Source: Cyclobacteriaceae bacterium | GTDB taxonomy: Bacteria > Bacteroidota > Bacteroidia > Cytophagales > Cyclobacteriaceae | Direction of reading: 5' to 3' | Length of the DNA stretch: 64,000 nucleotides | Assembly: GCA_023151255.1 (NCBI GenBank) | Contig: JAKLJG010000008.1 | Location: forward strand, 62,001 to 126,000 | Shown: positions 1 through 64,000 of the stretch, in pieces | Layout: each line of letters starts with the position of its first letter | Numbering within the stretch: the first letter of the stretch is position 1 | The notes under the pieces: model-generated | Databases searched by the model: none | What the model was told of the DNA's origin: nothing | What the model saw: only the letters and a program-made list of their open reading frames with translations | Position numbers and translations under genes: made by a program

Positions 1-996
1 GAAGAGAAGACGGAGATTAACGTTGGTCTTGATTTTGGCTTCTTCGGAAACCGCCTAACCGGTGCTATTGAATACTACACCCGTAACATTGATGATCTAT
101 TATTTTCTGTTTCTATTCCTACCGGAGCACCCAACCCGTTTGATCCGAGTCAACCTGCTAACGTAGCGGGTAATGCATGGGCCAATATAGGCCAGATTAA
201 ATCAGCCGGTTTTGAATTTACTGCATCGTATAACGACATTCCCATTGGCCCGATAAAATGGACACCCAGCCTCAACTTTACCATTTACGATAAACCCGTT
301 ATTGAATCATTTAGTGTTGGCGATTTGGGTTTTGGTGAGATTCGCCTTGCAACTCCTGGTTCGCCTGGACAGAACAACAACGAAATTATCCGGAACATTG
401 CCGGCCGGCCCCTTGGCGATATGTATGGACCGATATTCCGTGGAATCGATGAAAATGGCAATTATGTACTTAGCACTACCGACCCTGATGAATTTGTAGT
501 GGTGGGCAATGGTTTACCTGATGGTGAGTTTGGTTTTACCAACACGTTTACGTACAAAAACTGGGATTTAAATTTCCTGTTGCGAGGCGTATTTGGTCAC
601 GATTTGTATAACTCTTATCGCGGGTTCTATGAAAACCGCGATGCGGCCTCCAATACATGGAACAGTGTTGTAACTGATAAAACTCCTTTTGTCACCCAAT
701 CACCTACATTCAGTTCGCTGTTTGTTGAAGATGCAACTTACCTGAGGCTGGATAACGCAACGATAGGTTACAATTTGTCGGCTAAAAATCCTGTCTTTTC
801 CAGAGCCAGAGTGTACTTCAGTGGACAAAATTTGTTTACCATAACTAAATACACGGGTATTGATCCTGAGGTACGTTATTTTGACACCGAAAATGGTAAC
901 ACCTTTACCACCAACCTGGCCCCCGGGCTAGAACGTAGGAATACCTACTTTACAACCCGAACTTTTACATTTGGAGTTACATTGACCTTAAAATAA
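1..996 (+). CDS. SusC/RagA-family TonB-dependent outer-membrane receptor, C-terminal part (5' truncated)
   Basis: Frame 1 is open from the first base, so the gene enters from outside the window; the ORF track begins only at an internal Met. About 331 residues are visible. They alternate aromatic and polar residues as in beta strands and end with the SusC-type terminal strand pattern (RTFTFGVTLTLK). Family knowledge: SusC proteins are 22-strand outer-membrane barrels that import oligosaccharides with a SusD lid, driven by TonB. The susD start lies 7 bases after the stop, which supports the call. The substrate cannot be read from this fragment. The nearby GH65 and GH13 enzymes suggest an alpha-glucoside or alpha-glucan, by inference. 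Confidence 0.93.
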   Translation, partial: EEKTEINVGLDFGFFGNRLTGAIEYYTRNIDDLLFSVSIPTGAPNPFDPSQPANVAGNAWANIGQIKSAGFEFTASYNDIPIGPIKWTPSLNFTIYDKPVIESFSVGDLGFGEIRLATPGSPGQNNNEIIRNIAGRPLGDMYGPIFRGIDENGNYVLSTTDPDEFVVVGNGLPDGEFGFTNTFTYKNWDLNFLLRGVFGHDLYNSYRGFYENRDAASNTWNSVVTDKTPFVTQSPTFSSLFVEDATYLRLDNATIGYNLSAKNPVFSRARVYFSGQNLFTITKYTGIDPEVRYFDTENGNTFTTNLAPGLERRNTYFTTRTFTFGVTLTLK

Positions 997-1003
997 TACA
1001 CCG

Positions 1004-2497
1004 ATGAACAGCAGATTAATTAAAATACTAACAACGGCCATTGTGCTGGTAGTCTTAGGTGCCTGCGAGGCTCCTGATCAGGAGTTGTTTAGTGTTATAC
1101 CAAAGGAAATTCAGGATAATACTACTGATCCTACTGCCTTGAAGGCAATTGCCCAAAGCGCTTATGTGCCCCTAATTGGAACTTGGGGTGGTCACAATTC
1201 CTTGTGGTCTATGCACGAGGTTTCTTCCGATGAAATGGTTATTGCCCAGAAAGGTGCTGATTGGGAAGATGGCGGCCAATGGATTCGGATGCATCGTCAT
1301 GAATTCAATCCAAGTGAACAATCCATCGGTAACGGATGGAATTACTGCTACTCAGCCATAGGCCAATTAAACAACCTGTTGAAGACCTATGGTACAAACC
1401 CGTTGCTTCGCTCAGAGCTGGAGTGTGTTCGCGCCTTGGTTTATCTATGGCTGATTGATGCCTACGGAAATGTTCCTATTGTAACGGAAACATCAACAGA
1501 TCCTACGCCACCTACCAATACGCGGCAGGAAGTTTTTAATTTTATCGAGTCCAGCATCCTTAGTAATCTCGATAACCTGCGCCAGGAGAAGACCTACGCT
1601 TCAATGAACTACTATGTTGCTCAAACAATATTGGCAAAGTTATACCTCAATGCGCAGGTTTATACCGGTACCGCTAAATTTACAGAAGCGGCAGCAGCTG
1701 CCAACGAAGTCATAAACAGTGGGTTGTATTCATTAGAAGCGAACTATTTCGATAATTTCAAGACGAATAACTCGGGGTCTAATGAAAACATTTTTGTTAT
1801 CAACTATGATGAAAATAACGGAGGTGGATTTAATCTCGCTCAAATGACGGGCCACTACCTTACACAGCAAACCTTTAACTTACAGCAGCAACCTTGGAAT
1901 GGTTACGCAACTCTTGAAGACTTTTATAATTCATATGCCGTTAACGACTCCAGAAGAGGAAGTTTTCTGGTGGGCCCGCAGTTTTCATCAACCGGTGTTC
2001 GACTTAAAGATTTAAGTGCAGAACCCGGTGATCCAGACGGTCAGGATTTGACTTTTACACCTGAAATCAATGAATTAGCGCCCAATAGCTTCAGGCAGGC
2101 AGGTGCGCGCGTGGGCAAATGGGAATTCCGACTGGGTGCTGGCCCTAACTTAAGCAACGATTTCCCGATTTTCCGTTATTCTGACGTACTGCTGATGCGT
2201 GCTGAAGCTCTTTGGCGGTTAAATCCGTCAAGCACAGAAGCGCTTAATTTGGTAAACCAGGTGCGGTCTCGTGCCGGAATAAACCCATTGGGTGCTTTAA
2301 CGGCTGATGACCTGTTGGCCGAGCGTGGTCGTGAAATGTTTGCTGAAGGCTACAGGCGCTCCGATCTTATTCGCTTTGGTAAGTTTAACGATGCCTGGTG
2401 GGAAAAGCCTGTTTCTGCAGCATTCCGGAACTTATTCCCAATTCCTCAGGGGCAGTTACTGGTTAACCCCGATCTGGTGCAGAACCCCGGTTATTGA
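1004..2497 (+). CDS. SusD/RagB-family nutrient-binding surface lipoprotein
   Basis: 497 residues, usual length for SusD. The N-terminus is a lipoprotein signal ending in LGAC (lipidated Cys21). The body is alpha-helical with the SusD-like TPR scaffold. The C-terminal part has family hallmarks such as FPIFRYSDVLLMRAEAL, followed by a region describing a field-of-entry motif (REMFAEGYRRSDLIRFGKF). It sits on the outer face of the outer membrane and closes over the partner SusC encoded just upstream with a 7-base gap. A strong hairpin terminator follows the gene, so susCD can be expressed at a different level from the downstream genes. The glycan bound is not determinable from sequence alone. 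Confidence 0.95.
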   Translation: MNSRLIKILTTAIVLVVLGACEAPDQELFSVIPKEIQDNTTDPTALKAIAQSAYVPLIGTWGGHNSLWSMHEVSSDEMVIAQKGADWEDGGQWIRMHRHEFNPSEQSIGNGWNYCYSAIGQLNNLLKTYGTNPLLRSELECVRALVYLWLIDAYGNVPIVTETSTDPTPPTNTRQEVFNFIESSILSNLDNLRQEKTYASMNYYVAQTILAKLYLNAQVYTGTAKFTEAAAAANEVINSGLYSLEANYFDNFKTNNSGSNENIFVINYDENNGGGFNLAQMTGHYLTQQTFNLQQQPWNGYATLEDFYNSYAVNDSRRGSFLVGPQFSSTGVRLKDLSAEPGDPDGQDLTFTPEINELAPNSFRQAGARVGKWEFRLGAGPNLSNDFPIFRYSDVLLMRAEALWRLNPSSTEALNLVNQVRSRAGINPLGALTADDLLAERGREMFAEGYRRSDLIRFGKFNDAWWEKPVSAAFRNLFPIPQGQLLVNPDLVQNPGY

Positions 2498-2521
2498 TTA
2501 CATAGGTTTTCTATTTATATT

Positions 2522-2557
2522 AAGAAAGCGTCAAGTTCTGACGCTTTCTTGTTTTAT
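2522..2557 (+). terminator. Rho-independent terminator after susD
   Basis: A perfect 12-bp inverted repeat (AAGAAAGCGTCA, loop AGTTC, TGACGCTTTCTT) is followed by GTTTTATT. It lies 24 bases after the susD stop and about 30 bases before the next gene. It probably ends or attenuates the susCD transcript. No clear promoter is visible in the 30-odd bases before the next start codon, so read-through may supply the downstream operon. Confidence 0.85.
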
Positions 2558-2586
2558 TGTACAGTGGATAACTAATTGGTGAAACG

Positions 2587-5500
2587 GTGTGGAGGTATTC
2601 TTTTGCCCTTCTGTTTGTTCTACTTGGCTGCTCTCGTAAAAAGCACGAAGTAGGTTTTGTTTTAATGCGGTCTGCCGAAACCGGTATTGATTTTCAGAAC
2701 GAACTTACGTTCACCGAGGATTTCAATTGTTACACATATCGTAATTTTTACAATGGCGCAGGGGTTGCCATTGGTGATATTAATAATGACGGCCTGCCCG
2801 ACATCTACTTTAGTGGTAACCAGGTTAACAACAAGTTGTATTTAAATAAGGGCAATTTTCAGTTTGAAGATATTACTTTAAAAGCAGGTGTTGCCTGCGA
2901 AAATGTCTGGTCAACCGGGGTAAGTATGGCTGATGTAAATGCTGACGGCTGGCTTGATATTTTTGTCTGTAAATCGGGCCCGTCAATGGGTGGCGTCCGC
3001 CATAATGAGTTGTTCATTAATAATGGAGATTTAACCTTTACGGAGCGTTCAGCTGAATGGGGTGTGGCCGATGAAGGCCTTTCAATTCACGCGGTATTTC
3101 TGGATTATGATAAAGATGGTGACCTGGATTTTTATTTACTGAATAATTCCAATCGGGCTGTTGGTATCTTCGATCTGAACATTGGTCAGCGCAGCGTTCG
3201 CGATCCCTTCGGAGGAAATAAACTTTACCGAAATGATGGGACTAAATTTACCGATGTAAGCGAACAGGCAGGTATTTATGGGAGTGCCATCGGGTTCGGC
3301 TTAGGCGTAACCGTTGCCGATGTTAATCAGGATGGTTGGCAGGACATCTTTGTAAGCAATGATTTTTTTGAACGGGATTACCTGTATATAAATAACCAGG
3401 ATGGTACCTTCAGTGAAATGCTTGAGGAATGTATAAGCGAGATCAGCATGGGATCGATGGGTGCGGATATAGCCGACCTGAATAATGACGGGTATCCTGA
3501 AATTTATGTTACTGAAATGCTGCCCGAGCAAATGGAGCGTAGAAAATCAATCGCTTTATTTGAAGATTGGAATAAATATGAAGCGAATCTGAACAACGGA
3601 TATCACAGGCAATTTAGCCGCAATGTGCTTCAATTAAATAATGGGCCCTTGCCGGAACAACCCAACAGGGTAGTATTTAGTGAGATTGGCCGCTTTGCCG
3701 GGGTGGAAGCAACCGATTGGAGTTGGGGTGCGCTTATTTTTGATTACAACAATGATGGCCTGAAAGACATTTTTGTTGCGAACGGTATTCCTCGCGATTT
3801 GACCGATCAGGATTACATTACCTTTGATGCGGCAGCGATGCTTCATCGGTTTAATCCCGCCAAGGATAGCCTCCTGCTTACTAACCTCATCAACCTGATT
3901 CCATCCACACCGGTGCCAAACTATTTGTACCAAAATAAAGGAGAACTCCGATTTGTCAATACTGCCCTTACGTCTGATATCGGAAAGCCCGGCTTTTCTA
4001 ATGGCGCTGCGTATGGCGATCTTGATAATGATGGTGACCTCGATTTGGTTGTAAACAACATTAATGAAGTGGCCTGGGTATTCAGAAATCTGTCCAGAGA
4101 ATCAGCTGTAAACGGATCAAACTTTTTAATCCTGAGCTTATCCGGGTCAACCGGTAATACAAAATCCTTCGGTGCGCGAACTACCATTTATTGTGCCGGT
4201 CTAACCTTACATGCCGAACACTCCCCAGTAAAGGGTTATATGTCATCTGTTGATCAACGCCTTCACTTTGGTCTTGGTGAATATACCAGGGTTGATTCAG
4301 TAGTTGTTTCCTGGCCGAATGGCAGTAAATCAGTTCTTCGGAATGTGCCAGCTAACCAGTTTTTGAATTTGACCGAACCAGGCCCGCCAACACATGTGGC
4401 ACAAAATTTAAATGAAAAGGTGGTACCGCATTTCGGGCAGGCAAGTATTCCTTCAATTAATTTTAAACACGTTGGTAATTCGTTTAATGATTTTAACAGG
4501 CATCCGTTGTTGTTTGAAATGATAAGCAACGATGGACAAAAGATGGTTGTTTTTGATTTTAATCACGACAGACATGACGATATACTCATTGGCGGGTCGG
4601 CCCATTTCCCAACCCATGTGTGGCTTCAACAACCTGATGGTAGTTTTAAAGCGATGTTCCCTTTTGGGGAGGAATCGTTTTTTGAATGCACCGACATAGC
4701 TGTGGATGATTTTAATTCAGATGGGTTAGTGGATGTGTACCTTGCTGCTGGCGGAAGTCAATTTTCAAATCAAGCTCCACAATATCGCGATAAAGTCTAT
4801 CTTAATCAGGGTAACCTGACGTTTAAGGAGGTGCCACGAATAGTGCTTAGCGGTGATAAATTTGAAAGCACCTCATTTGCCTTTTCATTTGATTATGATA
4901 TGGATGGAATTGTTGATCTGATAACAGGTGAACGTCTCAAGCCCTTTAAATACGGTTTACCTGCAGACGCCAGGTTATTAAAAGGTAATGGCGATGGAAC
5001 CTTTAACGATGTTACAGACCAGATTGCTCCTGATTTAAAAAATCGCGGCTTTCTGCGCAGTGGTACATCATTTGATTTTGATAGGGATGGTGATAGCGAC
5101 ATAGTCATGGCAGGAGAGTGGATGGGTTTAACTGTTTTAAGAAATGACAGGGATGTATTCACTGATGTTTCTGTACAACTTGGTTTGAAAACCTCAACGG
5201 GTTTGTGGAACACCCTTACAGTAAATGATGTAAACAATGATGGTTTTCCGGATCTCATTGTTGGTAATCAGGGGCTAAACTCAGCGTATTCAGCTTCCCC
5301 TGAAAAACCGCTTACTATGTATGTACACGATTTTGATGGAAATGGCAGCCTTGAGCAGATTGTTTGCATACGCGATAACGGTAAAGACTACCCGCTAACC
5401 ATGTGGTCAACTTTGGTCAAGCAAATCCCATCGCTTAAAAAACTCTTGCCACGACACCATGAGTACAAGGATAAATCCATTCAGGAGATTTTTGAAAACA

Positions 5501-5910
5501 GGGTATTGAATGCGGCAGTTAAACTGGAAGTTACCGAACTAACCAGCATGGTTTACCTGAATGATAACGGTAAACGCTTCTTACCAATACCTCTTCCCTG
5601 GCAGGCTCAGTTATCAGAAGTTTATGCTATCCATTGTATGGATGTTAATGCTGACGGATTTATTGATTTACTCCTTGCCGGCAACCAGTTTAAAGCGAAA
5701 CCTGAAACAGGCATTTCAGCAGCCAGTTATGGTACACTTTTACTTGGTAGGGGAGATGGAAATTTTACCTACGTTAGCCCTGCCCGCTCGGGTATTTTTG
5801 TAAACGGTGAGGTTCGCGATATTAAACAAATTCAAATTAACCAATTTACTTTTGCTGTTTTTTTGATCAACAATGAGCCATTGAAATTTTTCAAACTAAA
5901 TACACCATGA
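2587..5910 (+). CDS. VCBS/FG-GAP repeat lipoprotein with ASPIC/UnbV domain (paralogue 1)
   Basis: 1,107 residues with a GTG start. No in-frame ATG precedes the lipobox, and an upstream in-frame stop lies at 2569-2571. The signal ends in LLGC (Cys15), so this is a lipoprotein. It contains many FG-GAP/VCBS blades with Ca-binding loops of the type DxNxDGxxD (for example DINNDGLPD), probably forming beta-propellers. An ASPIC/UnbV-like segment lies around residues 515-605, followed by a second set of blades. Such CRTAC1-like proteins are frequent beside susCD in Bacteroidota, but their function is not established; glycan or protein binding at the surface is inferred. It is the first of three paralogues and overlaps the next gene by ATGA. 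Confidence 0.85.
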   Translation: MWRYSFALLFVLLGCSRKKHEVGFVLMRSAETGIDFQNELTFTEDFNCYTYRNFYNGAGVAIGDINNDGLPDIYFSGNQVNNKLYLNKGNFQFEDITLKAGVACENVWSTGVSMADVNADGWLDIFVCKSGPSMGGVRHNELFINNGDLTFTERSAEWGVADEGLSIHAVFLDYDKDGDLDFYLLNNSNRAVGIFDLNIGQRSVRDPFGGNKLYRNDGTKFTDVSEQAGIYGSAIGFGLGVTVADVNQDGWQDIFVSNDFFERDYLYINNQDGTFSEMLEECISEISMGSMGADIADLNNDGYPEIYVTEMLPEQMERRKSIALFEDWNKYEANLNNGYHRQFSRNVLQLNNGPLPEQPNRVVFSEIGRFAGVEATDWSWGALIFDYNNDGLKDIFVANGIPRDLTDQDYITFDAAAMLHRFNPAKDSLLLTNLINLIPSTPVPNYLYQNKGELRFVNTALTSDIGKPGFSNGAAYGDLDNDGDLDLVVNNINEVAWVFRNLSRESAVNGSNFLILSLSGSTGNTKSFGARTTIYCAGLTLHAEHSPVKGYMSSVDQRLHFGLGEYTRVDSVVVSWPNGSKSVLRNVPANQFLNLTEPGPPTHVAQNLNEKVVPHFGQASIPSINFKHVGNSFNDFNRHPLLFEMISNDGQKMVVFDFNHDRHDDILIGGSAHFPTHVWLQQPDGSFKAMFPFGEESFFECTDIAVDDFNSDGLVDVYLAAGGSQFSNQAPQYRDKVYLNQGNLTFKEVPRIVLSGDKFESTSFAFSFDYDMDGIVDLITGERLKPFKYGLPADARLLKGNGDGTFNDVTDQIAPDLKNRGFLRSGTSFDFDRDGDSDIVMAGEWMGLTVLRNDRDVFTDVSVQLGLKTSTGLWNTLTVNDVNNDGFPDLIVGNQGLNSAYSASPEKPLTMYVHDFDGNGSLEQIVCIRDNGKDYPLTMWSTLVKQIPSLKKLLPRHHEYKDKSIQEIFENRVLNAAVKLEVTELTSMVYLNDNGKRFLPIPLPWQAQLSEVYAIHCMDVNADGFIDLLLAGNQFKAKPETGISAASYGTLLLGRGDGNFTYVSPARSGIFVNGEVRDIKQIQINQFTFAVFLINNEPLKFFKLNTP

Positions 5911-6470
5911 AAAATCACCTTGCTTTATATTTAACTGCATTTATCTTGGTAATAACCGTCTATGCCTGCCGGCAATCGGAGTACGAGCGCCTTGTTAGTA
6001 GCGAATTGGCACGGAATGTTCGATATGATTCGCTATTTCTTGGGCTGCGCTTCAATATGAGCAGCAAAGAATTTTATTCCGCTTGCTGGGAAATGAACAA
6101 GCAGGGCTTAATTATGCAGGGCCCCGGTAACCTGAGTGTTCAATATCAGTTGGACTCTTCCCAGATGCGGTCGCTTACCTATATGTGGTTTTATCCCGAT
6201 TTCAAGAACGACTCCATCTATAAAATGCCGGTTGAATTCCAGTACGTGTATTGGTCGCCCGTATTTCAGCCTTTATCAGCCGATTCGCTGTTAGTTGATG
6301 TGAAAAATTTATTTGAAAAGTGGTATGGCGGTTCATTTCTCTACCAGGAGAGTAAAGACGGTTTACAGAAAGTATGGGTAAAAGTTGACGGTAACAGGCG
6401 TATCCGGTTGTATAAAAAAAATATTTCGACAGTTAGCGCTGAATTTCTTGATTTACAAAATGCAAAATGA
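5907..6470 (+). CDS. Small lipoprotein of unknown function between VCBS paralogues
   Basis: 187 residues; I do not recognise the family. The N-terminus is a signal peptide ending in VYAC, so a lipoprotein is likely. The mature part is rich in aromatic and charged residues, has no obvious repeats, and carries no metal motif I can see. Both ends overlap their neighbours by ATGA, so it is translationally coupled to the two large VCBS proteins. This suggests it belongs to the same surface or periplasmic complex. Confidence 0.75.
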   Translation: MKNHLALYLTAFILVITVYACRQSEYERLVSSELARNVRYDSLFLGLRFNMSSKEFYSACWEMNKQGLIMQGPGNLSVQYQLDSSQMRSLTYMWFYPDFKNDSIYKMPVEFQYVYWSPVFQPLSADSLLVDVKNLFEKWYGGSFLYQESKDGLQKVWVKVDGNRRIRLYKKNISTVSAEFLDLQNAK

Positions 6471-9400
6471 AGGTGGATAAGCTTGCTTCTTTACTTATTG
6501 TTTTAATACTGCTATATTCTTCTTGTACCAGACAGAGCGATGATGCGGCTCCACTTTTTAAACTCATAAATGATGCTGAAACCGGAATATCCTTTCGGAA
6601 CGACCTTCCCTTCAACAGTGAATTTAACATTTTTACCTACCGGAATTTTTATAATGGCGGTGGCGTGGCCATTGGCGATATTAATAATGACGGTTTAGCC
6701 GACATTTACTTTACAAGTAATCTCGGGCCAAATGCACTCTATTTAAACAAAGGAAATTTTACTTTTGAAAATATTACTGAAAAGGCAGGGGTGGCCGGTA
6801 AGCAAGCGTGGAGTACCGGTGTGGTTATGGCCGATGTAAATGGCGATGGATGGCTTGATATTTACGTATGTAATTCTGGCGACATTAAAAATGATAACCG
6901 CGAGAATGAATTGTTTATCAATAATGGCGACCTAACTTTTACAGAAAGTGCAGCCGTGTGGGGTTTAAACGACAAGGGTTTTTCAACCCATGCTGCTTTT
7001 TTTGATTACGACAACGATGGAGACCTGGATGTTTACCTGCTCAACAACTCGTTTAAAGCCATCGGCAGCTTCAACCTAATGCAGAATATACGGCATGAAC
7101 GTGACTCGGTAGGGGGCGATAAATTATACCGGAATGACGGTAACCGCTTTACCGATGTTAGCATTGTGGCTGGCATTTACGGCAGTGTTATAGGTTTTGG
7201 TTTAGGTGTAACAGTAGGTGATGTGAATAATGACGGCTGGATGGATATCTTTATTTCCAATGATTTTTTTGAGCGCGATTACCTCTATCTTAATAACCGG
7301 AACGGCACCTTTAGTGAAATTTTAGAACAGGCTATGCCCAGTATCAGTGCTGCTTCAATGGGTGCTGATATGGCCGATATCAATAATGACGGCTGGATGG
7401 ACATTTTTGTAACCGATATGCTCCCCGAGCAATACGAGCGATTAAAGCAGGTAACCATCTTCGAAAACTGGGATAAACTAACTTATAATGTGCGCAATGG
7501 ATACTATTATCAGTTTACCCGCAACATGCTTCACTTGAATAACGGCAATAATACATTCAGCGACATAAGTCGGTTAGGCGGAGTTGAAGCAACAGATTGG
7601 AGTTGGGGGGCATTAATTTTTGATATGGACAATGATGGCCTGAAAGACATTTTCGTTGCAAACGGAATTTATAAGGACATTACCGATCTGGATTATCTGA
7701 ACTTCATCGATAAGCCTGAAACCAAACAGAAAATAATTAACCGGCAACGTGTTGACTATCAGGCGTTGATTGATCCGATTCCGGTAAATCCGGTGCCCAA
7801 CTATGCCTTTAAAAATCTGGGAGGCTATCGCTTTGACAACCACGCTTTGCCATGGGGCCTTGGTGCCCCATCCCATTCTAACGGAGCCGCTTACGGAGAT
7901 TTGGATAACGATGGCGATCTGGATCTGGTAGTAAACAACGTGAACAGCCAAGCCTTCGTTTTTCGTAATACAACCAATGATACCCCTGGTTCACCAAACT
8001 ATATCCGCATTATTCTAAAGGGTAAATCGCCCAATACATGGGCAGTGGGCAGCCGCATTCAAATTTTTGCTGGTGGCAGCCTGTATACTTTTGAACAAAT
8101 GCCAAACCGGGGTTTCGAATCTTCGGTTGATCCGGTAATTGTAGCCGGATTGGGGTCTAATAAATTCATCGATACACTACGCGTGGAATGGCCTGGTGGG
8201 TCTGAAACCGTCTTAACAAATATTCACACAAACCAAACCATTACCCTTAATCATGAAGAAGCTAAAGAAAAATCAACTGAAAAGCCGGACCACAAATTAG
8301 CCTGGTTTACAGAAGCAACGAAGAGCGGCATTTTAGCAGCTGTTCATCATGAAAACGAGTTTATAGACTTTAACCGCGACCGCCTTCTCTACCAAATGTA
8401 CTCAACACTCGGTCCGCGTGTAGCCGTAGGCGATGTTAATAATGACGGACTCGATGACTTTTATCTGGGTGGTGCCAAGGGGTATGCGGGTCAGTTAATG
8501 GTGCAGAAACCGGATGGTAACTTTGCACATCAATTCGTTCCGGCATTTGAGAGCGACAAAAGTTTCGAAGATGTTGACGCGGTGTTTTTCGATCTTAACA
8601 ATGATGACGCCCTTGATTTATTCGTTGTAAGTGGTGGTAATGAGTTCTCTTTTGGTTCTCCGGAACTGGTTAATCGGGTATACCTGAACAATGGCCGGGG
8701 TGAATTCAGTCGTTCTCCTCAACCGGCCCTTAATAATGCAACGGTGGTTTACTCAACTGTAGCTGCCGGAGATTTTAATCAGGACGGTTTTACTGATTTA
8801 TTTGTAGGCACCCGCTTTAAGGCATTTCAATACGGAGTACCTGCTGGCGGGTATATTTATCAGAACGATGGAACGGGCCGACTGGTGAATGTTACACGCC
8901 AGGTGGCGCCAGAATTAGCCGATGTAGGTATGATAACCGATTCGGAGTGGGCAGATTACGACTCCGATGGTGACCTCGATCTTATACTGGTTGGTGAGTG
9001 GATGTCCATTGAGATTTTTCAGAATCAGGAGGGAACATTAATAAGGAAAACAACCAAACTGGGCATAACCAACTTATCCGGTTGGTGGAATGTGCTGGAA
9101 GCTGTTGACCTTGATAAAGACGGTGATGTTGACTTTGTATTGGGCAATCACGGTTACAATTCACGGTTCAGGGCCAGTGTAAAAGAGCCTGTTTTACTTT
9201 ATGTAAATGATTTTGATTCTAACGGGAGCACCGAACATATCTACGCAAAGAAATCAGGCGGAAGGATTTTGCCGTATGCATTAAAGCATGACCTGGTCGC
9301 TCAATTGCCATCATTAAAAAAGAATTACCTGGAGTACAGAAAATTTAATAACCAAACTGTTGAAGAAATTTTTACGAAAGAACAACTTTCATCGGCTGTT

Positions 9401-9787
9401 GTGCATCAGGTCGTACAGCTTGCTTCCGGTGTGCTTGAAAACGTTAATGGGCAGTTTGTATTTCACGAATTGCCCATAGAAGCACAGTTTTCTCCGGTTC
9501 ACGCCATTTTGGTTACCGATGTAAATGATGACGGAATAACCGACCTTGTTCTAGGCGGAAATTTGTACCAGGTCAAACCCGAAGCCGGGCAATACGATGC
9601 CAGCTATGGTTTGGTTCTGTTTGGAAAAGGCAATTTGAAATTCACCCCGCTCTCACCCACGCTTTCAGGTTTTCAGGTCAGGGGTGCCGTGCGCGATATC
9701 AGCCAGATTAAGACACCGGCCGGTATAGTTACCCTGGTGGCCCTGAATAACGATAGCCTTCGGGTTTTTGTACGAAACCGGCAATGA
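6467..9787 (+). CDS. VCBS/FG-GAP repeat lipoprotein with ASPIC/UnbV domain (paralogue 2)
   Basis: 1,106 residues with lipobox YSSC (Cys20) followed by TRQSDD, an acidic stretch that could act as a surface-export signal (inference). The domain order matches paralogue 1: N-terminal FG-GAP blades with loops such as DVNGDGWLD and DYDNDGDLD, an ASPIC-like region near residues 515-600, then further blades. It shares long identical stretches with paralogue 1 (NDFFERDYLY, GVEATDWSWGALIFD), so the pair arose by duplication and is the closest pair of the three. Both ends overlap neighbours by ATGA. Confidence 0.85.
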   Translation: MKVDKLASLLIVLILLYSSCTRQSDDAAPLFKLINDAETGISFRNDLPFNSEFNIFTYRNFYNGGGVAIGDINNDGLADIYFTSNLGPNALYLNKGNFTFENITEKAGVAGKQAWSTGVVMADVNGDGWLDIYVCNSGDIKNDNRENELFINNGDLTFTESAAVWGLNDKGFSTHAAFFDYDNDGDLDVYLLNNSFKAIGSFNLMQNIRHERDSVGGDKLYRNDGNRFTDVSIVAGIYGSVIGFGLGVTVGDVNNDGWMDIFISNDFFERDYLYLNNRNGTFSEILEQAMPSISAASMGADMADINNDGWMDIFVTDMLPEQYERLKQVTIFENWDKLTYNVRNGYYYQFTRNMLHLNNGNNTFSDISRLGGVEATDWSWGALIFDMDNDGLKDIFVANGIYKDITDLDYLNFIDKPETKQKIINRQRVDYQALIDPIPVNPVPNYAFKNLGGYRFDNHALPWGLGAPSHSNGAAYGDLDNDGDLDLVVNNVNSQAFVFRNTTNDTPGSPNYIRIILKGKSPNTWAVGSRIQIFAGGSLYTFEQMPNRGFESSVDPVIVAGLGSNKFIDTLRVEWPGGSETVLTNIHTNQTITLNHEEAKEKSTEKPDHKLAWFTEATKSGILAAVHHENEFIDFNRDRLLYQMYSTLGPRVAVGDVNNDGLDDFYLGGAKGYAGQLMVQKPDGNFAHQFVPAFESDKSFEDVDAVFFDLNNDDALDLFVVSGGNEFSFGSPELVNRVYLNNGRGEFSRSPQPALNNATVVYSTVAAGDFNQDGFTDLFVGTRFKAFQYGVPAGGYIYQNDGTGRLVNVTRQVAPELADVGMITDSEWADYDSDGDLDLILVGEWMSIEIFQNQEGTLIRKTTKLGITNLSGWWNVLEAVDLDKDGDVDFVLGNHGYNSRFRASVKEPVLLYVNDFDSNGSTEHIYAKKSGGRILPYALKHDLVAQLPSLKKNYLEYRKFNNQTVEEIFTKEQLSSAVVHQVVQLASGVLENVNGQFVFHELPIEAQFSPVHAILVTDVNDDGITDLVLGGNLYQVKPEAGQYDASYGLVLFGKGNLKFTPLSPTLSGFQVRGAVRDISQIKTPAGIVTLVALNNDSLRVFVRNRQ

Positions 9788-12700
9788 GCAAATACACACT
9801 TATACTAATAACAGCCTGTATATTCCTGTCAACTTGCCGTCAGCAGCAAAGTGACTGGGTATTTGTACCGGCATCACACACCGGCATATCGTTTTCCAAT
9901 ACGCTTGTTGAAGATGAGAAAAATAATATTATAGAATATCTCTATTTCTATAATGGTGCAGGTGTGGCAGCGGGCGATATTAACAATGATGGTCTTACCG
10001 ATCTCTTTTTTGTATCCAATCAGGGTTACAATACACTGTATTTGAATAAGGGGAATTTTAAATTCATGGATATTACCCAGGCAGCCGGAATCAAATCACA
10101 TCGGATATGGGAGACGGGTGTAACCATGGGCGACATTAATGGTGACGGGTTTCTTGACATTTATGTGTGTGGTGTTGGCGGATACAGGCATTTCAATGGC
10201 CGTAATCAATTGTACATTAATAATGGTGATTTAACGTTTACCGAACAGGCGGCCGCATTTGGTATTGATTTTTCCGGATTCTCAACACACGCCAGTTTTT
10301 TTGATTATGATAATGATGGGGATTTGGATATGTATTTGCTTAATCACAGCGTCCATACCCCGCGTTCATATGCGCCCGGTGATGCACGCTTATTAAGCGA
10401 TTCACTTTCGGGAGACAAACTTTACAAGAATCAACTAATTGAATCGGGGAAGGCATTTTTTATCGATGTTACAAAACAGGCCGGCATTCTTAACAGCCAT
10501 GTCGGATACGGATTGGGTTTAGCAGTGGCTGATGTAAACTGGGACGGCTTTGTTGATCTGTACATCGGCAATGATTTTCATGAAAATGACTACCTGTACA
10601 TCAATAATGGCGATGGCACTTTCAAGGAAACTATCCGTAACGCAACAACACATTCAAGCCGGTTTTCAATGGGCAATGATATTGCTGATTTTAATAATGA
10701 TTTATGGCCGGATATAATAGCGGTTGATATGCAGCCGAAAAATGAACAGGTTCGAAAACGCTCGGCCGGTGAAGATGCGTATGATATTTTCAATTTTAAA
10801 CTTAACTACGGGTACCACGCCCAGGTTGCACGAAACACCCTGCAGTTAAATGCCGGAATGTATAAGGCAAATCCGCTATTCAGCGAGGTGGCTTACCTTG
10901 CCGGCATTGCTTCTACTGATTGGAGCTGGGGGCCCCTGTTTGCAGATTTTAATAACGATGGTTTAAAAGACCTGTACATTACCAACGGCATTGTACGAAG
11001 GCCCAATGATATGGACTATATCAGTTACATAGCCGATGACTCCGTCCAGCTTTCACTTCAGGTTTTTGATAAGAAGGATCTGCAAATACTGACTAAAATG
11101 CCAGAAGGTAAAGTATCTAATTTTCTGTTCCTTAATCGTTCAAACTATACATTTCAGGATATAACACACTCGGCCGGTCTTTTACGCCCTTCATTCTCCA
11201 ATGGGGCCACGTACGCTGATCTGGATAATGATGGCGACTTGGATTTAGCTGTAAATAACATCAATGAAACAGCCTACATTATTCAGAATAATACGGGTAG
11301 GAAGCAGGGTAATTACTTAGCTGTTTCACTTCGCGGCCCCGAAGGAAATACATTTGGGGTGGGGGCCAAAGTAGTACTGTTTACCAATGGTGCTCGGCAA
11401 CTGCAACACCTTATGCCTGCCCGGGGTTGGTGTTCATCAGTTGATTTTCGGCTTCATTTTGGCCTGGGCAGGCACGCTTTAATCGATTCTGTAATGGTTA
11501 TTTGGCCCGGTAACCGTGTGCAGGTTGTTAAGTCGATAGCCGCAAACCAGCAGGTTACTATTGATTATAGCAACAGCAGTGGGGCTTTTGCTTACAATGA
11601 TTTATTTGATGACCAGCATTTTCTACTTACCCCAATAACTTCCGCGCCTGATTACCGGCACATTGAAAACGATTACAATGCCTTTGCTTCCGAAACACTT
11701 ATTCCGCATATGTTGTCTGAACAGGGACCACCCATTGCAGTGGGCGATGTTAACGGAGATGGGTTGGATGATTTTTTTATCGGGGGAGGCAGGGGCCAAA
11801 GTGGTGGATTATTTATTCAATCAACTGATGGAAGTTTTAAACATTCTTATCAGCCGGCATTCCTTGCAGATGCTGCTGATGAAGACACAGCTGCTGCTTT
11901 TGCTGATGTTGACGGAGATGGTGATCCGGACCTGGTAGTGGCAGCTGGCGGTCAGGAAAGTAATTATCGGTTAATTCCGCGACTCTATGTTAACAAAGAA
12001 GGTCGGTTTGAGAAGCATGTGTTTCCTCCAGTCTCAATTAACGCATCCTGCATCCGGCCAACTGATTTTGATAACGATGGCGATGTTGATTTGTTTATTG
12101 GCTCTAGTGTTATACCGGGCTTGTACGGAATGAGCCCGGTGAGTTTTTTATTCAATAATGATGGTGGTGGAAATTTTTCAGTCAATCAAACCTGGTTAGC
12201 GCATACAAGTTTCAATAATGTTACCCGCGTACGACCGGGCATGGTAAAAGATGCCTCCTGGTCTGACATTAATGGCGATGGCTTGCCGGACCTGATGTTG
12301 CTGGGTGAATGGATGCCCGTAACTTTATTAATACAACAGCCCAATCACACATTCTTAAATAAAACAGAGTCATACGGACTGGCAGAAACTTACGGGTTGT
12401 GGAACGCTATGCTTGCCTCCGATTTGGATAATGATGGCGATGTAGACTTTGTATGTGGTAACCTGGGATTAAATTCACGACTTACGGCTTCAGCCAGCAA
12501 ACCCCTGCAAATGTTATTGGGTGATTTTGATGCTAACCAGAGTTCTGATCACATTCTCATTTATTATAATGGCGATTCGGCCTATATTTTTCCTACACGC
12601 GACCAACTGATAAAGCAGTTGCCTTTTTTAAAGAAGAAGCTGCTCAGGTATAAGGATTATTCAACAATACGGGTAGAAAACCTATTGTCGGACGAACAAT

Positions 12701-13098
12701 TGGCACGTGGCAGTAAACTTATGGTTACGGAATTATCATCGGTAGTGCTGGAGAATGCTGACGGGAAATTTATTGTTAGGCCGCTGCCCATTGAAGCTCA
12801 ACTGTTTCCGGTGTGGGGTATTGAAGCTGACGACCTGGATGGGGATGGGGTTTTGGATATTCTGCTTGCCGGTAATCAATCCGAAGTGCAGCCTGAAATC
12901 GGACCGCATGATGCGGGCCTTGGTTTGGTACTCAAGGGAATCGGTGGTTGCCAATTTCAATCGATTGCACCTAATACTTCAGGCTTTGTTATTACCGGTG
13001 ACGTTCGCAGTTCAGGAACTTTACGCGCAAGTAATAATCAGCGCTTGTATCTTTTTGGCAGAAATGGCAGCTCTTTAATTATCTTTAAGAGAAACTAG
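9784..13098 (+). CDS. VCBS/FG-GAP repeat lipoprotein with ASPIC/UnbV domain (paralogue 3)
   Basis: 1,104 residues with lipobox LSTC (Cys18). The architecture and length match the two preceding paralogues. The ASPIC-like segment is at about residues 515-600 (motif SSVDFRLHFGLG) and calcium loops recur throughout (DINGDGFLD, DLDNDGDLD). It is more diverged than paralogues 1 and 2. Its start overlaps the previous stop (ATGA) and the GH65 gene begins 7 bases after its stop. It is probably another surface-exposed subunit of the locus; the actual ligand is unknown. Confidence 0.85.
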   Translation: MSKYTLILITACIFLSTCRQQQSDWVFVPASHTGISFSNTLVEDEKNNIIEYLYFYNGAGVAAGDINNDGLTDLFFVSNQGYNTLYLNKGNFKFMDITQAAGIKSHRIWETGVTMGDINGDGFLDIYVCGVGGYRHFNGRNQLYINNGDLTFTEQAAAFGIDFSGFSTHASFFDYDNDGDLDMYLLNHSVHTPRSYAPGDARLLSDSLSGDKLYKNQLIESGKAFFIDVTKQAGILNSHVGYGLGLAVADVNWDGFVDLYIGNDFHENDYLYINNGDGTFKETIRNATTHSSRFSMGNDIADFNNDLWPDIIAVDMQPKNEQVRKRSAGEDAYDIFNFKLNYGYHAQVARNTLQLNAGMYKANPLFSEVAYLAGIASTDWSWGPLFADFNNDGLKDLYITNGIVRRPNDMDYISYIADDSVQLSLQVFDKKDLQILTKMPEGKVSNFLFLNRSNYTFQDITHSAGLLRPSFSNGATYADLDNDGDLDLAVNNINETAYIIQNNTGRKQGNYLAVSLRGPEGNTFGVGAKVVLFTNGARQLQHLMPARGWCSSVDFRLHFGLGRHALIDSVMVIWPGNRVQVVKSIAANQQVTIDYSNSSGAFAYNDLFDDQHFLLTPITSAPDYRHIENDYNAFASETLIPHMLSEQGPPIAVGDVNGDGLDDFFIGGGRGQSGGLFIQSTDGSFKHSYQPAFLADAADEDTAAAFADVDGDGDPDLVVAAGGQESNYRLIPRLYVNKEGRFEKHVFPPVSINASCIRPTDFDNDGDVDLFIGSSVIPGLYGMSPVSFLFNNDGGGNFSVNQTWLAHTSFNNVTRVRPGMVKDASWSDINGDGLPDLMLLGEWMPVTLLIQQPNHTFLNKTESYGLAETYGLWNAMLASDLDNDGDVDFVCGNLGLNSRLTASASKPLQMLLGDFDANQSSDHILIYYNGDSAYIFPTRDQLIKQLPFLKKKLLRYKDYSTIRVENLLSDEQLARGSKLMVTELSSVVLENADGKFIVRPLPIEAQLFPVWGIEADDLDGDGVLDILLAGNQSEVQPEIGPHDAGLGLVLKGIGGCQFQSIAPNTSGFVITGDVRSSGTLRASNNQRLYLFGRNGSSLIIFKRN

Positions 13099-13105
13099 CA
13101 AATTA

Positions 13106-15124
13106 ATGATTCGCCTGGTTGCTATATTCTGCATCTCTTCTTCACACCTGTGTGCGCAGTCTGAATGGATAATTACGGCATCCAATATAAATCCCGCCAA
13201 CTATTACGGTGTTACTGTGGCCAATGGCATGATAGGTTTGGTCTCATCGCCCGAACCGATGAAGGTGAAAGACGTTGTGTTGAATGGTGTATATGATTAT
13301 TATCAACGCGGTCGGGTATCCAATATACTTAAATCGTTCAATCATGTAAACATCAACCTCGATGTAGACGGCATGCGTGTTACCCGTAAGGATATTTCAG
13401 GGTACCGTCAGGAACTCGATATGAAACAGGCAATGCTGACAACCCGTTTTGATGTGAGTGACAAAGTCAATGTAACCCACTCCCTGGTGGCGCTCAGGCA
13501 CTTACCCTATACGGCTTTGAGTATAGTTACTGTTTCGGCCAACAAGAATGTGCGCATAACCCCGATGAGCGTAATTGAAGCGCCAGACCACCTTACCGAG
13601 GTTAGAAACTATTACAGCGAAATTGACAGACCCCATGTTAAAATACCGCTGCTAACTTCGGTGGCAAGAAGTCCTTCGGGTAAACACGTTGTTGCGGCAA
13701 GCAATAGTTTCATCTTCAATGAGCCTCATGGCAGTGAGCCGAAGATAATTCATGAAGACTGGGACTATAGCATGCACCTGGCCAAGTTTACAAAAGAACT
13801 TAAAGCAGGAGAGTCGTACACGTTTAGCATAGTTTCTTCAGCAACCTCTACAGCACACTTTGGCGATCCGCACAACGAAGCCGAGCGCCTTACCATTTTT
13901 GCAATGCTGGAGCGAACCGAACAACTGATGAAGCGGCACACCGAAGCCTGGAACAAACTCTGGCAAAGTGATATTGTAATAACGGGAGATTTGCAGATTC
14001 AAAAGGATATCAGGTTTTCGCTTTACCATTTATACTCATTTGCCCGCGAAGGCACAGCCTACAGCCTTTCGCCTATGGGCCTTAGTGGGTTGGGGTATAA
14101 CGGTCACGTTTTCTGGGATACAGAATTGTGGATGTATCCGCCATTGCTTGTGCTTAAACCCGAAATTGCCAAATCACTGTTGGAATACAGATACCAGCGG
14201 TTGGAAGCTGCAAAGCAAAATGCCTTTTCACATGGCTTTAAAGGGGCTATGTTTCCGTGGGAGTCATCAGCCGAAGGTTCGGAAGATACACCTGTATGGG
14301 CCCTGACGGGCCCCTTCCAGCACCACATTACCGGATGCGTTGGCTGGGCTTTTTGGAAATACTATCAGGTAACTAAAGATAAGACCTGGCTTCGCGATCG
14401 GGGGTATCCTGTTTTAAAAGAAGTGGCCGATTTCTGGGCAAGCCGGGTAGAACGAAAAGGACCAGGCCGCTATGAAATTACCAATGTAATTGGCGCCAAT
14501 GAATGGCAGGAGAATATCAATAACAACGCCTTTACCAATGGAATGGCCCGAACTGTTTTACGCTATGCTACACAAGCCGCAAAAGAACTTGGATTTATGC
14601 CCGACCCGGATTGGGAGCATGTGGCCCAAAATATTCCTATTCTTAAGTTTCCCGATGGTACCACGCGCGAGAATGAAACCTATAACGGTGAAATGATAAA
14701 ACAGGCTGATGTAAACCTGCTGGCATTTCCGTTGGAAGTCATTTCTGAAAAAGCACAAATCGAAAAAGACTTAACCTTTTACGAAACAAAAATGTCGCCC
14801 GATGGTCCCGCAATGGGCTTTGCAGTCTTAGCAACGTTATATGCCCGGCTAGGCAAACCAGATAAAGCGTATGATATTTTCTTAAAGAGCTATAAACCCA
14901 ATGAGGTACCTCCCTTTGGTGTGCTTGCCGAGACAGCTGGTGGAACAAATCCATATTTTGCTACCGGTGCCGGAGGCATGCTGCAGACTGTCTTGTTTGG
15001 GTTTGCCGGACTTCAGATTTCCGATGCCGGTATCAGCCAGCAAAAAAGGCCACTTCCTTCTGGTTGGCGATCGGTAGAGGTAAAGGGAGTGGGCGTTAAC
15101 AGGATTACAATTGTTCAAAAATAG
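13106..15124 (+). CDS. Secreted glycoside hydrolase family 65 protein (probable alpha-glucoside hydrolase)
   Basis: 672 residues with a signal peptide cut near CAQ/S, so periplasmic or exported. It has an N-terminal beta-sandwich, an (alpha/alpha)6 catalytic barrel and a short C-terminal sheet, as in GH65. The general acid region is GANEWQENINNNAFTN, with Glu466 in the place of the catalytic Glu of maltose phosphorylases. Glu609 (GVLAETAGG) lies 143 residues later. From memory, the Flavobacterium johnsoniae kojibiose hydrolase has a second catalytic Glu at a similar spacing, where phosphorylases bind phosphate. Export also argues for hydrolysis rather than phosphorolysis. The substrate could be kojibiose, nigerose, trehalose or another alpha-glucobiose; this is not resolved here. 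Confidence 0.85.
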   Translation: MIRLVAIFCISSSHLCAQSEWIITASNINPANYYGVTVANGMIGLVSSPEPMKVKDVVLNGVYDYYQRGRVSNILKSFNHVNINLDVDGMRVTRKDISGYRQELDMKQAMLTTRFDVSDKVNVTHSLVALRHLPYTALSIVTVSANKNVRITPMSVIEAPDHLTEVRNYYSEIDRPHVKIPLLTSVARSPSGKHVVAASNSFIFNEPHGSEPKIIHEDWDYSMHLAKFTKELKAGESYTFSIVSSATSTAHFGDPHNEAERLTIFAMLERTEQLMKRHTEAWNKLWQSDIVITGDLQIQKDIRFSLYHLYSFAREGTAYSLSPMGLSGLGYNGHVFWDTELWMYPPLLVLKPEIAKSLLEYRYQRLEAAKQNAFSHGFKGAMFPWESSAEGSEDTPVWALTGPFQHHITGCVGWAFWKYYQVTKDKTWLRDRGYPVLKEVADFWASRVERKGPGRYEITNVIGANEWQENINNNAFTNGMARTVLRYATQAAKELGFMPDPDWEHVAQNIPILKFPDGTTRENETYNGEMIKQADVNLLAFPLEVISEKAQIEKDLTFYETKMSPDGPAMGFAVLATLYARLGKPDKAYDIFLKSYKPNEVPPFGVLAETAGGTNPYFATGAGGMLQTVLFGFAGLQISDAGISQQKRPLPSGWRSVEVKGVGVNRITIVQK

Positions 15125-15131
15125 ATTTTAA

Positions 15132-16484
15132 ATGTGTATGGTAGGAGTTAGGTCTGTTCTTTTGTGTATTGTTCTTTTAGCAGGCTGTACTGGGGGCAAC
15201 AAAAATTATCAACCTATAGCCAACAATGCTGAATTTTTGCATCGTTCGATAAAAGCAATTACGGATCGCATCGTTTACGATATCTTCTCGCCACCGGTGG
15301 CCAGCCGTATTTATGCCTATACATGTGTAGCCGCGTATGAGGCGGTCGCACCTTTCCATGCTGATTTGATTTCGCTGGCCGGTCAGGTAAATGGCCTTGA
15401 AGCACTTCCTCAGCCTGAGGCCGGGCTTGAATATGTGCACACACTGGTGTCTGTTCAGGCAGCATTGCAGGTAGGTAGGGCACTTATTTTTTCCGAATCC
15501 GATCTGGATGAATTTTATAACCAAATAATGAACGAGTTTAAGCAAACAGGTATTCCTGATGATGTTTTCGAGCGTTCGGTAGCTTATGGTAAAATTGTAG
15601 CCCAGCATATACTGGCATGGGCTGATAAAGACAACTACAAACAGTCTAGATCCTTTCCTAAATTCACGATTACCCAGGATCCGGCCCGCTGGCGGCCTAC
15701 TCCTCCGGCTTATATGGATGCCGTTGAACCCCACTGGACTACCATCCGGCCTTTTGTGTTAGACTCATCCACTCAGTTTATGCCTGCCCCGCCTATTCCA
15801 TTTTCGGCCAAAAAGGATAGCCCGTTTTACAATGCGGCTTATGTGGTTTATGAAGCAGGTAAAAATTTAACAGAAGAACAGCGCCAGATTGCCTCCTTCT
15901 GGGATTGCAACCCTTTTGTCATGAATGTGCACGGTCACGTTATGTTTGCTTCTAAGAAAATTTCTCCGGGTGGTCATTGGATAAATATTGTTCGTGTTGC
16001 CTGCACTAAAAATCAGGCTGACATAGCCACCTCTGCTGAAGTTTATGCCCGTGTTGCACTGGCGCTTGCCGATGGGTTTATCAGTTGCTGGGATGAAAAA
16101 TACCGGAGCAACTTAGTGCGACCGGAAACCTACATCAATCAATTTATTGACCAGAACTGGATACCTTTCCTTCAAACCCCGCCATTTCCTGAACACACCA
16201 GCGGGCATAGTGTTATCTCAACAGCAGCCGCGGTAACGCTAACTAATTTCTTTGGAGATAATTTTGAATTTACGGATGATACGGAATTAGAGTTTGGCTT
16301 GCCCGGGCGTAGTTTTAAATCCTTTATTGAGGCCAGCCAGGAAGCCGCCATAAGCCGGTTTTACGGGGGAATTCATTATATGGCAGCTATTGAGGAAGGT
16401 GTTAAACAAGGCCGTAAAGTTGGCGAATGGGTAGTGGCCAACATTACCACCAGAAAGAACCCCGCAGCACCAGTTAGTCCTTAA
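15132..16484 (+). CDS. Vanadium-dependent haloperoxidase / PAP2-like phosphatase lipoprotein
   Basis: 450 residues with lipobox LAGC; the start could be Met1 or Met3. The three vanadate/phosphate-binding motifs of the superfamily are present: K323-x6-R330-P (KYRSNLVRP), S357-G-H359 in EHTSGHS, and S408-R409-x5-H415 (SRFYGGIH). The Asp usually four residues after the last His is Ala here. Whether it is a phosphatase or a haloperoxidase cannot be decided from sequence; many Bacteroidota members are uncharacterised. It sits 7 bases after the GH65 gene and 3 bases before the DUF3179 gene, inside the sugar-utilisation operon. Confidence 0.85.
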   Translation: MCMVGVRSVLLCIVLLAGCTGGNKNYQPIANNAEFLHRSIKAITDRIVYDIFSPPVASRIYAYTCVAAYEAVAPFHADLISLAGQVNGLEALPQPEAGLEYVHTLVSVQAALQVGRALIFSESDLDEFYNQIMNEFKQTGIPDDVFERSVAYGKIVAQHILAWADKDNYKQSRSFPKFTITQDPARWRPTPPAYMDAVEPHWTTIRPFVLDSSTQFMPAPPIPFSAKKDSPFYNAAYVVYEAGKNLTEEQRQIASFWDCNPFVMNVHGHVMFASKKISPGGHWINIVRVACTKNQADIATSAEVYARVALALADGFISCWDEKYRSNLVRPETYINQFIDQNWIPFLQTPPFPEHTSGHSVISTAAAVTLTNFFGDNFEFTDDTELEFGLPGRSFKSFIEASQEAAISRFYGGIHYMAAIEEGVKQGRKVGEWVVANITTRKNPAAPVSP

Positions 16485-16487
16485 AGA

Positions 16488-17666
16488 ATGAAAAAACTGT
16501 TATTCATCATAACACTACCCATGTTGGTGGCTGTGGAAATAGCGCGTGTTTATTATATCATGCCATTCCCCGGAAGCCAGCAACAAAACTCGATTAAGCT
16601 GGCGTATTTTCTACATAATTACATTAACCTGTTCCGGCTTATTGGCATTGCTGGTATAGTTTACCTGACTTACTCGCTATTTCCCGTCAGCAACCGATTA
16701 GGAAAGTGGTTGATACTAGTGGCTATAGCTTTCTGGCTGGTAGTGATTTATATGTTCAACTTTAAGATGCAGGCCGATAAGATGTTTTACGAGCCCCGCA
16801 CAAAAAAGCTTTCACCGGTTTCTGAGAACAAAATATTACCTCAGCAATTGGTAATCGGGGTTACAATTAATAACCAATCAAAGGCTTACCCCATTGAAAT
16901 TATAGGATATCACCACCAGGTTCGCGACTCTGTTGGTGGTGTTCCTGTAATGGTTACGTATTGCACGGTTTGCCGTACCGGCCGTGTATTTAGTCCGCTC
17001 GTTAACGGTGAGCCGGAAACATTCAGGCTGGTAGGCATGGATCATTTCAATGCCATGTTTGAAGACAGTCGTACCAAATCATGGTGGCGGCAAGCAAATG
17101 GCGAAGCAATTGCCGGCCCGCTAAAGGGTTCTCAACTGAGTGAAATTCCCTCCGAGCAAATGACCCTTGCTGCCTGGGTAGCCCGCCATCCCAATACAAC
17201 TATCCTTCAGCCCGACAGCGAATTCAATGATTCGTATGAAAAGCTTGCTAACTATGATGAAGGAAAATCAAATAGTAAACTTACCGGTACCGACTCTGTT
17301 TCGTGGCAGGAAAAATCGTGGGTGGTTGGTATCAAACCTAACAACACACCACGAGCATACGATTGGATTGAACTTAGCCAGGCCCGGCTTATTAATGATG
17401 CGTTCGGGCGTGTGTTTACTTTGCTTGCGCTTGAGCCCGATTCAGCTTCTTTTCATGTATGGCTGCGGCCCGATTCGTTAAGCTTTGCGCTTAAAGATGG
17501 CGTGATAATAGATGAGCAGACTTCTTCCAGGTGGGATTGGAATGGTACCTGTACCGAAGGAGTATTGAAAGGTAACAGGCTTATATCGGTTCAATCGTAC
17601 CAGGAGTTCTGGCATTCCTGGCGAACTTTTAACCCGTCCACAACCCGGTATTTGGCACCCAACTGA
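16488..17666 (+). CDS. DUF3179 domain membrane protein
   Basis: 392 residues. Three hydrophobic segments near the N-terminus (about residues 3-22, 45-63 and 72-90) anchor it in a membrane. The remaining roughly 290 residues are soluble and match the DUF3179 pattern, including YCTVCRTGRVF with a CxxC pair, the run QLVIGVTINNQSKAYP and the later FHVWLRPD region. The function of DUF3179 is unknown to me. It is translationally close to its neighbours (3 and 9 bases), so it is co-transcribed with the haloperoxidase-like gene and the sugar transporter. Confidence 0.8.
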   Translation: MKKLLFIITLPMLVAVEIARVYYIMPFPGSQQQNSIKLAYFLHNYINLFRLIGIAGIVYLTYSLFPVSNRLGKWLILVAIAFWLVVIYMFNFKMQADKMFYEPRTKKLSPVSENKILPQQLVIGVTINNQSKAYPIEIIGYHHQVRDSVGGVPVMVTYCTVCRTGRVFSPLVNGEPETFRLVGMDHFNAMFEDSRTKSWWRQANGEAIAGPLKGSQLSEIPSEQMTLAAWVARHPNTTILQPDSEFNDSYEKLANYDEGKSNSKLTGTDSVSWQEKSWVVGIKPNNTPRAYDWIELSQARLINDAFGRVFTLLALEPDSASFHVWLRPDSLSFALKDGVIIDEQTSSRWDWNGTCTEGVLKGNRLISVQSYQEFWHSWRTFNPSTTRYLAPN

Positions 17667-17675
17667 TAACCTTTT

Positions 17676-19007
17676 ATGATCAAACCCCGCCTTACCTTCT
17701 GGCAGATCATCAACATGAATGTTGGCTTCTTCGGTATCCAATACTCGTTTGGTTTGCAACAAAGTGCTGTTAACCCGATTTACGATTTTCTGGGCGCCAC
17801 ACCCGATCAGATTCCGATGCTTAATCTGGCGGGTCCGGTAACCGGTTTGGTGGTGCAGCCGATAATCGGAGCGCTGAGTGATAAAACATGGAGCCCGAGG
17901 TGGGGTAGGCGGCATCCGTATTTTTTGGTAGGGGCCATCATCTGCAGTCTTGCACTTTTTCTTTACCCGTTCAGCAGTTCGCTATGGATGGCGGCCGGGT
18001 TGCTGTGGATTCTGGATGTTGGCAACAATACAGCCATGGAACCTTACCGTGCCTTTATTGCCGATAGGCTGCCGGCCGACCAGCAGCGGCTGGGGTTTCA
18101 GGCACAGAGTTTCTTCACAGGTTTTGGTCAGACCCTTGCCAATCTTTCGCTGTTTGCCTTTCCCATCATTATTATTGGTAAAACCGGGGCTATTCCTAAT
18201 TGGGTTTTTGCTTCTTTCTTTTTTGGTTCTTTTTGCTCGGTAGCTTCTGTTATTTGGAGCATCCGGGCTACTCCTGAACTGCCCCCCGATGAAGCGGAGC
18301 TTGCTCATATCCGATTGCAGAAATTAAACCTATTCAGCCCATTTAAAGATATTTTCACAGCCATCCGCCACATGCCCGCCATAATGTGGCAGCTCGCATT
18401 GGTTTACTTGTTTCAATGGTATGCCTTGTTTTGTTATTGGCAAAATGCATCCAAAAGTGTGGCTCTCTCAGTTTTTGGAATAACTCCTGCATCCAATCCG
18501 GATCGGTACGAGCAGGCGGTTAGCCTTACGGGATTGATAAACGGATGGTACAATATTGTAACATTTGCAACTGCCTTTGGCTTGGCTTGGCTGGCCAAGA
18601 AGTACAGCCCCAAATACATTCACCTGGTGTGCCTGGTGCTTGCAGGCACCGGCTTTATTTTCTTTCCGTTTATTGAATCAAAAGAGCTTCTGTTTGTGGC
18701 CATTACCGGTTTCGGAATAGGCTGGGCAAGCATGATGGGCATTCCATATTTGCTCGTGGTGGGTTCCATTCCGAAGGAGCGCTACGGAGTTTATATGGGC
18801 ATTATCAATACCATGATTGTTGTGCCCATGATTTTGCAAAATCTTACGTTCGGTTTTTTCCTTAAAAATTACCTCAACAACGATCCGCGAAACGCGGTAT
18901 TAACGGCCGGTATCCTGTTGTTACTAGCAGCCGTTGCGTTGCTTCGTATTAAACCGGTTGCTTCTTCAAATCAACATCGTGGGGTTATAAGAACGGGAGG
19001 ACATTAA
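17676..19007 (+). CDS. MFS sugar transporter, SLC45/GPH type (probable disaccharide:H+ symporter)
   Basis: 443 residues with about 12 hydrophobic segments. The loop between helices 2 and 3 reads GALSDKTWSPRWGRRHPY, typical of sucrose/maltose SLC45-like carriers (RWGRR), and DVGNNTAMEPYRAF follows in helix 4. It lies in the inner membrane and would bring a disaccharide or small oligosaccharide into the cytoplasm. The next gene, 3 bases downstream, is a cytoplasmic GH13 alpha-glucosidase, so an alpha-glucoside (maltose, sucrose or an isomer) is the likely cargo. Confidence 0.88.
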   Translation: MIKPRLTFWQIINMNVGFFGIQYSFGLQQSAVNPIYDFLGATPDQIPMLNLAGPVTGLVVQPIIGALSDKTWSPRWGRRHPYFLVGAIICSLALFLYPFSSSLWMAAGLLWILDVGNNTAMEPYRAFIADRLPADQQRLGFQAQSFFTGFGQTLANLSLFAFPIIIIGKTGAIPNWVFASFFFGSFCSVASVIWSIRATPELPPDEAELAHIRLQKLNLFSPFKDIFTAIRHMPAIMWQLALVYLFQWYALFCYWQNASKSVALSVFGITPASNPDRYEQAVSLTGLINGWYNIVTFATAFGLAWLAKKYSPKYIHLVCLVLAGTGFIFFPFIESKELLFVAITGFGIGWASMMGIPYLLVVGSIPKERYGVYMGIINTMIVVPMILQNLTFGFFLKNYLNNDPRNAVLTAGILLLLAAVALLRIKPVASSNQHRGVIRTGGH

Positions 19008-19010
19008 GTT

Positions 19011-20645
19011 ATGCCGTTACCGTGGTGGACACACGCAGTAATTTATCAAATCTATCCCCGGAGTTTTAAAGATGGAAACGGTGATGGAGTAGGCGACCTG
19101 CGCGGTATTATTGATAAACTTGATTATATAAAGAGCCTCGGTGTTGATGCCGTATGGCTAAACCCCATCTACCATTCACCGGGCGTTGACGGTGGTTATG
19201 ATATAAGCGATTACCGAGCCATTGATCCTCTTTTTGGTACGATGGAAGACTTCGATGAAATGCTTCAAGGACTCCACCAACGGGGCATCAGGTTAATAAT
19301 GGATATTGTGGTCAATCATACCTCTGACCAGCACCCCTGGTTTGTCGAGTCACGCAAATCGAAAGATAACCCATACCGTCATTATTATTTTTGGCGAAAA
19401 GGAAGAGACTCGGGTCCGCCAAATAATTGGCTTTCTTTTTTTGGCGGCAGCGCCTGGCAGTTTGATCCAATAACCGGAGAATATTACCTGCATTTGTTTT
19501 CAAAAGAACAGCCCGATGTGAATTGGGAGAATCCAGCCGTTCGCAATGAGTTTAAAGAGTTGATGATCTTTTGGCTTAATAAAGGAGTGGATGGCTTGCG
19601 CTTGGATGTAATTACGGCTATATCAAAACGCAAGGACTTCCCTGATTCGGATACCAGTGATTTTAATAAAACCATCGAACGCTATTATGCCAATGGTCCG
19701 CGTTTAAGTGAATTTATCGCAGAACTGCGTGAACAGGTGTGGAACAAATATGGCTGCTTAACGGTAGGCGAAGGCCCGGGAATTACGCCTGATAATGTAA
19801 TGGAATATCTGCAGCCCGGTCGTGGCTTGGATATGATTTTTCACTTTGGTCATATGTTTCTGGATCAGGGAAAAGCAGGAAGGTTTGATCCCGTTCCGTG
19901 GACTTTGCCCGAGTTTAAAAGGATTTTCTTATCGTGGGATAAAGCCCTCGTACAGGGGTGGGGAAGTATCTTCCTGGGTAACCACGACTTTGCTAGGATG
20001 GTTTCGCGTTGGGGAAACGATAAGACATACCGCACGGAGTCAGCAAAATTGCTGCTAACGTTGTTACTCACTTTACGGGGTACACCTTTTATATATCAGG
20101 GCGATGAGATCGGAATGACCAACTTTATCCTTAAGTCAATAAATGAAGCCGTGGATGTTGAATCGCGAAATGCCTGGGCCCAGGCCCGAATTGATGGGAA
20201 GAACGAAGCTGTTTTTTTAAAGCATATAAACTATTCGGGTCGTGATAATGCGCGAACACCCGTTCAATGGGATGATTCGGATTATGCCGGTTTCAGTTCG
20301 GCAAAACCATGGATGCCTATCAACCCTAACAAGGCATATGTTAATATTAAAAGCGAGGAGGTTAATGCAGACTCTATACTGAACTATTTCCGGTCGCTGG
20401 TGCATTTGCGAAAAACTATGCCTGTGCTAATCACTGGAAATTTTGAACTGGTCAACGTCAATGATTACCACCTGTTTACTTACTACCGATTTACTGATGA
20501 GCAACGGTTATTCGTAGCACTTAATTTTTCAGAAGAAACTTTGCCGTTTAACCTGTCAGAGGGGAACCGGCTGATTGGAAATTACCCGTTAAAGTCTGAT
20601 CTTTCTATGCTCAGGCCCTGGGAGGCTGTAGTTATCCAATTATGA
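19011..20645 (+). CDS. GH13 alpha-glucosidase (oligo-1,6-glucosidase-like), cytoplasmic
   Basis: 544 residues without a signal peptide. All GH13 signature regions are intact: MDIVVNHTSDQHPWF (region I), GLRLDVI with nucleophile Asp199, VGEGPG with acid/base Glu254, and GNHD with Asp326. The RTPVQWDDS loop and the C-terminal beta domain fit the oligo-1,6-glucosidase/alpha-glucosidase group. It would release glucose from imported alpha-glucosides. Bond specificity is not certain. The ROK kinase gene overlaps its stop codon, which couples glucose release to phosphorylation. It serves as an intact in-window reference for the degenerate TreS domain described below. Confidence 0.93.
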   Translation: MPLPWWTHAVIYQIYPRSFKDGNGDGVGDLRGIIDKLDYIKSLGVDAVWLNPIYHSPGVDGGYDISDYRAIDPLFGTMEDFDEMLQGLHQRGIRLIMDIVVNHTSDQHPWFVESRKSKDNPYRHYYFWRKGRDSGPPNNWLSFFGGSAWQFDPITGEYYLHLFSKEQPDVNWENPAVRNEFKELMIFWLNKGVDGLRLDVITAISKRKDFPDSDTSDFNKTIERYYANGPRLSEFIAELREQVWNKYGCLTVGEGPGITPDNVMEYLQPGRGLDMIFHFGHMFLDQGKAGRFDPVPWTLPEFKRIFLSWDKALVQGWGSIFLGNHDFARMVSRWGNDKTYRTESAKLLLTLLLTLRGTPFIYQGDEIGMTNFILKSINEAVDVESRNAWAQARIDGKNEAVFLKHINYSGRDNARTPVQWDDSDYAGFSSAKPWMPINPNKAYVNIKSEEVNADSILNYFRSLVHLRKTMPVLITGNFELVNVNDYHLFTYYRFTDEQRLFVALNFSEETLPFNLSEGNRLIGNYPLKSDLSMLRPWEAVVIQL

Positions 20646-21562
20646 GTCCGATGAGCAATCAACTTTGGGGAATTGATCTAGGTGGAACAAAAATCGAAGG
20701 TATTATCCTTGAGTCGGCTTCCAATCCGGTGGTGGTTTACCGAAACCGCTTGCCAACTGAAGCCAGTAAAGGGCATAATCATATACTAAACCAGGTAGTG
20801 CAACTGGTAAAAGACATGCGTAAACACGGCAACCAGCCCGATCAAATCGGCATCGGTACACCTGGCGCACTCGATCCGCCTACACGCCTTCTTAAAAACA
20901 GTAATTCGGTTAATTTAAATGGCAAGCCGCTGAGAGATGATTTGGAAAAGTTGTTACAAACGTCTGTACAGATGGCAAATGATGCCAACTGCTTTGCACT
21001 GGCCGAAACAAAAATGGGAGTAGTTCACCAACTCTATCCACAAGCCCAAGTTGTATTCGGGGTGATACTCGGCACCGGTGTTGGCGGTGGTATTGTTGTA
21101 AACGGCAGGGTGCTAAACGGCCTGCATGGCATTGCTGGCGAGTGGGGTCATAATTTCTTGGATGAATCGGGCGGACCGTGTTATTGCGGAAAGTCGGGCT
21201 GTGTTGAAAAGATTTTGGCCGGACCCTCATTGGAAAGTTTTTATCAAAACCTTACCGGATTAAAAAAAACGCTAAAGGAGATATACATTCTTTCGCAAAG
21301 CGGCATGGACAATGCTGCCGTTCAAACCATGCACCGATTGACGCATTTTTTTGGTTTAGGCCTGAGCGTAGTTTTGAATATACTGGATCCGGATGTGGTT
21401 GTGGTCGGAGGTGGCGTAGGGAATATTGACTTAATCTATACAGCGGGTGTTGACTCCTTGCAGAAGCACTTGTTTAACCCGCGGTTGGAAACTCCGGTGT
21501 TGAAGCCCAAACTTGGTGATAGTGCCGGAGTTTTTGGTGCTGCATTTTTAGGTCAGGTTTAG
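20642..21562 (+). CDS. ROK-family sugar kinase (glucokinase/fructokinase type)
   Basis: 306 residues. The N-terminal phosphate-binding motif GIDLGGTKIEG, the sugar-binding segment GEWGHN and the ROK zinc motif CYCGKSGCVE are all present, so a catalytically competent ATP-dependent hexokinase is expected. The start overlaps the alpha-glucosidase stop by 4 bases; two nearby ATGs (Met1, Met4) are possible. By context it phosphorylates glucose, or fructose if sucrose is the substrate. A second ROK kinase lies at 43431-44420 with pgi and pfkA. Confidence 0.9.
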   Translation: MSPMSNQLWGIDLGGTKIEGIILESASNPVVVYRNRLPTEASKGHNHILNQVVQLVKDMRKHGNQPDQIGIGTPGALDPPTRLLKNSNSVNLNGKPLRDDLEKLLQTSVQMANDANCFALAETKMGVVHQLYPQAQVVFGVILGTGVGGGIVVNGRVLNGLHGIAGEWGHNFLDESGGPCYCGKSGCVEKILAGPSLESFYQNLTGLKKTLKEIYILSQSGMDNAAVQTMHRLTHFFGLGLSVVLNILDPDVVVVGGGVGNIDLIYTAGVDSLQKHLFNPRLETPVLKPKLGDSAGVFGAAFLGQV

Positions 21563-21578
21563 AGTAATGTATATTTAA

Positions 21579-21588
21579 CAATCGTTTG
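21579..21588. promoter_or_regulatory. Candidate LacI-type operator half-palindrome upstream of pfkB-like gene
   Basis: CAATCGTTTG fits CAAnCGnTTG, the core seen in LacI/GalR-family operators. It lies in the 37-base gap before the PfkB-family gene, just after TATATTTA at 21570-21577, which resembles a Bacteroidota -7 element. The identical decamer is present at 26295-26304. No LacI regulator is encoded in the window. Confidence 0.3.
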
Positions 21589-21599
21589 GGATTGATAGA

Positions 21600-22553
21600 A
21601 TGAGACGCATAGCCGTAGTTGGACCAATACCCCGTGATCTGATACAAAAATGGGGCTGTGTGGCGCATCCAGTCATTGCCTTGTCGGTGCTGGCTGGCGG
21701 AAAAATTGAAATTATTCCGGTCAGTCATGTTCGTGAAGTAGATGTTGACAATGTAAAAGAGGTATTTAAGGGGTATCTTGGAATAAACCTTAATCACATT
21801 ACCTCGCAAAACGATCAGGGTGACATCATCAGCCTGAAGTTTATTGACATGAATAACCGGCTTGAGCGTCAAACCGGGTTCATGGATCCGATTCTACCGG
21901 CTGACATGAAGAAATTATTGAATTGTCAGGTTTTTGTTTTTGTGCCCATCAGTGATTACGAAGTATCGCTTGAAACACTTAGGTATCTTAAAGCAAAGAG
22001 CAAAGGCCTGATTATATTTGATGCCCACGGTCCGACAACAGCCTGTTTATATAATGGCGAGCGCATGCGGAAATTCTGGATTGACCGCGACCAGTGGCTG
22101 CCTTACCTCGATGTTTTGAAAATGAATATTGAAGAAGCGCAGGCTTCCTGGTTTAAAAAGGAGTACGAATCGACCGATTTTGCACATCAGGAACCAAGCC
22201 GGGCTGAATTGCGCTCATTTGCCGTGCATTGTTTATCAAAAGGAGTAAAGTGCCTTTACATTACGCTTGACTCCAGAGGGTGCTTGGTTTATTACCTTAA
22301 GCGCAAACGTTTGCACGAAGAATTAGTACCAGCCATAAAAGTTAATCATGTTGTTGATACAACCGGATGCGGAGATTCGTTTGCGGGTGGTTTGGGCTAC
22401 GGGTTGCTTCAAAAGCCAAAGGATTACCTGGGTGCAGCCCGCTTTGCCAATGCCCTGGGCGCCCTGCGTACGCAGGGTAAAACCTTTGGTGTTTTCAAGC
22501 CCCTTAACGAGACCCTGCAGATCATCCGGCAAGGCTATGTAGGTACTGGTTAA
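21600..22553 (+). CDS. PfkB-family carbohydrate kinase
   Basis: 317 residues. The C-terminal signature VVDTTGCGDSFAGG contains the catalytic Asp and anion hole of ribokinase/PfkB enzymes. The N-terminal signature (MRRIAVVGPIPRDL) is a diverged form, so the sugar specificity cannot be named. It follows the ROK kinase after 37 bases and ends the co-directional run. A sugar with a non-standard structure, such as an intermediate of the neighbouring oxidation module, could be its substrate, but that is speculation. Confidence 0.82.
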   Translation: MRRIAVVGPIPRDLIQKWGCVAHPVIALSVLAGGKIEIIPVSHVREVDVDNVKEVFKGYLGINLNHITSQNDQGDIISLKFIDMNNRLERQTGFMDPILPADMKKLLNCQVFVFVPISDYEVSLETLRYLKAKSKGLIIFDAHGPTTACLYNGERMRKFWIDRDQWLPYLDVLKMNIEEAQASWFKKEYESTDFAHQEPSRAELRSFAVHCLSKGVKCLYITLDSRGCLVYYLKRKRLHEELVPAIKVNHVVDTTGCGDSFAGGLGYGLLQKPKDYLGAARFANALGALRTQGKTFGVFKPLNETLQIIRQGYVGTG

Positions 22554-22634
22554 ATAATTTACATTAGTCAATTACGACTGAATACCTCAAAAGCAGTACA
22601 TTTATCGAGTTCATAACCCGTTAATTTGCCACTT

Positions 22635-24335
22635 ATGAATTTAAACACTAATGCTGAAAGTCAGAATACCTACGATGCCATAGTTATTGGTTCGGGCATA
22701 AGCGGTGGTTGGGCCGCTAAAGAACTTACTGAAAAGGGGCTGAAAGTAATTATGCTTGAACGTGGCCGCAACATCGAACACATCAAAGATTATGTTAACG
22801 CCAATAAGGAGCTCTGGGAATTTCCTCACCGTGGTCGTAGAACACAGCAAATGATAAAAGATTACCCGGTGCTTAAGCGCGATTATCCGCTAAACGAAAC
22901 CGTGCTTGATTTTTGGGTTAAAGATAAAGAGTGTCCCTACACTGAGATCAAAAGGTTTGATTGGTATCGGGGTTATCACGTTGGCGGACGCTCATTGATG
23001 TGGGGCCGCCAGAGCTACCGGTTAAACAAATGGGATTTTGAAGCCAACGCCAAGGAAGGTATTGCAGTTGATTGGCCTATCCGTTATGAAGATATTGCTC
23101 CATGGTATAGTTATGCCGAAAAGTTTGCTGGTATTCAGGGAAGCAAAGACGGATTAGAGGTTTTGCCTGACGGGGAGTTTATGCCGGCCATGGAACTTAA
23201 CTGCGTTGAAAAAGAGGTGAAAAAACGAATGGCCGAATATTATAAAGGTAAGCGCCATCTGATTATCGGCCGGAGTGCTAACCTGACCCAACCGCATTAT
23301 GACAGGATAAATTGCCAATACCGCAACCGCTGTTGGAGGGGATGCCCGTTCGGAGGGTACTTCAGCACACAATCGGCAACCTTGCCGGCAGCTATGAAAA
23401 CCGGAAACTTAACATTGCGGCCATTCTCAATTGTTACGAAAATTCTTTACGATAAGGATACGAAAAAAGCCACTGGAGTTGAAGTGCTTGACGCTGAAAC
23501 CAATTTAACCTATGAGTTCAAGGCTAAAATTGTTTTTGTCTGTGCTTCGGCATTAAATTCCACATGGGTGCTTATGAATTCAGCAACCGATATCTGGCCC
23601 GATGGGCTGGGCAGCAGCAGCGGTGAACTCGGACACAATGTTATGGATCATCATTTCCGGGCTGGTGCAAAAGGCCGGGTAGAAGGATTTAGCGATAAGT
23701 ATGAATACGGCAGGAGGCCTACCGGCATCTACATACCCCGATTCCGGAATATTTATGATGACAAACGTGATTACCTGCGTGGATTTGGTTACCAGGGTGG
23801 TGCCGGAAGAGGCCGCGGTGTTGAGGTAGCTGAATTTACCATTGGTGCTGACCTGAAAGATGCACTTAGCGTGCCTACCGAAGATTGGCAGATTGGGATT
23901 ACGGCATTTGGTGAAATGCTGCCATACCATGAGAACAAAGTTACCCTTGATAGAAATACAACAGATAAATGGGGGCTACCCGTATTGGCTTTTGATGTGG
24001 AGATAAAAGAAAATGAAAAGAAAATGCGCATCGATATGATGAACGATGCAAAAGAGATGCTCGAAGTGAGTGGCGTTAAGGATGTAGAAACGTTTGATCA
24101 CGGCTATGCCGTAGGCATGGGCATCCATGAAATGGGAACCGCCCGCATGGGTCGCGACCCGAAGACCTCGGTACTGAATAAGTATAACCAGGTTTGGGAT
24201 GCGCTGAATGTTTTTGTTACTGATGGGGCCTGCATGACCAGCGCCTCGTGTGTTAATCCTTCATTAACGTACATGGCATTAACCGCACGAGCAGCTGATT
24301 ATGCCGTCTCCGAACTTAAAAAACGTAACCTCTAA
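22635..24335 (+). CDS. GMC-family FAD-dependent oxidoreductase, membrane dehydrogenase large subunit type
   Basis: The ORF track starts at a TTG (22626); ATG at 22635 is preferred, giving 566 residues. The Rossmann motif IVIGSGISGGWAAKEL and the ADP-binding LERGR mark a GMC flavoprotein. The C-terminal HEMGTARMG and DGACMTSASCVNPSLTYMAL carry the active-site region. Proteins of this type pair with gluconate 2-dehydrogenase subunit 3 and oxidise sugars or glycosides, in some bacteria at C3. The subunit 3 gene begins 17 bases later. This subunit has no signal of its own and could be co-exported with the Tat-signal small subunit (inference). Confidence 0.9.
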   Translation: MNLNTNAESQNTYDAIVIGSGISGGWAAKELTEKGLKVIMLERGRNIEHIKDYVNANKELWEFPHRGRRTQQMIKDYPVLKRDYPLNETVLDFWVKDKECPYTEIKRFDWYRGYHVGGRSLMWGRQSYRLNKWDFEANAKEGIAVDWPIRYEDIAPWYSYAEKFAGIQGSKDGLEVLPDGEFMPAMELNCVEKEVKKRMAEYYKGKRHLIIGRSANLTQPHYDRINCQYRNRCWRGCPFGGYFSTQSATLPAAMKTGNLTLRPFSIVTKILYDKDTKKATGVEVLDAETNLTYEFKAKIVFVCASALNSTWVLMNSATDIWPDGLGSSSGELGHNVMDHHFRAGAKGRVEGFSDKYEYGRRPTGIYIPRFRNIYDDKRDYLRGFGYQGGAGRGRGVEVAEFTIGADLKDALSVPTEDWQIGITAFGEMLPYHENKVTLDRNTTDKWGLPVLAFDVEIKENEKKMRIDMMNDAKEMLEVSGVKDVETFDHGYAVGMGIHEMGTARMGRDPKTSVLNKYNQVWDALNVFVTDGACMTSASCVNPSLTYMALTARAADYAVSELKKRNL

Positions 24336-24352
24336 AAGTTATAAACCCGAAT

Positions 24353-24991
24353 ATGGATAGAAGAGATCTTTTAAAGAGTATTGCCCTGGTTACCGGTGCA
24401 GCCGTAATTGGTGGCGATTTTTTCCTTACTGGCTGCAAACAAGCCGGAAAATCCGAAGCCGGCTTTACTCCCGATAACATTCGTTTGCTTGATGAAGTAG
24501 GGGAGACAATCCTACCCACCACACAAACACCAGGCGCCAAGGCAGCGCAAGTGGGTGAATTTATGAAGGTGTATGTAACCGATTGTTACACGCAACGCCA
24601 ACAGAATGCCTTTATGGAGGGTTTAATTTCTTTACAGGATTCGTGCGAAAAAATGCATGGAAAGGCTTTTACGGATTGCAGCGAAACAGAACGAAAAGAA
24701 TTTCTCATTTCTCTGGAAAAAGAAGCCAAAGCGTTTAATCAGAAGCGAGATGAGGAAGACAAGCCAACGCGTGAAGCCCATGAGCAGCGCAACAGTACAT
24801 TACCCTGGAAAGACCAAACCGAATTCGAAGGAAGCCCAAGTCATTACTACACCATGATTAAGCAACTCACCCTGCTTGGATTCTTTACCTCCCAAACCGG
24901 GATGACGGAAACCCTGCGCCATGTACCGGTTCCGGGAAAATACGATGGTGAATTTCCCTACGCAAAAGGGGATAAAGCATGGGCAGAGTAA
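24353..24991 (+). CDS. Gluconate 2-dehydrogenase subunit 3-family protein (Tat signal, lipobox)
   Basis: 212 residues. The N-terminus MDRRDLLKSIALVTGAAV has a twin-arginine motif and hydrophobic stretch, ending near LTGC, so Tat export and lipidation are likely. The rest matches the small subunit that partners GMC dehydrogenases (LLDEVGETILPTTQTPGAKAA). It likely stabilises and carries the flavoprotein across the membrane. Immediate linkage to the GMC gene supports this. Electrons could pass to the cytochrome c encoded at 28574. Confidence 0.88.
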   Translation: MDRRDLLKSIALVTGAAVIGGDFFLTGCKQAGKSEAGFTPDNIRLLDEVGETILPTTQTPGAKAAQVGEFMKVYVTDCYTQRQQNAFMEGLISLQDSCEKMHGKAFTDCSETERKEFLISLEKEAKAFNQKRDEEDKPTREAHEQRNSTLPWKDQTEFEGSPSHYYTMIKQLTLLGFFTSQTGMTETLRHVPVPGKYDGEFPYAKGDKAWAE

Positions 24992-25004
24992 AGCCTGCCT
25001 GTAA

Positions 25005-26237
25005 TTAAGTTTTCTCGTTCACTTCTTTATCCTGGAAGAAGAGTGCGAATATCACAATAACTATAACTGCAAAACCGGCAGGTATCCACCAAAACTGTTG
25101 CCATTGCTCCGCGCTTAAGGAAGTTGCCGAGCCGAGAAACCGGTTGTACAAGGCACCGGCAACCTGCGCGCCAATCAGCATGCCGACACCATAGGTTACC
25201 AATACCAGGAAACCCTGTGCCTGGCCCCGGATTTTTTCAGAAGATTTTTTGTCAACATAAATTTGGCCGGTTACAAAAAAGAAATCATAGCAAATGCCGT
25301 GAAGTGCTATGCCCACTATAATCATCCAGTGAATACTTTCAGGGGCACCCAAGGCAAACAGGCCGTAACGCAGTACCCAGGCAAACATGCCCACCAGCAA
25401 CATCCATTTTACTCCAAGCCGGGCGAAAAAAAGAGGCATGAGCAGCATGAAAATAACTTCACTCATTTGCCCTAGTGTTTGCGTACCGGCAATGTTGGTG
25501 AATCCACTGGCACCAAGATAAATCTGGGTATAATTGTAGTATGCCGCCAGGGGGATGCATATCAAAAATGAACAAAGCAGAAAAACATAAAATGGTTTGC
25601 TGCCTAATGCTTTAAAAGCATCAATGCCTGTAATACTTCGGATAGATACTTTTTCTCCTGCACCTTTTGGAGGCGTGTGCGGCAATGAAAAACTGTAAAG
25701 ACCAAGCACCACCGAGGCCACAGCTGTTGTGTAAAGGGGCAATGCGGTTTTCTCTGCTACTCCATTAATTACACCACCCAAAACAAAACTGATAAACAAA
25801 CCGGCTACAATCCAGCCGATGGTTCCAAACACGCGTATTACCGGAAACTGTTTTTCCTGATCGGTTATGTTATGAAAGGCAAGGGAGTTGGCTAACCCCA
25901 AGGTGGGCATGTAACATAAGTTGTACGCAAGCAACAGGATAATAAACAGGGTAGGCGTTTGGCTGGTTTGTGGAACAATAAACATGATGCCCCCGCCTAG
26001 TATATGCAATACTCCTAAAACCTTCTCTGTGGCAAAGTAGCGATCGGCAATCAGCCCGAGGAAGAAAGGTGCAACAATAGCAGCAATCGGGTTAACGGTG
26101 TACGGCCAGTGGGTAAGGTTCGTCATTCCCAGTTCAGACATATAAACGGCAACGGTGGTATACCAGGCACCCCATATGAAAAACTGAAAGAACATCATGG
26201 CGCTTAGGCGCGGTACCAGAAAAGATGATGCAGACAT
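25005..26237 (-). CDS. MFS transporter of the nucleoside:H+ symporter family
   Basis: 410 residues and about 12 hydrophobic helices. The N-terminus RLSAMMFFQFFIWGAWYTT and the segment PFFLGLIADRYFATEKVLG are typical of the NHS/XapB-like group. In Bacteroidota these genes often sit beside Gfo/Idh and isomerase genes, so the real substrate may be a sugar derivative rather than a nucleoside (inference). It is transcribed divergently from the Gfo/Idh gene, and its 3' end faces the gluconate dehydrogenase small subunit with a 13-base gap. Confidence 0.87.
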   Translation of the reverse strand: MSASSFLVPRLSAMMFFQFFIWGAWYTTVAVYMSELGMTNLTHWPYTVNPIAAIVAPFFLGLIADRYFATEKVLGVLHILGGGIMFIVPQTSQTPTLFIILLLAYNLCYMPTLGLANSLAFHNITDQEKQFPVIRVFGTIGWIVAGLFISFVLGGVINGVAEKTALPLYTTAVASVVLGLYSFSLPHTPPKGAGEKVSIRSITGIDAFKALGSKPFYVFLLCSFLICIPLAAYYNYTQIYLGASGFTNIAGTQTLGQMSEVIFMLLMPLFFARLGVKWMLLVGMFAWVLRYGLFALGAPESIHWMIIVGIALHGICYDFFFVTGQIYVDKKSSEKIRGQAQGFLVLVTYGVGMLIGAQVAGALYNRFLGSATSLSAEQWQQFWWIPAGFAVIVIVIFALFFQDKEVNEKT

Positions 26238-26293
26238 AGGTTTAAGTTTTCCTTAATATCAGCGGAAAATAGGGTTTCTGCAAGTATCAAACT

Positions 26294-26305
26294 GCAATCG
26301 TTTGC
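26294..26305. promoter_or_regulatory. Candidate LacI-family operator in divergent intergenic region
   Basis: GCAATCGTTTGC is a near-perfect palindrome (GCAAnCGnTTGC), resembling LacI/PurR-type operators. It lies between the divergently transcribed MFS gene and the Gfo/Idh gene, where one bound dimer could control both. No clear TTTG-N20-TAnnTTTG promoter is visible for either gene in this 133-base gap. Confidence 0.4.
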
Positions 26306-26370
26306 GCGAAAAATCTCGTGTGCATTTTCTGTTCTTTTAAATATATTGTCACTCTTTAACCCGATTGTAC

Positions 26371-27528
26371 ATGAACGGAAAAATCCGAATGGGTATGGTA
26401 GGAGGTGGCCTGGGAGCTTTTATCGGTGCGGTACACCGAAAGGCTGCCGCGCTTGATGGCGTCATTGAATTGGTATGTGGCTCGTTTAGCAGCAACCCTG
26501 AAACATCCAGAGCAACCGGCAAAGCACTCTTCCTGGATGCGAACAGGGTTTATTCCACCTATGCTGAAATGATTCGGAAAGAGAAGAAACTTCCAGCCGA
26601 TAAACGGATGCAAGCGGTATCCATCGTTACACCCAACCACCTGCATTTTGAGCCGGCCCTCATGGCCCTCGAAAACGGATTTCATGTTATTGTTGATAAA
26701 CCCTTATGCCTTTCCCTTTCAGAAGCGCGGCAATTAGTTAAGGCAGTTAAGAAAACCGGGCTTATCCTTGCCCTTACACACACGTACACCGGTTATCCGA
26801 TGGTAAAAGAAGCCCGGCAATTGGTTACAAGCGGAGCGTTCGGTAAGGTGAGGAAAGTGTATGTAGAGTACACACAAGGTTGGCTGGCGCAACCTATTGA
26901 ACGGACGGGGCAGAAACAGGCTGCTTGGAGGTCAGACCCTAAGTTTTCAGGATTAGGAGGAGCCATTGGCGATGTTGGTACCCACGCGGCTAACCTGGCT
27001 GAGTATATTACCGGCTCTTTCATTACCGAGTTGTGTGCTGATTTACGGGCAGTGGTAAAAGGCCGTGTATTGGACGATGATGCTTCAATGTTTATTAATT
27101 TCGCTAACGGGGCCTCGGGCGTGTTAATAGCTACCCAGGTTGCTGCCGGAGAAGAGAATAATTTGACCATCCGCATATATGGTGAAAAAGGCGGATTGGA
27201 ATGGAGGCAAGAGGAGCCGAACACTCTTGTTTTAAAATGGCCTGATAAACCTCGGCAAATTTATCGTACAGGCATGGAGTATGCTTCCGGTGTGGCAAAA
27301 CTCAACACACGCACCCCGTCAGGTCATCCCGAAGGGTATCTTGAAGCATTTGCCAACCTGTATCAGTCTTTCGCAAAGGCTGTAATTGATTATGCTGCCG
27401 GAAAAAAAATAAAATCTTCAAAGTACGATTTTCCTGATGTGGAAGACGGGCTTCGCGGAATGGCCTTCATCGAAGCCTGCGTTAAGTCATCAAAGCAAAA
27501 ACAAAAATGGGTACCCATAAAACTATGA
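26371..27528 (+). CDS. Gfo/Idh/MocA-family NAD(P)-dependent oxidoreductase
   Basis: The ORF track starts with TTG (26365); the ATG at 26371 (MNGKIRMGMVGGG) is preferred, 385 residues. The dinucleotide motif is GGGLGAFIGAVHR, and the second domain has the family DVGTHAANLAEY region. Lys in the DKPLC motif (VIVDKPLCLS) is the usual catalytic Lys. It lacks a secretion signal, so it is cytoplasmic. The next gene, a sugar isomerase-like TIM barrel, overlaps by ATGA. Together they could interconvert keto sugars produced by the GMC dehydrogenase. Confidence 0.9.
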   Translation: MNGKIRMGMVGGGLGAFIGAVHRKAAALDGVIELVCGSFSSNPETSRATGKALFLDANRVYSTYAEMIRKEKKLPADKRMQAVSIVTPNHLHFEPALMALENGFHVIVDKPLCLSLSEARQLVKAVKKTGLILALTHTYTGYPMVKEARQLVTSGAFGKVRKVYVEYTQGWLAQPIERTGQKQAAWRSDPKFSGLGGAIGDVGTHAANLAEYITGSFITELCADLRAVVKGRVLDDDASMFINFANGASGVLIATQVAAGEENNLTIRIYGEKGGLEWRQEEPNTLVLKWPDKPRQIYRTGMEYASGVAKLNTRTPSGHPEGYLEAFANLYQSFAKAVIDYAAGKKIKSSKYDFPDVEDGLRGMAFIEACVKSSKQKQKWVPIKL

Positions 27529-28577
27529 CCACCATTAAAGGTCCTGCTTTGTTTCTTGCCCAATTTATGGGCGATAAGCCTCCGTTTAATAAAATGGAAA
27601 CCATTTGCCGCTGGGCCGCCTCGTTGGGATTTATCGGGGTGCAGGTTCCAACTGTGGATGCACGGTGTATTGATCTTAAAAAAGTTGCAGATAGCAAAGA
27701 CTTTGCCGATGAGTATAAGGAAACCATTCGCAGTTATGGTGTTGAGCTAACCGAACTTTCAACTCACCTGCAGGGGCAGTTGGTTGCTGTTCATCCCGCG
27801 TATGATCAATTATTTGATGGGTTTGCACCCAAATCGGTGCGTAACAATTCAAAAGCACGCCAGGCCTGGGCGGTGGATCAATTAAAACTTGCTGCAAAAG
27901 CCAGCCGAAATCTTGGCATTAATGTTTGCGTAACGTTTTCTGGCTCACTTTTGTGGCACACGGTTTATCCATGGCCTCAGCGTTCGATGGGGTTAGTGGA
28001 AGACGGCTTTAAAGAATTGGCAAAACGGTGGCTTCCGATTTTGAATCACTTCGATAAATACGGAGTTGATTTGTGCTTTGAGGTGCATGCAGGCGAAGAT
28101 TTGCACGATGGTATTACCTTCGAACGCTTTTGGGAGGCAACCGGAAAACACAAGCGGGTTAATTTGCTTTATGACCCCAGTCACTTTATACTTCAGCAAC
28201 TCGACTACATTCAATACATTGATCATTACCACAGTTTTATAAAAATGTTTCACGTTAAGGATGCCGAGTACAACCCCACTGGTAAGTGCGGGGTATATGG
28301 TGGTTACCTGGATTGGCGTGACAGGCCAGGCCGGTTCCGCTCGCTGGGTGATGGCCAGGTGAATTTCAAAAAAATCTTTTCCAAACTTGCACAATATGGT
28401 TATCCCGGCTGGGCCGTGCTGGAGTGGGAATGTTGCATAAAACACCCGGAACAGGGTGCGGCCGAAGGGGCCCGGTTTATTAAAGATCACATCATCCGGG
28501 TTACTGATAAGGCATTTGATGATTTTGCAGCTACAGAAAAAAACAGCAAATTGAATAAGAAAATACTTGGACTATGA
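27525..28577 (+). CDS. Sugar phosphate isomerase/epimerase-like TIM-barrel protein
   Basis: The ORF track begins at 27507, but ATG at 27525 gives a 4-base ATGA overlap with the Gfo/Idh stop and is preferred (350 residues). It has the xylose-isomerase-like barrel with probable metal ligands in CFEVHAGED, YDPSHF, MFHVKDAEY and VLEWEC. It acts in the cytoplasm on an unknown sugar. The stop overlaps the cytochrome c start (ATGA). Partnership with the Gfo/Idh protein is suggested by tight coupling. Confidence 0.88.
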   Translation: MTTIKGPALFLAQFMGDKPPFNKMETICRWAASLGFIGVQVPTVDARCIDLKKVADSKDFADEYKETIRSYGVELTELSTHLQGQLVAVHPAYDQLFDGFAPKSVRNNSKARQAWAVDQLKLAAKASRNLGINVCVTFSGSLLWHTVYPWPQRSMGLVEDGFKELAKRWLPILNHFDKYGVDLCFEVHAGEDLHDGITFERFWEATGKHKRVNLLYDPSHFILQQLDYIQYIDHYHSFIKMFHVKDAEYNPTGKCGVYGGYLDWRDRPGRFRSLGDGQVNFKKIFSKLAQYGYPGWAVLEWECCIKHPEQGAAEGARFIKDHIIRVTDKAFDDFAATEKNSKLNKKILGL

Positions 28578-28951
28578 GTAAACTTACCATGCTACTGTTA
28601 ACGGCCTTTCTTTTTGCCTGCGGAAGCAAAAAGGAGAACGGGAATACTACTGAGGCCGCAACCTCATCGGCCGAATTAATTAAAAAGGGCGAGCAGTTGG
28701 TTAATGCAAATGACTGTAAAACCTGCCATCACCAGGTAAATAAAATTATCGGGCCATCACATTTGGATGTGGCGAAAAAATATGAATTTTCACAGGAAAA
28801 TGTAAAACTGCTGGCTGAGCGTATTATCAAAGGAAGTAGCGGGGTTTGGGGCGATGTGCCGATGACGCCCCATCCGGATTTGCCAGTGACCGATGCCGAG
28901 AATATGGCGCGTTATGTACTATCACTTGATGGCGAAGCTGAAAAGCAATGA
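28574..28951 (+). CDS. Monohaem lipoprotein cytochrome c
   Basis: 125 residues. A lipoprotein signal ends in LFAC (Cys17). A single haem site CKTCH has Cys48, Cys51 and His52, and a later VPMTPH segment supplies the likely Met ligand, as in class I c551/c552-like proteins. It probably accepts electrons in the periplasm from the GMC dehydrogenase pair encoded upstream. It is translationally coupled to the TIM-barrel gene. Confidence 0.92.
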   Translation: MSKLTMLLLTAFLFACGSKKENGNTTEAATSSAELIKKGEQLVNANDCKTCHHQVNKIIGPSHLDVAKKYEFSQENVKLLAERIIKGSSGVWGDVPMTPHPDLPVTDAENMARYVLSLDGEAEKQ

Positions 28952-28959
28952 GGTGAAGG

Positions 28960-29385
28960 ATGATCCTTCAGATTTTCGATAATGAATATGTTACTTGCGA
29001 ACTCGATGACTCGCTGCCTGTACTGAAGCATCGTTGGAAAAAGCCATTACCTGGAAATATCTTTCGTGAGACGTTGGTTGCCATACAGCAACGTTATATT
29101 GATCTAAGTAAGTCGTACGCTAATCTGGCCTGGCTTGCCGATACGCAACTGCTTGGTGAAGTGGATGAAGAGACCGAAAAATGGTTTTCGGAGGTATGGG
29201 AAGATTTACTCTTTAATAAAGCCGGTGTAAAAATACATGCCGTCATTCTTGGAGAAGACATTTTTGCCGACTATCCTATGGAAAAATTTAAACTGCAGGC
29301 TGCCGAAAAGTATAAAACACACCAGGTACAACTTGAAGTATTCTCTGACGAACAGGAAGCCTACGATTGGATACGGACCCGCTAA
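28960..29385 (+). CDS. Small cytoplasmic protein, possibly STAS/SpoIIAA-like
   Basis: 141 residues without signal or membrane segment. Alternating strands and helices (ANLAWLADTQLLGEV, VKIHAVILGEDIFADYP) resemble the STAS/SpoIIAA-like proteins common in Bacteroidota, but I cannot assign it firmly. It begins 8 bases after the cytochrome c stop and ends 9 bases before the Tat-signal TIM barrel, so it is part of the same operon. The function is unknown. Confidence 0.7.
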   Translation: MILQIFDNEYVTCELDDSLPVLKHRWKKPLPGNIFRETLVAIQQRYIDLSKSYANLAWLADTQLLGEVDEETEKWFSEVWEDLLFNKAGVKIHAVILGEDIFADYPMEKFKLQAAEKYKTHQVQLEVFSDEQEAYDWIRTR

Positions 29386-29394
29386 CATGAACAT

Positions 29395-30276
29395 ATGAAA
29401 AGACGAACGTTTATGCAGCATTCGGCCTTAGCCGCTGCCGGCAGTTTGCTGACACCTGCATTAATTGGATGTAATCCGATGAGCGAAAAAAAAGACAAAA
29501 CCATCGGTGTACAGTTGTACACACTTCGTGATGTTATTTTTAAAGACCTCCGCGGTACGCTAAAAACGATTGCTGACATCGGTTATACCGAAGTAGAGAC
29601 CTATTCGTATGGTGATGGTAAAATTTTTGGTCAACCCTTTAGCGAGTATGTTAAAATAGCAAATGACCTCGGCTTGAAAACCGTAAGCGGCCACTACATG
29701 TCCGGCTTTAATATACAATCATCTGGAAACCTGCGCTCCGGCTGGGAGCAGGCCGTTGCCGATGCCCGCGAGGCCGGTCAGCAATACATGGTTATTGCTT
29801 ATTTGTTTAAAGAAGAACGCGAAACCATCGATCAATATAAAGAGTTGTGTGAGTTGATTAATAAAAGTGCCGAAGTGTGTAAGCGCTACGGTATAAAAAT
29901 GGGCTATCATAACCACGACTTTGAATTTGTGGCTATTGATGAACAAATACCGTATGATGTTATGTTGGCTGAACTTGATCCGACATTGGTGGCGATGGAG
30001 TTGGATTTGTACTGGATTGTACGTGCCGGTTTTTCCCCGGCTGACTATTTTAAGAAGCACCCGGGTCGCTTTGAGCTGTGGCACGTAAAGGATATGCATA
30101 AAGATGACCCAACAAAGAACGCTGACCTCGGTACCGGCTCTATTAACTTCGCTGAAATTTTCAATTTAAAGGAACAATCGGGCCTTAGACATTTCTTTGT
30201 TGAGCAAGAAACCTATGAAGTTTCTTCAACCGACAGCGTCAGAAAAAATTACACCTACCTAAAGGGGTTGGTGTAG
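29395..30276 (+). CDS. Exported sugar phosphate isomerase/epimerase-like TIM barrel
   Basis: 293 residues. The start carries a Tat-like signal (MKRRTFMQHSALAAAGSLL) ending at IGC, so it is likely an exported lipoprotein. The barrel has metal-ligand segments MGYHNHDFEF, AMELDLYW and LWHVKDMHKDD, and a final Glu in FVEQETYE. It is the periplasmic counterpart of the cytoplasmic TIM barrel at 27525. Such pairs accompany GMC and Gfo/Idh genes in many Bacteroidota. The substrate is probably an oxidised sugar or glycoside. Confidence 0.88.
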   Translation: MKRRTFMQHSALAAAGSLLTPALIGCNPMSEKKDKTIGVQLYTLRDVIFKDLRGTLKTIADIGYTEVETYSYGDGKIFGQPFSEYVKIANDLGLKTVSGHYMSGFNIQSSGNLRSGWEQAVADAREAGQQYMVIAYLFKEERETIDQYKELCELINKSAEVCKRYGIKMGYHNHDFEFVAIDEQIPYDVMLAELDPTLVAMELDLYWIVRAGFSPADYFKKHPGRFELWHVKDMHKDDPTKNADLGTGSINFAEIFNLKEQSGLRHFFVEQETYEVSSTDSVRKNYTYLKGLV

Positions 30277-30290
30277 TTGTTTAATTAGCA

Positions 30291-30599
30291 ATGCGGCTGC
30301 TTAATTTTATTCTTGCTGTAAGTTTTCTGGTGCTGGCTTCCCTTCAGGTAGATACTGACAATGCAGTTGTTTGGATACTTATTTTTGGTTCTATGGCGGT
30401 AACCTGTATCCTGTCCATCTTTAATTTTTTTTCTAAATCAATGCTGTATCTTCTCATGGGTATGTTTACTGGTTATGGTGTTTATCTTTGGATCCAGGAT
30501 GAGCCCCATACATACCTCCGGTTTAATAGCCTTACCGGGGTGGTGCTTTGCCTGACTGTAGTTACTTTTCAATTGGTACGGGCTTATCGCATCCGATAA
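30291..30599 (+). CDS. Small four-helix membrane protein (TMEM220-like)
   Basis: 102 residues with about four hydrophobic helices (residues 4-20, 27-46, 50-65 and 80-97) and little else. The length and pattern, with a conserved-looking YLWIQDEP loop, resemble the TMEM220 family, but I hold this loosely. It starts 14 bases after the exported TIM barrel and ends that transcription run. Confidence 0.6.
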   Translation: MRLLNFILAVSFLVLASLQVDTDNAVVWILIFGSMAVTCILSIFNFFSKSMLYLLMGMFTGYGVYLWIQDEPHTYLRFNSLTGVVLCLTVVTFQLVRAYRIR

Positions 30600-30603
30600 A
30601 ATT

Positions 30604-30613
30604 CAATCGATTG
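30604..30613. promoter_or_regulatory. Candidate LacI-type operator upstream of the alpha-glucan operon
   Basis: CAATCGATTG is a perfect 10-bp palindrome fitting CAAnCGnTTG. It lies in the 92-base gap before the amylase gene and about 45 bases before a TTTG-N19-TATCTTTA promoter-like sequence (30658-30688). It could bring the glucan operon under the same control as the sites at 21579 and 26294. Confidence 0.35.
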
Positions 30614-30691
30614 CAAAAATGCGCGTATCTTTTCTTCGTAGTTCATAGCAATACCTTTTTGTTGTAGGCACGGTTTCTTATATCTTTAACC

Positions 30692-32497
30692 ATGATCCGT
30701 ATTAGCCTGCTGAGTTTAATTATTTTATTTGACGCCTGCTCCCGTACAACCGAAAAGATTCCTGACGTGCTGCCTGTTGCTGAGCCTAAACAAAAAGTAG
30801 TGATTTACCAGATGATGACCCGCCTTTTCGGCAATAAGGTAAATACGAATAAAAAGTATGGCACGATAGCAGAAAACGGAGTGGGCAAGTTTAACGATAT
30901 TAATGAAGCTGCGCTTAAGGAACTGAAGGAAATGGGTATTACCTACATCTGGTTCACCGGTATTATCGAACATGCGCTGCTTACCGATTACACCGCTTAC
31001 GGCATTCCGCTGGACGATGCCGATGTGGTAAAGGGGCGGGCCGGTTCGCCCTATTCCATCAAGGATTATTACGATGTTAATCCCGATTTGGCGATTCAGG
31101 TGCCAAACCGGATGAAGGAATTTGAAGCGCTTGTTGAGCGCACCCACGCACATGGACTAAAAGTGATTATTGATTTTGTACCCAACCACGTGGCCCGTAA
31201 CTATAAATCAGATGCAAAGCCTCGGGGTGTTCGCGATTTTGGCGAGGATGACGATAAAACGGTTCCGTTTAAACCTTCTAATAACTTTTACTACCTGCCC
31301 GGCCAGAATTTTAAAGTACCCGAGGGGTATATTCCGCTTGGCCCTGAAAATGAATTCCCAACAAAAGACGGTGTGTTTGACGAGAATCCGGCAAAGGCTA
31401 CCGGCAATGATAAGTTTGTTGCTCAGCCAGCGATGACCGATTGGTTTGAAGCAGCCAAATTGAATTATGGTGTGGATATACAGGGAGGAGGCCAAAAACA
31501 TTTTGACCCTGTACCCGACACTTGGATTAAAATGCGCGACATTTTGCTTTTCTGGACTTCTAAAAAGGTAGATGGCTTTCGTTGCGACATAGCCGAAATG
31601 GTACCCGTTGAGTTTTGGAATTGGGTAATACCGCAGGTAAAAGCCGTTAACACCGATTTAATTTTTATTGCCGAAATCTACAACCCATCGTTGTACCGAA
31701 ATTTTATCCAAACGGGTCGATTTGATTTTTTATATGATAAGGTGCAATTGTATGATACCCTTCGAAAGCTTATCCGTGGCGAAGGTTCTACATCCGAAAT
31801 TCATTCAATTCAGGAATCACTCTCCGGCATCAATAAACACATGCTTCACTTCCTCGAAAACCATGATGAGCAGCGGATAGCCTCAAAATACTTTGCCGGT
31901 GATCCATGGAAAGCAGTTCCGGCAATGGTTATCAGTGCCACCATCGACAGCGGCCCGGTAATGATCTACTTTGGCCAGGAAGTGGGCGAACCAGCCAATG
32001 GCGACCCGGGACATCAAACTCTGGAGCAACCCGGTACAACAACTAAAATGGACTACTGGGGCGTACCTGAGCATCAAAAGTGGATGAACAATGGTTTGTT
32101 CGATGGCGGTTTGCTTTCAGAAGAACAAAAACAGTTGCGTCAGTTTTATGCTGATTTACTCAATATCGCAGGGCAGTCGGAAGCAATTGCCTGGGGCAAC
32201 TATGCCGATTTAACGCAGTATAATCTTCAACAAAAACAACTTGGCGATGACATCCATGCTTTTGTTCGTTGGCATGATGATGAACGATTACTCATAGTAT
32301 CGAGCTTTAGGTCAAAGCCTGCTGATGTGACTATTACCATTCCTGAAGTTGTGGCTGCTCAAATGGGCTTGCAAAAAGGAAATGCCTATGTTGCCCGCGA
32401 TATACTTTGGCGCGAAATTGAAACAGGCATTGATGAAAACCTGTCTGTACGGGTCCGTTTAAATGCTTACGGAGCTTTAATTCTGAAAATAAAATAA
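30692..32497 (+). CDS. GH13 alpha-amylase-family lipoprotein
   Basis: 601 residues. The N-terminus has a hydrophobic stretch ending at FDAC, an imperfect lipobox, so it is probably exported. Catalytic regions are complete: IIDFVPNH, GFRCDIAEM with nucleophile Asp299, FIAEIYN with Glu328 and LENHDEQR with Asp392. It likely cuts starch or glycogen-type alpha-glucan to maltose and maltodextrins. It is the first gene of an operon with glgE (6-base gap), so its products may feed the maltokinase and GlgE. Exact specificity (alpha-amylase versus neopullulanase-like) is unresolved. Confidence 0.88.
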   Translation: MIRISLLSLIILFDACSRTTEKIPDVLPVAEPKQKVVIYQMMTRLFGNKVNTNKKYGTIAENGVGKFNDINEAALKELKEMGITYIWFTGIIEHALLTDYTAYGIPLDDADVVKGRAGSPYSIKDYYDVNPDLAIQVPNRMKEFEALVERTHAHGLKVIIDFVPNHVARNYKSDAKPRGVRDFGEDDDKTVPFKPSNNFYYLPGQNFKVPEGYIPLGPENEFPTKDGVFDENPAKATGNDKFVAQPAMTDWFEAAKLNYGVDIQGGGQKHFDPVPDTWIKMRDILLFWTSKKVDGFRCDIAEMVPVEFWNWVIPQVKAVNTDLIFIAEIYNPSLYRNFIQTGRFDFLYDKVQLYDTLRKLIRGEGSTSEIHSIQESLSGINKHMLHFLENHDEQRIASKYFAGDPWKAVPAMVISATIDSGPVMIYFGQEVGEPANGDPGHQTLEQPGTTTKMDYWGVPEHQKWMNNGLFDGGLLSEEQKQLRQFYADLLNIAGQSEAIAWGNYADLTQYNLQQKQLGDDIHAFVRWHDDERLLIVSSFRSKPADVTITIPEVVAAQMGLQKGNAYVARDILWREIETGIDENLSVRVRLNAYGALILKIK

Positions 32498-32503
32498 CTG
32501 TTA

Positions 32504-34459
32504 ATGATCAACTCACTACCGGGCCAATCCCGTGTTATTATTGAAAATATTCAGCCTCAGGTTGATAAGGGGCGCTATCCGGTTAAACGTACGGTGGGTG
32601 AAACTGTGCAGGTAACAGCCGATATATTTTCGGATGGCCACGATCATGTACGGGCCGAAGTCTTGTACAGAAAAAAAACTGAAAAAAACTGGAGCCTGGC
32701 CGAAATGCATCATCTGGGAAATGATTCATGGGCGGGTTCCTTTTTGGTAACCGATAAAGTTCCTTATGTGTTTACTGTTCGGGCCTGGGTGGACCATTTC
32801 GAAACATGGTATGACGGTATCTTAAAAAAGATTGAAGCCCAGCTTCAGGTGCAACTCGAACTTGCCGAAGGGAGCGTGTTACTCCTTCAGTTAACGGAAG
32901 GCAAGAAGAAGGATATTCAAAAACTATCAGCCCAACTGAAAGATGAAACGCGTTATGCCGAAAACATTGAACTGGTTTCAGGCGAAATGTTTGCCGAACT
33001 GGTAAAACAAAATCCGTTGCGAAGGTATGAAGTGGTTTATCCGGCTGAACTGCTGGTGGTTGTTGAACATGCCAAAGCCCGTTTCAGTACGTGGTACGAA
33101 CTGTTTCCGCGGTCGGCATCGCTTGCCGGTAAGCATGGCACCTTTGCCGATGTGATAAAACTGTTGCCGCGCATTGAGGCTATGGGTTTTGATGTGCTGT
33201 ATCTTCCGCCAATTCACCCCATTGGAAAAGTAAATCGCAAAGGCAAGAATAACAACGTGCGTTCTGTAGCCGGTGAGCCTGGCTCTCCGTGGGCTATCGG
33301 CAGCGATGAAGGAGGACACAAAGCCATTCATCCGCAGTTGGGTACCCTCGAACAGTACAAGGAATTAATTGTAAAAGCCCGTAAGCGGGGTATTGATGTG
33401 GCCATGGACTTGGCTTTTCAATGTGCACCCGACCACCCGTATGTAACAGAGCACCCCGATTGGTTTAAAATCCGCCCCGATGGTTCCATTCAGTTTGCCG
33501 AGAACCCACCTAAAAAATACCAGGACATTTACCCGTTTAATTTTGAATGCGATGACTGGCAAAATTTGTGGAATGAGTTATTGAGTGTTGTATTGTATTG
33601 GATTGATCAGGGAGTTAAAATCTTTCGGGTTGATAACCCGCACACCAAACCATTTCGGTTTTGGCAATGGCTTATTGCCGAAGTAAATAAACGGCATGAG
33701 GATATTATTTTCTTGTCCGAGGCCTTTACACGCCCGAAGGTTATGGCTGCGCTGGCCAAGCTAGGATTTACCCAATCGTACACCTATTTTACCTGGCGCG
33801 TTACCCGGAACGAACTTGTTGAATACATGAACGAGCTGGTTCACGGACCTTCGCGCAATTATTTCAGGCCTAACTTCTGGCCTAATACACCTGATATTCT
33901 TCCGTACCACCTTCAACATCAGGGTGAAACGATTTTTGTTATTCGGTTTGTGCTGGCCGCCACGCTTTCGTCAAACTACGGCATCTACGGCCCACCCTTC
34001 GAGTTTTGTGAAAACAATCCGATTCCCGGAAAGGAGGAATATTTTAATTCTGAAAAATTTGAAATCAAACAATACGACTGGAAGAAAACCACCCGCATGA
34101 CGGACATTATCTCCATCGTAAACAAAGCCCGCAAGAATCACCAGGCCCTGCAGTCAACCTGGAACATTTATTTTTGTACCTGCAATAACGACAACCTGCT
34201 GGCCTACCTGAAAACTACCGATGATCTTACAGATTGCGTGCTGGTTGTAGTAAATTTCGATCAGCATGGTCGCCAATCTGGCTATGTGCAACTGCCGAAG
34301 GAAATCCTGCGGCTGACCGACCGGATTAATGTGAAATTACATGATTTGGTAACAGATGAGCATTACACCTGGACGCAGGAGTGGAACTATGTTGAACTCG
34401 ATCCGAATAAGCTACCATTTCACTTGTTTCACCTTACTATTCATGAATCGTTTGCATGA
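32504..34459 (+). CDS. glgE: Alpha-1,4-glucan:maltose-1-phosphate maltosyltransferase GlgE
   Basis: 651 residues. The family hallmark LPPIHPIGKVNRKGKNN is present. The catalytic positions follow the Streptomyces GlgE spacing: nucleophile Asp377 (FRVDNPHTKP), acid/base Glu406 (LSEAFTRP) and Asp464 (NTPDIL). An N-terminal beta domain precedes the GH13 barrel. GlgE adds maltose from alpha-maltose-1-phosphate to growing alpha-1,4-glucan in the cytoplasm. The following gene, overlapping by ATGA, encodes the maltokinase that makes this donor, and glgB is next, so the GlgE glucan pathway is encoded as a unit. Confidence 0.96.
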   Translation: MINSLPGQSRVIIENIQPQVDKGRYPVKRTVGETVQVTADIFSDGHDHVRAEVLYRKKTEKNWSLAEMHHLGNDSWAGSFLVTDKVPYVFTVRAWVDHFETWYDGILKKIEAQLQVQLELAEGSVLLLQLTEGKKKDIQKLSAQLKDETRYAENIELVSGEMFAELVKQNPLRRYEVVYPAELLVVVEHAKARFSTWYELFPRSASLAGKHGTFADVIKLLPRIEAMGFDVLYLPPIHPIGKVNRKGKNNNVRSVAGEPGSPWAIGSDEGGHKAIHPQLGTLEQYKELIVKARKRGIDVAMDLAFQCAPDHPYVTEHPDWFKIRPDGSIQFAENPPKKYQDIYPFNFECDDWQNLWNELLSVVLYWIDQGVKIFRVDNPHTKPFRFWQWLIAEVNKRHEDIIFLSEAFTRPKVMAALAKLGFTQSYTYFTWRVTRNELVEYMNELVHGPSRNYFRPNFWPNTPDILPYHLQHQGETIFVIRFVLAATLSSNYGIYGPPFEFCENNPIPGKEEYFNSEKFEIKQYDWKKTTRMTDIISIVNKARKNHQALQSTWNIYFCTCNNDNLLAYLKTTDDLTDCVLVVVNFDQHGRQSGYVQLPKEILRLTDRINVKLHDLVTDEHYTWTQEWNYVELDPNKLPFHLFHLTIHESFA

Positions 34460-37400
34460 GTAGGCAACAAAAGTATACTGAGTCGTTGTGGTTTAAAGAT
34501 GCGGTCATCTATGAGTTGTCCGTTCGGGCTTTTTTTGATAGTAACCAGAATGGAATTGGTGATTTTCCGGGACTGCTTCAGAAATTGGATTACCTGGAAG
34601 ATCTGGGTGTTAATACCATCTGGTTGTTACCTTTTTACCCTTCGCCCTTAAAGGATGACGGATATGACATTACTGACCATTGTGATGTTCACCCTCATTT
34701 AGGTACGTTGTCTGATTTTCGAACCTTTCTTAAAGAAGCTCATCACCGGGGTATACGGGTTATTATTGAATTGATTCTTAATCACACGTCCGATCAGCAT
34801 CCGTGGTTCAGGCGCGCTCGAAAAGCCAAAGCCGGGTCGCGCTATCGCAATTTCTACGTATGGAGCGATACACCCGAGAAGTATAAGGAGGCCAGAGTCA
34901 TCATTCAGGAAGAAGAATCTTCTAACTGGTCGTGGGATACGGAAGCCAAAGCGTATTACTGGCATCGGTTTTACAGCCACCAGCCCGAATTGAACTACGA
35001 CAACCCGGAAGTGCAACTTGAAATTATCAAGATTGTTGATTTCTGGATGAAACTGGGTGTTGACGGTTTCCGGATGGCCTCGATACCGTACCTGTTTGAA
35101 GAAGAGGGCACCAGTTGCGAGAACCTGCCCCAAACCCACGCCTTTATCAGAAAAGTTCGTAACCACATTGATAAGCATTATAAAAACAGGGTGCTTATTG
35201 CCGAAGCAAACCTGTGGCCCGAAGATGCCGCATCTTACTTTGGCAATGGTGACGAATGCCACATGGCCTTTAATTATCCGCTTATGCCCCGGTTGTTTCT
35301 GGGCCTGCGTACGGAAGACAGTTACCCGATAGTGGATATTATGGAGCAAACCCCGCGCACACCCGAAAATTGTCAATGGGCCTTGTTCCTTCGTAACCAC
35401 GATGAATTGGGACTTGAGATGGTTACCGAAGAGGAAAAGGATTACCTGTTTAAGGCATATGCCAGCGATTCGCAAACCAAGTTTAATACCGGTATTCGCA
35501 GGCGCCTGGCACCCTTGTTAAACAACGACCGCAGAAAGATTGAACTGTTGTACGCTATCTTGTTTTCGCTTCCAGGCACACCAGTAATTTATTATGGCGA
35601 TGAAATCGGGATGGGCGACAATATCTACCTGGGAGGGCGGCAAGGGGTGCGGACACCCATGCAGTGGAACATGAACCTCAATGCAGGTTTTTCTAATGCC
35701 AACCCGCAAAAACTGTACTTACCTGTTATCTCTGATCCGGTTTACCGCTATGAGTCGGTTAATGTGGCCACCCAGCTTGAAAACCCATCATCGCTTATCT
35801 GGTGGATGCGTAACATCATCGCCATGCGCAAACGTCTTAATCTTTTTGGCAGGGGAGAAACAAGGTTTATCGAAACCAATAACAGCAAAGTGCTCTGTTA
35901 TTCGCGTACATTAGATAAGCAACGCATAGTGGTAGTGGCCAACATGTCGCAGTTTTCGCAGGCTGCCATTCTGAACCTCTCCGATCATAAAGAGTGCGAT
36001 GTAACCGAGGTATTCAGCCAAAACCGCTTTCAGAATGTGGGTAACGGTGACTATCCTATAACGCTGGGCCCTTATGGCTACTATTGGTTTCAGATTGATG
36101 TTGTTGATAAAAAAGAAAGTGCAAAATCAGGTGGCGAATTGCCGGTACTCGAAACCGAGGTGATGTGGGAAAAGATTTTTACATCGTACCAGGACAAGCG
36201 ATTTATTGAACGCAAGGTGCTGCCGGTATTTATGAAGAAATGTCGCTGGTTCGGTGGCAAGGCCCGTGTAATCAGTAAAATAGCCATTGACAGCGTATTT
36301 CCGCTTAAGGTAGAGGGAACCACCCATTACCTTACATTAATTGAAGTGCACTATGTGCAACGCCTGCCCGAATTGTATTTCTTACCGATGGTGTTTGTTC
36401 CGTCTGACAGGATACTGGACCAGGTGGAGTATAATGCACAGAGTGTGATTTGCCGGGCTGAAATTCGCAACGAGGCAGGATTCATCATGGATAGCAGCTA
36501 CGATCGTGTTTTTCGCGATTATCTGCTTGCCGGCATGGAGCGTAAAACCCAAATTAAATACCCGGGTAGTGTTCTTGAGTTCAATTCCAGCGTATTCAAT
36601 AAAATTGATATTGCTGGCGGCATCGAATCCAAAATATTAAAAGCCGATCAAAGCAATACGGCCATCATTTATAACGATCGCTACTTTTTTAAGTTCTATC
36701 GCAAGTTAGAGCGGGAAATGAACCCCGATCTTGAAATCGTACGATTTTTAAGTGAGCATGCCAGTTTTGCAAACAGCCCGCGGTATATGGGCAGTATTGA
36801 ATTGCATGATGAACGCGGAGTTGTGGTGTTTGGATTGCTGCAGGAAAAAGTCGATAATCAGGGCGAAGCCTGGAGCATGTCAATTGATTCGGTCGGACGC
36901 TTTTACGAACGCGTTATGGCCGGAGCCAAGCAAGAGAAACTCCCTAAACTGGTTAATAAGCCACTTATGCGTTTTGAGGAAGCCCCTGAGTTGATCCAGG
37001 AGTTTATTGGTCGGGGTTTTTATGAACGGGTAGTCAGGCTGGGGCAACGCACAGCCGAAATGCACCTGGCGTTAGCATCCGATCAAACCAATCAGGCTTT
37101 TGCGCCAGAATATTTTACACCTAATTATCAGCGTTCCCTGTACTCTTCGCTTCGTAAGTTGGTGCGCGACCGGTTTAACTTGCTGGGGAGTTCTTTACCT
37201 AAACTTGCACCAGATGTTCGTGACCTTGCCAAAAAAGTGCTTGACCTTGAACCCGATGTGCTGACATGTTTTCGCGAAATATACGAGACCCGCATTTCCG
37301 CCATTAAAACGCGTATCCATGGCGACTATCACTTGGGCCAGGTGCTGTTTACCGGAAAAGATTTTGTGATCATTGACTTTGAAGGCGAACCAGGCTTTAC

Positions 37401-37791
37401 CTTTAGCGAGCGCAGGCTGAAGAAAAATCCGCTGAAGGATGTGGCCGGCATGATGCGTTCTTTTCACTATGCGGCATTTGGAAAAATTCTGCTTAACGAA
37501 AATTACCGTGCCCGCGATATGCAGTTCCTTGAAGCATGGGCTGAACAATGGCAGCATTATGTAAGCCGCTTTTACCTTGGCGCGTATATGGAAAGAATGG
37601 GCAAAGGCAAGGAGTGGACGGATGAAGACAACCTGCTAATTCGTACCTTCCTGATAGAAAAAGCCATATACGAACTGGGCTACGAGTTAAATGGCCGGCC
37701 CGATTGGGTAATTATTCCGCTTCGTGGTATTTACTACCACATGAACCGGTATTTTCAGGAGCGTGATGTTCGAAAAAAAGTTTCCGGATAA
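34456..37791 (+). CDS. TreS-like GH13 domain fused to maltokinase; TreS half lacks the catalytic nucleophile
   Basis: 1,111 residues. Residues 1-560 resemble trehalose synthase and about 575-1100 are a maltokinase. The kinase motifs are intact: RWFGGKAR, HGDYHLGQ with the catalytic Asp, and DFEGEP for metal binding. The TreS half keeps much of the fold (GIRRRLAPLLNNDRRKIELL, YYGDEIGMGDN) and Glu250 and Asp316, but the nucleophile motif GFRLD reads GFRMA (Ala208). Region I has Glu105 for Asp, and the loop GDRDGVRTPMQW is GGRQGVRTPMQW. Spacing 208 to 250 matches nucleophile to acid/base in mycobacterial TreS. The kinase is probably active; the TreS half is probably not and may be a scaffold (inference). 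Confidence 0.9.
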   Translation: MSRQQKYTESLWFKDAVIYELSVRAFFDSNQNGIGDFPGLLQKLDYLEDLGVNTIWLLPFYPSPLKDDGYDITDHCDVHPHLGTLSDFRTFLKEAHHRGIRVIIELILNHTSDQHPWFRRARKAKAGSRYRNFYVWSDTPEKYKEARVIIQEEESSNWSWDTEAKAYYWHRFYSHQPELNYDNPEVQLEIIKIVDFWMKLGVDGFRMASIPYLFEEEGTSCENLPQTHAFIRKVRNHIDKHYKNRVLIAEANLWPEDAASYFGNGDECHMAFNYPLMPRLFLGLRTEDSYPIVDIMEQTPRTPENCQWALFLRNHDELGLEMVTEEEKDYLFKAYASDSQTKFNTGIRRRLAPLLNNDRRKIELLYAILFSLPGTPVIYYGDEIGMGDNIYLGGRQGVRTPMQWNMNLNAGFSNANPQKLYLPVISDPVYRYESVNVATQLENPSSLIWWMRNIIAMRKRLNLFGRGETRFIETNNSKVLCYSRTLDKQRIVVVANMSQFSQAAILNLSDHKECDVTEVFSQNRFQNVGNGDYPITLGPYGYYWFQIDVVDKKESAKSGGELPVLETEVMWEKIFTSYQDKRFIERKVLPVFMKKCRWFGGKARVISKIAIDSVFPLKVEGTTHYLTLIEVHYVQRLPELYFLPMVFVPSDRILDQVEYNAQSVICRAEIRNEAGFIMDSSYDRVFRDYLLAGMERKTQIKYPGSVLEFNSSVFNKIDIAGGIESKILKADQSNTAIIYNDRYFFKFYRKLEREMNPDLEIVRFLSEHASFANSPRYMGSIELHDERGVVVFGLLQEKVDNQGEAWSMSIDSVGRFYERVMAGAKQEKLPKLVNKPLMRFEEAPELIQEFIGRGFYERVVRLGQRTAEMHLALASDQTNQAFAPEYFTPNYQRSLYSSLRKLVRDRFNLLGSSLPKLAPDVRDLAKKVLDLEPDVLTCFREIYETRISAIKTRIHGDYHLGQVLFTGKDFVIIDFEGEPGFTFSERRLKKNPLKDVAGMMRSFHYAAFGKILLNENYRARDMQFLEAWAEQWQHYVSRFYLGAYMERMGKGKEWTDEDNLLIRTFLIEKAIYELGYELNGRPDWVIIPLRGIYYHMNRYFQERDVRKKVSG

Positions 37792-37802
37792 ACTTGTAAC
37801 TC

Positions 37803-39770
37803 ATGGGAAAAAAGAAAACAGCCAAGTCAACACCCGCCATGCCGGAGAGTTATTCTCGGTTTACCGACTTCGATATTCATTTGTTTAAAACCGGTAAACA
37901 TTTCAAACTTTATGAAAAACTAGGTTCGCACCCAACCCAGTTCGAAGGGATCAAAGGTACTTACTTTGCCGTTTGGGCGCCCAACGCAAAATCGGTATCG
38001 GTAATCGGTAACTTTAATTATTGGGATAAATCATCCAACAAGTTGTATCCGCGTTGGGATGAATCAGGAATTTGGGAAGGGTTTATTGCCGGAGTTCAAC
38101 AAGGCGAAGCTTACAAATACGCCATTCAATCAGGCCGCGGAGTCTGGCTTGAAAAGGCTGATCCCTTTGCTGCCTATGCCGAAACACCTCCGCGCACGGC
38201 ATCCATAACCTGGCAAACCGATTTTAAATGGACAGATAAAAAATGGATGCAATCGCGCAAGAAGCAGGCGCAAAGCCCCAAACCCTATTCCGTTTACGAA
38301 GTACATTTAGGTTCATGGAGGCGCGTGCCGGACGACAGTAATCGCTCGCTTACTTATCGTGAACTGGCCATCCAATTGGTGGAGTACGTAAAAGAAATGG
38401 GATTCACCCATGTGGAGTTTCTGCCTGTTATGGAGCATCCGTTTTTTGGTTCGTGGGGCTACCAGGTTACCGGGTACTATGCGCCCTCAAGCCGGTACGG
38501 CAGTCCAGATGATTTTATGTTTCTGGTCGATTCGCTTCATCATGCCGGCATTGGCGTTATCCTCGACTGGGTGCCCTCGCATTTTCCGGGCGATGAACAT
38601 GGATTGTTTTTGTTCGATGGCACCCACCTGTACGAACATGCTGATCCGCGTAAAGGGTTTCATCCCGACTGGAAGAGTTATATTTTTAATTACGGCCGCA
38701 ACGAAGTACGGTCATTCCTCATCAGCAATGCCATGTACTGGCTTGACCGGTTTCATGTCGATGGTCTTCGTGTAGATGCCGTGGCCAGCATGCTCTACCT
38801 TGATTATTCCCGAAAAGAAGGGGAGTGGGTACCCAACCAATACGGGGGGCGCGAAAACATTGAGGCAATTAATTTCCTGAAAGAATTTAATGAAGCCGTG
38901 TATGCCGAATTTCCGGATATCGTTACGATAGCTGAAGAGTCAACCGCCTGGCCGGGCGTTTCAAAGCCAACCTATCTGGGCGGCCTGGGCTTTGGCCAGA
39001 AGTGGATGATGGGCTGGATGCACGACACGCTCAAATACTTTAAAGAAGACCCGATACACCGTTCATGGCATCATAATGAAATTACGTTCAGCATTATGTA
39101 TGCCTTTACCGAAAATTTTATGCTCCCGCTTTCGCATGATGAAGTGGTGCATGGCAAAGGATCATTAATCGGGCGTATGCCAGGAGATGACTGGCGAAAA
39201 TTTGCTAACCTGCGGTTGCTGTTTTCTTATATGTTTACACATCCGGGTACTAAACTATTGTTTATGGGCGGTGAGTTTGGTCAGTATGCTGAATGGAATC
39301 ACGACCAAAGCCTCCATTGGCACTTGTTGGAGTATCCGCTGCACAGCGGGGTGCAATTGTTACTAAAAGATTTAAATAGACTGTATAAACAGGAACCTGC
39401 ATTGTTTAAATACCCCTTTGATGCCCGCGGATTTGAATGGGTTGACTATGCCGACAGGCAAAACTCGGTAATTGTTTATTTACGAAAGGCCGATGAAAAA
39501 AAAGAGACCCTTTTGGTCGTATGTAATTTTACCCCCGAAGTGCGGCATGATTACCGGATTGGTGTGCCGTACCGCGGCAGATGGAAGGAATTTTTTAATT
39601 CCGATAATCAAAAGTATGGCGGCAGTGGTGTACTCAACACCGGCATAATGGCAACGTCACCAGTAAAGTGCCATGGGCGGGATTACTCTGTTTCGGTTAC
39701 GTTGCCTCCGCTCGGTATAACCTTGCTTAAACTTGAAAAGGAAGAACTTGAATTTGACATTGACAGTTGA
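37803..39770 (+). CDS. glgB: 1,4-alpha-glucan branching enzyme GlgB
   Basis: 655 residues. An N-terminal CBM48 domain (residues about 35-130) precedes the GH13 barrel. Catalytic residues are Asp325 (GLRVDAVASML), Glu378 (IAEESTAWP) and Asp446 (LSHDEVVHGKGS). It transfers alpha-1,4 chains to alpha-1,6 positions in glycogen-like polymer. It starts 11 bases after the maltokinase fusion. With GlgE it suffices to make a branched glucan without glgA or glgC, neither of which is in the window. Confidence 0.97.
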   Translation: MGKKKTAKSTPAMPESYSRFTDFDIHLFKTGKHFKLYEKLGSHPTQFEGIKGTYFAVWAPNAKSVSVIGNFNYWDKSSNKLYPRWDESGIWEGFIAGVQQGEAYKYAIQSGRGVWLEKADPFAAYAETPPRTASITWQTDFKWTDKKWMQSRKKQAQSPKPYSVYEVHLGSWRRVPDDSNRSLTYRELAIQLVEYVKEMGFTHVEFLPVMEHPFFGSWGYQVTGYYAPSSRYGSPDDFMFLVDSLHHAGIGVILDWVPSHFPGDEHGLFLFDGTHLYEHADPRKGFHPDWKSYIFNYGRNEVRSFLISNAMYWLDRFHVDGLRVDAVASMLYLDYSRKEGEWVPNQYGGRENIEAINFLKEFNEAVYAEFPDIVTIAEESTAWPGVSKPTYLGGLGFGQKWMMGWMHDTLKYFKEDPIHRSWHHNEITFSIMYAFTENFMLPLSHDEVVHGKGSLIGRMPGDDWRKFANLRLLFSYMFTHPGTKLLFMGGEFGQYAEWNHDQSLHWHLLEYPLHSGVQLLLKDLNRLYKQEPALFKYPFDARGFEWVDYADRQNSVIVYLRKADEKKETLLVVCNFTPEVRHDYRIGVPYRGRWKEFFNSDNQKYGGSGVLNTGIMATSPVKCHGRDYSVSVTLPPLGITLLKLEKEELEFDIDS

Positions 39771-39805
39771 AGGTTTTACAATCGTTGTGCATGCCACTTA
39801 GCTAA

Positions 39806-42199
39806 ATGGAACGATACATCTGTATTCATGGTCACTTCTATCAGCCTCCCCGCGAAAACGCGTGGCTTGAGGTTATCGAAGTACAGGATTCGGCCCATCC
39901 GTATCATGATTGGAATGAGCGAATAACGGCTGAGTGTTATGCGCCCAATGCGGCCTCGCGAATACTGGATGATCGAAAAGTTATTCGCGACATTGTCAAT
40001 AATTACGCTAAAATCAGTTTCAATTTCGGCCCCACACTGCTCTCGTGGATGGAAGAAAACGACCCGGAGACCTATCGGGCTATCCTCGAAGCCGATAAGG
40101 AGAGCATGAAAAAATTTGGCGGGCATGGATCAGCTATCGCACAAGTTTACAACCACATGATTTTGCCCCTGGCCACACGGACGGATAAAGAAACACAGGT
40201 TATTTGGGGCATTCGTGATTTCGAATATCGTTTTGGAAGACAGCCCGAAGGCATGTGGCTTTCTGAAACCGCAGTTGATACAGAAACCCTGGAGGTCCTT
40301 GCCCAGGCAGGCATCCGTTTTACCATTTTGGCACCCCGACAGGCAAAAGCGTATCGCAAGATGGGCGAGGAGCACTGGTTTGAAGTTGGCGCGAACGGTA
40401 TTGACACCCGCAGGCCGTACCGGTGTATGTTGCCTTCAGGTAATTCAATCACAGTGTTCTTTTATGATGGCGAACTGTCGCAGGGCGTTGCTTTTAACGG
40501 ACTACTGAATAATGGGCAGCAATTTGCAGAGGAACTGTTAAGTGCCTTTGCCGATCATAGCGATGCGCACCAGCTTGTGCATATTGCCACCGATGGCGAA
40601 ACCTACGGCCATCATCACAAACATGGCGACATGGCGCTGGCCTATTGCCTGGATTACATTGAGAAAAAGGAGGGTGTAAGACTTACTAACTATGGTGAAT
40701 TTCTTTCTATCCAACCTCCCGGTTATGATGTTCTGATACACGAGAATAGTTCATGGAGTTGTGTACATGGTGTTGAACGGTGGCGTGCTGACTGCGGTTG
40801 TAATTCCGGAAAACCCGGTTGGCATCAGCGTTGGCGTAAGCCCTTACGGGAAGCACTTGACTGGCTTCGCGATCGGTTAAATGTGTTGTATCAACAGGAG
40901 GCCACCCGGTATCTTAAAAATATATGGGAAGCCCGTAACGATTACATCCGCGTTATCCTTAACCGACACGATGAGTCGATTCGTAAATTTTTAAAGGATC
41001 ATGCTTTAAAAACGGCCGAGCCGAGTAACGTGCTGCGTATGATGGAAATGCAGCGCCATGCGATGCTGATGTACACCAGTTGCGGTTGGTTTTTTGATGA
41101 CATAAGCGGCATCGAAACAACACAAATTATGCAGTACGCCTGCCGGGCTATGCAGCTAATGAGTCAACTTGGAGGTAGTGAACTCGAAGCGGAATTTTTA
41201 AAGCGGCTGGAGGCCGCCCCCAGTAATGATCCATTATTGCAGCATGGTGCAGCTGCCTACCTGCGGTTTGTAGTGCCTGCTAAAACCAACCTGCAGCGGG
41301 TGGGTATGCATTATGCCGTGGCTTCGCTGTTTGAAGAAGACCCCGAAAACTTCCCTATTTTTAATTATACCACTTCCAATGAATTTTTTATTCGCAAAGA
41401 AGCAGGTGAACAACGGCTGGTGGTTGGGATTACCCGTGTACGCTCAAATGTTACCCGTATCGAAAAACGTTTTGCTTTTGCAGCTGTGTATTTAGGTAAG
41501 CACAACATCCTGGGAAATATTTCTCTTGATATGGATGAGGTAACATTTGCATCAATGCAAACCCGAATGGTAGCAGCTTTTGATGAGGGCCGGCTGGGCG
41601 ATGTTATCGGGCTGATGCAAACCTACTTTGGCCCGGATAAGTACACCTTGTGGCATCTATTTAAAGATGAAAAGCGAAAAGTTTTGGATATGATTACCCA
41701 GCAGAGTATGACCGAACTGGAAGAGACGCTTCGCAGGGTGTATAATCGCGATTATCCGCTGGTTAACGCGTTGGCACACAACAATATACCGATACCAAAA
41801 GCTTATACTACCACGTTTGAGTACATTTTAAATGCCGATCTGATCAAGACCTTTCAGACTGAAAAAATCAACATTAAAAAGATCGAACATGTAATGGGGG
41901 AACTGGCTGCCTGGGAGTTAACCATTACCGATCCGGATAGAGTAGCGCGACTGGCCGGTGATAGCATATTTAAGGAACTCAGGCGAATTAGTGCCGAGCG
42001 CAGTAACCTGAAACGCATTGAGCGACTAAACCGGCTGTTTCCATTGTTACGAAAGTTTAACCTCGAGCCCAATCTGTATAAAAGCCAAAACCTTTATTTT
42101 GAAATATCGCGGGGCGAGGGCATTGAAACCTTAAGTTCAAAATCAGAATGGGTGCATCAGTTTAAGTTACTGGGTGAAAATTTGGGTGTGAAGATATAG
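39806..42199 (+). CDS. GH57-family protein with DUF3536
   Basis: 797 residues without signal peptide. The start ICIHGHFYQPPRENAWL is typical of GH57 plus DUF3536 proteins. The likely nucleophile is Glu154 (GMWLSETAVD) and the likely acid/base is Asp263 (ATDGETYGHHHKHGD). The C-terminal half is the DUF3536 helical region. GH57 members act on alpha-glucans as amylases, 4-alpha-glucanotransferases or branching enzymes; the activity of this subgroup is not settled. It follows glgB after 35 bases and probably trims or rearranges the glucan made by GlgE and GlgB. Confidence 0.88.
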   Translation: MERYICIHGHFYQPPRENAWLEVIEVQDSAHPYHDWNERITAECYAPNAASRILDDRKVIRDIVNNYAKISFNFGPTLLSWMEENDPETYRAILEADKESMKKFGGHGSAIAQVYNHMILPLATRTDKETQVIWGIRDFEYRFGRQPEGMWLSETAVDTETLEVLAQAGIRFTILAPRQAKAYRKMGEEHWFEVGANGIDTRRPYRCMLPSGNSITVFFYDGELSQGVAFNGLLNNGQQFAEELLSAFADHSDAHQLVHIATDGETYGHHHKHGDMALAYCLDYIEKKEGVRLTNYGEFLSIQPPGYDVLIHENSSWSCVHGVERWRADCGCNSGKPGWHQRWRKPLREALDWLRDRLNVLYQQEATRYLKNIWEARNDYIRVILNRHDESIRKFLKDHALKTAEPSNVLRMMEMQRHAMLMYTSCGWFFDDISGIETTQIMQYACRAMQLMSQLGGSELEAEFLKRLEAAPSNDPLLQHGAAAYLRFVVPAKTNLQRVGMHYAVASLFEEDPENFPIFNYTTSNEFFIRKEAGEQRLVVGITRVRSNVTRIEKRFAFAAVYLGKHNILGNISLDMDEVTFASMQTRMVAAFDEGRLGDVIGLMQTYFGPDKYTLWHLFKDEKRKVLDMITQQSMTELEETLRRVYNRDYPLVNALAHNNIPIPKAYTTTFEYILNADLIKTFQTEKINIKKIEHVMGELAAWELTITDPDRVARLAGDSIFKELRRISAERSNLKRIERLNRLFPLLRKFNLEPNLYKSQNLYFEISRGEGIETLSSKSEWVHQFKLLGENLGVKI

Positions 42200-42253
42200 T
42201 TTCTTATTTCTAATAAATAAATGCACTTTTAACAAATAGTTAACCTCTTCTCC

Positions 42254-43471
42254 ATGCGACTACCTTTTACATTTATTATTCTGTTAATAAACACATTTGT
42301 TTTTGCTCAATATAGTTGGGATAAGGGGTACTTCATTAATAATGATGGTGCCCGGGTAGAATGTTTGATTAAGCGCCTGGATGGTGCTTATACTCCTAAA
42401 AAGATCGACTATAAATTATCTGAAAATGATGCTCCTTCTGAATTAAAACCACACGATATCCGTGAGTTCGGAGTTGCCGATGAGGGTGTTTTTGTAAGCG
42501 CAACTGTTTCTATTGATCGTTCCAGTAGTAATCTGAATCAGGCCGGCAACAACCGTAACCCGGAATGGAGCCGCGAGACGTTGTTTTTAAAAATTATTGC
42601 TGATGGACAGGCTACATTGTACGTTTATCGTACAGATGGTTTTACACGGTTTTTTTACAAGATGGGTGATGGTGAGATTGAACAGCTTGTTTACAAAGTA
42701 TATTATGTTAACGCCAATCAGGTGGCCTACAACAAAACCTACTTAATGCAATTGCAAGATGCCTTGAAGTGTAAAGATATTCCCGAGAATATTACTGTCC
42801 CTTATCAAGCCACACCTTTAGAGAACTTATTTAAAAAATACAACAAATGTGTTGGTGCTGTTTCGACTCCGGAGGTCGCTGAGAAAAAGGTGCCTGTAAT
42901 TGTAAATCTGAATTTTCGAACGGGTATTAATTTTTCTAAGTTTACGGCTACTGCTATTGTAGGGCCCGGCCAGGTATTTACTGGCAATTTCGACTCGAAG
43001 GTTACGCCACGAATAGGATTTGAACTTGAGATTTATCCGGCTTTTAATAATCGAAATAAAAGGTGGTCAATACTATTTGAACCAAACTACCGGACTTATA
43101 GTGATGAGTATACAGGTGATGATGGGCTGTATAAGGTTAGTTATTCATCAATAGAAATACCGTTAGGAATTCGTAAATATTTTTACCTACCTAGTAAAAA
43201 TTCAATCTTTGTTAACCTACATGTTGTTTTTGATGCTCCAATAAGCAATTCTGGTGGTCAGATACCAACTGATTTTTTTACGGGATACATTGTTGAATTT
43301 GACATTGGAAAAAGCGGTGTAGGTTATTCAGCCGGAATAGGCTTTGCCACTAAGCGTTTTTTTAGTGAAGTTCGGTATTATTTGAATCGTGAAAACGCTG
43401 AATCGTCTGCACAGGTATCCAGCGAATTCTCTAATACTGCACTAGTTTTGGGCTACCGCCTTGTGAAGTAA
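42254..43471 (+). CDS. Secreted protein with probable PorT-like outer-membrane beta-barrel domain
   Basis: 405 residues with a signal peptide (cut near FVFAQ). The N-terminal half (about residues 20-190) is a soluble domain with no family I recognise. The C-terminal half (about 210-405) shows alternating strands (IGFELEIYPAF, WSILFEPNYRTY, SVGYSAGIGFATKRF-like) as in Bacteroidota PorT-type barrels. It ends with an LGYRLVK strand. Its last 41 bases overlap the convergent ROK kinase gene. Function unknown. Confidence 0.75.
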   Translation: MRLPFTFIILLINTFVFAQYSWDKGYFINNDGARVECLIKRLDGAYTPKKIDYKLSENDAPSELKPHDIREFGVADEGVFVSATVSIDRSSSNLNQAGNNRNPEWSRETLFLKIIADGQATLYVYRTDGFTRFFYKMGDGEIEQLVYKVYYVNANQVAYNKTYLMQLQDALKCKDIPENITVPYQATPLENLFKKYNKCVGAVSTPEVAEKKVPVIVNLNFRTGINFSKFTATAIVGPGQVFTGNFDSKVTPRIGFELEIYPAFNNRNKRWSILFEPNYRTYSDEYTGDDGLYKVSYSSIEIPLGIRKYFYLPSKNSIFVNLHVVFDAPISNSGGQIPTDFFTGYIVEFDIGKSGVGYSAGIGFATKRFFSEVRYYLNRENAESSAQVSSEFSNTALVLGYRLVK

Positions 43472-44420
43472 CACGTTCAATGTAATTCCACACCAAACTG
43501 CTGGCACCCAGAATAGGCGCGGCCTGATTTTGTAATCCAGAGGGAAGCACCTTTACCTTGCCCCGGAATATCGGCATCAGGTTTAGTTCCATGTGTTTAA
43601 TGGTGGGCGTAAAAATTAAATCACCGGCCAGCGATAATCCGCCAAACAGAAAAATGGCTTCAGGGTCGGTATGCACTACGGTTTCGGCCAGTTTGGTGCC
43701 CAGTATACGGCCGGTGTATTCAAACGCTTCTTTAGCCACTACATCGCCCCTCAGGGCAGCTTCGGTAATCATTTTAGTATTCAGCTTGTCGAAACTGATA
43801 CCTCTGAGTTCGCTGGGCTCCAGGTGATCGGCTAATAATTTATATACGGTACGCTTGATCCCAGTAGCCGAAACATACGTTTCTAAACATCCGCGCTTGC
43901 CGCAGTTGCAATAGCGGCCGGCATAATTTACAGTAGTGTGCCCCAATTCACCGGCAATACCGTGCTTGCCGTTTACCAGCTCGCCATTACAAACAAACCC
44001 GCTGCCCAGTCCGGTGCCCAGTGTTATTACAATAAAATCGCGCATGTTTTTGGCCGCACCGTACACCATTTCGCCTACGGCTGCCGCATTGGCATCGTTG
44101 GTTACAATTACCGGAACATTGAATTCCTTTTTTAACAGGTCGGCAAGGGGTATAATTCCCTTCCACTTCAGGTTGGTAGCGTGCTCAATGGTGCCTTTAT
44201 AATAGTTTCCATTGGCAGCTCCAACGCCAATGCCAAGCAACGTATGCCCGGCAGGAAGCGCGGTCTTTATTTTAACCGACAAATCGTGAATATAATCCGT
44301 AAAATCATCGTACGACTGCGTAGAAATTTTATCCTGGAAGAGTACATTTCCCTGCCGATCGGCAATACCAAACTTGGTATTTGTTCCGCCAATGTCAATG
44401 CCGATGGTAATGTCGCTCAT
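43431..44420 (-). CDS. ROK-family glucokinase
   Basis: 329 residues. It has the phosphate motif GIDIGGTNTKFG, the GTGLGSGFVCNG loop, GELGHTTV and the zinc site CNCGKRGCLE. Its start shares one base with the pfkA stop (TGATG), and pgi lies upstream, so it probably supplies glucose-6-phosphate for glycolysis. It would use glucose released by the alpha-glucan and alpha-glucoside pathways nearby. The last 41 bases overlap the convergent barrel gene. Confidence 0.9.
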   Translation of the reverse strand: MSDITIGIDIGGTNTKFGIADRQGNVLFQDKISTQSYDDFTDYIHDLSVKIKTALPAGHTLLGIGVGAANGNYYKGTIEHATNLKWKGIIPLADLLKKEFNVPVIVTNDANAAAVGEMVYGAAKNMRDFIVITLGTGLGSGFVCNGELVNGKHGIAGELGHTTVNYAGRYCNCGKRGCLETYVSATGIKRTVYKLLADHLEPSELRGISFDKLNTKMITEAALRGDVVAKEAFEYTGRILGTKLAETVVHTDPEAIFLFGGLSLAGDLIFTPTIKHMELNLMPIFRGKVKVLPSGLQNQAAPILGASSLVWNYIERVTSQGGSPKLVQY

Positions 44421-45403
44421 CAGATGGATAAGATTTTTGCAATGCGTAAATCCTCTTCATTTATTGCATGAATGCCTGACCGCACTGTTTCAAAAGGTGT
44501 AAAACTGATTTTATTATCCAGTATTCCAACCATAACATCCTGCTTGCCGTTCAGCAGTCCTTCAACGGCAGCAACGCCCAGTTTACTGGCAAGCACCCTG
44601 TCGAAGTAGGTAGGCGAACCGCCTCGCTGCAGATGGCCAAGGATGGTAACTTTTATGTCAAAGTAGGAAGAACGTTCAGTTACCTTACGTGCCAGATCAA
44701 GGGCACCGCCAATTTTTGATCCCTCAGCAACCACCACCACATTTGATTTTTTAGCTGTTTCCTCACCGGGTTTCAGAATGGCATACAACTCTTCGAATGT
44801 CATGTGGTCTTCCGGAATGATAATGGCGCCCGCCCCACCGGCAATACCGCTGTTAATGGCAATGTAGCCTGAGTTCCTTCCCATTACTTCAACAAAAAAT
44901 AAGCGGTTATGCGAAAGTGCCGTGTCGCGAATTTTATCAATGGCTTCAACTGCAGTGTTGGTGGCGGTGTCATATCCGATGGTATAATCCGTTCCGGGTA
45001 TGTCATTATCAATTGTTCCGGGAATACACACCGATGGAAGACCGTATTCATTAAAGAAATGATGCAAACCGGTAAAACTTCCATCGCCCCCGATGGCAAT
45101 CAGCGCATCAATACCGTGCTTTTTTAACTGATCGAATGCTTTTTTTCTACCTTCTGGTGTGCGAAACTCCTGGCTTCGGGCCGATTTCAGAATGGTGCCG
45201 CCTCGTTGCAGAATATTTCCGACCGATCGGGCTCCCAGCTTAACAATGTCACCTTCAATCATTCCTTCGTAGCCCCGCATAATGCCGAATACTTCCTTCT
45301 TGTAGTAGATTGATGCGCGGACAACCGCGCGGATGGCCGCATTCATACCGGGTGCATCGCCACCGGAAGTAAAAACTCCGATTTTGGTTATAGTTGTGCT
45401 CAT
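44420..45403 (-). CDS. pfkA: ATP-dependent 6-phosphofructokinase
   Basis: ATG at 45403 (MSTTITKIGVFTSGGDAPGMN) is preferred over the upstream TTG used by the ORF track, giving 327 residues. GGDAPGMN, GGDGSF and GTIDNDIPGTDYTIGYDTA are the ATP/Mg and fructose-6-phosphate motifs; GGDGS rather than GGDDT indicates ATP use. It is downstream of pgi (56-base gap) and upstream of a ROK kinase, giving the first three glycolytic steps in one run. Confidence 0.95.
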   Translation of the reverse strand: MSTTITKIGVFTSGGDAPGMNAAIRAVVRASIYYKKEVFGIMRGYEGMIEGDIVKLGARSVGNILQRGGTILKSARSQEFRTPEGRKKAFDQLKKHGIDALIAIGGDGSFTGLHHFFNEYGLPSVCIPGTIDNDIPGTDYTIGYDTATNTAVEAIDKIRDTALSHNRLFFVEVMGRNSGYIAINSGIAGGAGAIIIPEDHMTFEELYAILKPGEETAKKSNVVVVAEGSKIGGALDLARKVTERSSYFDIKVTILGHLQRGGSPTYFDRVLASKLGVAAVEGLLNGKQDVMVGILDNKISFTPFETVRSGIHAINEEDLRIAKILSI

Positions 45404-45459
45404 CAAATCGGCCAAAAATAGGGCTTTAGGCTGATTTTTTTACTGCTTTTAGCAGAGGT

Positions 45460-47220
<1,761 letters not shown>

Positions 47221-47240
47221 ATTTATCTGAAAACAGGCCG

Positions 47241-47273
47241 CAAACTTAACAAGTTTAGGCGTATTCACCCAAA
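47241..47273 (-). promoter_or_regulatory. Bacteroidota-type promoter for the CAU tRNA
   Basis: On the minus strand TTTG is followed after 21 bases by TAAGTTTG, an exact match to TAnnTTTG. The -7 box ends 20 bases before the tRNA 5' end. Confidence 0.75.
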
Positions 47274-47325
47274 ACTCATTTTCATTTTGCCTTACCAGAA
47301 AATTCCTCTAATTTAAAAACCAGAT

Positions 47326-47736
47326 ATGCAAACCATGGCAAAAAAAAGGTTACTCGCCAGGGACTATGAAATACATGCATCGATCAAGATGTTGTACCCC
47401 TATATTCAAACAGCCAGCGGTCTGGCTGAATGGTTTGCAGATGATGTTAAGGTAAACAACCAGGATAAGACCTATACATTTTTTTGGGATAACGAAGAGC
47501 ACAAAGCCAGATTAGTAGCACACCGGACAAACCATTATGCCCGATTTGAATTTTTACCTGAAGGTTCCGAAGACGAAAAAGACCCTGCCTACTTTGAACT
47601 GCGCCTGGAGTTTAACGAGTTAACCCAATCAGTATTTCTTAAGGTTGCTGATTACTCAGATTTTGATGATCTGAAGGAACTTGAAGACCTATGGGACGGT
47701 CTGGTTGAAACACTTCGTAAGATTGTTGGCGGTTAA
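47326..47736 (+). CDS. START-like/SRPBCC domain protein
   Basis: 136 residues (or 133 from the ATG at 47335). The sequence DYEIHASIKMLYPYIQTASGLAEWFADDV matches the small START-like proteins conserved in Bacteroidota, related to the Aha1/SRPBCC fold. No signal peptide. It precedes the LptF/G-type gene by about 70 bases. Its specific ligand or partner is unknown. Confidence 0.8.
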   Translation: MQTMAKKRLLARDYEIHASIKMLYPYIQTASGLAEWFADDVKVNNQDKTYTFFWDNEEHKARLVAHRTNHYARFEFLPEGSEDEKDPAYFELRLEFNELTQSVFLKVADYSDFDDLKELEDLWDGLVETLRKIVGG

Positions 47737-47764
47737 CATCGGCTAACAACCACGCATCCCTGAT

Positions 47765-47772
47765 TATATTTG
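47765..47772 (+). promoter_or_regulatory. Candidate -7 element before the LptF/G-type gene
   Basis: TATATTTG matches TAnnTTTG exactly, 32 bases upstream of the ATG at 47805. No clear TTTG is seen 19-21 bases further upstream. Confidence 0.4.
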
Positions 47773-47804
47773 GCTTGCGATTTGCCGTTTTCAGGTCCGT
47801 TATC

Positions 47805-49520
47805 ATGAAAAAACTCGATAAACTTATTCTTACGTCTTTTATCGGGCCGTTCACACTAACCTTTCTGGTAGTAGTCTTTATTCTGCTTACCCAGCACATG
47901 CTAAAGTACTTTGATGACATCATCGGTAAAGGGTTGGGCTGGGACGTTATCGGGCAACTGCTTTTTTATTTTGGCGTTTTTATGACACCCGTGGCCCTGC
48001 CCCTGGCGGTATTACTTTCATCCTTAATAACGTTCGGAAACCTGGGTGAACACTTTGAACTGACCGCTGTTAAAAGTGCAGGCATATCGTTGCTTCGGGC
48101 CATCCGCCCGATTTTCTCCTTTGTACTTATCCTAACGGTAGTTGCTTTCTACGTAAACAACAACCTGGTTCCAAAAGCCGCACTGGAGGCATACAGTTTA
48201 TTGTACGATATCAAGCAGAAAAAACCTGCGCTGGATTTACGCGAGGGTGCATTTTACAATGGCATACCCGATATCAGTATTAAAGTGGATAAACGTTATC
48301 CGGATGGAATTACCATTAAGAATGTATTAATCTATGATCATCGTAAGCGCGATGGAAACAAAGATGTTACCTTGGCCGATTCCGGTCGAATGTATACCAT
48401 CCTTAACGAACGGTACCTGAAACTTGAATTGTTTAACGGCTATAACTATTCTGAAGGCTCCAACACCGGACAGGAACTGGCCGGCCAGAAACGCAAACAC
48501 AATAATGAAACATTTAGCCGGAGTAAATTTTCAAAAACACAGGTAGTTTTCGATTTGTCATCATTTGATTTGAATCGAACCGATAAAAAGTGGTTTCAGG
48601 GCAACCGAATTATGCGCAACCTCAACGAACTAAACGATGATATTGATTCGGTAAATAATGAAATACTTAACCAACGCCTGCAGTATTACAACCACCGGGC
48701 AAACTACTTTTCTCATATTGAGCGAACCGAGGAGATTACCTTGCCTTTGGAAGTGCAGCAATTTAAGGCTGTTAATGATTCAAAATGGGCGTTAAATGAT
48801 AAACAATCGCGCGGTGAACAGACCGTAAGCAAGCCAGATTCTGCCACGGAGCAACTCTCCATTCAGCAGATTACCAAATCAGATAAAGTTAAACCTACCC
48901 GCCGAGGATTTCTGAGAGGACTTACCGATTCGGTAAAAGCTGATCAAGTTACACAACAGTTCCAGCAACGACTGGCCCGTCCCTACACGGCCTCCGACTC
49001 TGCTTCTTCTGTAATCACAAAACTCGATAGCCTGCTTGATACGCCAACGGATGCCATCGTATATAGCCAGGCAGCAGCCCGCGCACGCGCCATTCGTAGT
49101 GAAATTTCAAACGCCATCAATACGGTGGATGTATATATTACGGAGCGAAAGGTGTTTGAAATTCAATGGCATAAAATCCTGGCCAATTCACTGGCATGCA
49201 TTGCCATGTTTTTAATTGGTGCTCCACTTGGTGCCATTATTAAAAAGGGTGGGTTGGGTGTTCCATTTTTGGTTTCCATCCTCTTTTTCATCATTTATTA
49301 CCTGCTAACCATGGCTGGTGAAAAGTGGGCGAAACAGGGCCTTGTTCCGGTGCCCATGGGCGTGTGGGCTGCCGACTTCATTTTGTTAATAATTGGCCTG
49401 TTATTTCTACGCCAGGCCCGTTTAGATGCCCGTTTGTTTGATGCCGATGCCTATCTAATTGCTTTCGATAAAGCCAAAATGTGGCTGACAAACAAGCGAA
49501 TTCGGCCAAAGCCAGTCTAA
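47805..49520 (+). CDS. LptF/LptG-family permease (lipopolysaccharide export)
   Basis: The ORF track uses a TTG at 47775; ATG at 47805 (MKKLDKLILTSFIGPF) fits the family N-terminus, giving 571 residues. Hydrophobic helices lie near residues 12-35, 53-80 and 90-115, and three more at the C-terminus from about 465 on, flanking a large periplasmic domain. Family role: inner-membrane part of the Lpt ABC exporter that extracts LPS. A long polar insertion (residues about 270-430) is rich in Lys, Gln and Ser and larger than in proteobacterial homologues. Confidence 0.88.
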   Translation: MKKLDKLILTSFIGPFTLTFLVVVFILLTQHMLKYFDDIIGKGLGWDVIGQLLFYFGVFMTPVALPLAVLLSSLITFGNLGEHFELTAVKSAGISLLRAIRPIFSFVLILTVVAFYVNNNLVPKAALEAYSLLYDIKQKKPALDLREGAFYNGIPDISIKVDKRYPDGITIKNVLIYDHRKRDGNKDVTLADSGRMYTILNERYLKLELFNGYNYSEGSNTGQELAGQKRKHNNETFSRSKFSKTQVVFDLSSFDLNRTDKKWFQGNRIMRNLNELNDDIDSVNNEILNQRLQYYNHRANYFSHIERTEEITLPLEVQQFKAVNDSKWALNDKQSRGEQTVSKPDSATEQLSIQQITKSDKVKPTRRGFLRGLTDSVKADQVTQQFQQRLARPYTASDSASSVITKLDSLLDTPTDAIVYSQAAARARAIRSEISNAINTVDVYITERKVFEIQWHKILANSLACIAMFLIGAPLGAIIKKGGLGVPFLVSILFFIIYYLLTMAGEKWAKQGLVPVPMGVWAADFILLIIGLLFLRQARLDARLFDADAYLIAFDKAKMWLTNKRIRPKPV

Positions 49521-49540
49521 GCGGCTTATTCTCAGGTATT

Positions 49541-49573
49541 TTTGGAGTTTTAGGCCCGTTTGGTGTATCTTTG
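49541..49573 (+). promoter_or_regulatory. Promoter of rpsO
   Basis: TTTG, 21 bases, then TATCTTTG, an exact fit to the Bacteroidota TTTG-N19-21-TAnnTTTG consensus. Transcription would begin near 49580, leaving a leader of about 30 bases before the rpsO ATG. Confidence 0.8.
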
Positions 49574-49608
49574 CCGCCTGAAATAAAGAAATAAAACCAT
49601 TTTTTAAG

Positions 49609-49884
49609 ATGCCATTAACTGCGGAATTGAAAAAGGAGTTGTTTAAGAAACACAGTCCCTCAAAAACAGAAAAAGACAGCGGATCGCCTGAATCCCAAAT
49701 TGCCATGTTTACCAGGCGCATCAACGAACTGACCGAGCACCTGAAAGAACATAAGAAAGACTACGCCACTCAGCAAGGTTTAATGAAACTGGTCGGTAAG
49801 CGCAAGAAGTTGCTCAATTACCTTCAGCGCAACAACATCGAGCGGTATCGGTCAATTATTGCCGAACTTGACTTAAGAAAGTAA
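49609..49884 (+). CDS. rpsO: 30S ribosomal protein S15
   Basis: 91 residues, normal for S15. The motif SGSPESQIAMFTRRINELTEHLKEH and the C-terminal RKKLLNYLQR region are diagnostic. It binds the central domain of 16S rRNA. As in many bacteria, pnp follows (106-base gap). Confidence 0.98.
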   Translation: MPLTAELKKELFKKHSPSKTEKDSGSPESQIAMFTRRINELTEHLKEHKKDYATQQGLMKLVGKRKKLLNYLQRNNIERYRSIIAELDLRK

Positions 49885-49990
49885 AGAAGATTTTGAAGAA
49901 ATACAGGGAACCGGTTTGCTGAGTTCCCTTTTACATTTTTAACCAAAGGCTGCGCCTGGTATATGGGCTGGCTTATTAACAAGATTTATC

Positions 49991-52135
49991 ATGTTTAACG
50001 TAGTTACAAAAAGCTGTAAACTTCCGGATGGTCGTGAGATTACAATAGAAACGGGAAAACTGGCGCGCCAGGCCGATGGGTCGGTAGTCCTTCGCATGGG
50101 CAATACCATGCTGTTGGCAACCGTAGTTGCCAGGCAAGAAGCAGTTGAAGGAGCTGATTTTATGCCCTTATCCGTTGATTATCAGGAAAAATTTGCTTCC
50201 ACCGGTAAAGTGCCCGGAGGTTTCCTTAAGCGCGAAAGTAAATTATCAGATTATGAAGTATTAATCAGCCGGCTGGTTGACCGTGCCATCAGACCCTTGT
50301 TTCCGGATGACTTTCATGCCGAAACCCAGGTGATGATTTACCTGATTTCGGGCGATCAAAATGCCTTGCCTGATGCTCTTGCTGCTTTTGCAGCTTCAGC
50401 TGCCTTATCAATCTCTGACATACCCTGGGGCGGTCCCATCTCTGAGGTGCGCGTTGCCCGCGTTGATGGACAGTTTGTGATTAACCCCACACTGGAACAA
50501 AAGGAACGTGCTGATATTGATTTGATGGTAGGTGCCTCCATCGACAACATCCTGATGGTTGAAGGAGAAATGAAAGAAGTAAGTGAGGCCGAAATGCTTG
50601 AGGCACTCAAAGCAGCCCACGAAGCTATTAAGGTACAATGCCAGTTGCAGTTGGATTTGGCCAGAGAACTTGGCAAAGAAATGAAACGCACCTATGATCA
50701 TGAGGTAAAAGACGAGGCCCTTAAACAGCAACTGGTTGATCTGTTATACCCTAAAGTGTACGAAGTGGCTAGAAAGCAGATCAAAAACAAAAAGGAACGC
50801 AGTGCCGCTTTCCAGCAGATTTTAGAAGATTACCTTGCTACCCTGCCTGAAGACACGACCATCAACAAAGACCTCGTTAAGAAATACTACCACGATATTC
50901 ACAAAAAAGCAGCCCGTGATTTAGTATTGAATGAAGGAATACGCTTAGATGGTCGTAACACAAAGCAAATCAGGCCGATATACACCGAAGTTGATTTACT
51001 GCCTTCAACCCATGGCTCTGCTTTATTTACGCGTGGTGAGACCCAATCGCTGACTACGGTAACCCTGGGTACCAAACTGGATGAACAACTTATTGACGGT
51101 GCAATGTTTAGCGGCTCCAGTAAGTTTATCCTGCACTATAATTTTCCAGGCTTTTCAACAGGTGAAGTTAAGCCCAACCGAGGGCCTGGACGCAGGGAAG
51201 TAGGACACGGAAACCTCGCACTACGCGGATTAAAACAAGTATTGCCGCCCGATACCGAAAATCCCTATACTATCCGCGTTGTTTCGGATATTCTGGAATC
51301 CAATGGCTCTTCTTCAATGGCCACTGTTTGTGCCGGCTCACTGGCCTTAATGGATGCCGGTGTGCCAGTAAAAGCACCCGTTTCCGGTATTGCCATGGGG
51401 ATGATTTCTGACTCAAAAACCGGTAAATACGCTATTTTGTCCGATATCCTCGGGGATGAAGACCACCTGGGTGATATGGATTTCAAGACTACCGGTACTG
51501 AAAAAGGCCTTACGGCTTGCCAAATGGATCTTAAAGTGGACGGACTTACCTACGAGGTACTGAAGGAGGCCCTTGAACAGGCAAAAGAAGGCCGTTTACA
51601 CATCCTTAACGAAATGAAAAAGACATTGGCTCAGGCCCGCCCTGACCTTAAGCCCCATACTCCGCGGGCCGAAACAGTAATCATCGAAAAGGAGATGATT
51701 GGCGCAGTTATCGGTCCTGGCGGAAAGGTGGTGCAGGATATTCAAAATACAACGGGTGCTACTGTTGTTATTGAAGAAGTAAACAATAAAGGCATTGTAA
51801 ACGTATTTGCATCAAGTAAAGAGGTGATGGATGCGGCCTTAAGGCGCATACGGGCCATTGTGGCCGTTCCTGAGATTGGCCAGGTATATGATGGCAAAGT
51901 CAAATCCATTATGCCATTTGGGGCTTTTGTTGAATTTATGCCCGGAAAAGACGGTTTATTGCACATTTCTGAGATCAAGTGGGAAAGGCTTGAAACGATG
52001 GACGGTGTTCTGGAGGTAGGTGAAGAAATCAAAGTAAAATTGGTTGATATTGACAAGAAAACCGGCAAATTCAGGCTATCGAGAAAGGTGTTACTGCCAA
52101 AACCACCAAAAAAGGAGGCTGCAACCAGCGAATAA
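49991..52135 (+). CDS. pnp: Polyribonucleotide nucleotidyltransferase (PNPase)
   Basis: 714 residues with the standard order: RNase PH domain 1 ([16 protein letters not shown]), helical linker, RNase PH domain 2 (LYPS-like [17 protein letters not shown] and [15 protein letters not shown]), KH domain ([16 protein letters not shown]) and S1 domain ([17 protein letters not shown]). It degrades RNA from the 3' end using phosphate. Located in the conserved rpsO-pnp order, followed by rpoD. Confidence 0.98.
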
Positions 52136-52147
52136 TCAGCATACTTA

Positions 52148-52180
52148 TTTGACAGGAACTAACCAGAGAAACTATATTGT
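52148..52180 (+). promoter_or_regulatory. Candidate promoter of rpoD
   Basis: TTTG followed after 21 bases by TATATTGT, a partial match to TAnnTTTG; the predicted start lies about 20 bases before the rpoD ATG. Confidence 0.4.
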
Positions 52181-52204
52181 TACCACACTGATTTAATACA
52201 GGGC

Positions 52205-53068
52205 ATGAGACAGTTAAAAATCAGCAAACAGATCACCAACCGCGAAAGCCAGTCACTTGATAAATACCTTCAGGAGATAGGTAAGGTGGACCTGCTTACC
52301 CCTGACGAAGAAGTAGAACTGGCCAAGCGCATCAAAGAAGGCGACCAGATTGCTCTTGAAAAACTCACCAAGGCAAACCTCCGCTTTGTGGTGTCGGTTG
52401 CCAAGCAGTACCAGAACCAGGGTTTGTCGTTGGGCGACCTGATCAACGAAGGAAACCTTGGTCTCATCAAAGCCGCTCAGCGATTTGACGAGACCCGTGG
52501 TTTTAAATTTATTTCCTATGCCGTATGGTGGATTCGTCAATCCATCCTGCAGGCTTTGGCCGAACAGTCGCGTATCGTACGACTCCCGTTGAACCGGGTG
52601 GGATCCTTGAACAAAATTTCAAAAACTTTTTCCGAACTCGAACAGAAATATGAGCGTGAGCCTTCGCCTGAAGAACTTGCCGAAGTGCTGGACGTAACTA
52701 CCGCTGAGGTTGTTGACACCATGAAAATATCAGGCCGTCACGTTTCCATGGATGCACCATTCGTTCAGGGTGAGGAAAATAGTTTGCTGGATGTACTGGA
52801 AAATGACAGCGAAGAGACCCCGGACTCGGGACTGATGAATGATTCACTTCGCAAAGAGGTACAACGTGCGCTCTCCACACTTACCCAACGCGAGGCGGAT
52901 GTGATTACCTTATACTTCGGGCTTAATGGTGAGCATGCCATGACCCTCGAAGAAATTGGGGAGAAGTTTAACCTGACCCGCGAACGGGTACGCCAGATTA
53001 AGGAAAAGGCAATCCGCAGACTCAGACACACCAGCCGGAGCAAGGCTTTAAAACCTTACCTGGGTTAA
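52205..53068 (+). CDS. rpoD: Primary sigma factor RpoD/SigA (short Bacteroidota form)
   Basis: 287 residues; it lacks the acidic region 1.1 and the large non-conserved insertion of proteobacterial sigma-70, which is usual in Bacteroidota. Region 1.2 ([16 protein letters not shown]), region 2 ([32 protein letters not shown] and [13 protein letters not shown]), region 3 and region 4 ([28 protein letters not shown]) are intact. It would recognise the TAnnTTTG promoters seen in this window. Confidence 0.97.
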
Positions 53069-53093
53069 TTTTATTTGTTTTGAAACATTTTAG

Positions 53094-53121
53094 GGGTCTC
53101 GGCTTGTTAAAAGTGAGACCC
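53094..53121 (+). terminator. Probable terminator after rpoD
   Basis: GGGTCTC and GAGACCC form a 7-bp stem with a 14-base loop, followed by TTTAATTTTAA. It lies between the rpoD stop and the trxB start. Confidence 0.55.
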
Positions 53122-53140
53122 TTTAATTTTAATACCGATT

Positions 53141-54091
53141 ATGGCTACTAAAGAAAAAGTTGTAATTATTGGCTCCGGCCCGGCCGGTTATACTGCCGCC
53201 ATCTATGCAGCCCGGGCCGGACTGAGGCCCATGCTCTATGCCGGGGGCCAGCCTGGCGGGCAACTCACTACAACCAACGATGTGGAGAATTTTCCGGGTT
53301 ATCCGGAGGGCATCAATGGGCCACAGATGATGATGGACTTACAAAAGCAAGCCGAGCGGTTTGGAACACGCATCCATTACGGATTAGTGACCTCCGTTGA
53401 TTTTTCGGTGTACCCTTTGAAATTGATCATCGATGAAAAAGATGAGGTTCTTGCCGAAGCAGTAATCATTGCCACCGGTGCAAGTGCCAAGTACCTGGGC
53501 ATTCCATCGGAAGAAAAGTTTGCGAACAAAGGCGTATCAGCTTGTGCCATATGCGATGGATATTTCTATCGTGGTAAGGAAGTGGCTGTTGTGGGCGCTG
53601 GCGATTCAGCAGCCGAGGAGGCAACCTATCTTTCCAAACTCTGCACTAAAGTTCACCTGATTGTAAGACGCAATGAAATGCGCGCTTCCAAAATTATGCA
53701 AGCCCGTGTTAAGAATACTCCGAATATCGAGATACATTGGAATACAGAAACGGATGAAATACTGGGTGACGACTCAGGTGTTACCGGTGTTCGTGTAGTG
53801 AACAATAAAACAGGTGAGAAAAAAGTAATACCCATACAGGGATTTTTCCTGGCCATCGGCCATAAGCCTAACACTGAAATTTTTAATGGCTACCTCAACA
53901 TGGACGAAACAGGATATATTAAAGTACTACCCGGGTCAACCCGTACCAACGTGGAAGGCGTGTTTGCCGTTGGCGATGCTGCTGACAAAGTGTACCGGCA
54001 GGCGGTTACCGCAGCCGGAACGGGATGTATGGGCGCCCTGGATGCTGAAAAATTCCTGGCCGCAAAAGAAATGGAGCTAGCACACTCATGA
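53141..54091 (+). CDS. trxB: Thioredoxin reductase
   Basis: 316 residues. FAD motif GSGPAGYTAAIYAARAG, redox-active CAIC (Cys135, Cys138), NADPH motif GAGDSAAEEA and the C-terminal FAD segment GVFAVGDAAD are all present. It reduces thioredoxin with NADPH. The bshB1 gene overlaps its stop by 4 bases, linking it to thiol homeostasis. Confidence 0.96.
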   Translation: MATKEKVVIIGSGPAGYTAAIYAARAGLRPMLYAGGQPGGQLTTTNDVENFPGYPEGINGPQMMMDLQKQAERFGTRIHYGLVTSVDFSVYPLKLIIDEKDEVLAEAVIIATGASAKYLGIPSEEKFANKGVSACAICDGYFYRGKEVAVVGAGDSAAEEATYLSKLCTKVHLIVRRNEMRASKIMQARVKNTPNIEIHWNTETDEILGDDSGVTGVRVVNNKTGEKKVIPIQGFFLAIGHKPNTEIFNGYLNMDETGYIKVLPGSTRTNVEGVFAVGDAADKVYRQAVTAAGTGCMGALDAEKFLAAKEMELAHS

Positions 54092-54804
54092 AACTGGATA
54101 TTCTGGTATTTGCCGCACACCCCGATGATGCCGAATTAGGATGCGGAGGTACCATAGCCAAGCATGCGGCAAGTGGCCACAAGGTAGGCGTTGTTGACTT
54201 AACCCGTGGTGAACTGGGTACACGTGGAACACCTGAAATCAGAGCCCGAGAGGCTGAAAACGCCTCTAAAATCCTTGGTTTAACTGTTCGGGATAACCTG
54301 GGATTACCCGATGGCTTTTTTAAAAACGAAGAACCGGCCCAGCGTAAAGTAATTACAGCTATACGCAAGTATAAACCCGAAATTGTTATCGCCAACGCTA
54401 TTTACGACAGGCATTCCGACCACGGGAGGGCAGCCCAATTAGTTAGTGATTCATGCTTTCTGGCAGGATTAGCGAAAATCACGACTAACGATGGGGGAGA
54501 AGACCAATCGCCTTGGCGTCCTAAGGTGGTCTATCATTTTATACAAGCCCAACTGATTAAGCCTGATATCGTGGTGGATGTTAGTGATTATTGGGATAAA
54601 AAGGTGGCTTCGTATATGGCCTTTGAAAGCCAAATGTTCAACCCGGCAAGCAAGGAGCCCAGTACCTATATTTCGTCACCTGAATTTTTGAAGTTGGTAG
54701 AAGCACGAGCGGTTGAGTTTGGTAGTGCAATTGGTGTAAAATATGGAGAAGGCTTTACGGTACGAAGAATACCGGGTGTTAAAATGCTTACAGATTTACT
54801 TTAA
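54088..54804 (+). CDS. bshB1: Bacillithiol biosynthesis deacetylase BshB1
   Basis: 238 residues of the PIG-L/LmbE family. Zinc and catalytic motif AHPDDAELGCGG and the second motif DRHSDHGRA match BshB1, which deacetylates GlcNAc-malate in bacillithiol synthesis. The region TRGELGTRGTPEIRAREAE is also typical. ATGA overlap with trxB and a convergent pdxH on the other side (1-base gap). Confidence 0.93.
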   Translation: MKLDILVFAAHPDDAELGCGGTIAKHAASGHKVGVVDLTRGELGTRGTPEIRAREAENASKILGLTVRDNLGLPDGFFKNEEPAQRKVITAIRKYKPEIVIANAIYDRHSDHGRAAQLVSDSCFLAGLAKITTNDGGEDQSPWRPKVVYHFIQAQLIKPDIVVDVSDYWDKKVASYMAFESQMFNPASKEPSTYISSPEFLKLVEARAVEFGSAIGVKYGEGFTVRRIPGVKMLTDLL

Positions 54805-54805
54805 T

Positions 54806-55447
54806 TTATGGGGCTAATCTTCTGATATCCCATTTGTTGTCTGTTTTCACAAAAAGTATTCTGTCGTGCAGTCGGTTGGGCCGCCCCTGCCAGAATTCAA
54901 CTAAAAAGGGTTCAACTTCATAGCCACCCCATTGTTTTGGTTTCTGTATTTCACCATCCTTGTAACGAGTTTCTAATTCCCGAAACCGTGTTTCCAGCAG
55001 ATCACGGCTGGTAACCGGGGCGCTTTGTGGGGAGGCCCATGCACCTATCTGGGCTCCGCGAGGCCGGCTTTTAAAATAGTCGGTTGAGCGGGCTTCACTT
55101 AACCTAGCTACGGCTCCTTCAATTCGCACCTGGCGTTCCAGTTCTGCCCAGAAGAAATTAAGTGCACAATAGGGGTTGGCATCGAGTTCCCGGCCTTTAT
55201 TGCTCTGGTAATTAGTAAAAAAAACGAATTTTTCGTTTTCAATACCTTTTAGCAACACCACCCGCGAGGTGGGCCTTCCGCTCTCCGTAACGGTTGAGAG
55301 CGTCATGGCATTGGCTTCGAGCACATTGGCCGACAACGCCTCCATAAACCACGCTTCGAAGTGAGCTATTGGGTCGTTTCCGACCGTATCAATATCCAGT
55401 TTTTCTTTAGCGTATTCCCTGCGCAGGGAGGCAATATCAGGCTTCAT
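54806..55447 (-). CDS. pdxH: Pyridoxamine 5'-phosphate oxidase
   Basis: 213 residues, the usual length. FMN-binding RPTSRVVLLKGI, FFTNYQSNKGRELDANP and WAELERQVRIEG, plus C-terminal EFWQGRPNRLHDR, are diagnostic. It oxidises pyridoxamine or pyridoxine phosphate to pyridoxal phosphate. It is divergent from the YqgE/AlgH gene and convergent with bshB1. Confidence 0.97.
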   Translation of the reverse strand: MKPDIASLRREYAKEKLDIDTVGNDPIAHFEAWFMEALSANVLEANAMTLSTVTESGRPTSRVVLLKGIENEKFVFFTNYQSNKGRELDANPYCALNFFWAELERQVRIEGAVARLSEARSTDYFKSRPRGAQIGAWASPQSAPVTSRDLLETRFRELETRYKDGEIQKPKQWGGYEVEPFLVEFWQGRPNRLHDRILFVKTDNKWDIRRLAP

Positions 55448-55531
55448 GGCAACTTATTCTGCCCAAGTTTAGTCTAATTATTAAAATTTGTTTCCTAGCG
55501 GTACAAGTATTTTATTTCGGCTTTCGAATAG

Positions 55532-56107
55532 ATGGAATTTTTCAGGTACAAGAACAAGTTGAAACCGGAACGCGGCAGGTTGCTGATATCGGAGCCCTTT
55601 CTGCCCGACCCGAATTTTGAACGCACGGTGGTATTATTGTGCGAGCACAACGAGGAAGGGTCGTTTGGATTTGTATTGAATAAGCCCGCCATGCTAAAGG
55701 CCGGTGAGGTAATGGATGAACTTCAAAACTTTAACCATGAAGTATATGTTGGCGGGCCTGTACAACAGGACACGCTGCATTTCATTCATCGTTCAACTAA
55801 AATAGAAAATGGGGAACTCATTCTGGAAAACATCTATTGGGGTGGCACGTTTGATCAAGTGTTATTGCTGGCCGATACAAGGCAACTTTATCCGAATGAA
55901 ATTAAGTTCTTTTTAGGATACAGTGGCTGGGGGCCCGGTCAGTTGAATGACGAATTGGAACAGGACTCCTGGATTGTATGCGACTTTGTAACCGAAGAGT
56001 TGTTGTTCGAAACAGAACCGGCATTAATGTGGAAGAAAGCACTGGAGAATATGGGTGGACGTTATTCAGTTTATGCCAATTATCCGGTTGATCCAAACCT
56101 GAATTAA
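55532..56107 (+). CDS. YqgE/AlgH family protein
   Basis: 191 residues. The sequence GRLLISEPFLPDPNFERTVVLLCEH and FFLGYSGWGPGQLNDEL match UPF0301. No biochemical role is firmly established for the family. It lies about 50 bases upstream of the DUF349 gene. Confidence 0.93.
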   Translation: MEFFRYKNKLKPERGRLLISEPFLPDPNFERTVVLLCEHNEEGSFGFVLNKPAMLKAGEVMDELQNFNHEVYVGGPVQQDTLHFIHRSTKIENGELILENIYWGGTFDQVLLLADTRQLYPNEIKFFLGYSGWGPGQLNDELEQDSWIVCDFVTEELLFETEPALMWKKALENMGGRYSVYANYPVDPNLN

Positions 56108-56158
56108 CCAATTTTAGTAACTTTACCCATATTTGGTGTTAACTAGTGGACAATAACC

Positions 56159-58021
56159 ATGGAAATGGAAGACGAAAAGATAGAAGCGGAGGGGATAGAT
56201 CACCAGACCGGGTTAATTGACCATGATGAAACTGCCTGGTTAAAATCGGAGGCAGACCTTGTTGATCATAGTGACGATGCATTCGGAGTTGGTCACGCTG
56301 CCGATTCCCCCGATTATCGGCAGTTCACTAAAGAACAACTCATTTTCACGTTAAAAGAATTAGCTGTTCAGTCAGCTCAACGCAATGTTGAACCGGTGTT
56401 GCGTGAGATACGGGTTGCTTACGAAGCATTACGCCAGAAGGAGAAAGACACAGCGTTTAATCGGTACCTGCTCGAGGGTGGTTCACCAGATGGCTTTGCC
56501 TATAAAGGCGATGCACTGGATTCTTCATTCGATCAGTTATTGAAGGTTATCCGCGAGAAGCGTCAGCACTACATCCGGCAACAGGAAGATCAGAAAAATG
56601 ATAACTACAAACGCAAACTGGCATTACTGGAGCAGTTGCGTCAATTGGCCGATTCGGAAGACGTTCAGGCAGATCAGTTTGAAAAATTCAAGCAACTTCA
56701 AGCAGAATGGAAAGGTATAGGTGCCGTGCCCGGCATTCACGCCAAATCATTATGGGCAAACTACCATGCCCTCGTTGATCGTTTTTATGATAATCAAAGC
56801 ATTTATTTTGAGCTAAAAGAGCTTGATCGCAAGAAAAACCTGGAGGCAAAGTTAGAATTGTGCTCGCGAGCAGAAAAACTGGCTGGCGTTGAAAAAATCA
56901 GAGACGCCATACGTGAGCTCAACGAATTACACCATGAGTTTAAGCACATTGGGCCTGTGCCCCGCGAAGAAAAAGAAATAGTGTGGACACGTTTTAAAGC
57001 CGCCTCAGATGCCGTTTACGCCCGCAGAGATGAGTATCTGAAGCAATTGCAGCAGGATTTGCATGCTAACCTGGAAGAGAAATTAAAACTATGTGATGAA
57101 GTTCAGGCGTTTGCCTCCTTTCAATCAGATCGTTTTAAAGACTGGAACCAGAAGACAAAAGAGATTCTTGAACTTCAGAAAAAGTGGGAGTCGGTGGGTA
57201 GTGTTCCACGAAGCAAAACGAAAGAAATTAATAAGCGCTTCTGGACTGCCTTTAAAAGTTTTTTCCATGCCAAAAGTGCATTCTTTAAAGTAGTGGATGC
57301 TCAACGCACAGATAACCTGAAAAAGAAACAGGAGTTGGTACAACGCGCCCTGACCTTGCGTGAGAGTACCGATTGGCATAACGCATCGGCTGAGTTAAAA
57401 AAACTGCAACAAGCCTGGAAAGAGATTGGACCTGTACCTGATAAAGTTGGCGATAAGGTGTATAAGGAATTTAAAGAAGCCTGCGATTATTTTTTTGAGC
57501 AGCGCAGAGGTCAACGCTCCAAGCAGGAAAATGAACAACTAGAAAATTTAAAGGCAAAAGAGGCCCTCTGCGATCAAATGGAACAAGCTGCAGTGGCAGG
57601 GTTGGCAACGGTTGAGCAATTACATGAATTTGAGAACCAATTCAGCGCCATCGGCTTTGTGCCCCGGAACCGGGTAGCGGCCATCCGCAACCGCTATCAG
57701 GCTGCTGTTCAGAAACTGATTAATTCAATACCTGCCTTAGCAGAAGAAGAACGTAGCCGGCTGTTGTTACAAAACCAGTTATTGGATTTAAAGGACGACC
57801 CAATGGCTGAAAAGAAATTATTTGTTAAAGAACAGGCCATCCGTAAAAAAATCGTTAAGGTGGAGAATGACATTGCCCTCTGGCGTAACAACCTTGAATT
57901 CTTTTCCCGTTCTAAAAATGCGGATGGGCTGCGCGAAGAGTTTAACGCAAAAATTAAAGTAGCCAGCGACCAGTTAAATCAACTGAAACAACAGTTAAAA
58001 CTATTACGGACAGCAGTTTAA
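56159..58021 (+). CDS. DUF349 repeat protein
   Basis: 620 residues. After an acidic N-terminus there are about five DUF349-type repeats, each around 70 residues and marked by W-x-x-(I/V)-G-x-(V/I)-P (for example WKGIGAVPG, WESVGSVPR, WKEIGPVPD), mostly helical with coiled-coil character. Homologues are widespread in Bacteroidota; the role is unknown to me. An alternative start is Met3. Confidence 0.88.
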   Translation: MEMEDEKIEAEGIDHQTGLIDHDETAWLKSEADLVDHSDDAFGVGHAADSPDYRQFTKEQLIFTLKELAVQSAQRNVEPVLREIRVAYEALRQKEKDTAFNRYLLEGGSPDGFAYKGDALDSSFDQLLKVIREKRQHYIRQQEDQKNDNYKRKLALLEQLRQLADSEDVQADQFEKFKQLQAEWKGIGAVPGIHAKSLWANYHALVDRFYDNQSIYFELKELDRKKNLEAKLELCSRAEKLAGVEKIRDAIRELNELHHEFKHIGPVPREEKEIVWTRFKAASDAVYARRDEYLKQLQQDLHANLEEKLKLCDEVQAFASFQSDRFKDWNQKTKEILELQKKWESVGSVPRSKTKEINKRFWTAFKSFFHAKSAFFKVVDAQRTDNLKKKQELVQRALTLRESTDWHNASAELKKLQQAWKEIGPVPDKVGDKVYKEFKEACDYFFEQRRGQRSKQENEQLENLKAKEALCDQMEQAAVAGLATVEQLHEFENQFSAIGFVPRNRVAAIRNRYQAAVQKLINSIPALAEEERSRLLLQNQLLDLKDDPMAEKKLFVKEQAIRKKIVKVENDIALWRNNLEFFSRSKNADGLREEFNAKIKVASDQLNQLKQQLKLLRTAV

Positions 58022-58030
58022 TTCTGCGGG

Positions 58031-58061
58031 TTTGCAAAGATCAAACCAAGCCTTATTTTTG
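58031..58061 (+). promoter_or_regulatory. Promoter of the tRNA-Thr locus
   Basis: TTTG, 19 bases, then TATTTTTG, an exact TAnnTTTG match. It lies 12 bases upstream of the first broken tRNA copy and about 185 bases upstream of the intact tRNA, so one transcript probably covers all three copies. The TTTG overlaps a weak hairpin (GGTTTG/CAAACC) after the DUF349 stop. Confidence 0.65.
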
Positions 58062-58072
58062 CAGCTCGTTTA

Positions 58073-58159
58073 GCCTCCTTACCTGCCTGCCGGCAGGCAG
58101 GGCTCAGCTGGTAGAGTACTGACTTGTAATCGGTCAGTAGGTAAAACCAGAATTATTTA
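58073..58159 (+). pseudogene. Broken tRNA-Thr copy 1 with palindrome in the D arm
   Basis: It begins with the intact tRNA's GCCTCCTTA, then a 20-bp palindrome, then GCTCAGCTGGTAGAG. The anticodon arm is altered (ACTGAC-TTGTAATCG-GTCAGT) and the sequence diverges to GTAAAACCAGAATTATTTA, so the T arm and 3' acceptor strand are absent. It cannot fold as a tRNA. Confidence 0.8.
58082..58101. repeat. 20-bp perfect palindrome, copy 1
   Basis: CCTGCCTGCCGGCAGGCAGG is its own reverse complement and could form an 8-bp hairpin with a CCGG loop. It sits exactly between GCCTCCTTA and GCTCAGC of the tRNA with no duplicated target bases visible. Confidence 0.9.
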
Positions 58160-58247
58160 GCCTCCTTACCTGCCTGCCGGCAGGCAGGGCTCAGCTGGTA
58201 GAAGCACTGACTTGCAATCGGTCAGTAGGTAAAACCAGAATTATTTA
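58160..58247 (+). pseudogene. Broken tRNA-Thr copy 2 with palindrome in the D arm
   Basis: Tandem duplicate of copy 1 (88 versus 87 bases) with two small differences: GAAGCACTGAC for GAGTACTGAC, and TTGCAATCG for TTGTAATCG in the anticodon loop. It ends with the same GTAAAACCAGAATTATTTA directly before the intact tRNA-Thr and lacks the T arm. Confidence 0.8.
58169..58188. repeat. 20-bp perfect palindrome, copy 2
   Basis: Identical to the palindrome at 58082-58101 and in the same position of the second broken tRNA copy. Confidence 0.9.
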
Positions 58248-58320
<73 letters not shown>

Positions 58321-58339
58321 CTTTGGTTATAGCGTGGTT

Positions 58340-58364
58340 AGCAATCTAATTCCTCTTGCTTTTT
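58340..58364 (+). terminator. Weak hairpin after tRNA-Thr
   Basis: AGCAA and TTGCT form a 5-bp stem with an 11-base loop followed by TTTTATTT. It may end the tRNA transcript, but the stem is short. Confidence 0.3.
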
Positions 58365-58501
58365 ATTTAGTTTACTTAAAGTCTACCTGAGTATTTATTT
58401 TCTTTATAGCCAGTAGTCCGCCCGTATCTACAGCCCAACTGTCTGATTAAGTCAAAACCACTTCACATAATTTCTGCTATGCAAACTGGAATTGTAAAGC
58501 C

Positions 58502-58846
58502 TTACCTGAGGTGGTCGTTCAATAAGGATTCGATTTCTGCAATTGTAGTGCTGCCCCTGCGCAGGATGCAATACTGTTGCTTAGTGCCTGAACTTATTGT
58601 TATTGCACTTGTTCCTTTTTCACGGTTTTCAACTTGGTCCTGCTTGTTACTCATTGCTCTTTCTAATATCTGAATTACTGACTGTTTTTCCTGGGTGGTC
58701 AGCATAACTGTTTTTGGCTCACCTCCACTGTACGTTCCGGTTGAACTATCGACCGGTTGAACAGGGTCATAGGTTAAGGTGCTTCCCCGCAGGGTGTACA
58801 AGTTCCTGTTTCCGTCAACGTATTGGTAAACAACATCAGGCCCCAT
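58502..58846 (-). CDS. Small protein of unknown function, possibly a frameshifted lipoprotein
   Basis: The ORF track starts with a TTG at 58897; the first ATG in frame is 58846, giving 114 residues. The segment SSTGTYSGGEPKTVMLT and the charged C-terminal half recall small Bacteroidota lipoproteins, but I do not know the family. There is no signal peptide in this frame. Another frame just upstream starts with ATG at 58887 and reads MRTLILFISITCA then stop, which looks like the missing signal sequence. A single missing base near 58852 would join the two. Either the gene is broken, or there is a sequence error, or translation starts at 58846. Confidence 0.55.
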   Translation of the reverse strand: MGPDVVYQYVDGNRNLYTLRGSTLTYDPVQPVDSSTGTYSGGEPKTVMLTTQEKQSVIQILERAMSNKQDQVENREKGTSAITISSGTKQQYCILRRGSTTIAEIESLLNDHLR

Positions 58847-59063
58847 CAAGCACAGGTAATGGATATAAACAGGATCAGCGTACGCATGTAGTAACAACCG
58901 AACTGCGGTATAAATTTATACCATTCTTCTGTTATTTACCCGAACCGGCTGGGTTTGTGTAAAGCCATACAAAATCCTGGTAATAACCATTTACAATGGA
59001 ACTTCGCGGGCACTGAAGGTAAGGGTGAGCCTAAAAAGCAAGTTGGTCTTCCATGATGACGGC

Positions 59064-59089
59064 CTACAGTCTTTGCTGTAGTTTTTTTT
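59064..59089 (+). terminator. Terminator-like hairpin with no clear upstream gene
   Basis: CTACAG, loop TCTTTG, CTGTAG, then eight T. It is oriented for + strand transcripts, yet the flanking genes on both sides (58502-58846 and 59119-61020) are on the minus strand. The nearest + gene is tRNA-Thr, about 740 bases upstream. Confidence 0.5.
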
Positions 59090-59118
59090 CATACTGTATC
59101 ACTTACTCGGGTATTTAG

Positions 59119-61020
59119 CTATTGATTTTGAGGCAACCATACGGTGAAGGTTGTACCCTGGCCCGGTGTGCTTTGAACATGTATTTTGCCGTTATGCATA
59201 CCAACCATTTCACGGCAAAGCATCAGGCCGAGGCCGGTGCCCCGTTCACCACCGGTACCCCGTTGGGTTTTCATTTCGCTAACATTGAAGAGGTTTTCAA
59301 CCTGTTTGGCAGTCATGCCAATACCGGTATCGGTAACCACTAATTCAATGGCGCCATCTGTGGTTTCGGCAGTTACAGTTACACTTCCACCGGCATGGGT
59401 ATATTTAATAGCATTGTGTACCAGGTTGCGTAGTATCAGGTCTATTTGATTTCGGTCGGCCATCATACTGATACCGGCCGGCACATTATTAACCAGTGTA
59501 ATTGATTTAGCATGAGCAGCATCGGCAAAAAGGGTAAAGCACCGGGTTACCAATTCGTGTGTTGCCTGGCGGGTAGGGTTGAAGGTAAATCCACTTAACT
59601 GGGAATGCCCCCATTGTAACAGGTTTTCGAGGGTTTCATTCGTACCAACAACCAGGTGGTTTAATTTGGGAGCAAAGAGTTTAAACTCTTCCTCACTGAT
59701 TTCATTGCGCAGCAACATGCCCAGTAAACCTTTCAGGCTTACCAGCGGGCTGCGTAAGTCATGACCGATGATGGAGAAGAATTTATCCTTAATGTCGTTG
59801 GCTTGTTTAAGTTTTTCATTTTGCGTTTCAATCTCTTCATTTTTTTCCTTCAGTACCTTATTGGCTTGTTGCCGTAGCCGGTTGTTTCGCAACACCAATC
59901 CGATAATGGCTGCCATCATAATAAAGGTTACGGCAAAGCCAATACTGAAGATAAGTTGCTCCCTGCGAGCCTGCTCATTGGCTTGTTCTAATTCAACTAT
60001 TCGGGCTTCCCTTTTTTCTTCCTCAAACTTCAGTTTGGCCATCAGGGCTTTTTGTGAAGTTTCCCAATTTACAAGTGAGTCTTTCAGTTGTGTATATCCA
60101 ATGTAGTTCTGTAAGGCTTGTTGAAAATCTCCAAGGTTGGCATAGGCTTTCGAAAGCCCCAGGTAAGATTCTTTAAGTACTTCACGAAGATTAAGTTGCC
60201 TGCTTTCGTTGGCAGCTTCCCTAAAATAGCTTAGCGCAATTTTATGCTGACCCTGTTGCAGGTATATATTGCCAATAAGCGATTTGTTGTACGACATTAC
60301 TGCAAAATCTTTCACTTTTTCTGCCTCCCTGATGGAGCGGTTAAGGAATTTGAGCGCTGAATCGGCTTGATCCTGCTGCATATAGATAAGGCCCTTGCTG
60401 TTATAGTTAAAACTCAGCAATTGCTTATCGTTTAGCGAATCAGATAAATATATTCCCCGGTCGGCTAAACGGTGTGCCTCTTCCAGATTTTGATTGGTGC
60501 TTGCATAAATCCATGTAATATTTCCACAAAAGGCAGCTATGTTGCGCTTATCATCCAACCGCTGATAAATGGCCAATGCATTTAGCTGGTATTGTAGGGC
60601 TTGGTCATACTGCTTTAGGCCGAAGGTGTGAATGTTTCCCAAAACCCGGTAGGCGAGGGCCATGCCCAGTGAGTCCTGCTGTTTAAGGGCCAGTTTCAAT
60701 GATTCGGTGATTAGCTCAACAGCACGTGCATAGTTGCTCTGTCTGAACTCATATTCGCCCAGGCGATTCAGGGCAAGTATTTCACCATGGGGGTAAGCAG
60801 TTTTTCGCGCAAGTTCAAGCGCCTCGTTAGCATACCAGTTGGCCTGGTCGGGTTGATAGGCGAGGTAGCGGTTAGAGAGATCGTTCAGAATATCAATTCG
60901 TGTTTTTGTTGTTGTTGATCCTCCAAGTTCCCGTTTCAGGCTGTCAATTGCCGGTAACTGTGCCAAGGCATGCCCAACAAACAACCAACACACCACAACA
61001 AAAAGCCTGTTTTTATCCAC
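59119..61020 (-). CDS. TPR-containing sensor histidine kinase
   Basis: 633 residues. Signal peptide (cut near ALAQ), a periplasmic array of about six TPR-like repeats (residues about 60-310), a transmembrane helix at about 356-377, a coiled-coil linker, HisKA with His420 (SIIGHDLRSPL) and an HATPase domain with N box NLVHNAIKYTH and G boxes TDTGIG and GTGLGL. No receiver or output domain is fused and no response regulator gene is adjacent, so the partner is elsewhere. The signal sensed is unknown. Confidence 0.93.
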   Translation of the reverse strand: MDKNRLFVVVCWLFVGHALAQLPAIDSLKRELGGSTTTKTRIDILNDLSNRYLAYQPDQANWYANEALELARKTAYPHGEILALNRLGEYEFRQSNYARAVELITESLKLALKQQDSLGMALAYRVLGNIHTFGLKQYDQALQYQLNALAIYQRLDDKRNIAAFCGNITWIYASTNQNLEEAHRLADRGIYLSDSLNDKQLLSFNYNSKGLIYMQQDQADSALKFLNRSIREAEKVKDFAVMSYNKSLIGNIYLQQGQHKIALSYFREAANESRQLNLREVLKESYLGLSKAYANLGDFQQALQNYIGYTQLKDSLVNWETSQKALMAKLKFEEEKREARIVELEQANEQARREQLIFSIGFAVTFIMMAAIIGLVLRNNRLRQQANKVLKEKNEEIETQNEKLKQANDIKDKFFSIIGHDLRSPLVSLKGLLGMLLRNEISEEEFKLFAPKLNHLVVGTNETLENLLQWGHSQLSGFTFNPTRQATHELVTRCFTLFADAAHAKSITLVNNVPAGISMMADRNQIDLILRNLVHNAIKYTHAGGSVTVTAETTDGAIELVVTDTGIGMTAKQVENLFNVSEMKTQRGTGGERGTGLGLMLCREMVGMHNGKIHVQSTPGQGTTFTVWLPQNQ

Positions 61021-61188
61021 GCTGAAAAATACTTAAACATTCGTAAAAAGAAGAATTGCACATTTGAATCTGGTATTTAATTACATTCAATTAACCGAAA
61101 TATTCCATCTACCAGGAATTCCGCTTCAAAATCAGTGCATTATTTTGCCATTTACCTGTGTTGACTTATTGACAGCCGGTTGGATAGA

Positions 61189-61959
61189 TTATTCTTCTTC
61201 TATTCCCCAGCAAGGCAGGCACAGTTTGCTTTCAAGGTTGCTTTCAATCTCATCAGGTAGGGCCGGAAAAAAGTTGATACCTGTAATGCGTTCTAAACTG
61301 TCAATGGTAACGGCAAAGTGTTTAAGCGGCAGGTTTGATTTTTCATTGGACAAAATGAATGCAATTGCCTTTTGATTTTGATAACGGTACACCAGGAGTG
61401 CTTTATAAAAATAGGCCGGTACACTCACCCGGTTTGGACCGATAACCGGAAGATTATCGGATAATACCGGACCTGTAACAATAAAAACTGCCGTGTCTTG
61501 TTGTGCCCAGGTGCGTGCCTGTTCTTCCAGTCGTTTCCAGATGCCGCGGTTAAATGAAGGAACCTGCGGGCTGATGTTGCTGAAGTAAAATGATTCCTTC
61601 ATGGCTTCGGCCGACCAGCTCATATCGGCAGCAGGGGCCAGGTGGCCGCGATCGTAACCGCTGCCTTTGTAGTCGGCTTGTGTGGCGGTACCTGTGTTAA
61701 TTTTTGGATCAGGTAAAAATTTGTCGGATCGCTCAACTCCTTTTTGTGTTTCTTCCAAGGTTAACTCATAGGCAACCCAATTTGCTTGTTCGTGTATTTC
61801 GTTGTACACCAGGCTGAAGCCCGTGTGTTGAATCAGCTCTTCGCCAGTTTGCAGCAGGGGGATTTCCAACCCCGGGGGGTTGTCCACATTCACACTTTTA
61901 ACTGACGAACACATACTCATAAGCAGAATTACCACAACGCAAACAACTTTCTTATTCAT
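61189..61959 (-). CDS. Secreted DNA/RNA non-specific endonuclease (beta-beta-alpha-metal type)
   Basis: 256 residues. The N-terminal hydrophobic stretch ends near MSMC, suggesting export and perhaps lipidation. The active-site motif DRGHLAPAADM contains the catalytic His, and FSNISPQVPSFNRGIW carries the metal-binding Asn. It cleaves DNA and RNA with Mg and is probably nutritional or a clean-up nuclease in the periplasm or at the surface. It is divergent from the gene at 62002. Confidence 0.92.
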   Translation of the reverse strand: MNKKVVCVVVILLMSMCSSVKSVNVDNPPGLEIPLLQTGEELIQHTGFSLVYNEIHEQANWVAYELTLEETQKGVERSDKFLPDPKINTGTATQADYKGSGYDRGHLAPAADMSWSAEAMKESFYFSNISPQVPSFNRGIWKRLEEQARTWAQQDTAVFIVTGPVLSDNLPVIGPNRVSVPAYFYKALLVYRYQNQKAIAFILSNEKSNLPLKHFAVTIDSLERITGINFFPALPDEIESNLESKLCLPCWGIEEE

Positions 61960-62001
61960 GGTATTTTGTACCTTTATCAGCAGACAAAGATAGGATCGTG
62001 T

Positions 62002-62484
62002 ATGACCAGACTTCTGATTTCAGCGGCAATTATTCTTAGCGCTCCTTCGCTACTGGCGCAGGAGGTTCCATTTAAGCCTGATTCAGAATTTGAATTACAC
62101 ATCAGCATGAACTTTAAAGTACGCCCACCAGCTGATGTAACTAAAATTAAGATTGAAGAGACTTTTGGCGAATACGAAAAGCGAACCAGCAACACCCCGC
62201 TGCCATTCGTTATACTTTTGCTTAATGTTGTTAAGGCCAGTGAAGAAGAAGTTCGCTTGTCGGTATCCAAAAATGGCAAAGCGTATTATTCCCGAAAGGT
62301 TGAAACCGGAAAGGATGTGAAGCTGGACATCGGGTTTTCTGATGACATTAAAGATCGCACAATAGAGCATGAATATGAGATTACCTTTTTTACAGATCGT
62401 AAAAAGCCCGTGAGCCGTATTCTCATCTACTTTAGCGAAGAAGGCGATTACCTGGTAAACGGGGTAAAACGCGGACGAATATAA
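62002..62484 (+). CDS. Small secreted protein of unknown function
   Basis: The ORF track uses TTG at 61966; ATG at 62002 (MTRLLISAAIILSAPSLLAQ) gives a clear signal peptide and 160 residues. The mature part alternates charged and hydrophobic residues as in beta strands and ends VNGVKRGRI. I do not recognise a family. Upstream is a short divergent gap to the nuclease gene. Confidence 0.75.
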   Translation: MTRLLISAAIILSAPSLLAQEVPFKPDSEFELHISMNFKVRPPADVTKIKIEETFGEYEKRTSNTPLPFVILLLNVVKASEEEVRLSVSKNGKAYYSRKVETGKDVKLDIGFSDDIKDRTIEHEYEITFFTDRKKPVSRILIYFSEEGDYLVNGVKRGRI

Positions 62485-62591
62485 ATAACCTATCGGCCTC
62501 TTGTCCGGCTTCCTGGCAAATCATATAACAAGTAATCACCCTGTATCCTGATTGACTTTTTATCCGTTAATTCGCAAAAAAAAATCGTTGC

Positions 62592-64000
62592 ATGAGATTT
62601 ATTCGAGTTATTGTTTTGACCATTCTGCCGTTACTTACTCTTTCCCAGTCACGCCAACCAGATGCGAGTCAGATCAGGCTAAAACTTAAGAAGCTGAACT
62701 TTCTGGGGTCGGTGTTGTATGTGGCGGCACACCCTGATGATGAGAATACCCGGGTAATTGCGTACCTGGCTAACGAGCGGCTGGCCACAACAGCGTATCT
62801 TTCGATGACCCGTGGTGATGGCGGCCAAAACCTGATTGGCCCTGAGATTCGCGATGAACTTGGGGTTATCCGCACGCAGGAGTTGCTCGCAGCGCGGAGA
62901 ATTGATGGCGGGCTCCAGTTTTTTACCCGCGCCAATGATTTCGGATTTTCAAAAAATGTTAACGAAACGCTGGCTACCTGGAGTAAGGATGAGATTCTAT
63001 CCGATGTGGTCAGGATATTCCGGCAATTTCAGCCGGATGTGGTGCTAAACCGTTTTCCGCCCAACGAACGTGCCGGCCATGGCCATCATACTGCTTCGGC
63101 TGTCCTGTCGCTCGAAGCATTTGATTTATCGGGCTCATCCGCGGCTTTTCCCGAACAATTAAAAACCTTACCGGTGTGGCAACCCAAACGGATTTACATG
63201 AACACCGGACGTTTTTTTAATAACACAATCAATGAAAACACTCCGGGTGTAACCGTACTGAATGTAGGCGGCTATAACGCACTGTTGGGCCAGTCGTATG
63301 CCGAGATAGCCGCCACCAGCCGCAGCCAGCATAAAAGCCAGGGATTCGGCTCACCCGGTCGCAGAGGCGATGCCAACGAATTTTTTGAACTGGCCAAAGG
63401 CGAGCCTGCTACGAAAGATATCTTTGAAGGAATCAATACAACATGGACACGTATAAAAGGCGGAGAAAAAATTATTCCGCTTGTTGATAAAGCTTTGAAG
63501 GACTTTAATCCGGAACAGCCTCATCTTATCGTTAACCAGTTGCTTCAGATTCGCAAGGCGATAGAAACCTTGGAGCACGGCATATGGAAGACCAGAAAAC
63601 TTAATGAGGTGAATCAGCTTATTCAGGATTGCCTTGGCCTGTTTGCCGAAGTAACATCAAACCAATACTGGATTGCCCCCGGTGAAAACCTCACGGCTTC
63701 GTTTGAAATTATCAACAGGTCGCCTACTAATGTAAAATTGAACACCATCCGTGGCAACGGACTCGCTTACGACACGCTTATTAATACATTGCTGAAAAAC
63801 AACACGCCCCTGCTTTTCAAAACAAAGCAAAACGTTAACGCTGTAGCATACTCTGATCCGTACTGGCTGCGCGAACCGCACTCGAAGGGATTGTTTACTG
63901 TAACTGACTTAAACCTGATCGGCAAACCAGAAAATGACCGGCCCCTTTGCGTTACCCTTACCTTTTCTATAAACGATGAACCACTTACCATACAAGCCCC
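62592..64000 (+). CDS. Secreted PIG-L family deacetylase, N-terminal part (runs off the window)
   Basis: Absent from the ORF track because no stop is reached; the frame is open from ATG 62592 to the end, about 469 residues. The signal peptide ends near LSQS. The zinc motif AHPDDE is at residues 46-51 and the second motif HGHH at about 163-166, as in PIG-L/LmbE N-acetylglucosamine deacetylases. The remaining visible part belongs to a longer form, about 800 residues in Bacteroidota, with a C-terminal domain beyond the window. The substrate is unknown. It is unrelated in role to bshB1, a short cytoplasmic member. Confidence 0.9.
   Translation, partial: MRFIRVIVLTILPLLTLSQSRQPDASQIRLKLKKLNFLGSVLYVAAHPDDENTRVIAYLANERLATTAYLSMTRGDGGQNLIGPEIRDELGVIRTQELLAARRIDGGLQFFTRANDFGFSKNVNETLATWSKDEILSDVVRIFRQFQPDVVLNRFPPNERAGHGHHTASAVLSLEAFDLSGSSAAFPEQLKTLPVWQPKRIYMNTGRFFNNTINENTPGVTVLNVGGYNALLGQSYAEIAATSRSQHKSQGFGSPGRRGDANEFFELAKGEPATKDIFEGINTTWTRIKGGEKIIPLVDKALKDFNPEQPHLIVNQLLQIRKAIETLEHGIWKTRKLNEVNQLIQDCLGLFAEVTSNQYWIAPGENLTASFEIINRSPTNVKLNTIRGNGLAYDTLINTLLKNNTPLLFKTKQNVNAVAYSDPYWLREPHSKGLFTVTDLNLIGKPENDRPLCVTLTFSINDEPLTIQA

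Follow-up and report, generated by a model that had tools for sequence, protein, structure and literature searches.

The window analyzed here, a 64,000-nucleotide stretch of Cyclobacteriaceae DNA, encodes a fusion of a trehalose synthase (TreS)-like domain to a maltokinase (Mak) whose TreS half lacks its catalytic nucleophile, and this loss is common to a family of Cytophagales genomes and tied to a lack of trehalose-synthesis genes, which is what the analysis adds beyond the single protein. We put at roughly 0.6 the probability of the explanation as a whole, namely, that the protein is a maltokinase joined to a conserved TreS pseudoenzyme, that it works in a maltodextrin-fed GlgE pathway, and that the TreS half has been kept as a ligand-binding or support module.

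Results

A TreS-maltokinase fusion in a GlgE gene cluster

The fusion gene (34456 to 37791, plus strand) is an open reading frame of 1,111 amino acids whose start codon shares 4 bp (ATGA) with the stop codon of glgE. Both halves, belonging by sequence to TreS (GH13_16, EC 5.4.99.16) and to maltokinase (Mak/Pep2, EC 2.7.1.175), scored above the cut-offs of their family models: the NCBIfam TreS model TIGR02456 gave 835.8 bits against a curated cut-off of 678.35 (about 157 bits over), the maltokinase model TIGR02457 gave 428.2 against 375.05, and the maltokinase N-cap domain PF18085 gave 27.9 against 22. The GH13 TreS-like half comprises residues 12 to 547 (34489 to 36096, plus strand); it was identified by the family model, the alignments, and AlphaFold/Foldseek and is predicted to be catalytically dead. 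The maltokinase half comprises residues 590 to 1095 (36223 to 37740, plus strand), and its closest solved relatives are the mycobacterial maltokinases. An earlier note on this DNA had described the maltokinase motifs as intact, and indeed, the kinase catalytic loop HGDYHLGQ (Asp957 and Gln962; 37318 to 37341, plus strand; consensus HGDxHLGQ) and the metal-binding motif DFEGEP (Asp974; 37375 to 37392, plus strand) retain all catalytic and metal residues, the key kinase residues being conserved in 76 of 77 clade sequences. An AlphaFold model reproduced both folds of the fusion, and when its TreS half was compared with solved TreS by Foldseek, the best match was 5x7u (E 2.8e-52, TMt 0.84); with a mean pLDDT of 77.5 and low values in the active-site loops, the model is too weak for judging ligand binding or finer details.

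The neighboring genes all lie on the plus strand. Upstream, family models identified a GH13 amylase-like protein (30692 to 32497), orthologues of which carry a lipoprotein-type signal, followed by the GlgE maltosyltransferase (32504 to 34459; PF11896 and PF21702), which converts maltose-1-phosphate into alpha-1,4-glucan and whose nucleophile (RVDNP) and acid (SEA) motifs are intact in the window and in the clade. Downstream are the branching enzyme GlgB (37803 to 39770; PRK05402, 990.8 bits) and a GH57-DUF3536 protein (39806 to 42199) that shares the signatures HGHFY and ETYGHH with the published PoGH57. GlgE, maltokinase, and GlgB, by which the GlgE pathway is recognized, are thus clustered at 32504 to 39770. 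The order amylase-GlgE-fusion-GlgB-GH57 recurred across the relatives that we fetched, often with genes for an ROK kinase, phosphofructokinase, and phosphoglucose isomerase close by, and GH57-DUF3536 tracked GlgE, being found in 20 of 22 GlgE-bearing genomes versus 5 of 37 others (raw counts that include shared ancestry).

The TreS half lacks the catalytic nucleophile

The DNA at 35059 to 35082 reads gtt gac ggt ttc cgg atg gcc tcg, in which the GCC codon (35077 to 35079, plus strand) places Ala208 at the column of the catalytic nucleophile Asp (D230 of Mycobacterium smegmatis TreS and D238 of M. tuberculosis TreS). The substitution, as well as the spacing to Glu250 equal to that in mycobacterial TreS, had been put forward in the earlier note, and both were confirmed. 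Alignment to the solved TreS proteins 5x7u, 3zo9, and 5h2t was gap-free across the nucleophile site; A208, E250, and D316 aligned with D230, E272, and D342 of M. smegmatis TreS, and the distance from the nucleophile column to the acid/base residue was 42 in both proteins. The absence of a gap and the matching spacing rule out a misalignment with the Asp lying elsewhere. The acid/base residue Glu250 (35203 to 35205, plus strand) is kept, with Glu in 77 and Asp in 2 of 79 clade sequences, and Asp316 is kept in all. Among the residues that mark membership in TreS, the acid/base Glu and the third Asp are thus present and the Asp nucleophile at the end of strand 4 is missing. An Asp nucleophile is required for GH13 catalysis, and from its sequence the TreS half has almost certainly lost catalytic activity.

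Other proposed departures fared differently. The change of NHDELT to NHDELG (Asp316 to Gly319; 35401 to 35412, plus strand) is real, since position 319, Thr in true TreS, is Gly or Ala in 77 of 77 full-length clade sequences. The altered GDRDG loop stood in part: Gln396 (35641 to 35643, plus strand) occupies a position that is Asp or Asn in true TreS, whereas most clade members have Phe, Tyr, or His there and none of the 77 full-length sequences has Asp, but the first loop Asp (Asp394) is replaced by Gly in only 7 of the 77. Glu105 (ELxLNH) in region I, in contrast, is no departure and was ruled out as a sign of decay, being usual in TreS: it also occurs in Thermobaculum TreS 5x7u and in all Asp-bearing TreS-Mak fusions aligned, Asp being found at this position only in references 3zo9 and 5h2t.

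Nucleophile loss is shared by a whole clade

Relatives were drawn from whole genomes and from GTDB contigs, the kin being Cyclobacteriaceae and Chryseolinea-type Cytophagales. The clade set comprised 79 Cytophagales sequences including that of the window, with TreS domains at least 64% identical, and 77 of them were full-length; a few genomes were present in both sources, and identical domains were kept only once, although trimmed duplicates may remain. The earlier note had proposed counting Ala and Ser at position 208 among close relatives. Ala was found in 26 and Ser in 15 of the 79 sequences, the rest having Pro (31) or Gly (7) and none Asp, versus Asp in 18 of 18 true TreS references. Among cultured relatives, Chryseolinea serpens DSM 24574 has Pro and Ohtaekwangia koreensis DSM 25262 has Gly. 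Because all 79 sequences, many of them independently assembled, have a non-Asp residue, a sequencing error, chance, or an isolated mutation is ruled out.

In a maximum-likelihood tree of TreS domains, the clade formed a single group with branch support of 97 to 99, so one ancestral loss of the nucleophile is the simplest reading. The sister of the clade is a sequence from a Chitinophagales metagenome-assembled genome with Thr at the nucleophile column. Of the 189 positions that never vary in true TreS, 150 were retained by 90% or more of the clade sequences, Asp71, His110, Arg206, His315, and Asp316 of the sugar site among them; these five residues and Glu250 were invariant or nearly so in the 77 sequences. 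Several neighbors of the site carry near-fixed changes: Asp178 has become Glu, Ala209 Ser or Asn, Tyr212 Phe, and Thr319 Gly, and Asp396 has given way to Phe, Tyr, or His. Ordered by variability, position 208 comes 38th of the 536, yet it accommodates only small residues or proline, and no conserved Asp or Glu that could substitute for it was found in columns 206 to 212 of the clade alignment.

The dead half evolves under constraint

Over nine close pairs, the TreS half had a median dN/dS of 0.016 and the kinase half one of 0.013, and 186 of 536 positions in the TreS half versus 118 of 506 in the kinase half were invariant among the 77 full-length sequences. The view that the changes do not reflect simple decay was thus borne out by the low dN/dS of the TreS half. 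Both marks of a pseudoenzyme, loss of a catalytic residue and purifying selection on the fold, were therefore observed.

A comparison of rates within the fusion was ambiguous. The Mak/TreS distance ratio was 1.29 in the clade versus 3.00 in fusions with both halves intact, a drop that could reflect either relaxation of the TreS half or tighter constraint on the kinase, and the test was rerun with GlgE and GlgB as yardsticks. Relative to GlgE, the TreS half gave similar ratios (0.63 in the clade versus 0.60 in intact fusions), and the kinase half was slower in the clade (0.80 versus 1.62). The GlgE yardstick thus favors a tighter kinase as the probable cause. Some relaxation of the TreS half may have occurred as well, since the closest intact-fusion pairs (14 pairs) had TreS/GlgE ratios of 0.28 to 0.40, below that of the clade.

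Mirror cases were also seen. Eight Bacteroidota fusions (L134, L139, L140, and L166 to L170 in our set) combine an intact TreS nucleophile with a kinase altered at one or more of Asp957, Gln962, Asp974, and Glu976; GlgE was searched for in two genomes with such a fusion (G020 and G053) and was not found. Since these fusions mirror the clade, either half can apparently lose its enzymatic role and yet stay as a domain. Another genome (G004) has kept the fusion and is without GlgE, with Asp in place of the acid/base Glu250 and Arg in place of the kinase residue Gln962.

Trehalose and maltodextrin genes in the genomes

Presence or absence of pathway genes was scored by family models in 59 genomes, 19 of which carry the dead form; 15 of these are without an Asp-TreS fusion (pseudo-only genomes) and 4 carry both. 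In raw counts from genomes that share ancestry, TreY and the GH77 enzyme MalQ were each found in 0 of 15 pseudo-only genomes and OtsA in 3 of 15. Where an Asp-TreS fusion was present, 10 of 10 genomes had MalQ and 10 of 10 had OtsA or TreY, and those carrying the dead form together with such a fusion had TreY and MalQ in 4 of 4. In one genome, the search turned up GlgE together with a maltokinase that stands alone, and no TreS-Mak fusion.

The genome to which the window belongs (99.9% complete) lacked OtsA, GH77, and GlgC, and neither TreY nor GlgA reached its cut-off. Trehalose supply via OtsA or TreY, as expected of a GlgE pathway, was accordingly missing, in a screen for trehalose sources that covered these two enzymes. 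Nor did this genome contain a second TreS, since nothing else in it passed the TIGR02456 cut-off; the next-best match, at 19011 to 20645 of the window, fits the alpha-glucosidase type and was rejected as a replacement TreS. In contrast, the genome does encode a cyclomaltodextrinase-like protein as well as an alpha-glucan phosphorylase, the latter scoring 434 bits with TIGR02094. Taken together, these gaps and the two glucan-acting enzymes indicate that maltodextrin is the likely feed of the pathway in this organism and that trehalose is an unlikely one.

Comparison with known systems

The closest precedent for the substitution is an engineered one. M. tuberculosis TreS-D238A (PDB 8uqv) carries the same replacement at the same column; it is described as catalytically inactive, its ligand-free structure is that of the wild type, and it binds 6-azido-trehalose (6-TreAz) with a conformational change (PMC11019547). 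That variant was made in the laboratory, whereas the substitution in the clade is natural and conserved. Since D238A is inactive yet binds ligand, the natural protein, by analogy, very probably cannot isomerize trehalose and may bind a disaccharide. The proposal that the TreS half is a pseudoenzyme thus gains from the clade-wide loss of the nucleophile, from purifying selection, and from an inactive but folded counterpart, and we regard it as very likely correct.

TreS-Mak (TreS-Pep2) fusions of Pseudomonas aeruginosa (PA2152) and Estrella lausannensis share the domain order and the glgE/glgB neighbors (PMC8084333, PMC7935935), and their kinase halves have the activities that we would assign, from its sequence, to the kinase half of the window fusion. 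Their TreS halves are active, whereas those of the clade are without the nucleophile throughout, and unlike those systems, the genome studied here lacks GH77 MalQ, TreY, and a full GlgA. The TreS domain of the P. aeruginosa fusion is very weak, and MalQ together with TreS/Pep2 and ATP converts maltohexaose into maltose-1-phosphate (PMC8084333). The GlgE locus of Pontibacter sp. SGAir0037 (PoGBE13 and PoGH57) likewise groups GlgB, a GH13_16 protein, GlgE, and a DUF3536 GH57 protein, but that locus has genes for TreY, TreZ, and GH77; PoGH57 was described as a low-activity 4-alpha-glucanotransferase that also looked hydrolytic (PMC11206854).

Both halves of the fusion have homologs in the mycobacterial TreS:Pep2 complex (PDB 5jy7), in which TreS forms a tetramer that acts as a platform for Pep2 and the interface adjoins the ATP site of the kinase; the kinase of M. 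tuberculosis is boosted by TreS, whereas that of M. smegmatis is not (PMC6509496). There, however, the partners are separate proteins and TreS is active, and Arg534, which forms a salt bridge between TreS and Pep2, corresponds to Gln499 in 78 of 79 clade sequences. Conservation of the mycobacterial docking salt bridges was therefore ruled out, and docking of the TreS half onto the kinase is not simply the mycobacterial one. Accordingly, the suggestion of a scaffold or sugar-binding role is plausible as far as the sugar-site residues are kept, but the Arg534 contact on which a mycobacterial type of docking would depend is gone.

A natural parallel comes from plants. The isoamylase ISA2 is a non-catalytic GH13 subunit, inactive alone, as the TreS half is predicted to be. 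ISA1 and ISA2 are both required in the storage-glucan complex, according to one account (PMC3787081); unlike the fusion, these are separate subunits of one debranching enzyme, with no kinase. Our literature search for bacterial TreS or GH13 pseudoenzymes, outside which lay subscription papers and preprints, returned nothing relevant.

Discussion

What the TreS half still does is where explanations diverge. It might be purely structural, fixing the oligomer and stabilizing the kinase without binding sugar, and we consider this possible but rather unlikely: the conserved fold, the mycobacterial tetramer that serves Pep2 as a platform with the kinase ATP site at the interface (PMC6509496), and the variation of residue 208 among Pro, Ala, Ser, and Gly, as if its identity mattered little, are all in line with it, but a plain platform need not keep Asp71, His110, Arg206, Glu250, His315, and Asp316. 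The retention of the acid/base Glu in 77 of 79 sequences and the joint, near-fixed changes at 209, 212, 319, 396, and 178 would suit a new, nucleophile-independent activity using Glu250 and Asp316; such an activity is improbable given that the site holds no conserved candidate nucleophile, that residue 208 is free to vary, and that Asp replaces Glu250 in two members.

Slow decay of the TreS half, with its function gone along with trehalose synthesis and the domain persisting through fusion to a needed kinase, also strikes us as quite improbable. The shift in the Mak/TreS ratio and the state of genome G004 are what would be expected from decay, but the dN/dS, the number of invariant positions, and the TreS/GlgE ratio all reveal constraint near that of live enzymes. 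Least credible is continued isomerization of trehalose via a substitute carboxylate, since the M. tuberculosis D238A protein is described as catalytically inactive (PMC11019547) and columns 206 to 212 offer no conserved Asp or Glu, even though the remaining sugar-site residues are kept.

We therefore return to the reading of a maltokinase with a conserved TreS pseudoenzyme. The TreS half would have been a pseudoenzyme since before the divergence of its Cytophagales family. The kinase half would convert maltose into maltose-1-phosphate, which GlgE would polymerize and GlgB branch, and it probably serves a GlgE pathway that is independent of trehalose. The maltose would most likely come from maltodextrins rather than from trehalose via the fusion, released by amylase-like enzymes, the lipoprotein amylase among them, as well as through GH57 disproportionation, in which, by analogy with PoGH57, the GH57-DUF3536 protein may substitute for MalQ. 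The TreS half would have kept its fold, would probably form oligomers, and would still bind a disaccharide or a short glucan, thereby supporting or tuning the kinase. The kept sugar-site residues argue for ligand binding and the kept fold for support, and we infer a ligand-binding or regulatory role at even odds.

Several observations count against this explanation: OtsA occurs in three pseudo-only genomes; transferase activity of the GH57 protein is based on one low-activity and seemingly also hydrolytic relative (PMC11206854); the docking Arg534 is Gln499, and the boost that TreS gives the kinase in M. tuberculosis is not seen in M. smegmatis (PMC6509496); and the TreS half of the clade evolves faster, when scaled to the attached kinase half, than that of intact fusions. 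More tentatively still, the dead TreS half of this Cytophagales family might act, within a trehalose-free GlgE glycogen pathway, as a sugar sensor gating the maltokinase and thereby limit the synthesis of toxic maltose-1-phosphate to times when maltodextrin is plentiful.

Annotation pipelines will label these proteins trehalose synthase and thereby wrongly predict trehalose metabolism. The clade also provides natural constructs for probing the non-catalytic service of TreS to the kinase, a question raised by the mycobacterial complex. The GlgE pathway is usually described as a route from trehalose to glycogen, and the clade would uncouple the pathway from trehalose. Overall, our data suggest that these environmental bacteria make glycogen from maltose rather than from trehalose, with the dead half of the fusion serving as a support or a sensor.

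The fusion of a Chitinophagales MAG (relative sequence L109:7992-11345) is sister to the clade of Cytophagales TreS-Mak fusions without a nucleophile Asp. Its nucleophile position is occupied by Thr, with other changes (NHDDL and AETNLW), and its kinase motif is intact. In the fusions of L134, L139, L140, and L166 to L170, the TreS nucleophile is intact and the kinase half is altered at catalytic or metal residues, the mirror image of the dead-TreS fusion. GlgE was not found in either of the two genomes searched that carry such fusions. The fusion of the relative genome G004 (L130/L181; L130:11653-14997) has Asp for the acid/base Glu and Arg for the kinase Gln962, and G004 lacks GlgE both in the gene cluster and by genome search.

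Window positions 13106-21562 encode a GH65 protein exceeding the kojibiose hydrolase cutoff (NF053734, 1122.7 versus 800). Genes for an MFS transporter, a ROK kinase, and a GH13 protein of the alpha-glucosidase type lie in the same interval. Many relatives carry an extra GH13 gene of about 518 aa between the lipoprotein GH13 and GlgE (e.g., L047:4475-6028), which is absent from that interval in the window. A single frame of about 1,450 aa, matching TreY and then GH77 MalQ, adjoins the Asp-TreS fusion in three genomes (G002:C80, G008:C9, and G011:C4).

In two relatives, GlgC adjoins a frame of 405 aa that matches a GlgA-type glycosyltransferase (G003:C1:2297603-2299712 and G015:C6:47527-49297), possibly a GlgC-GlgM route to maltose-1-phosphate. 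Genome G046 (L178, L179) encodes GlgE together with a separate 520-aa maltokinase, and no TreS-Mak fusion was found there; this gene set is a second sign that GlgE can operate without TreS.
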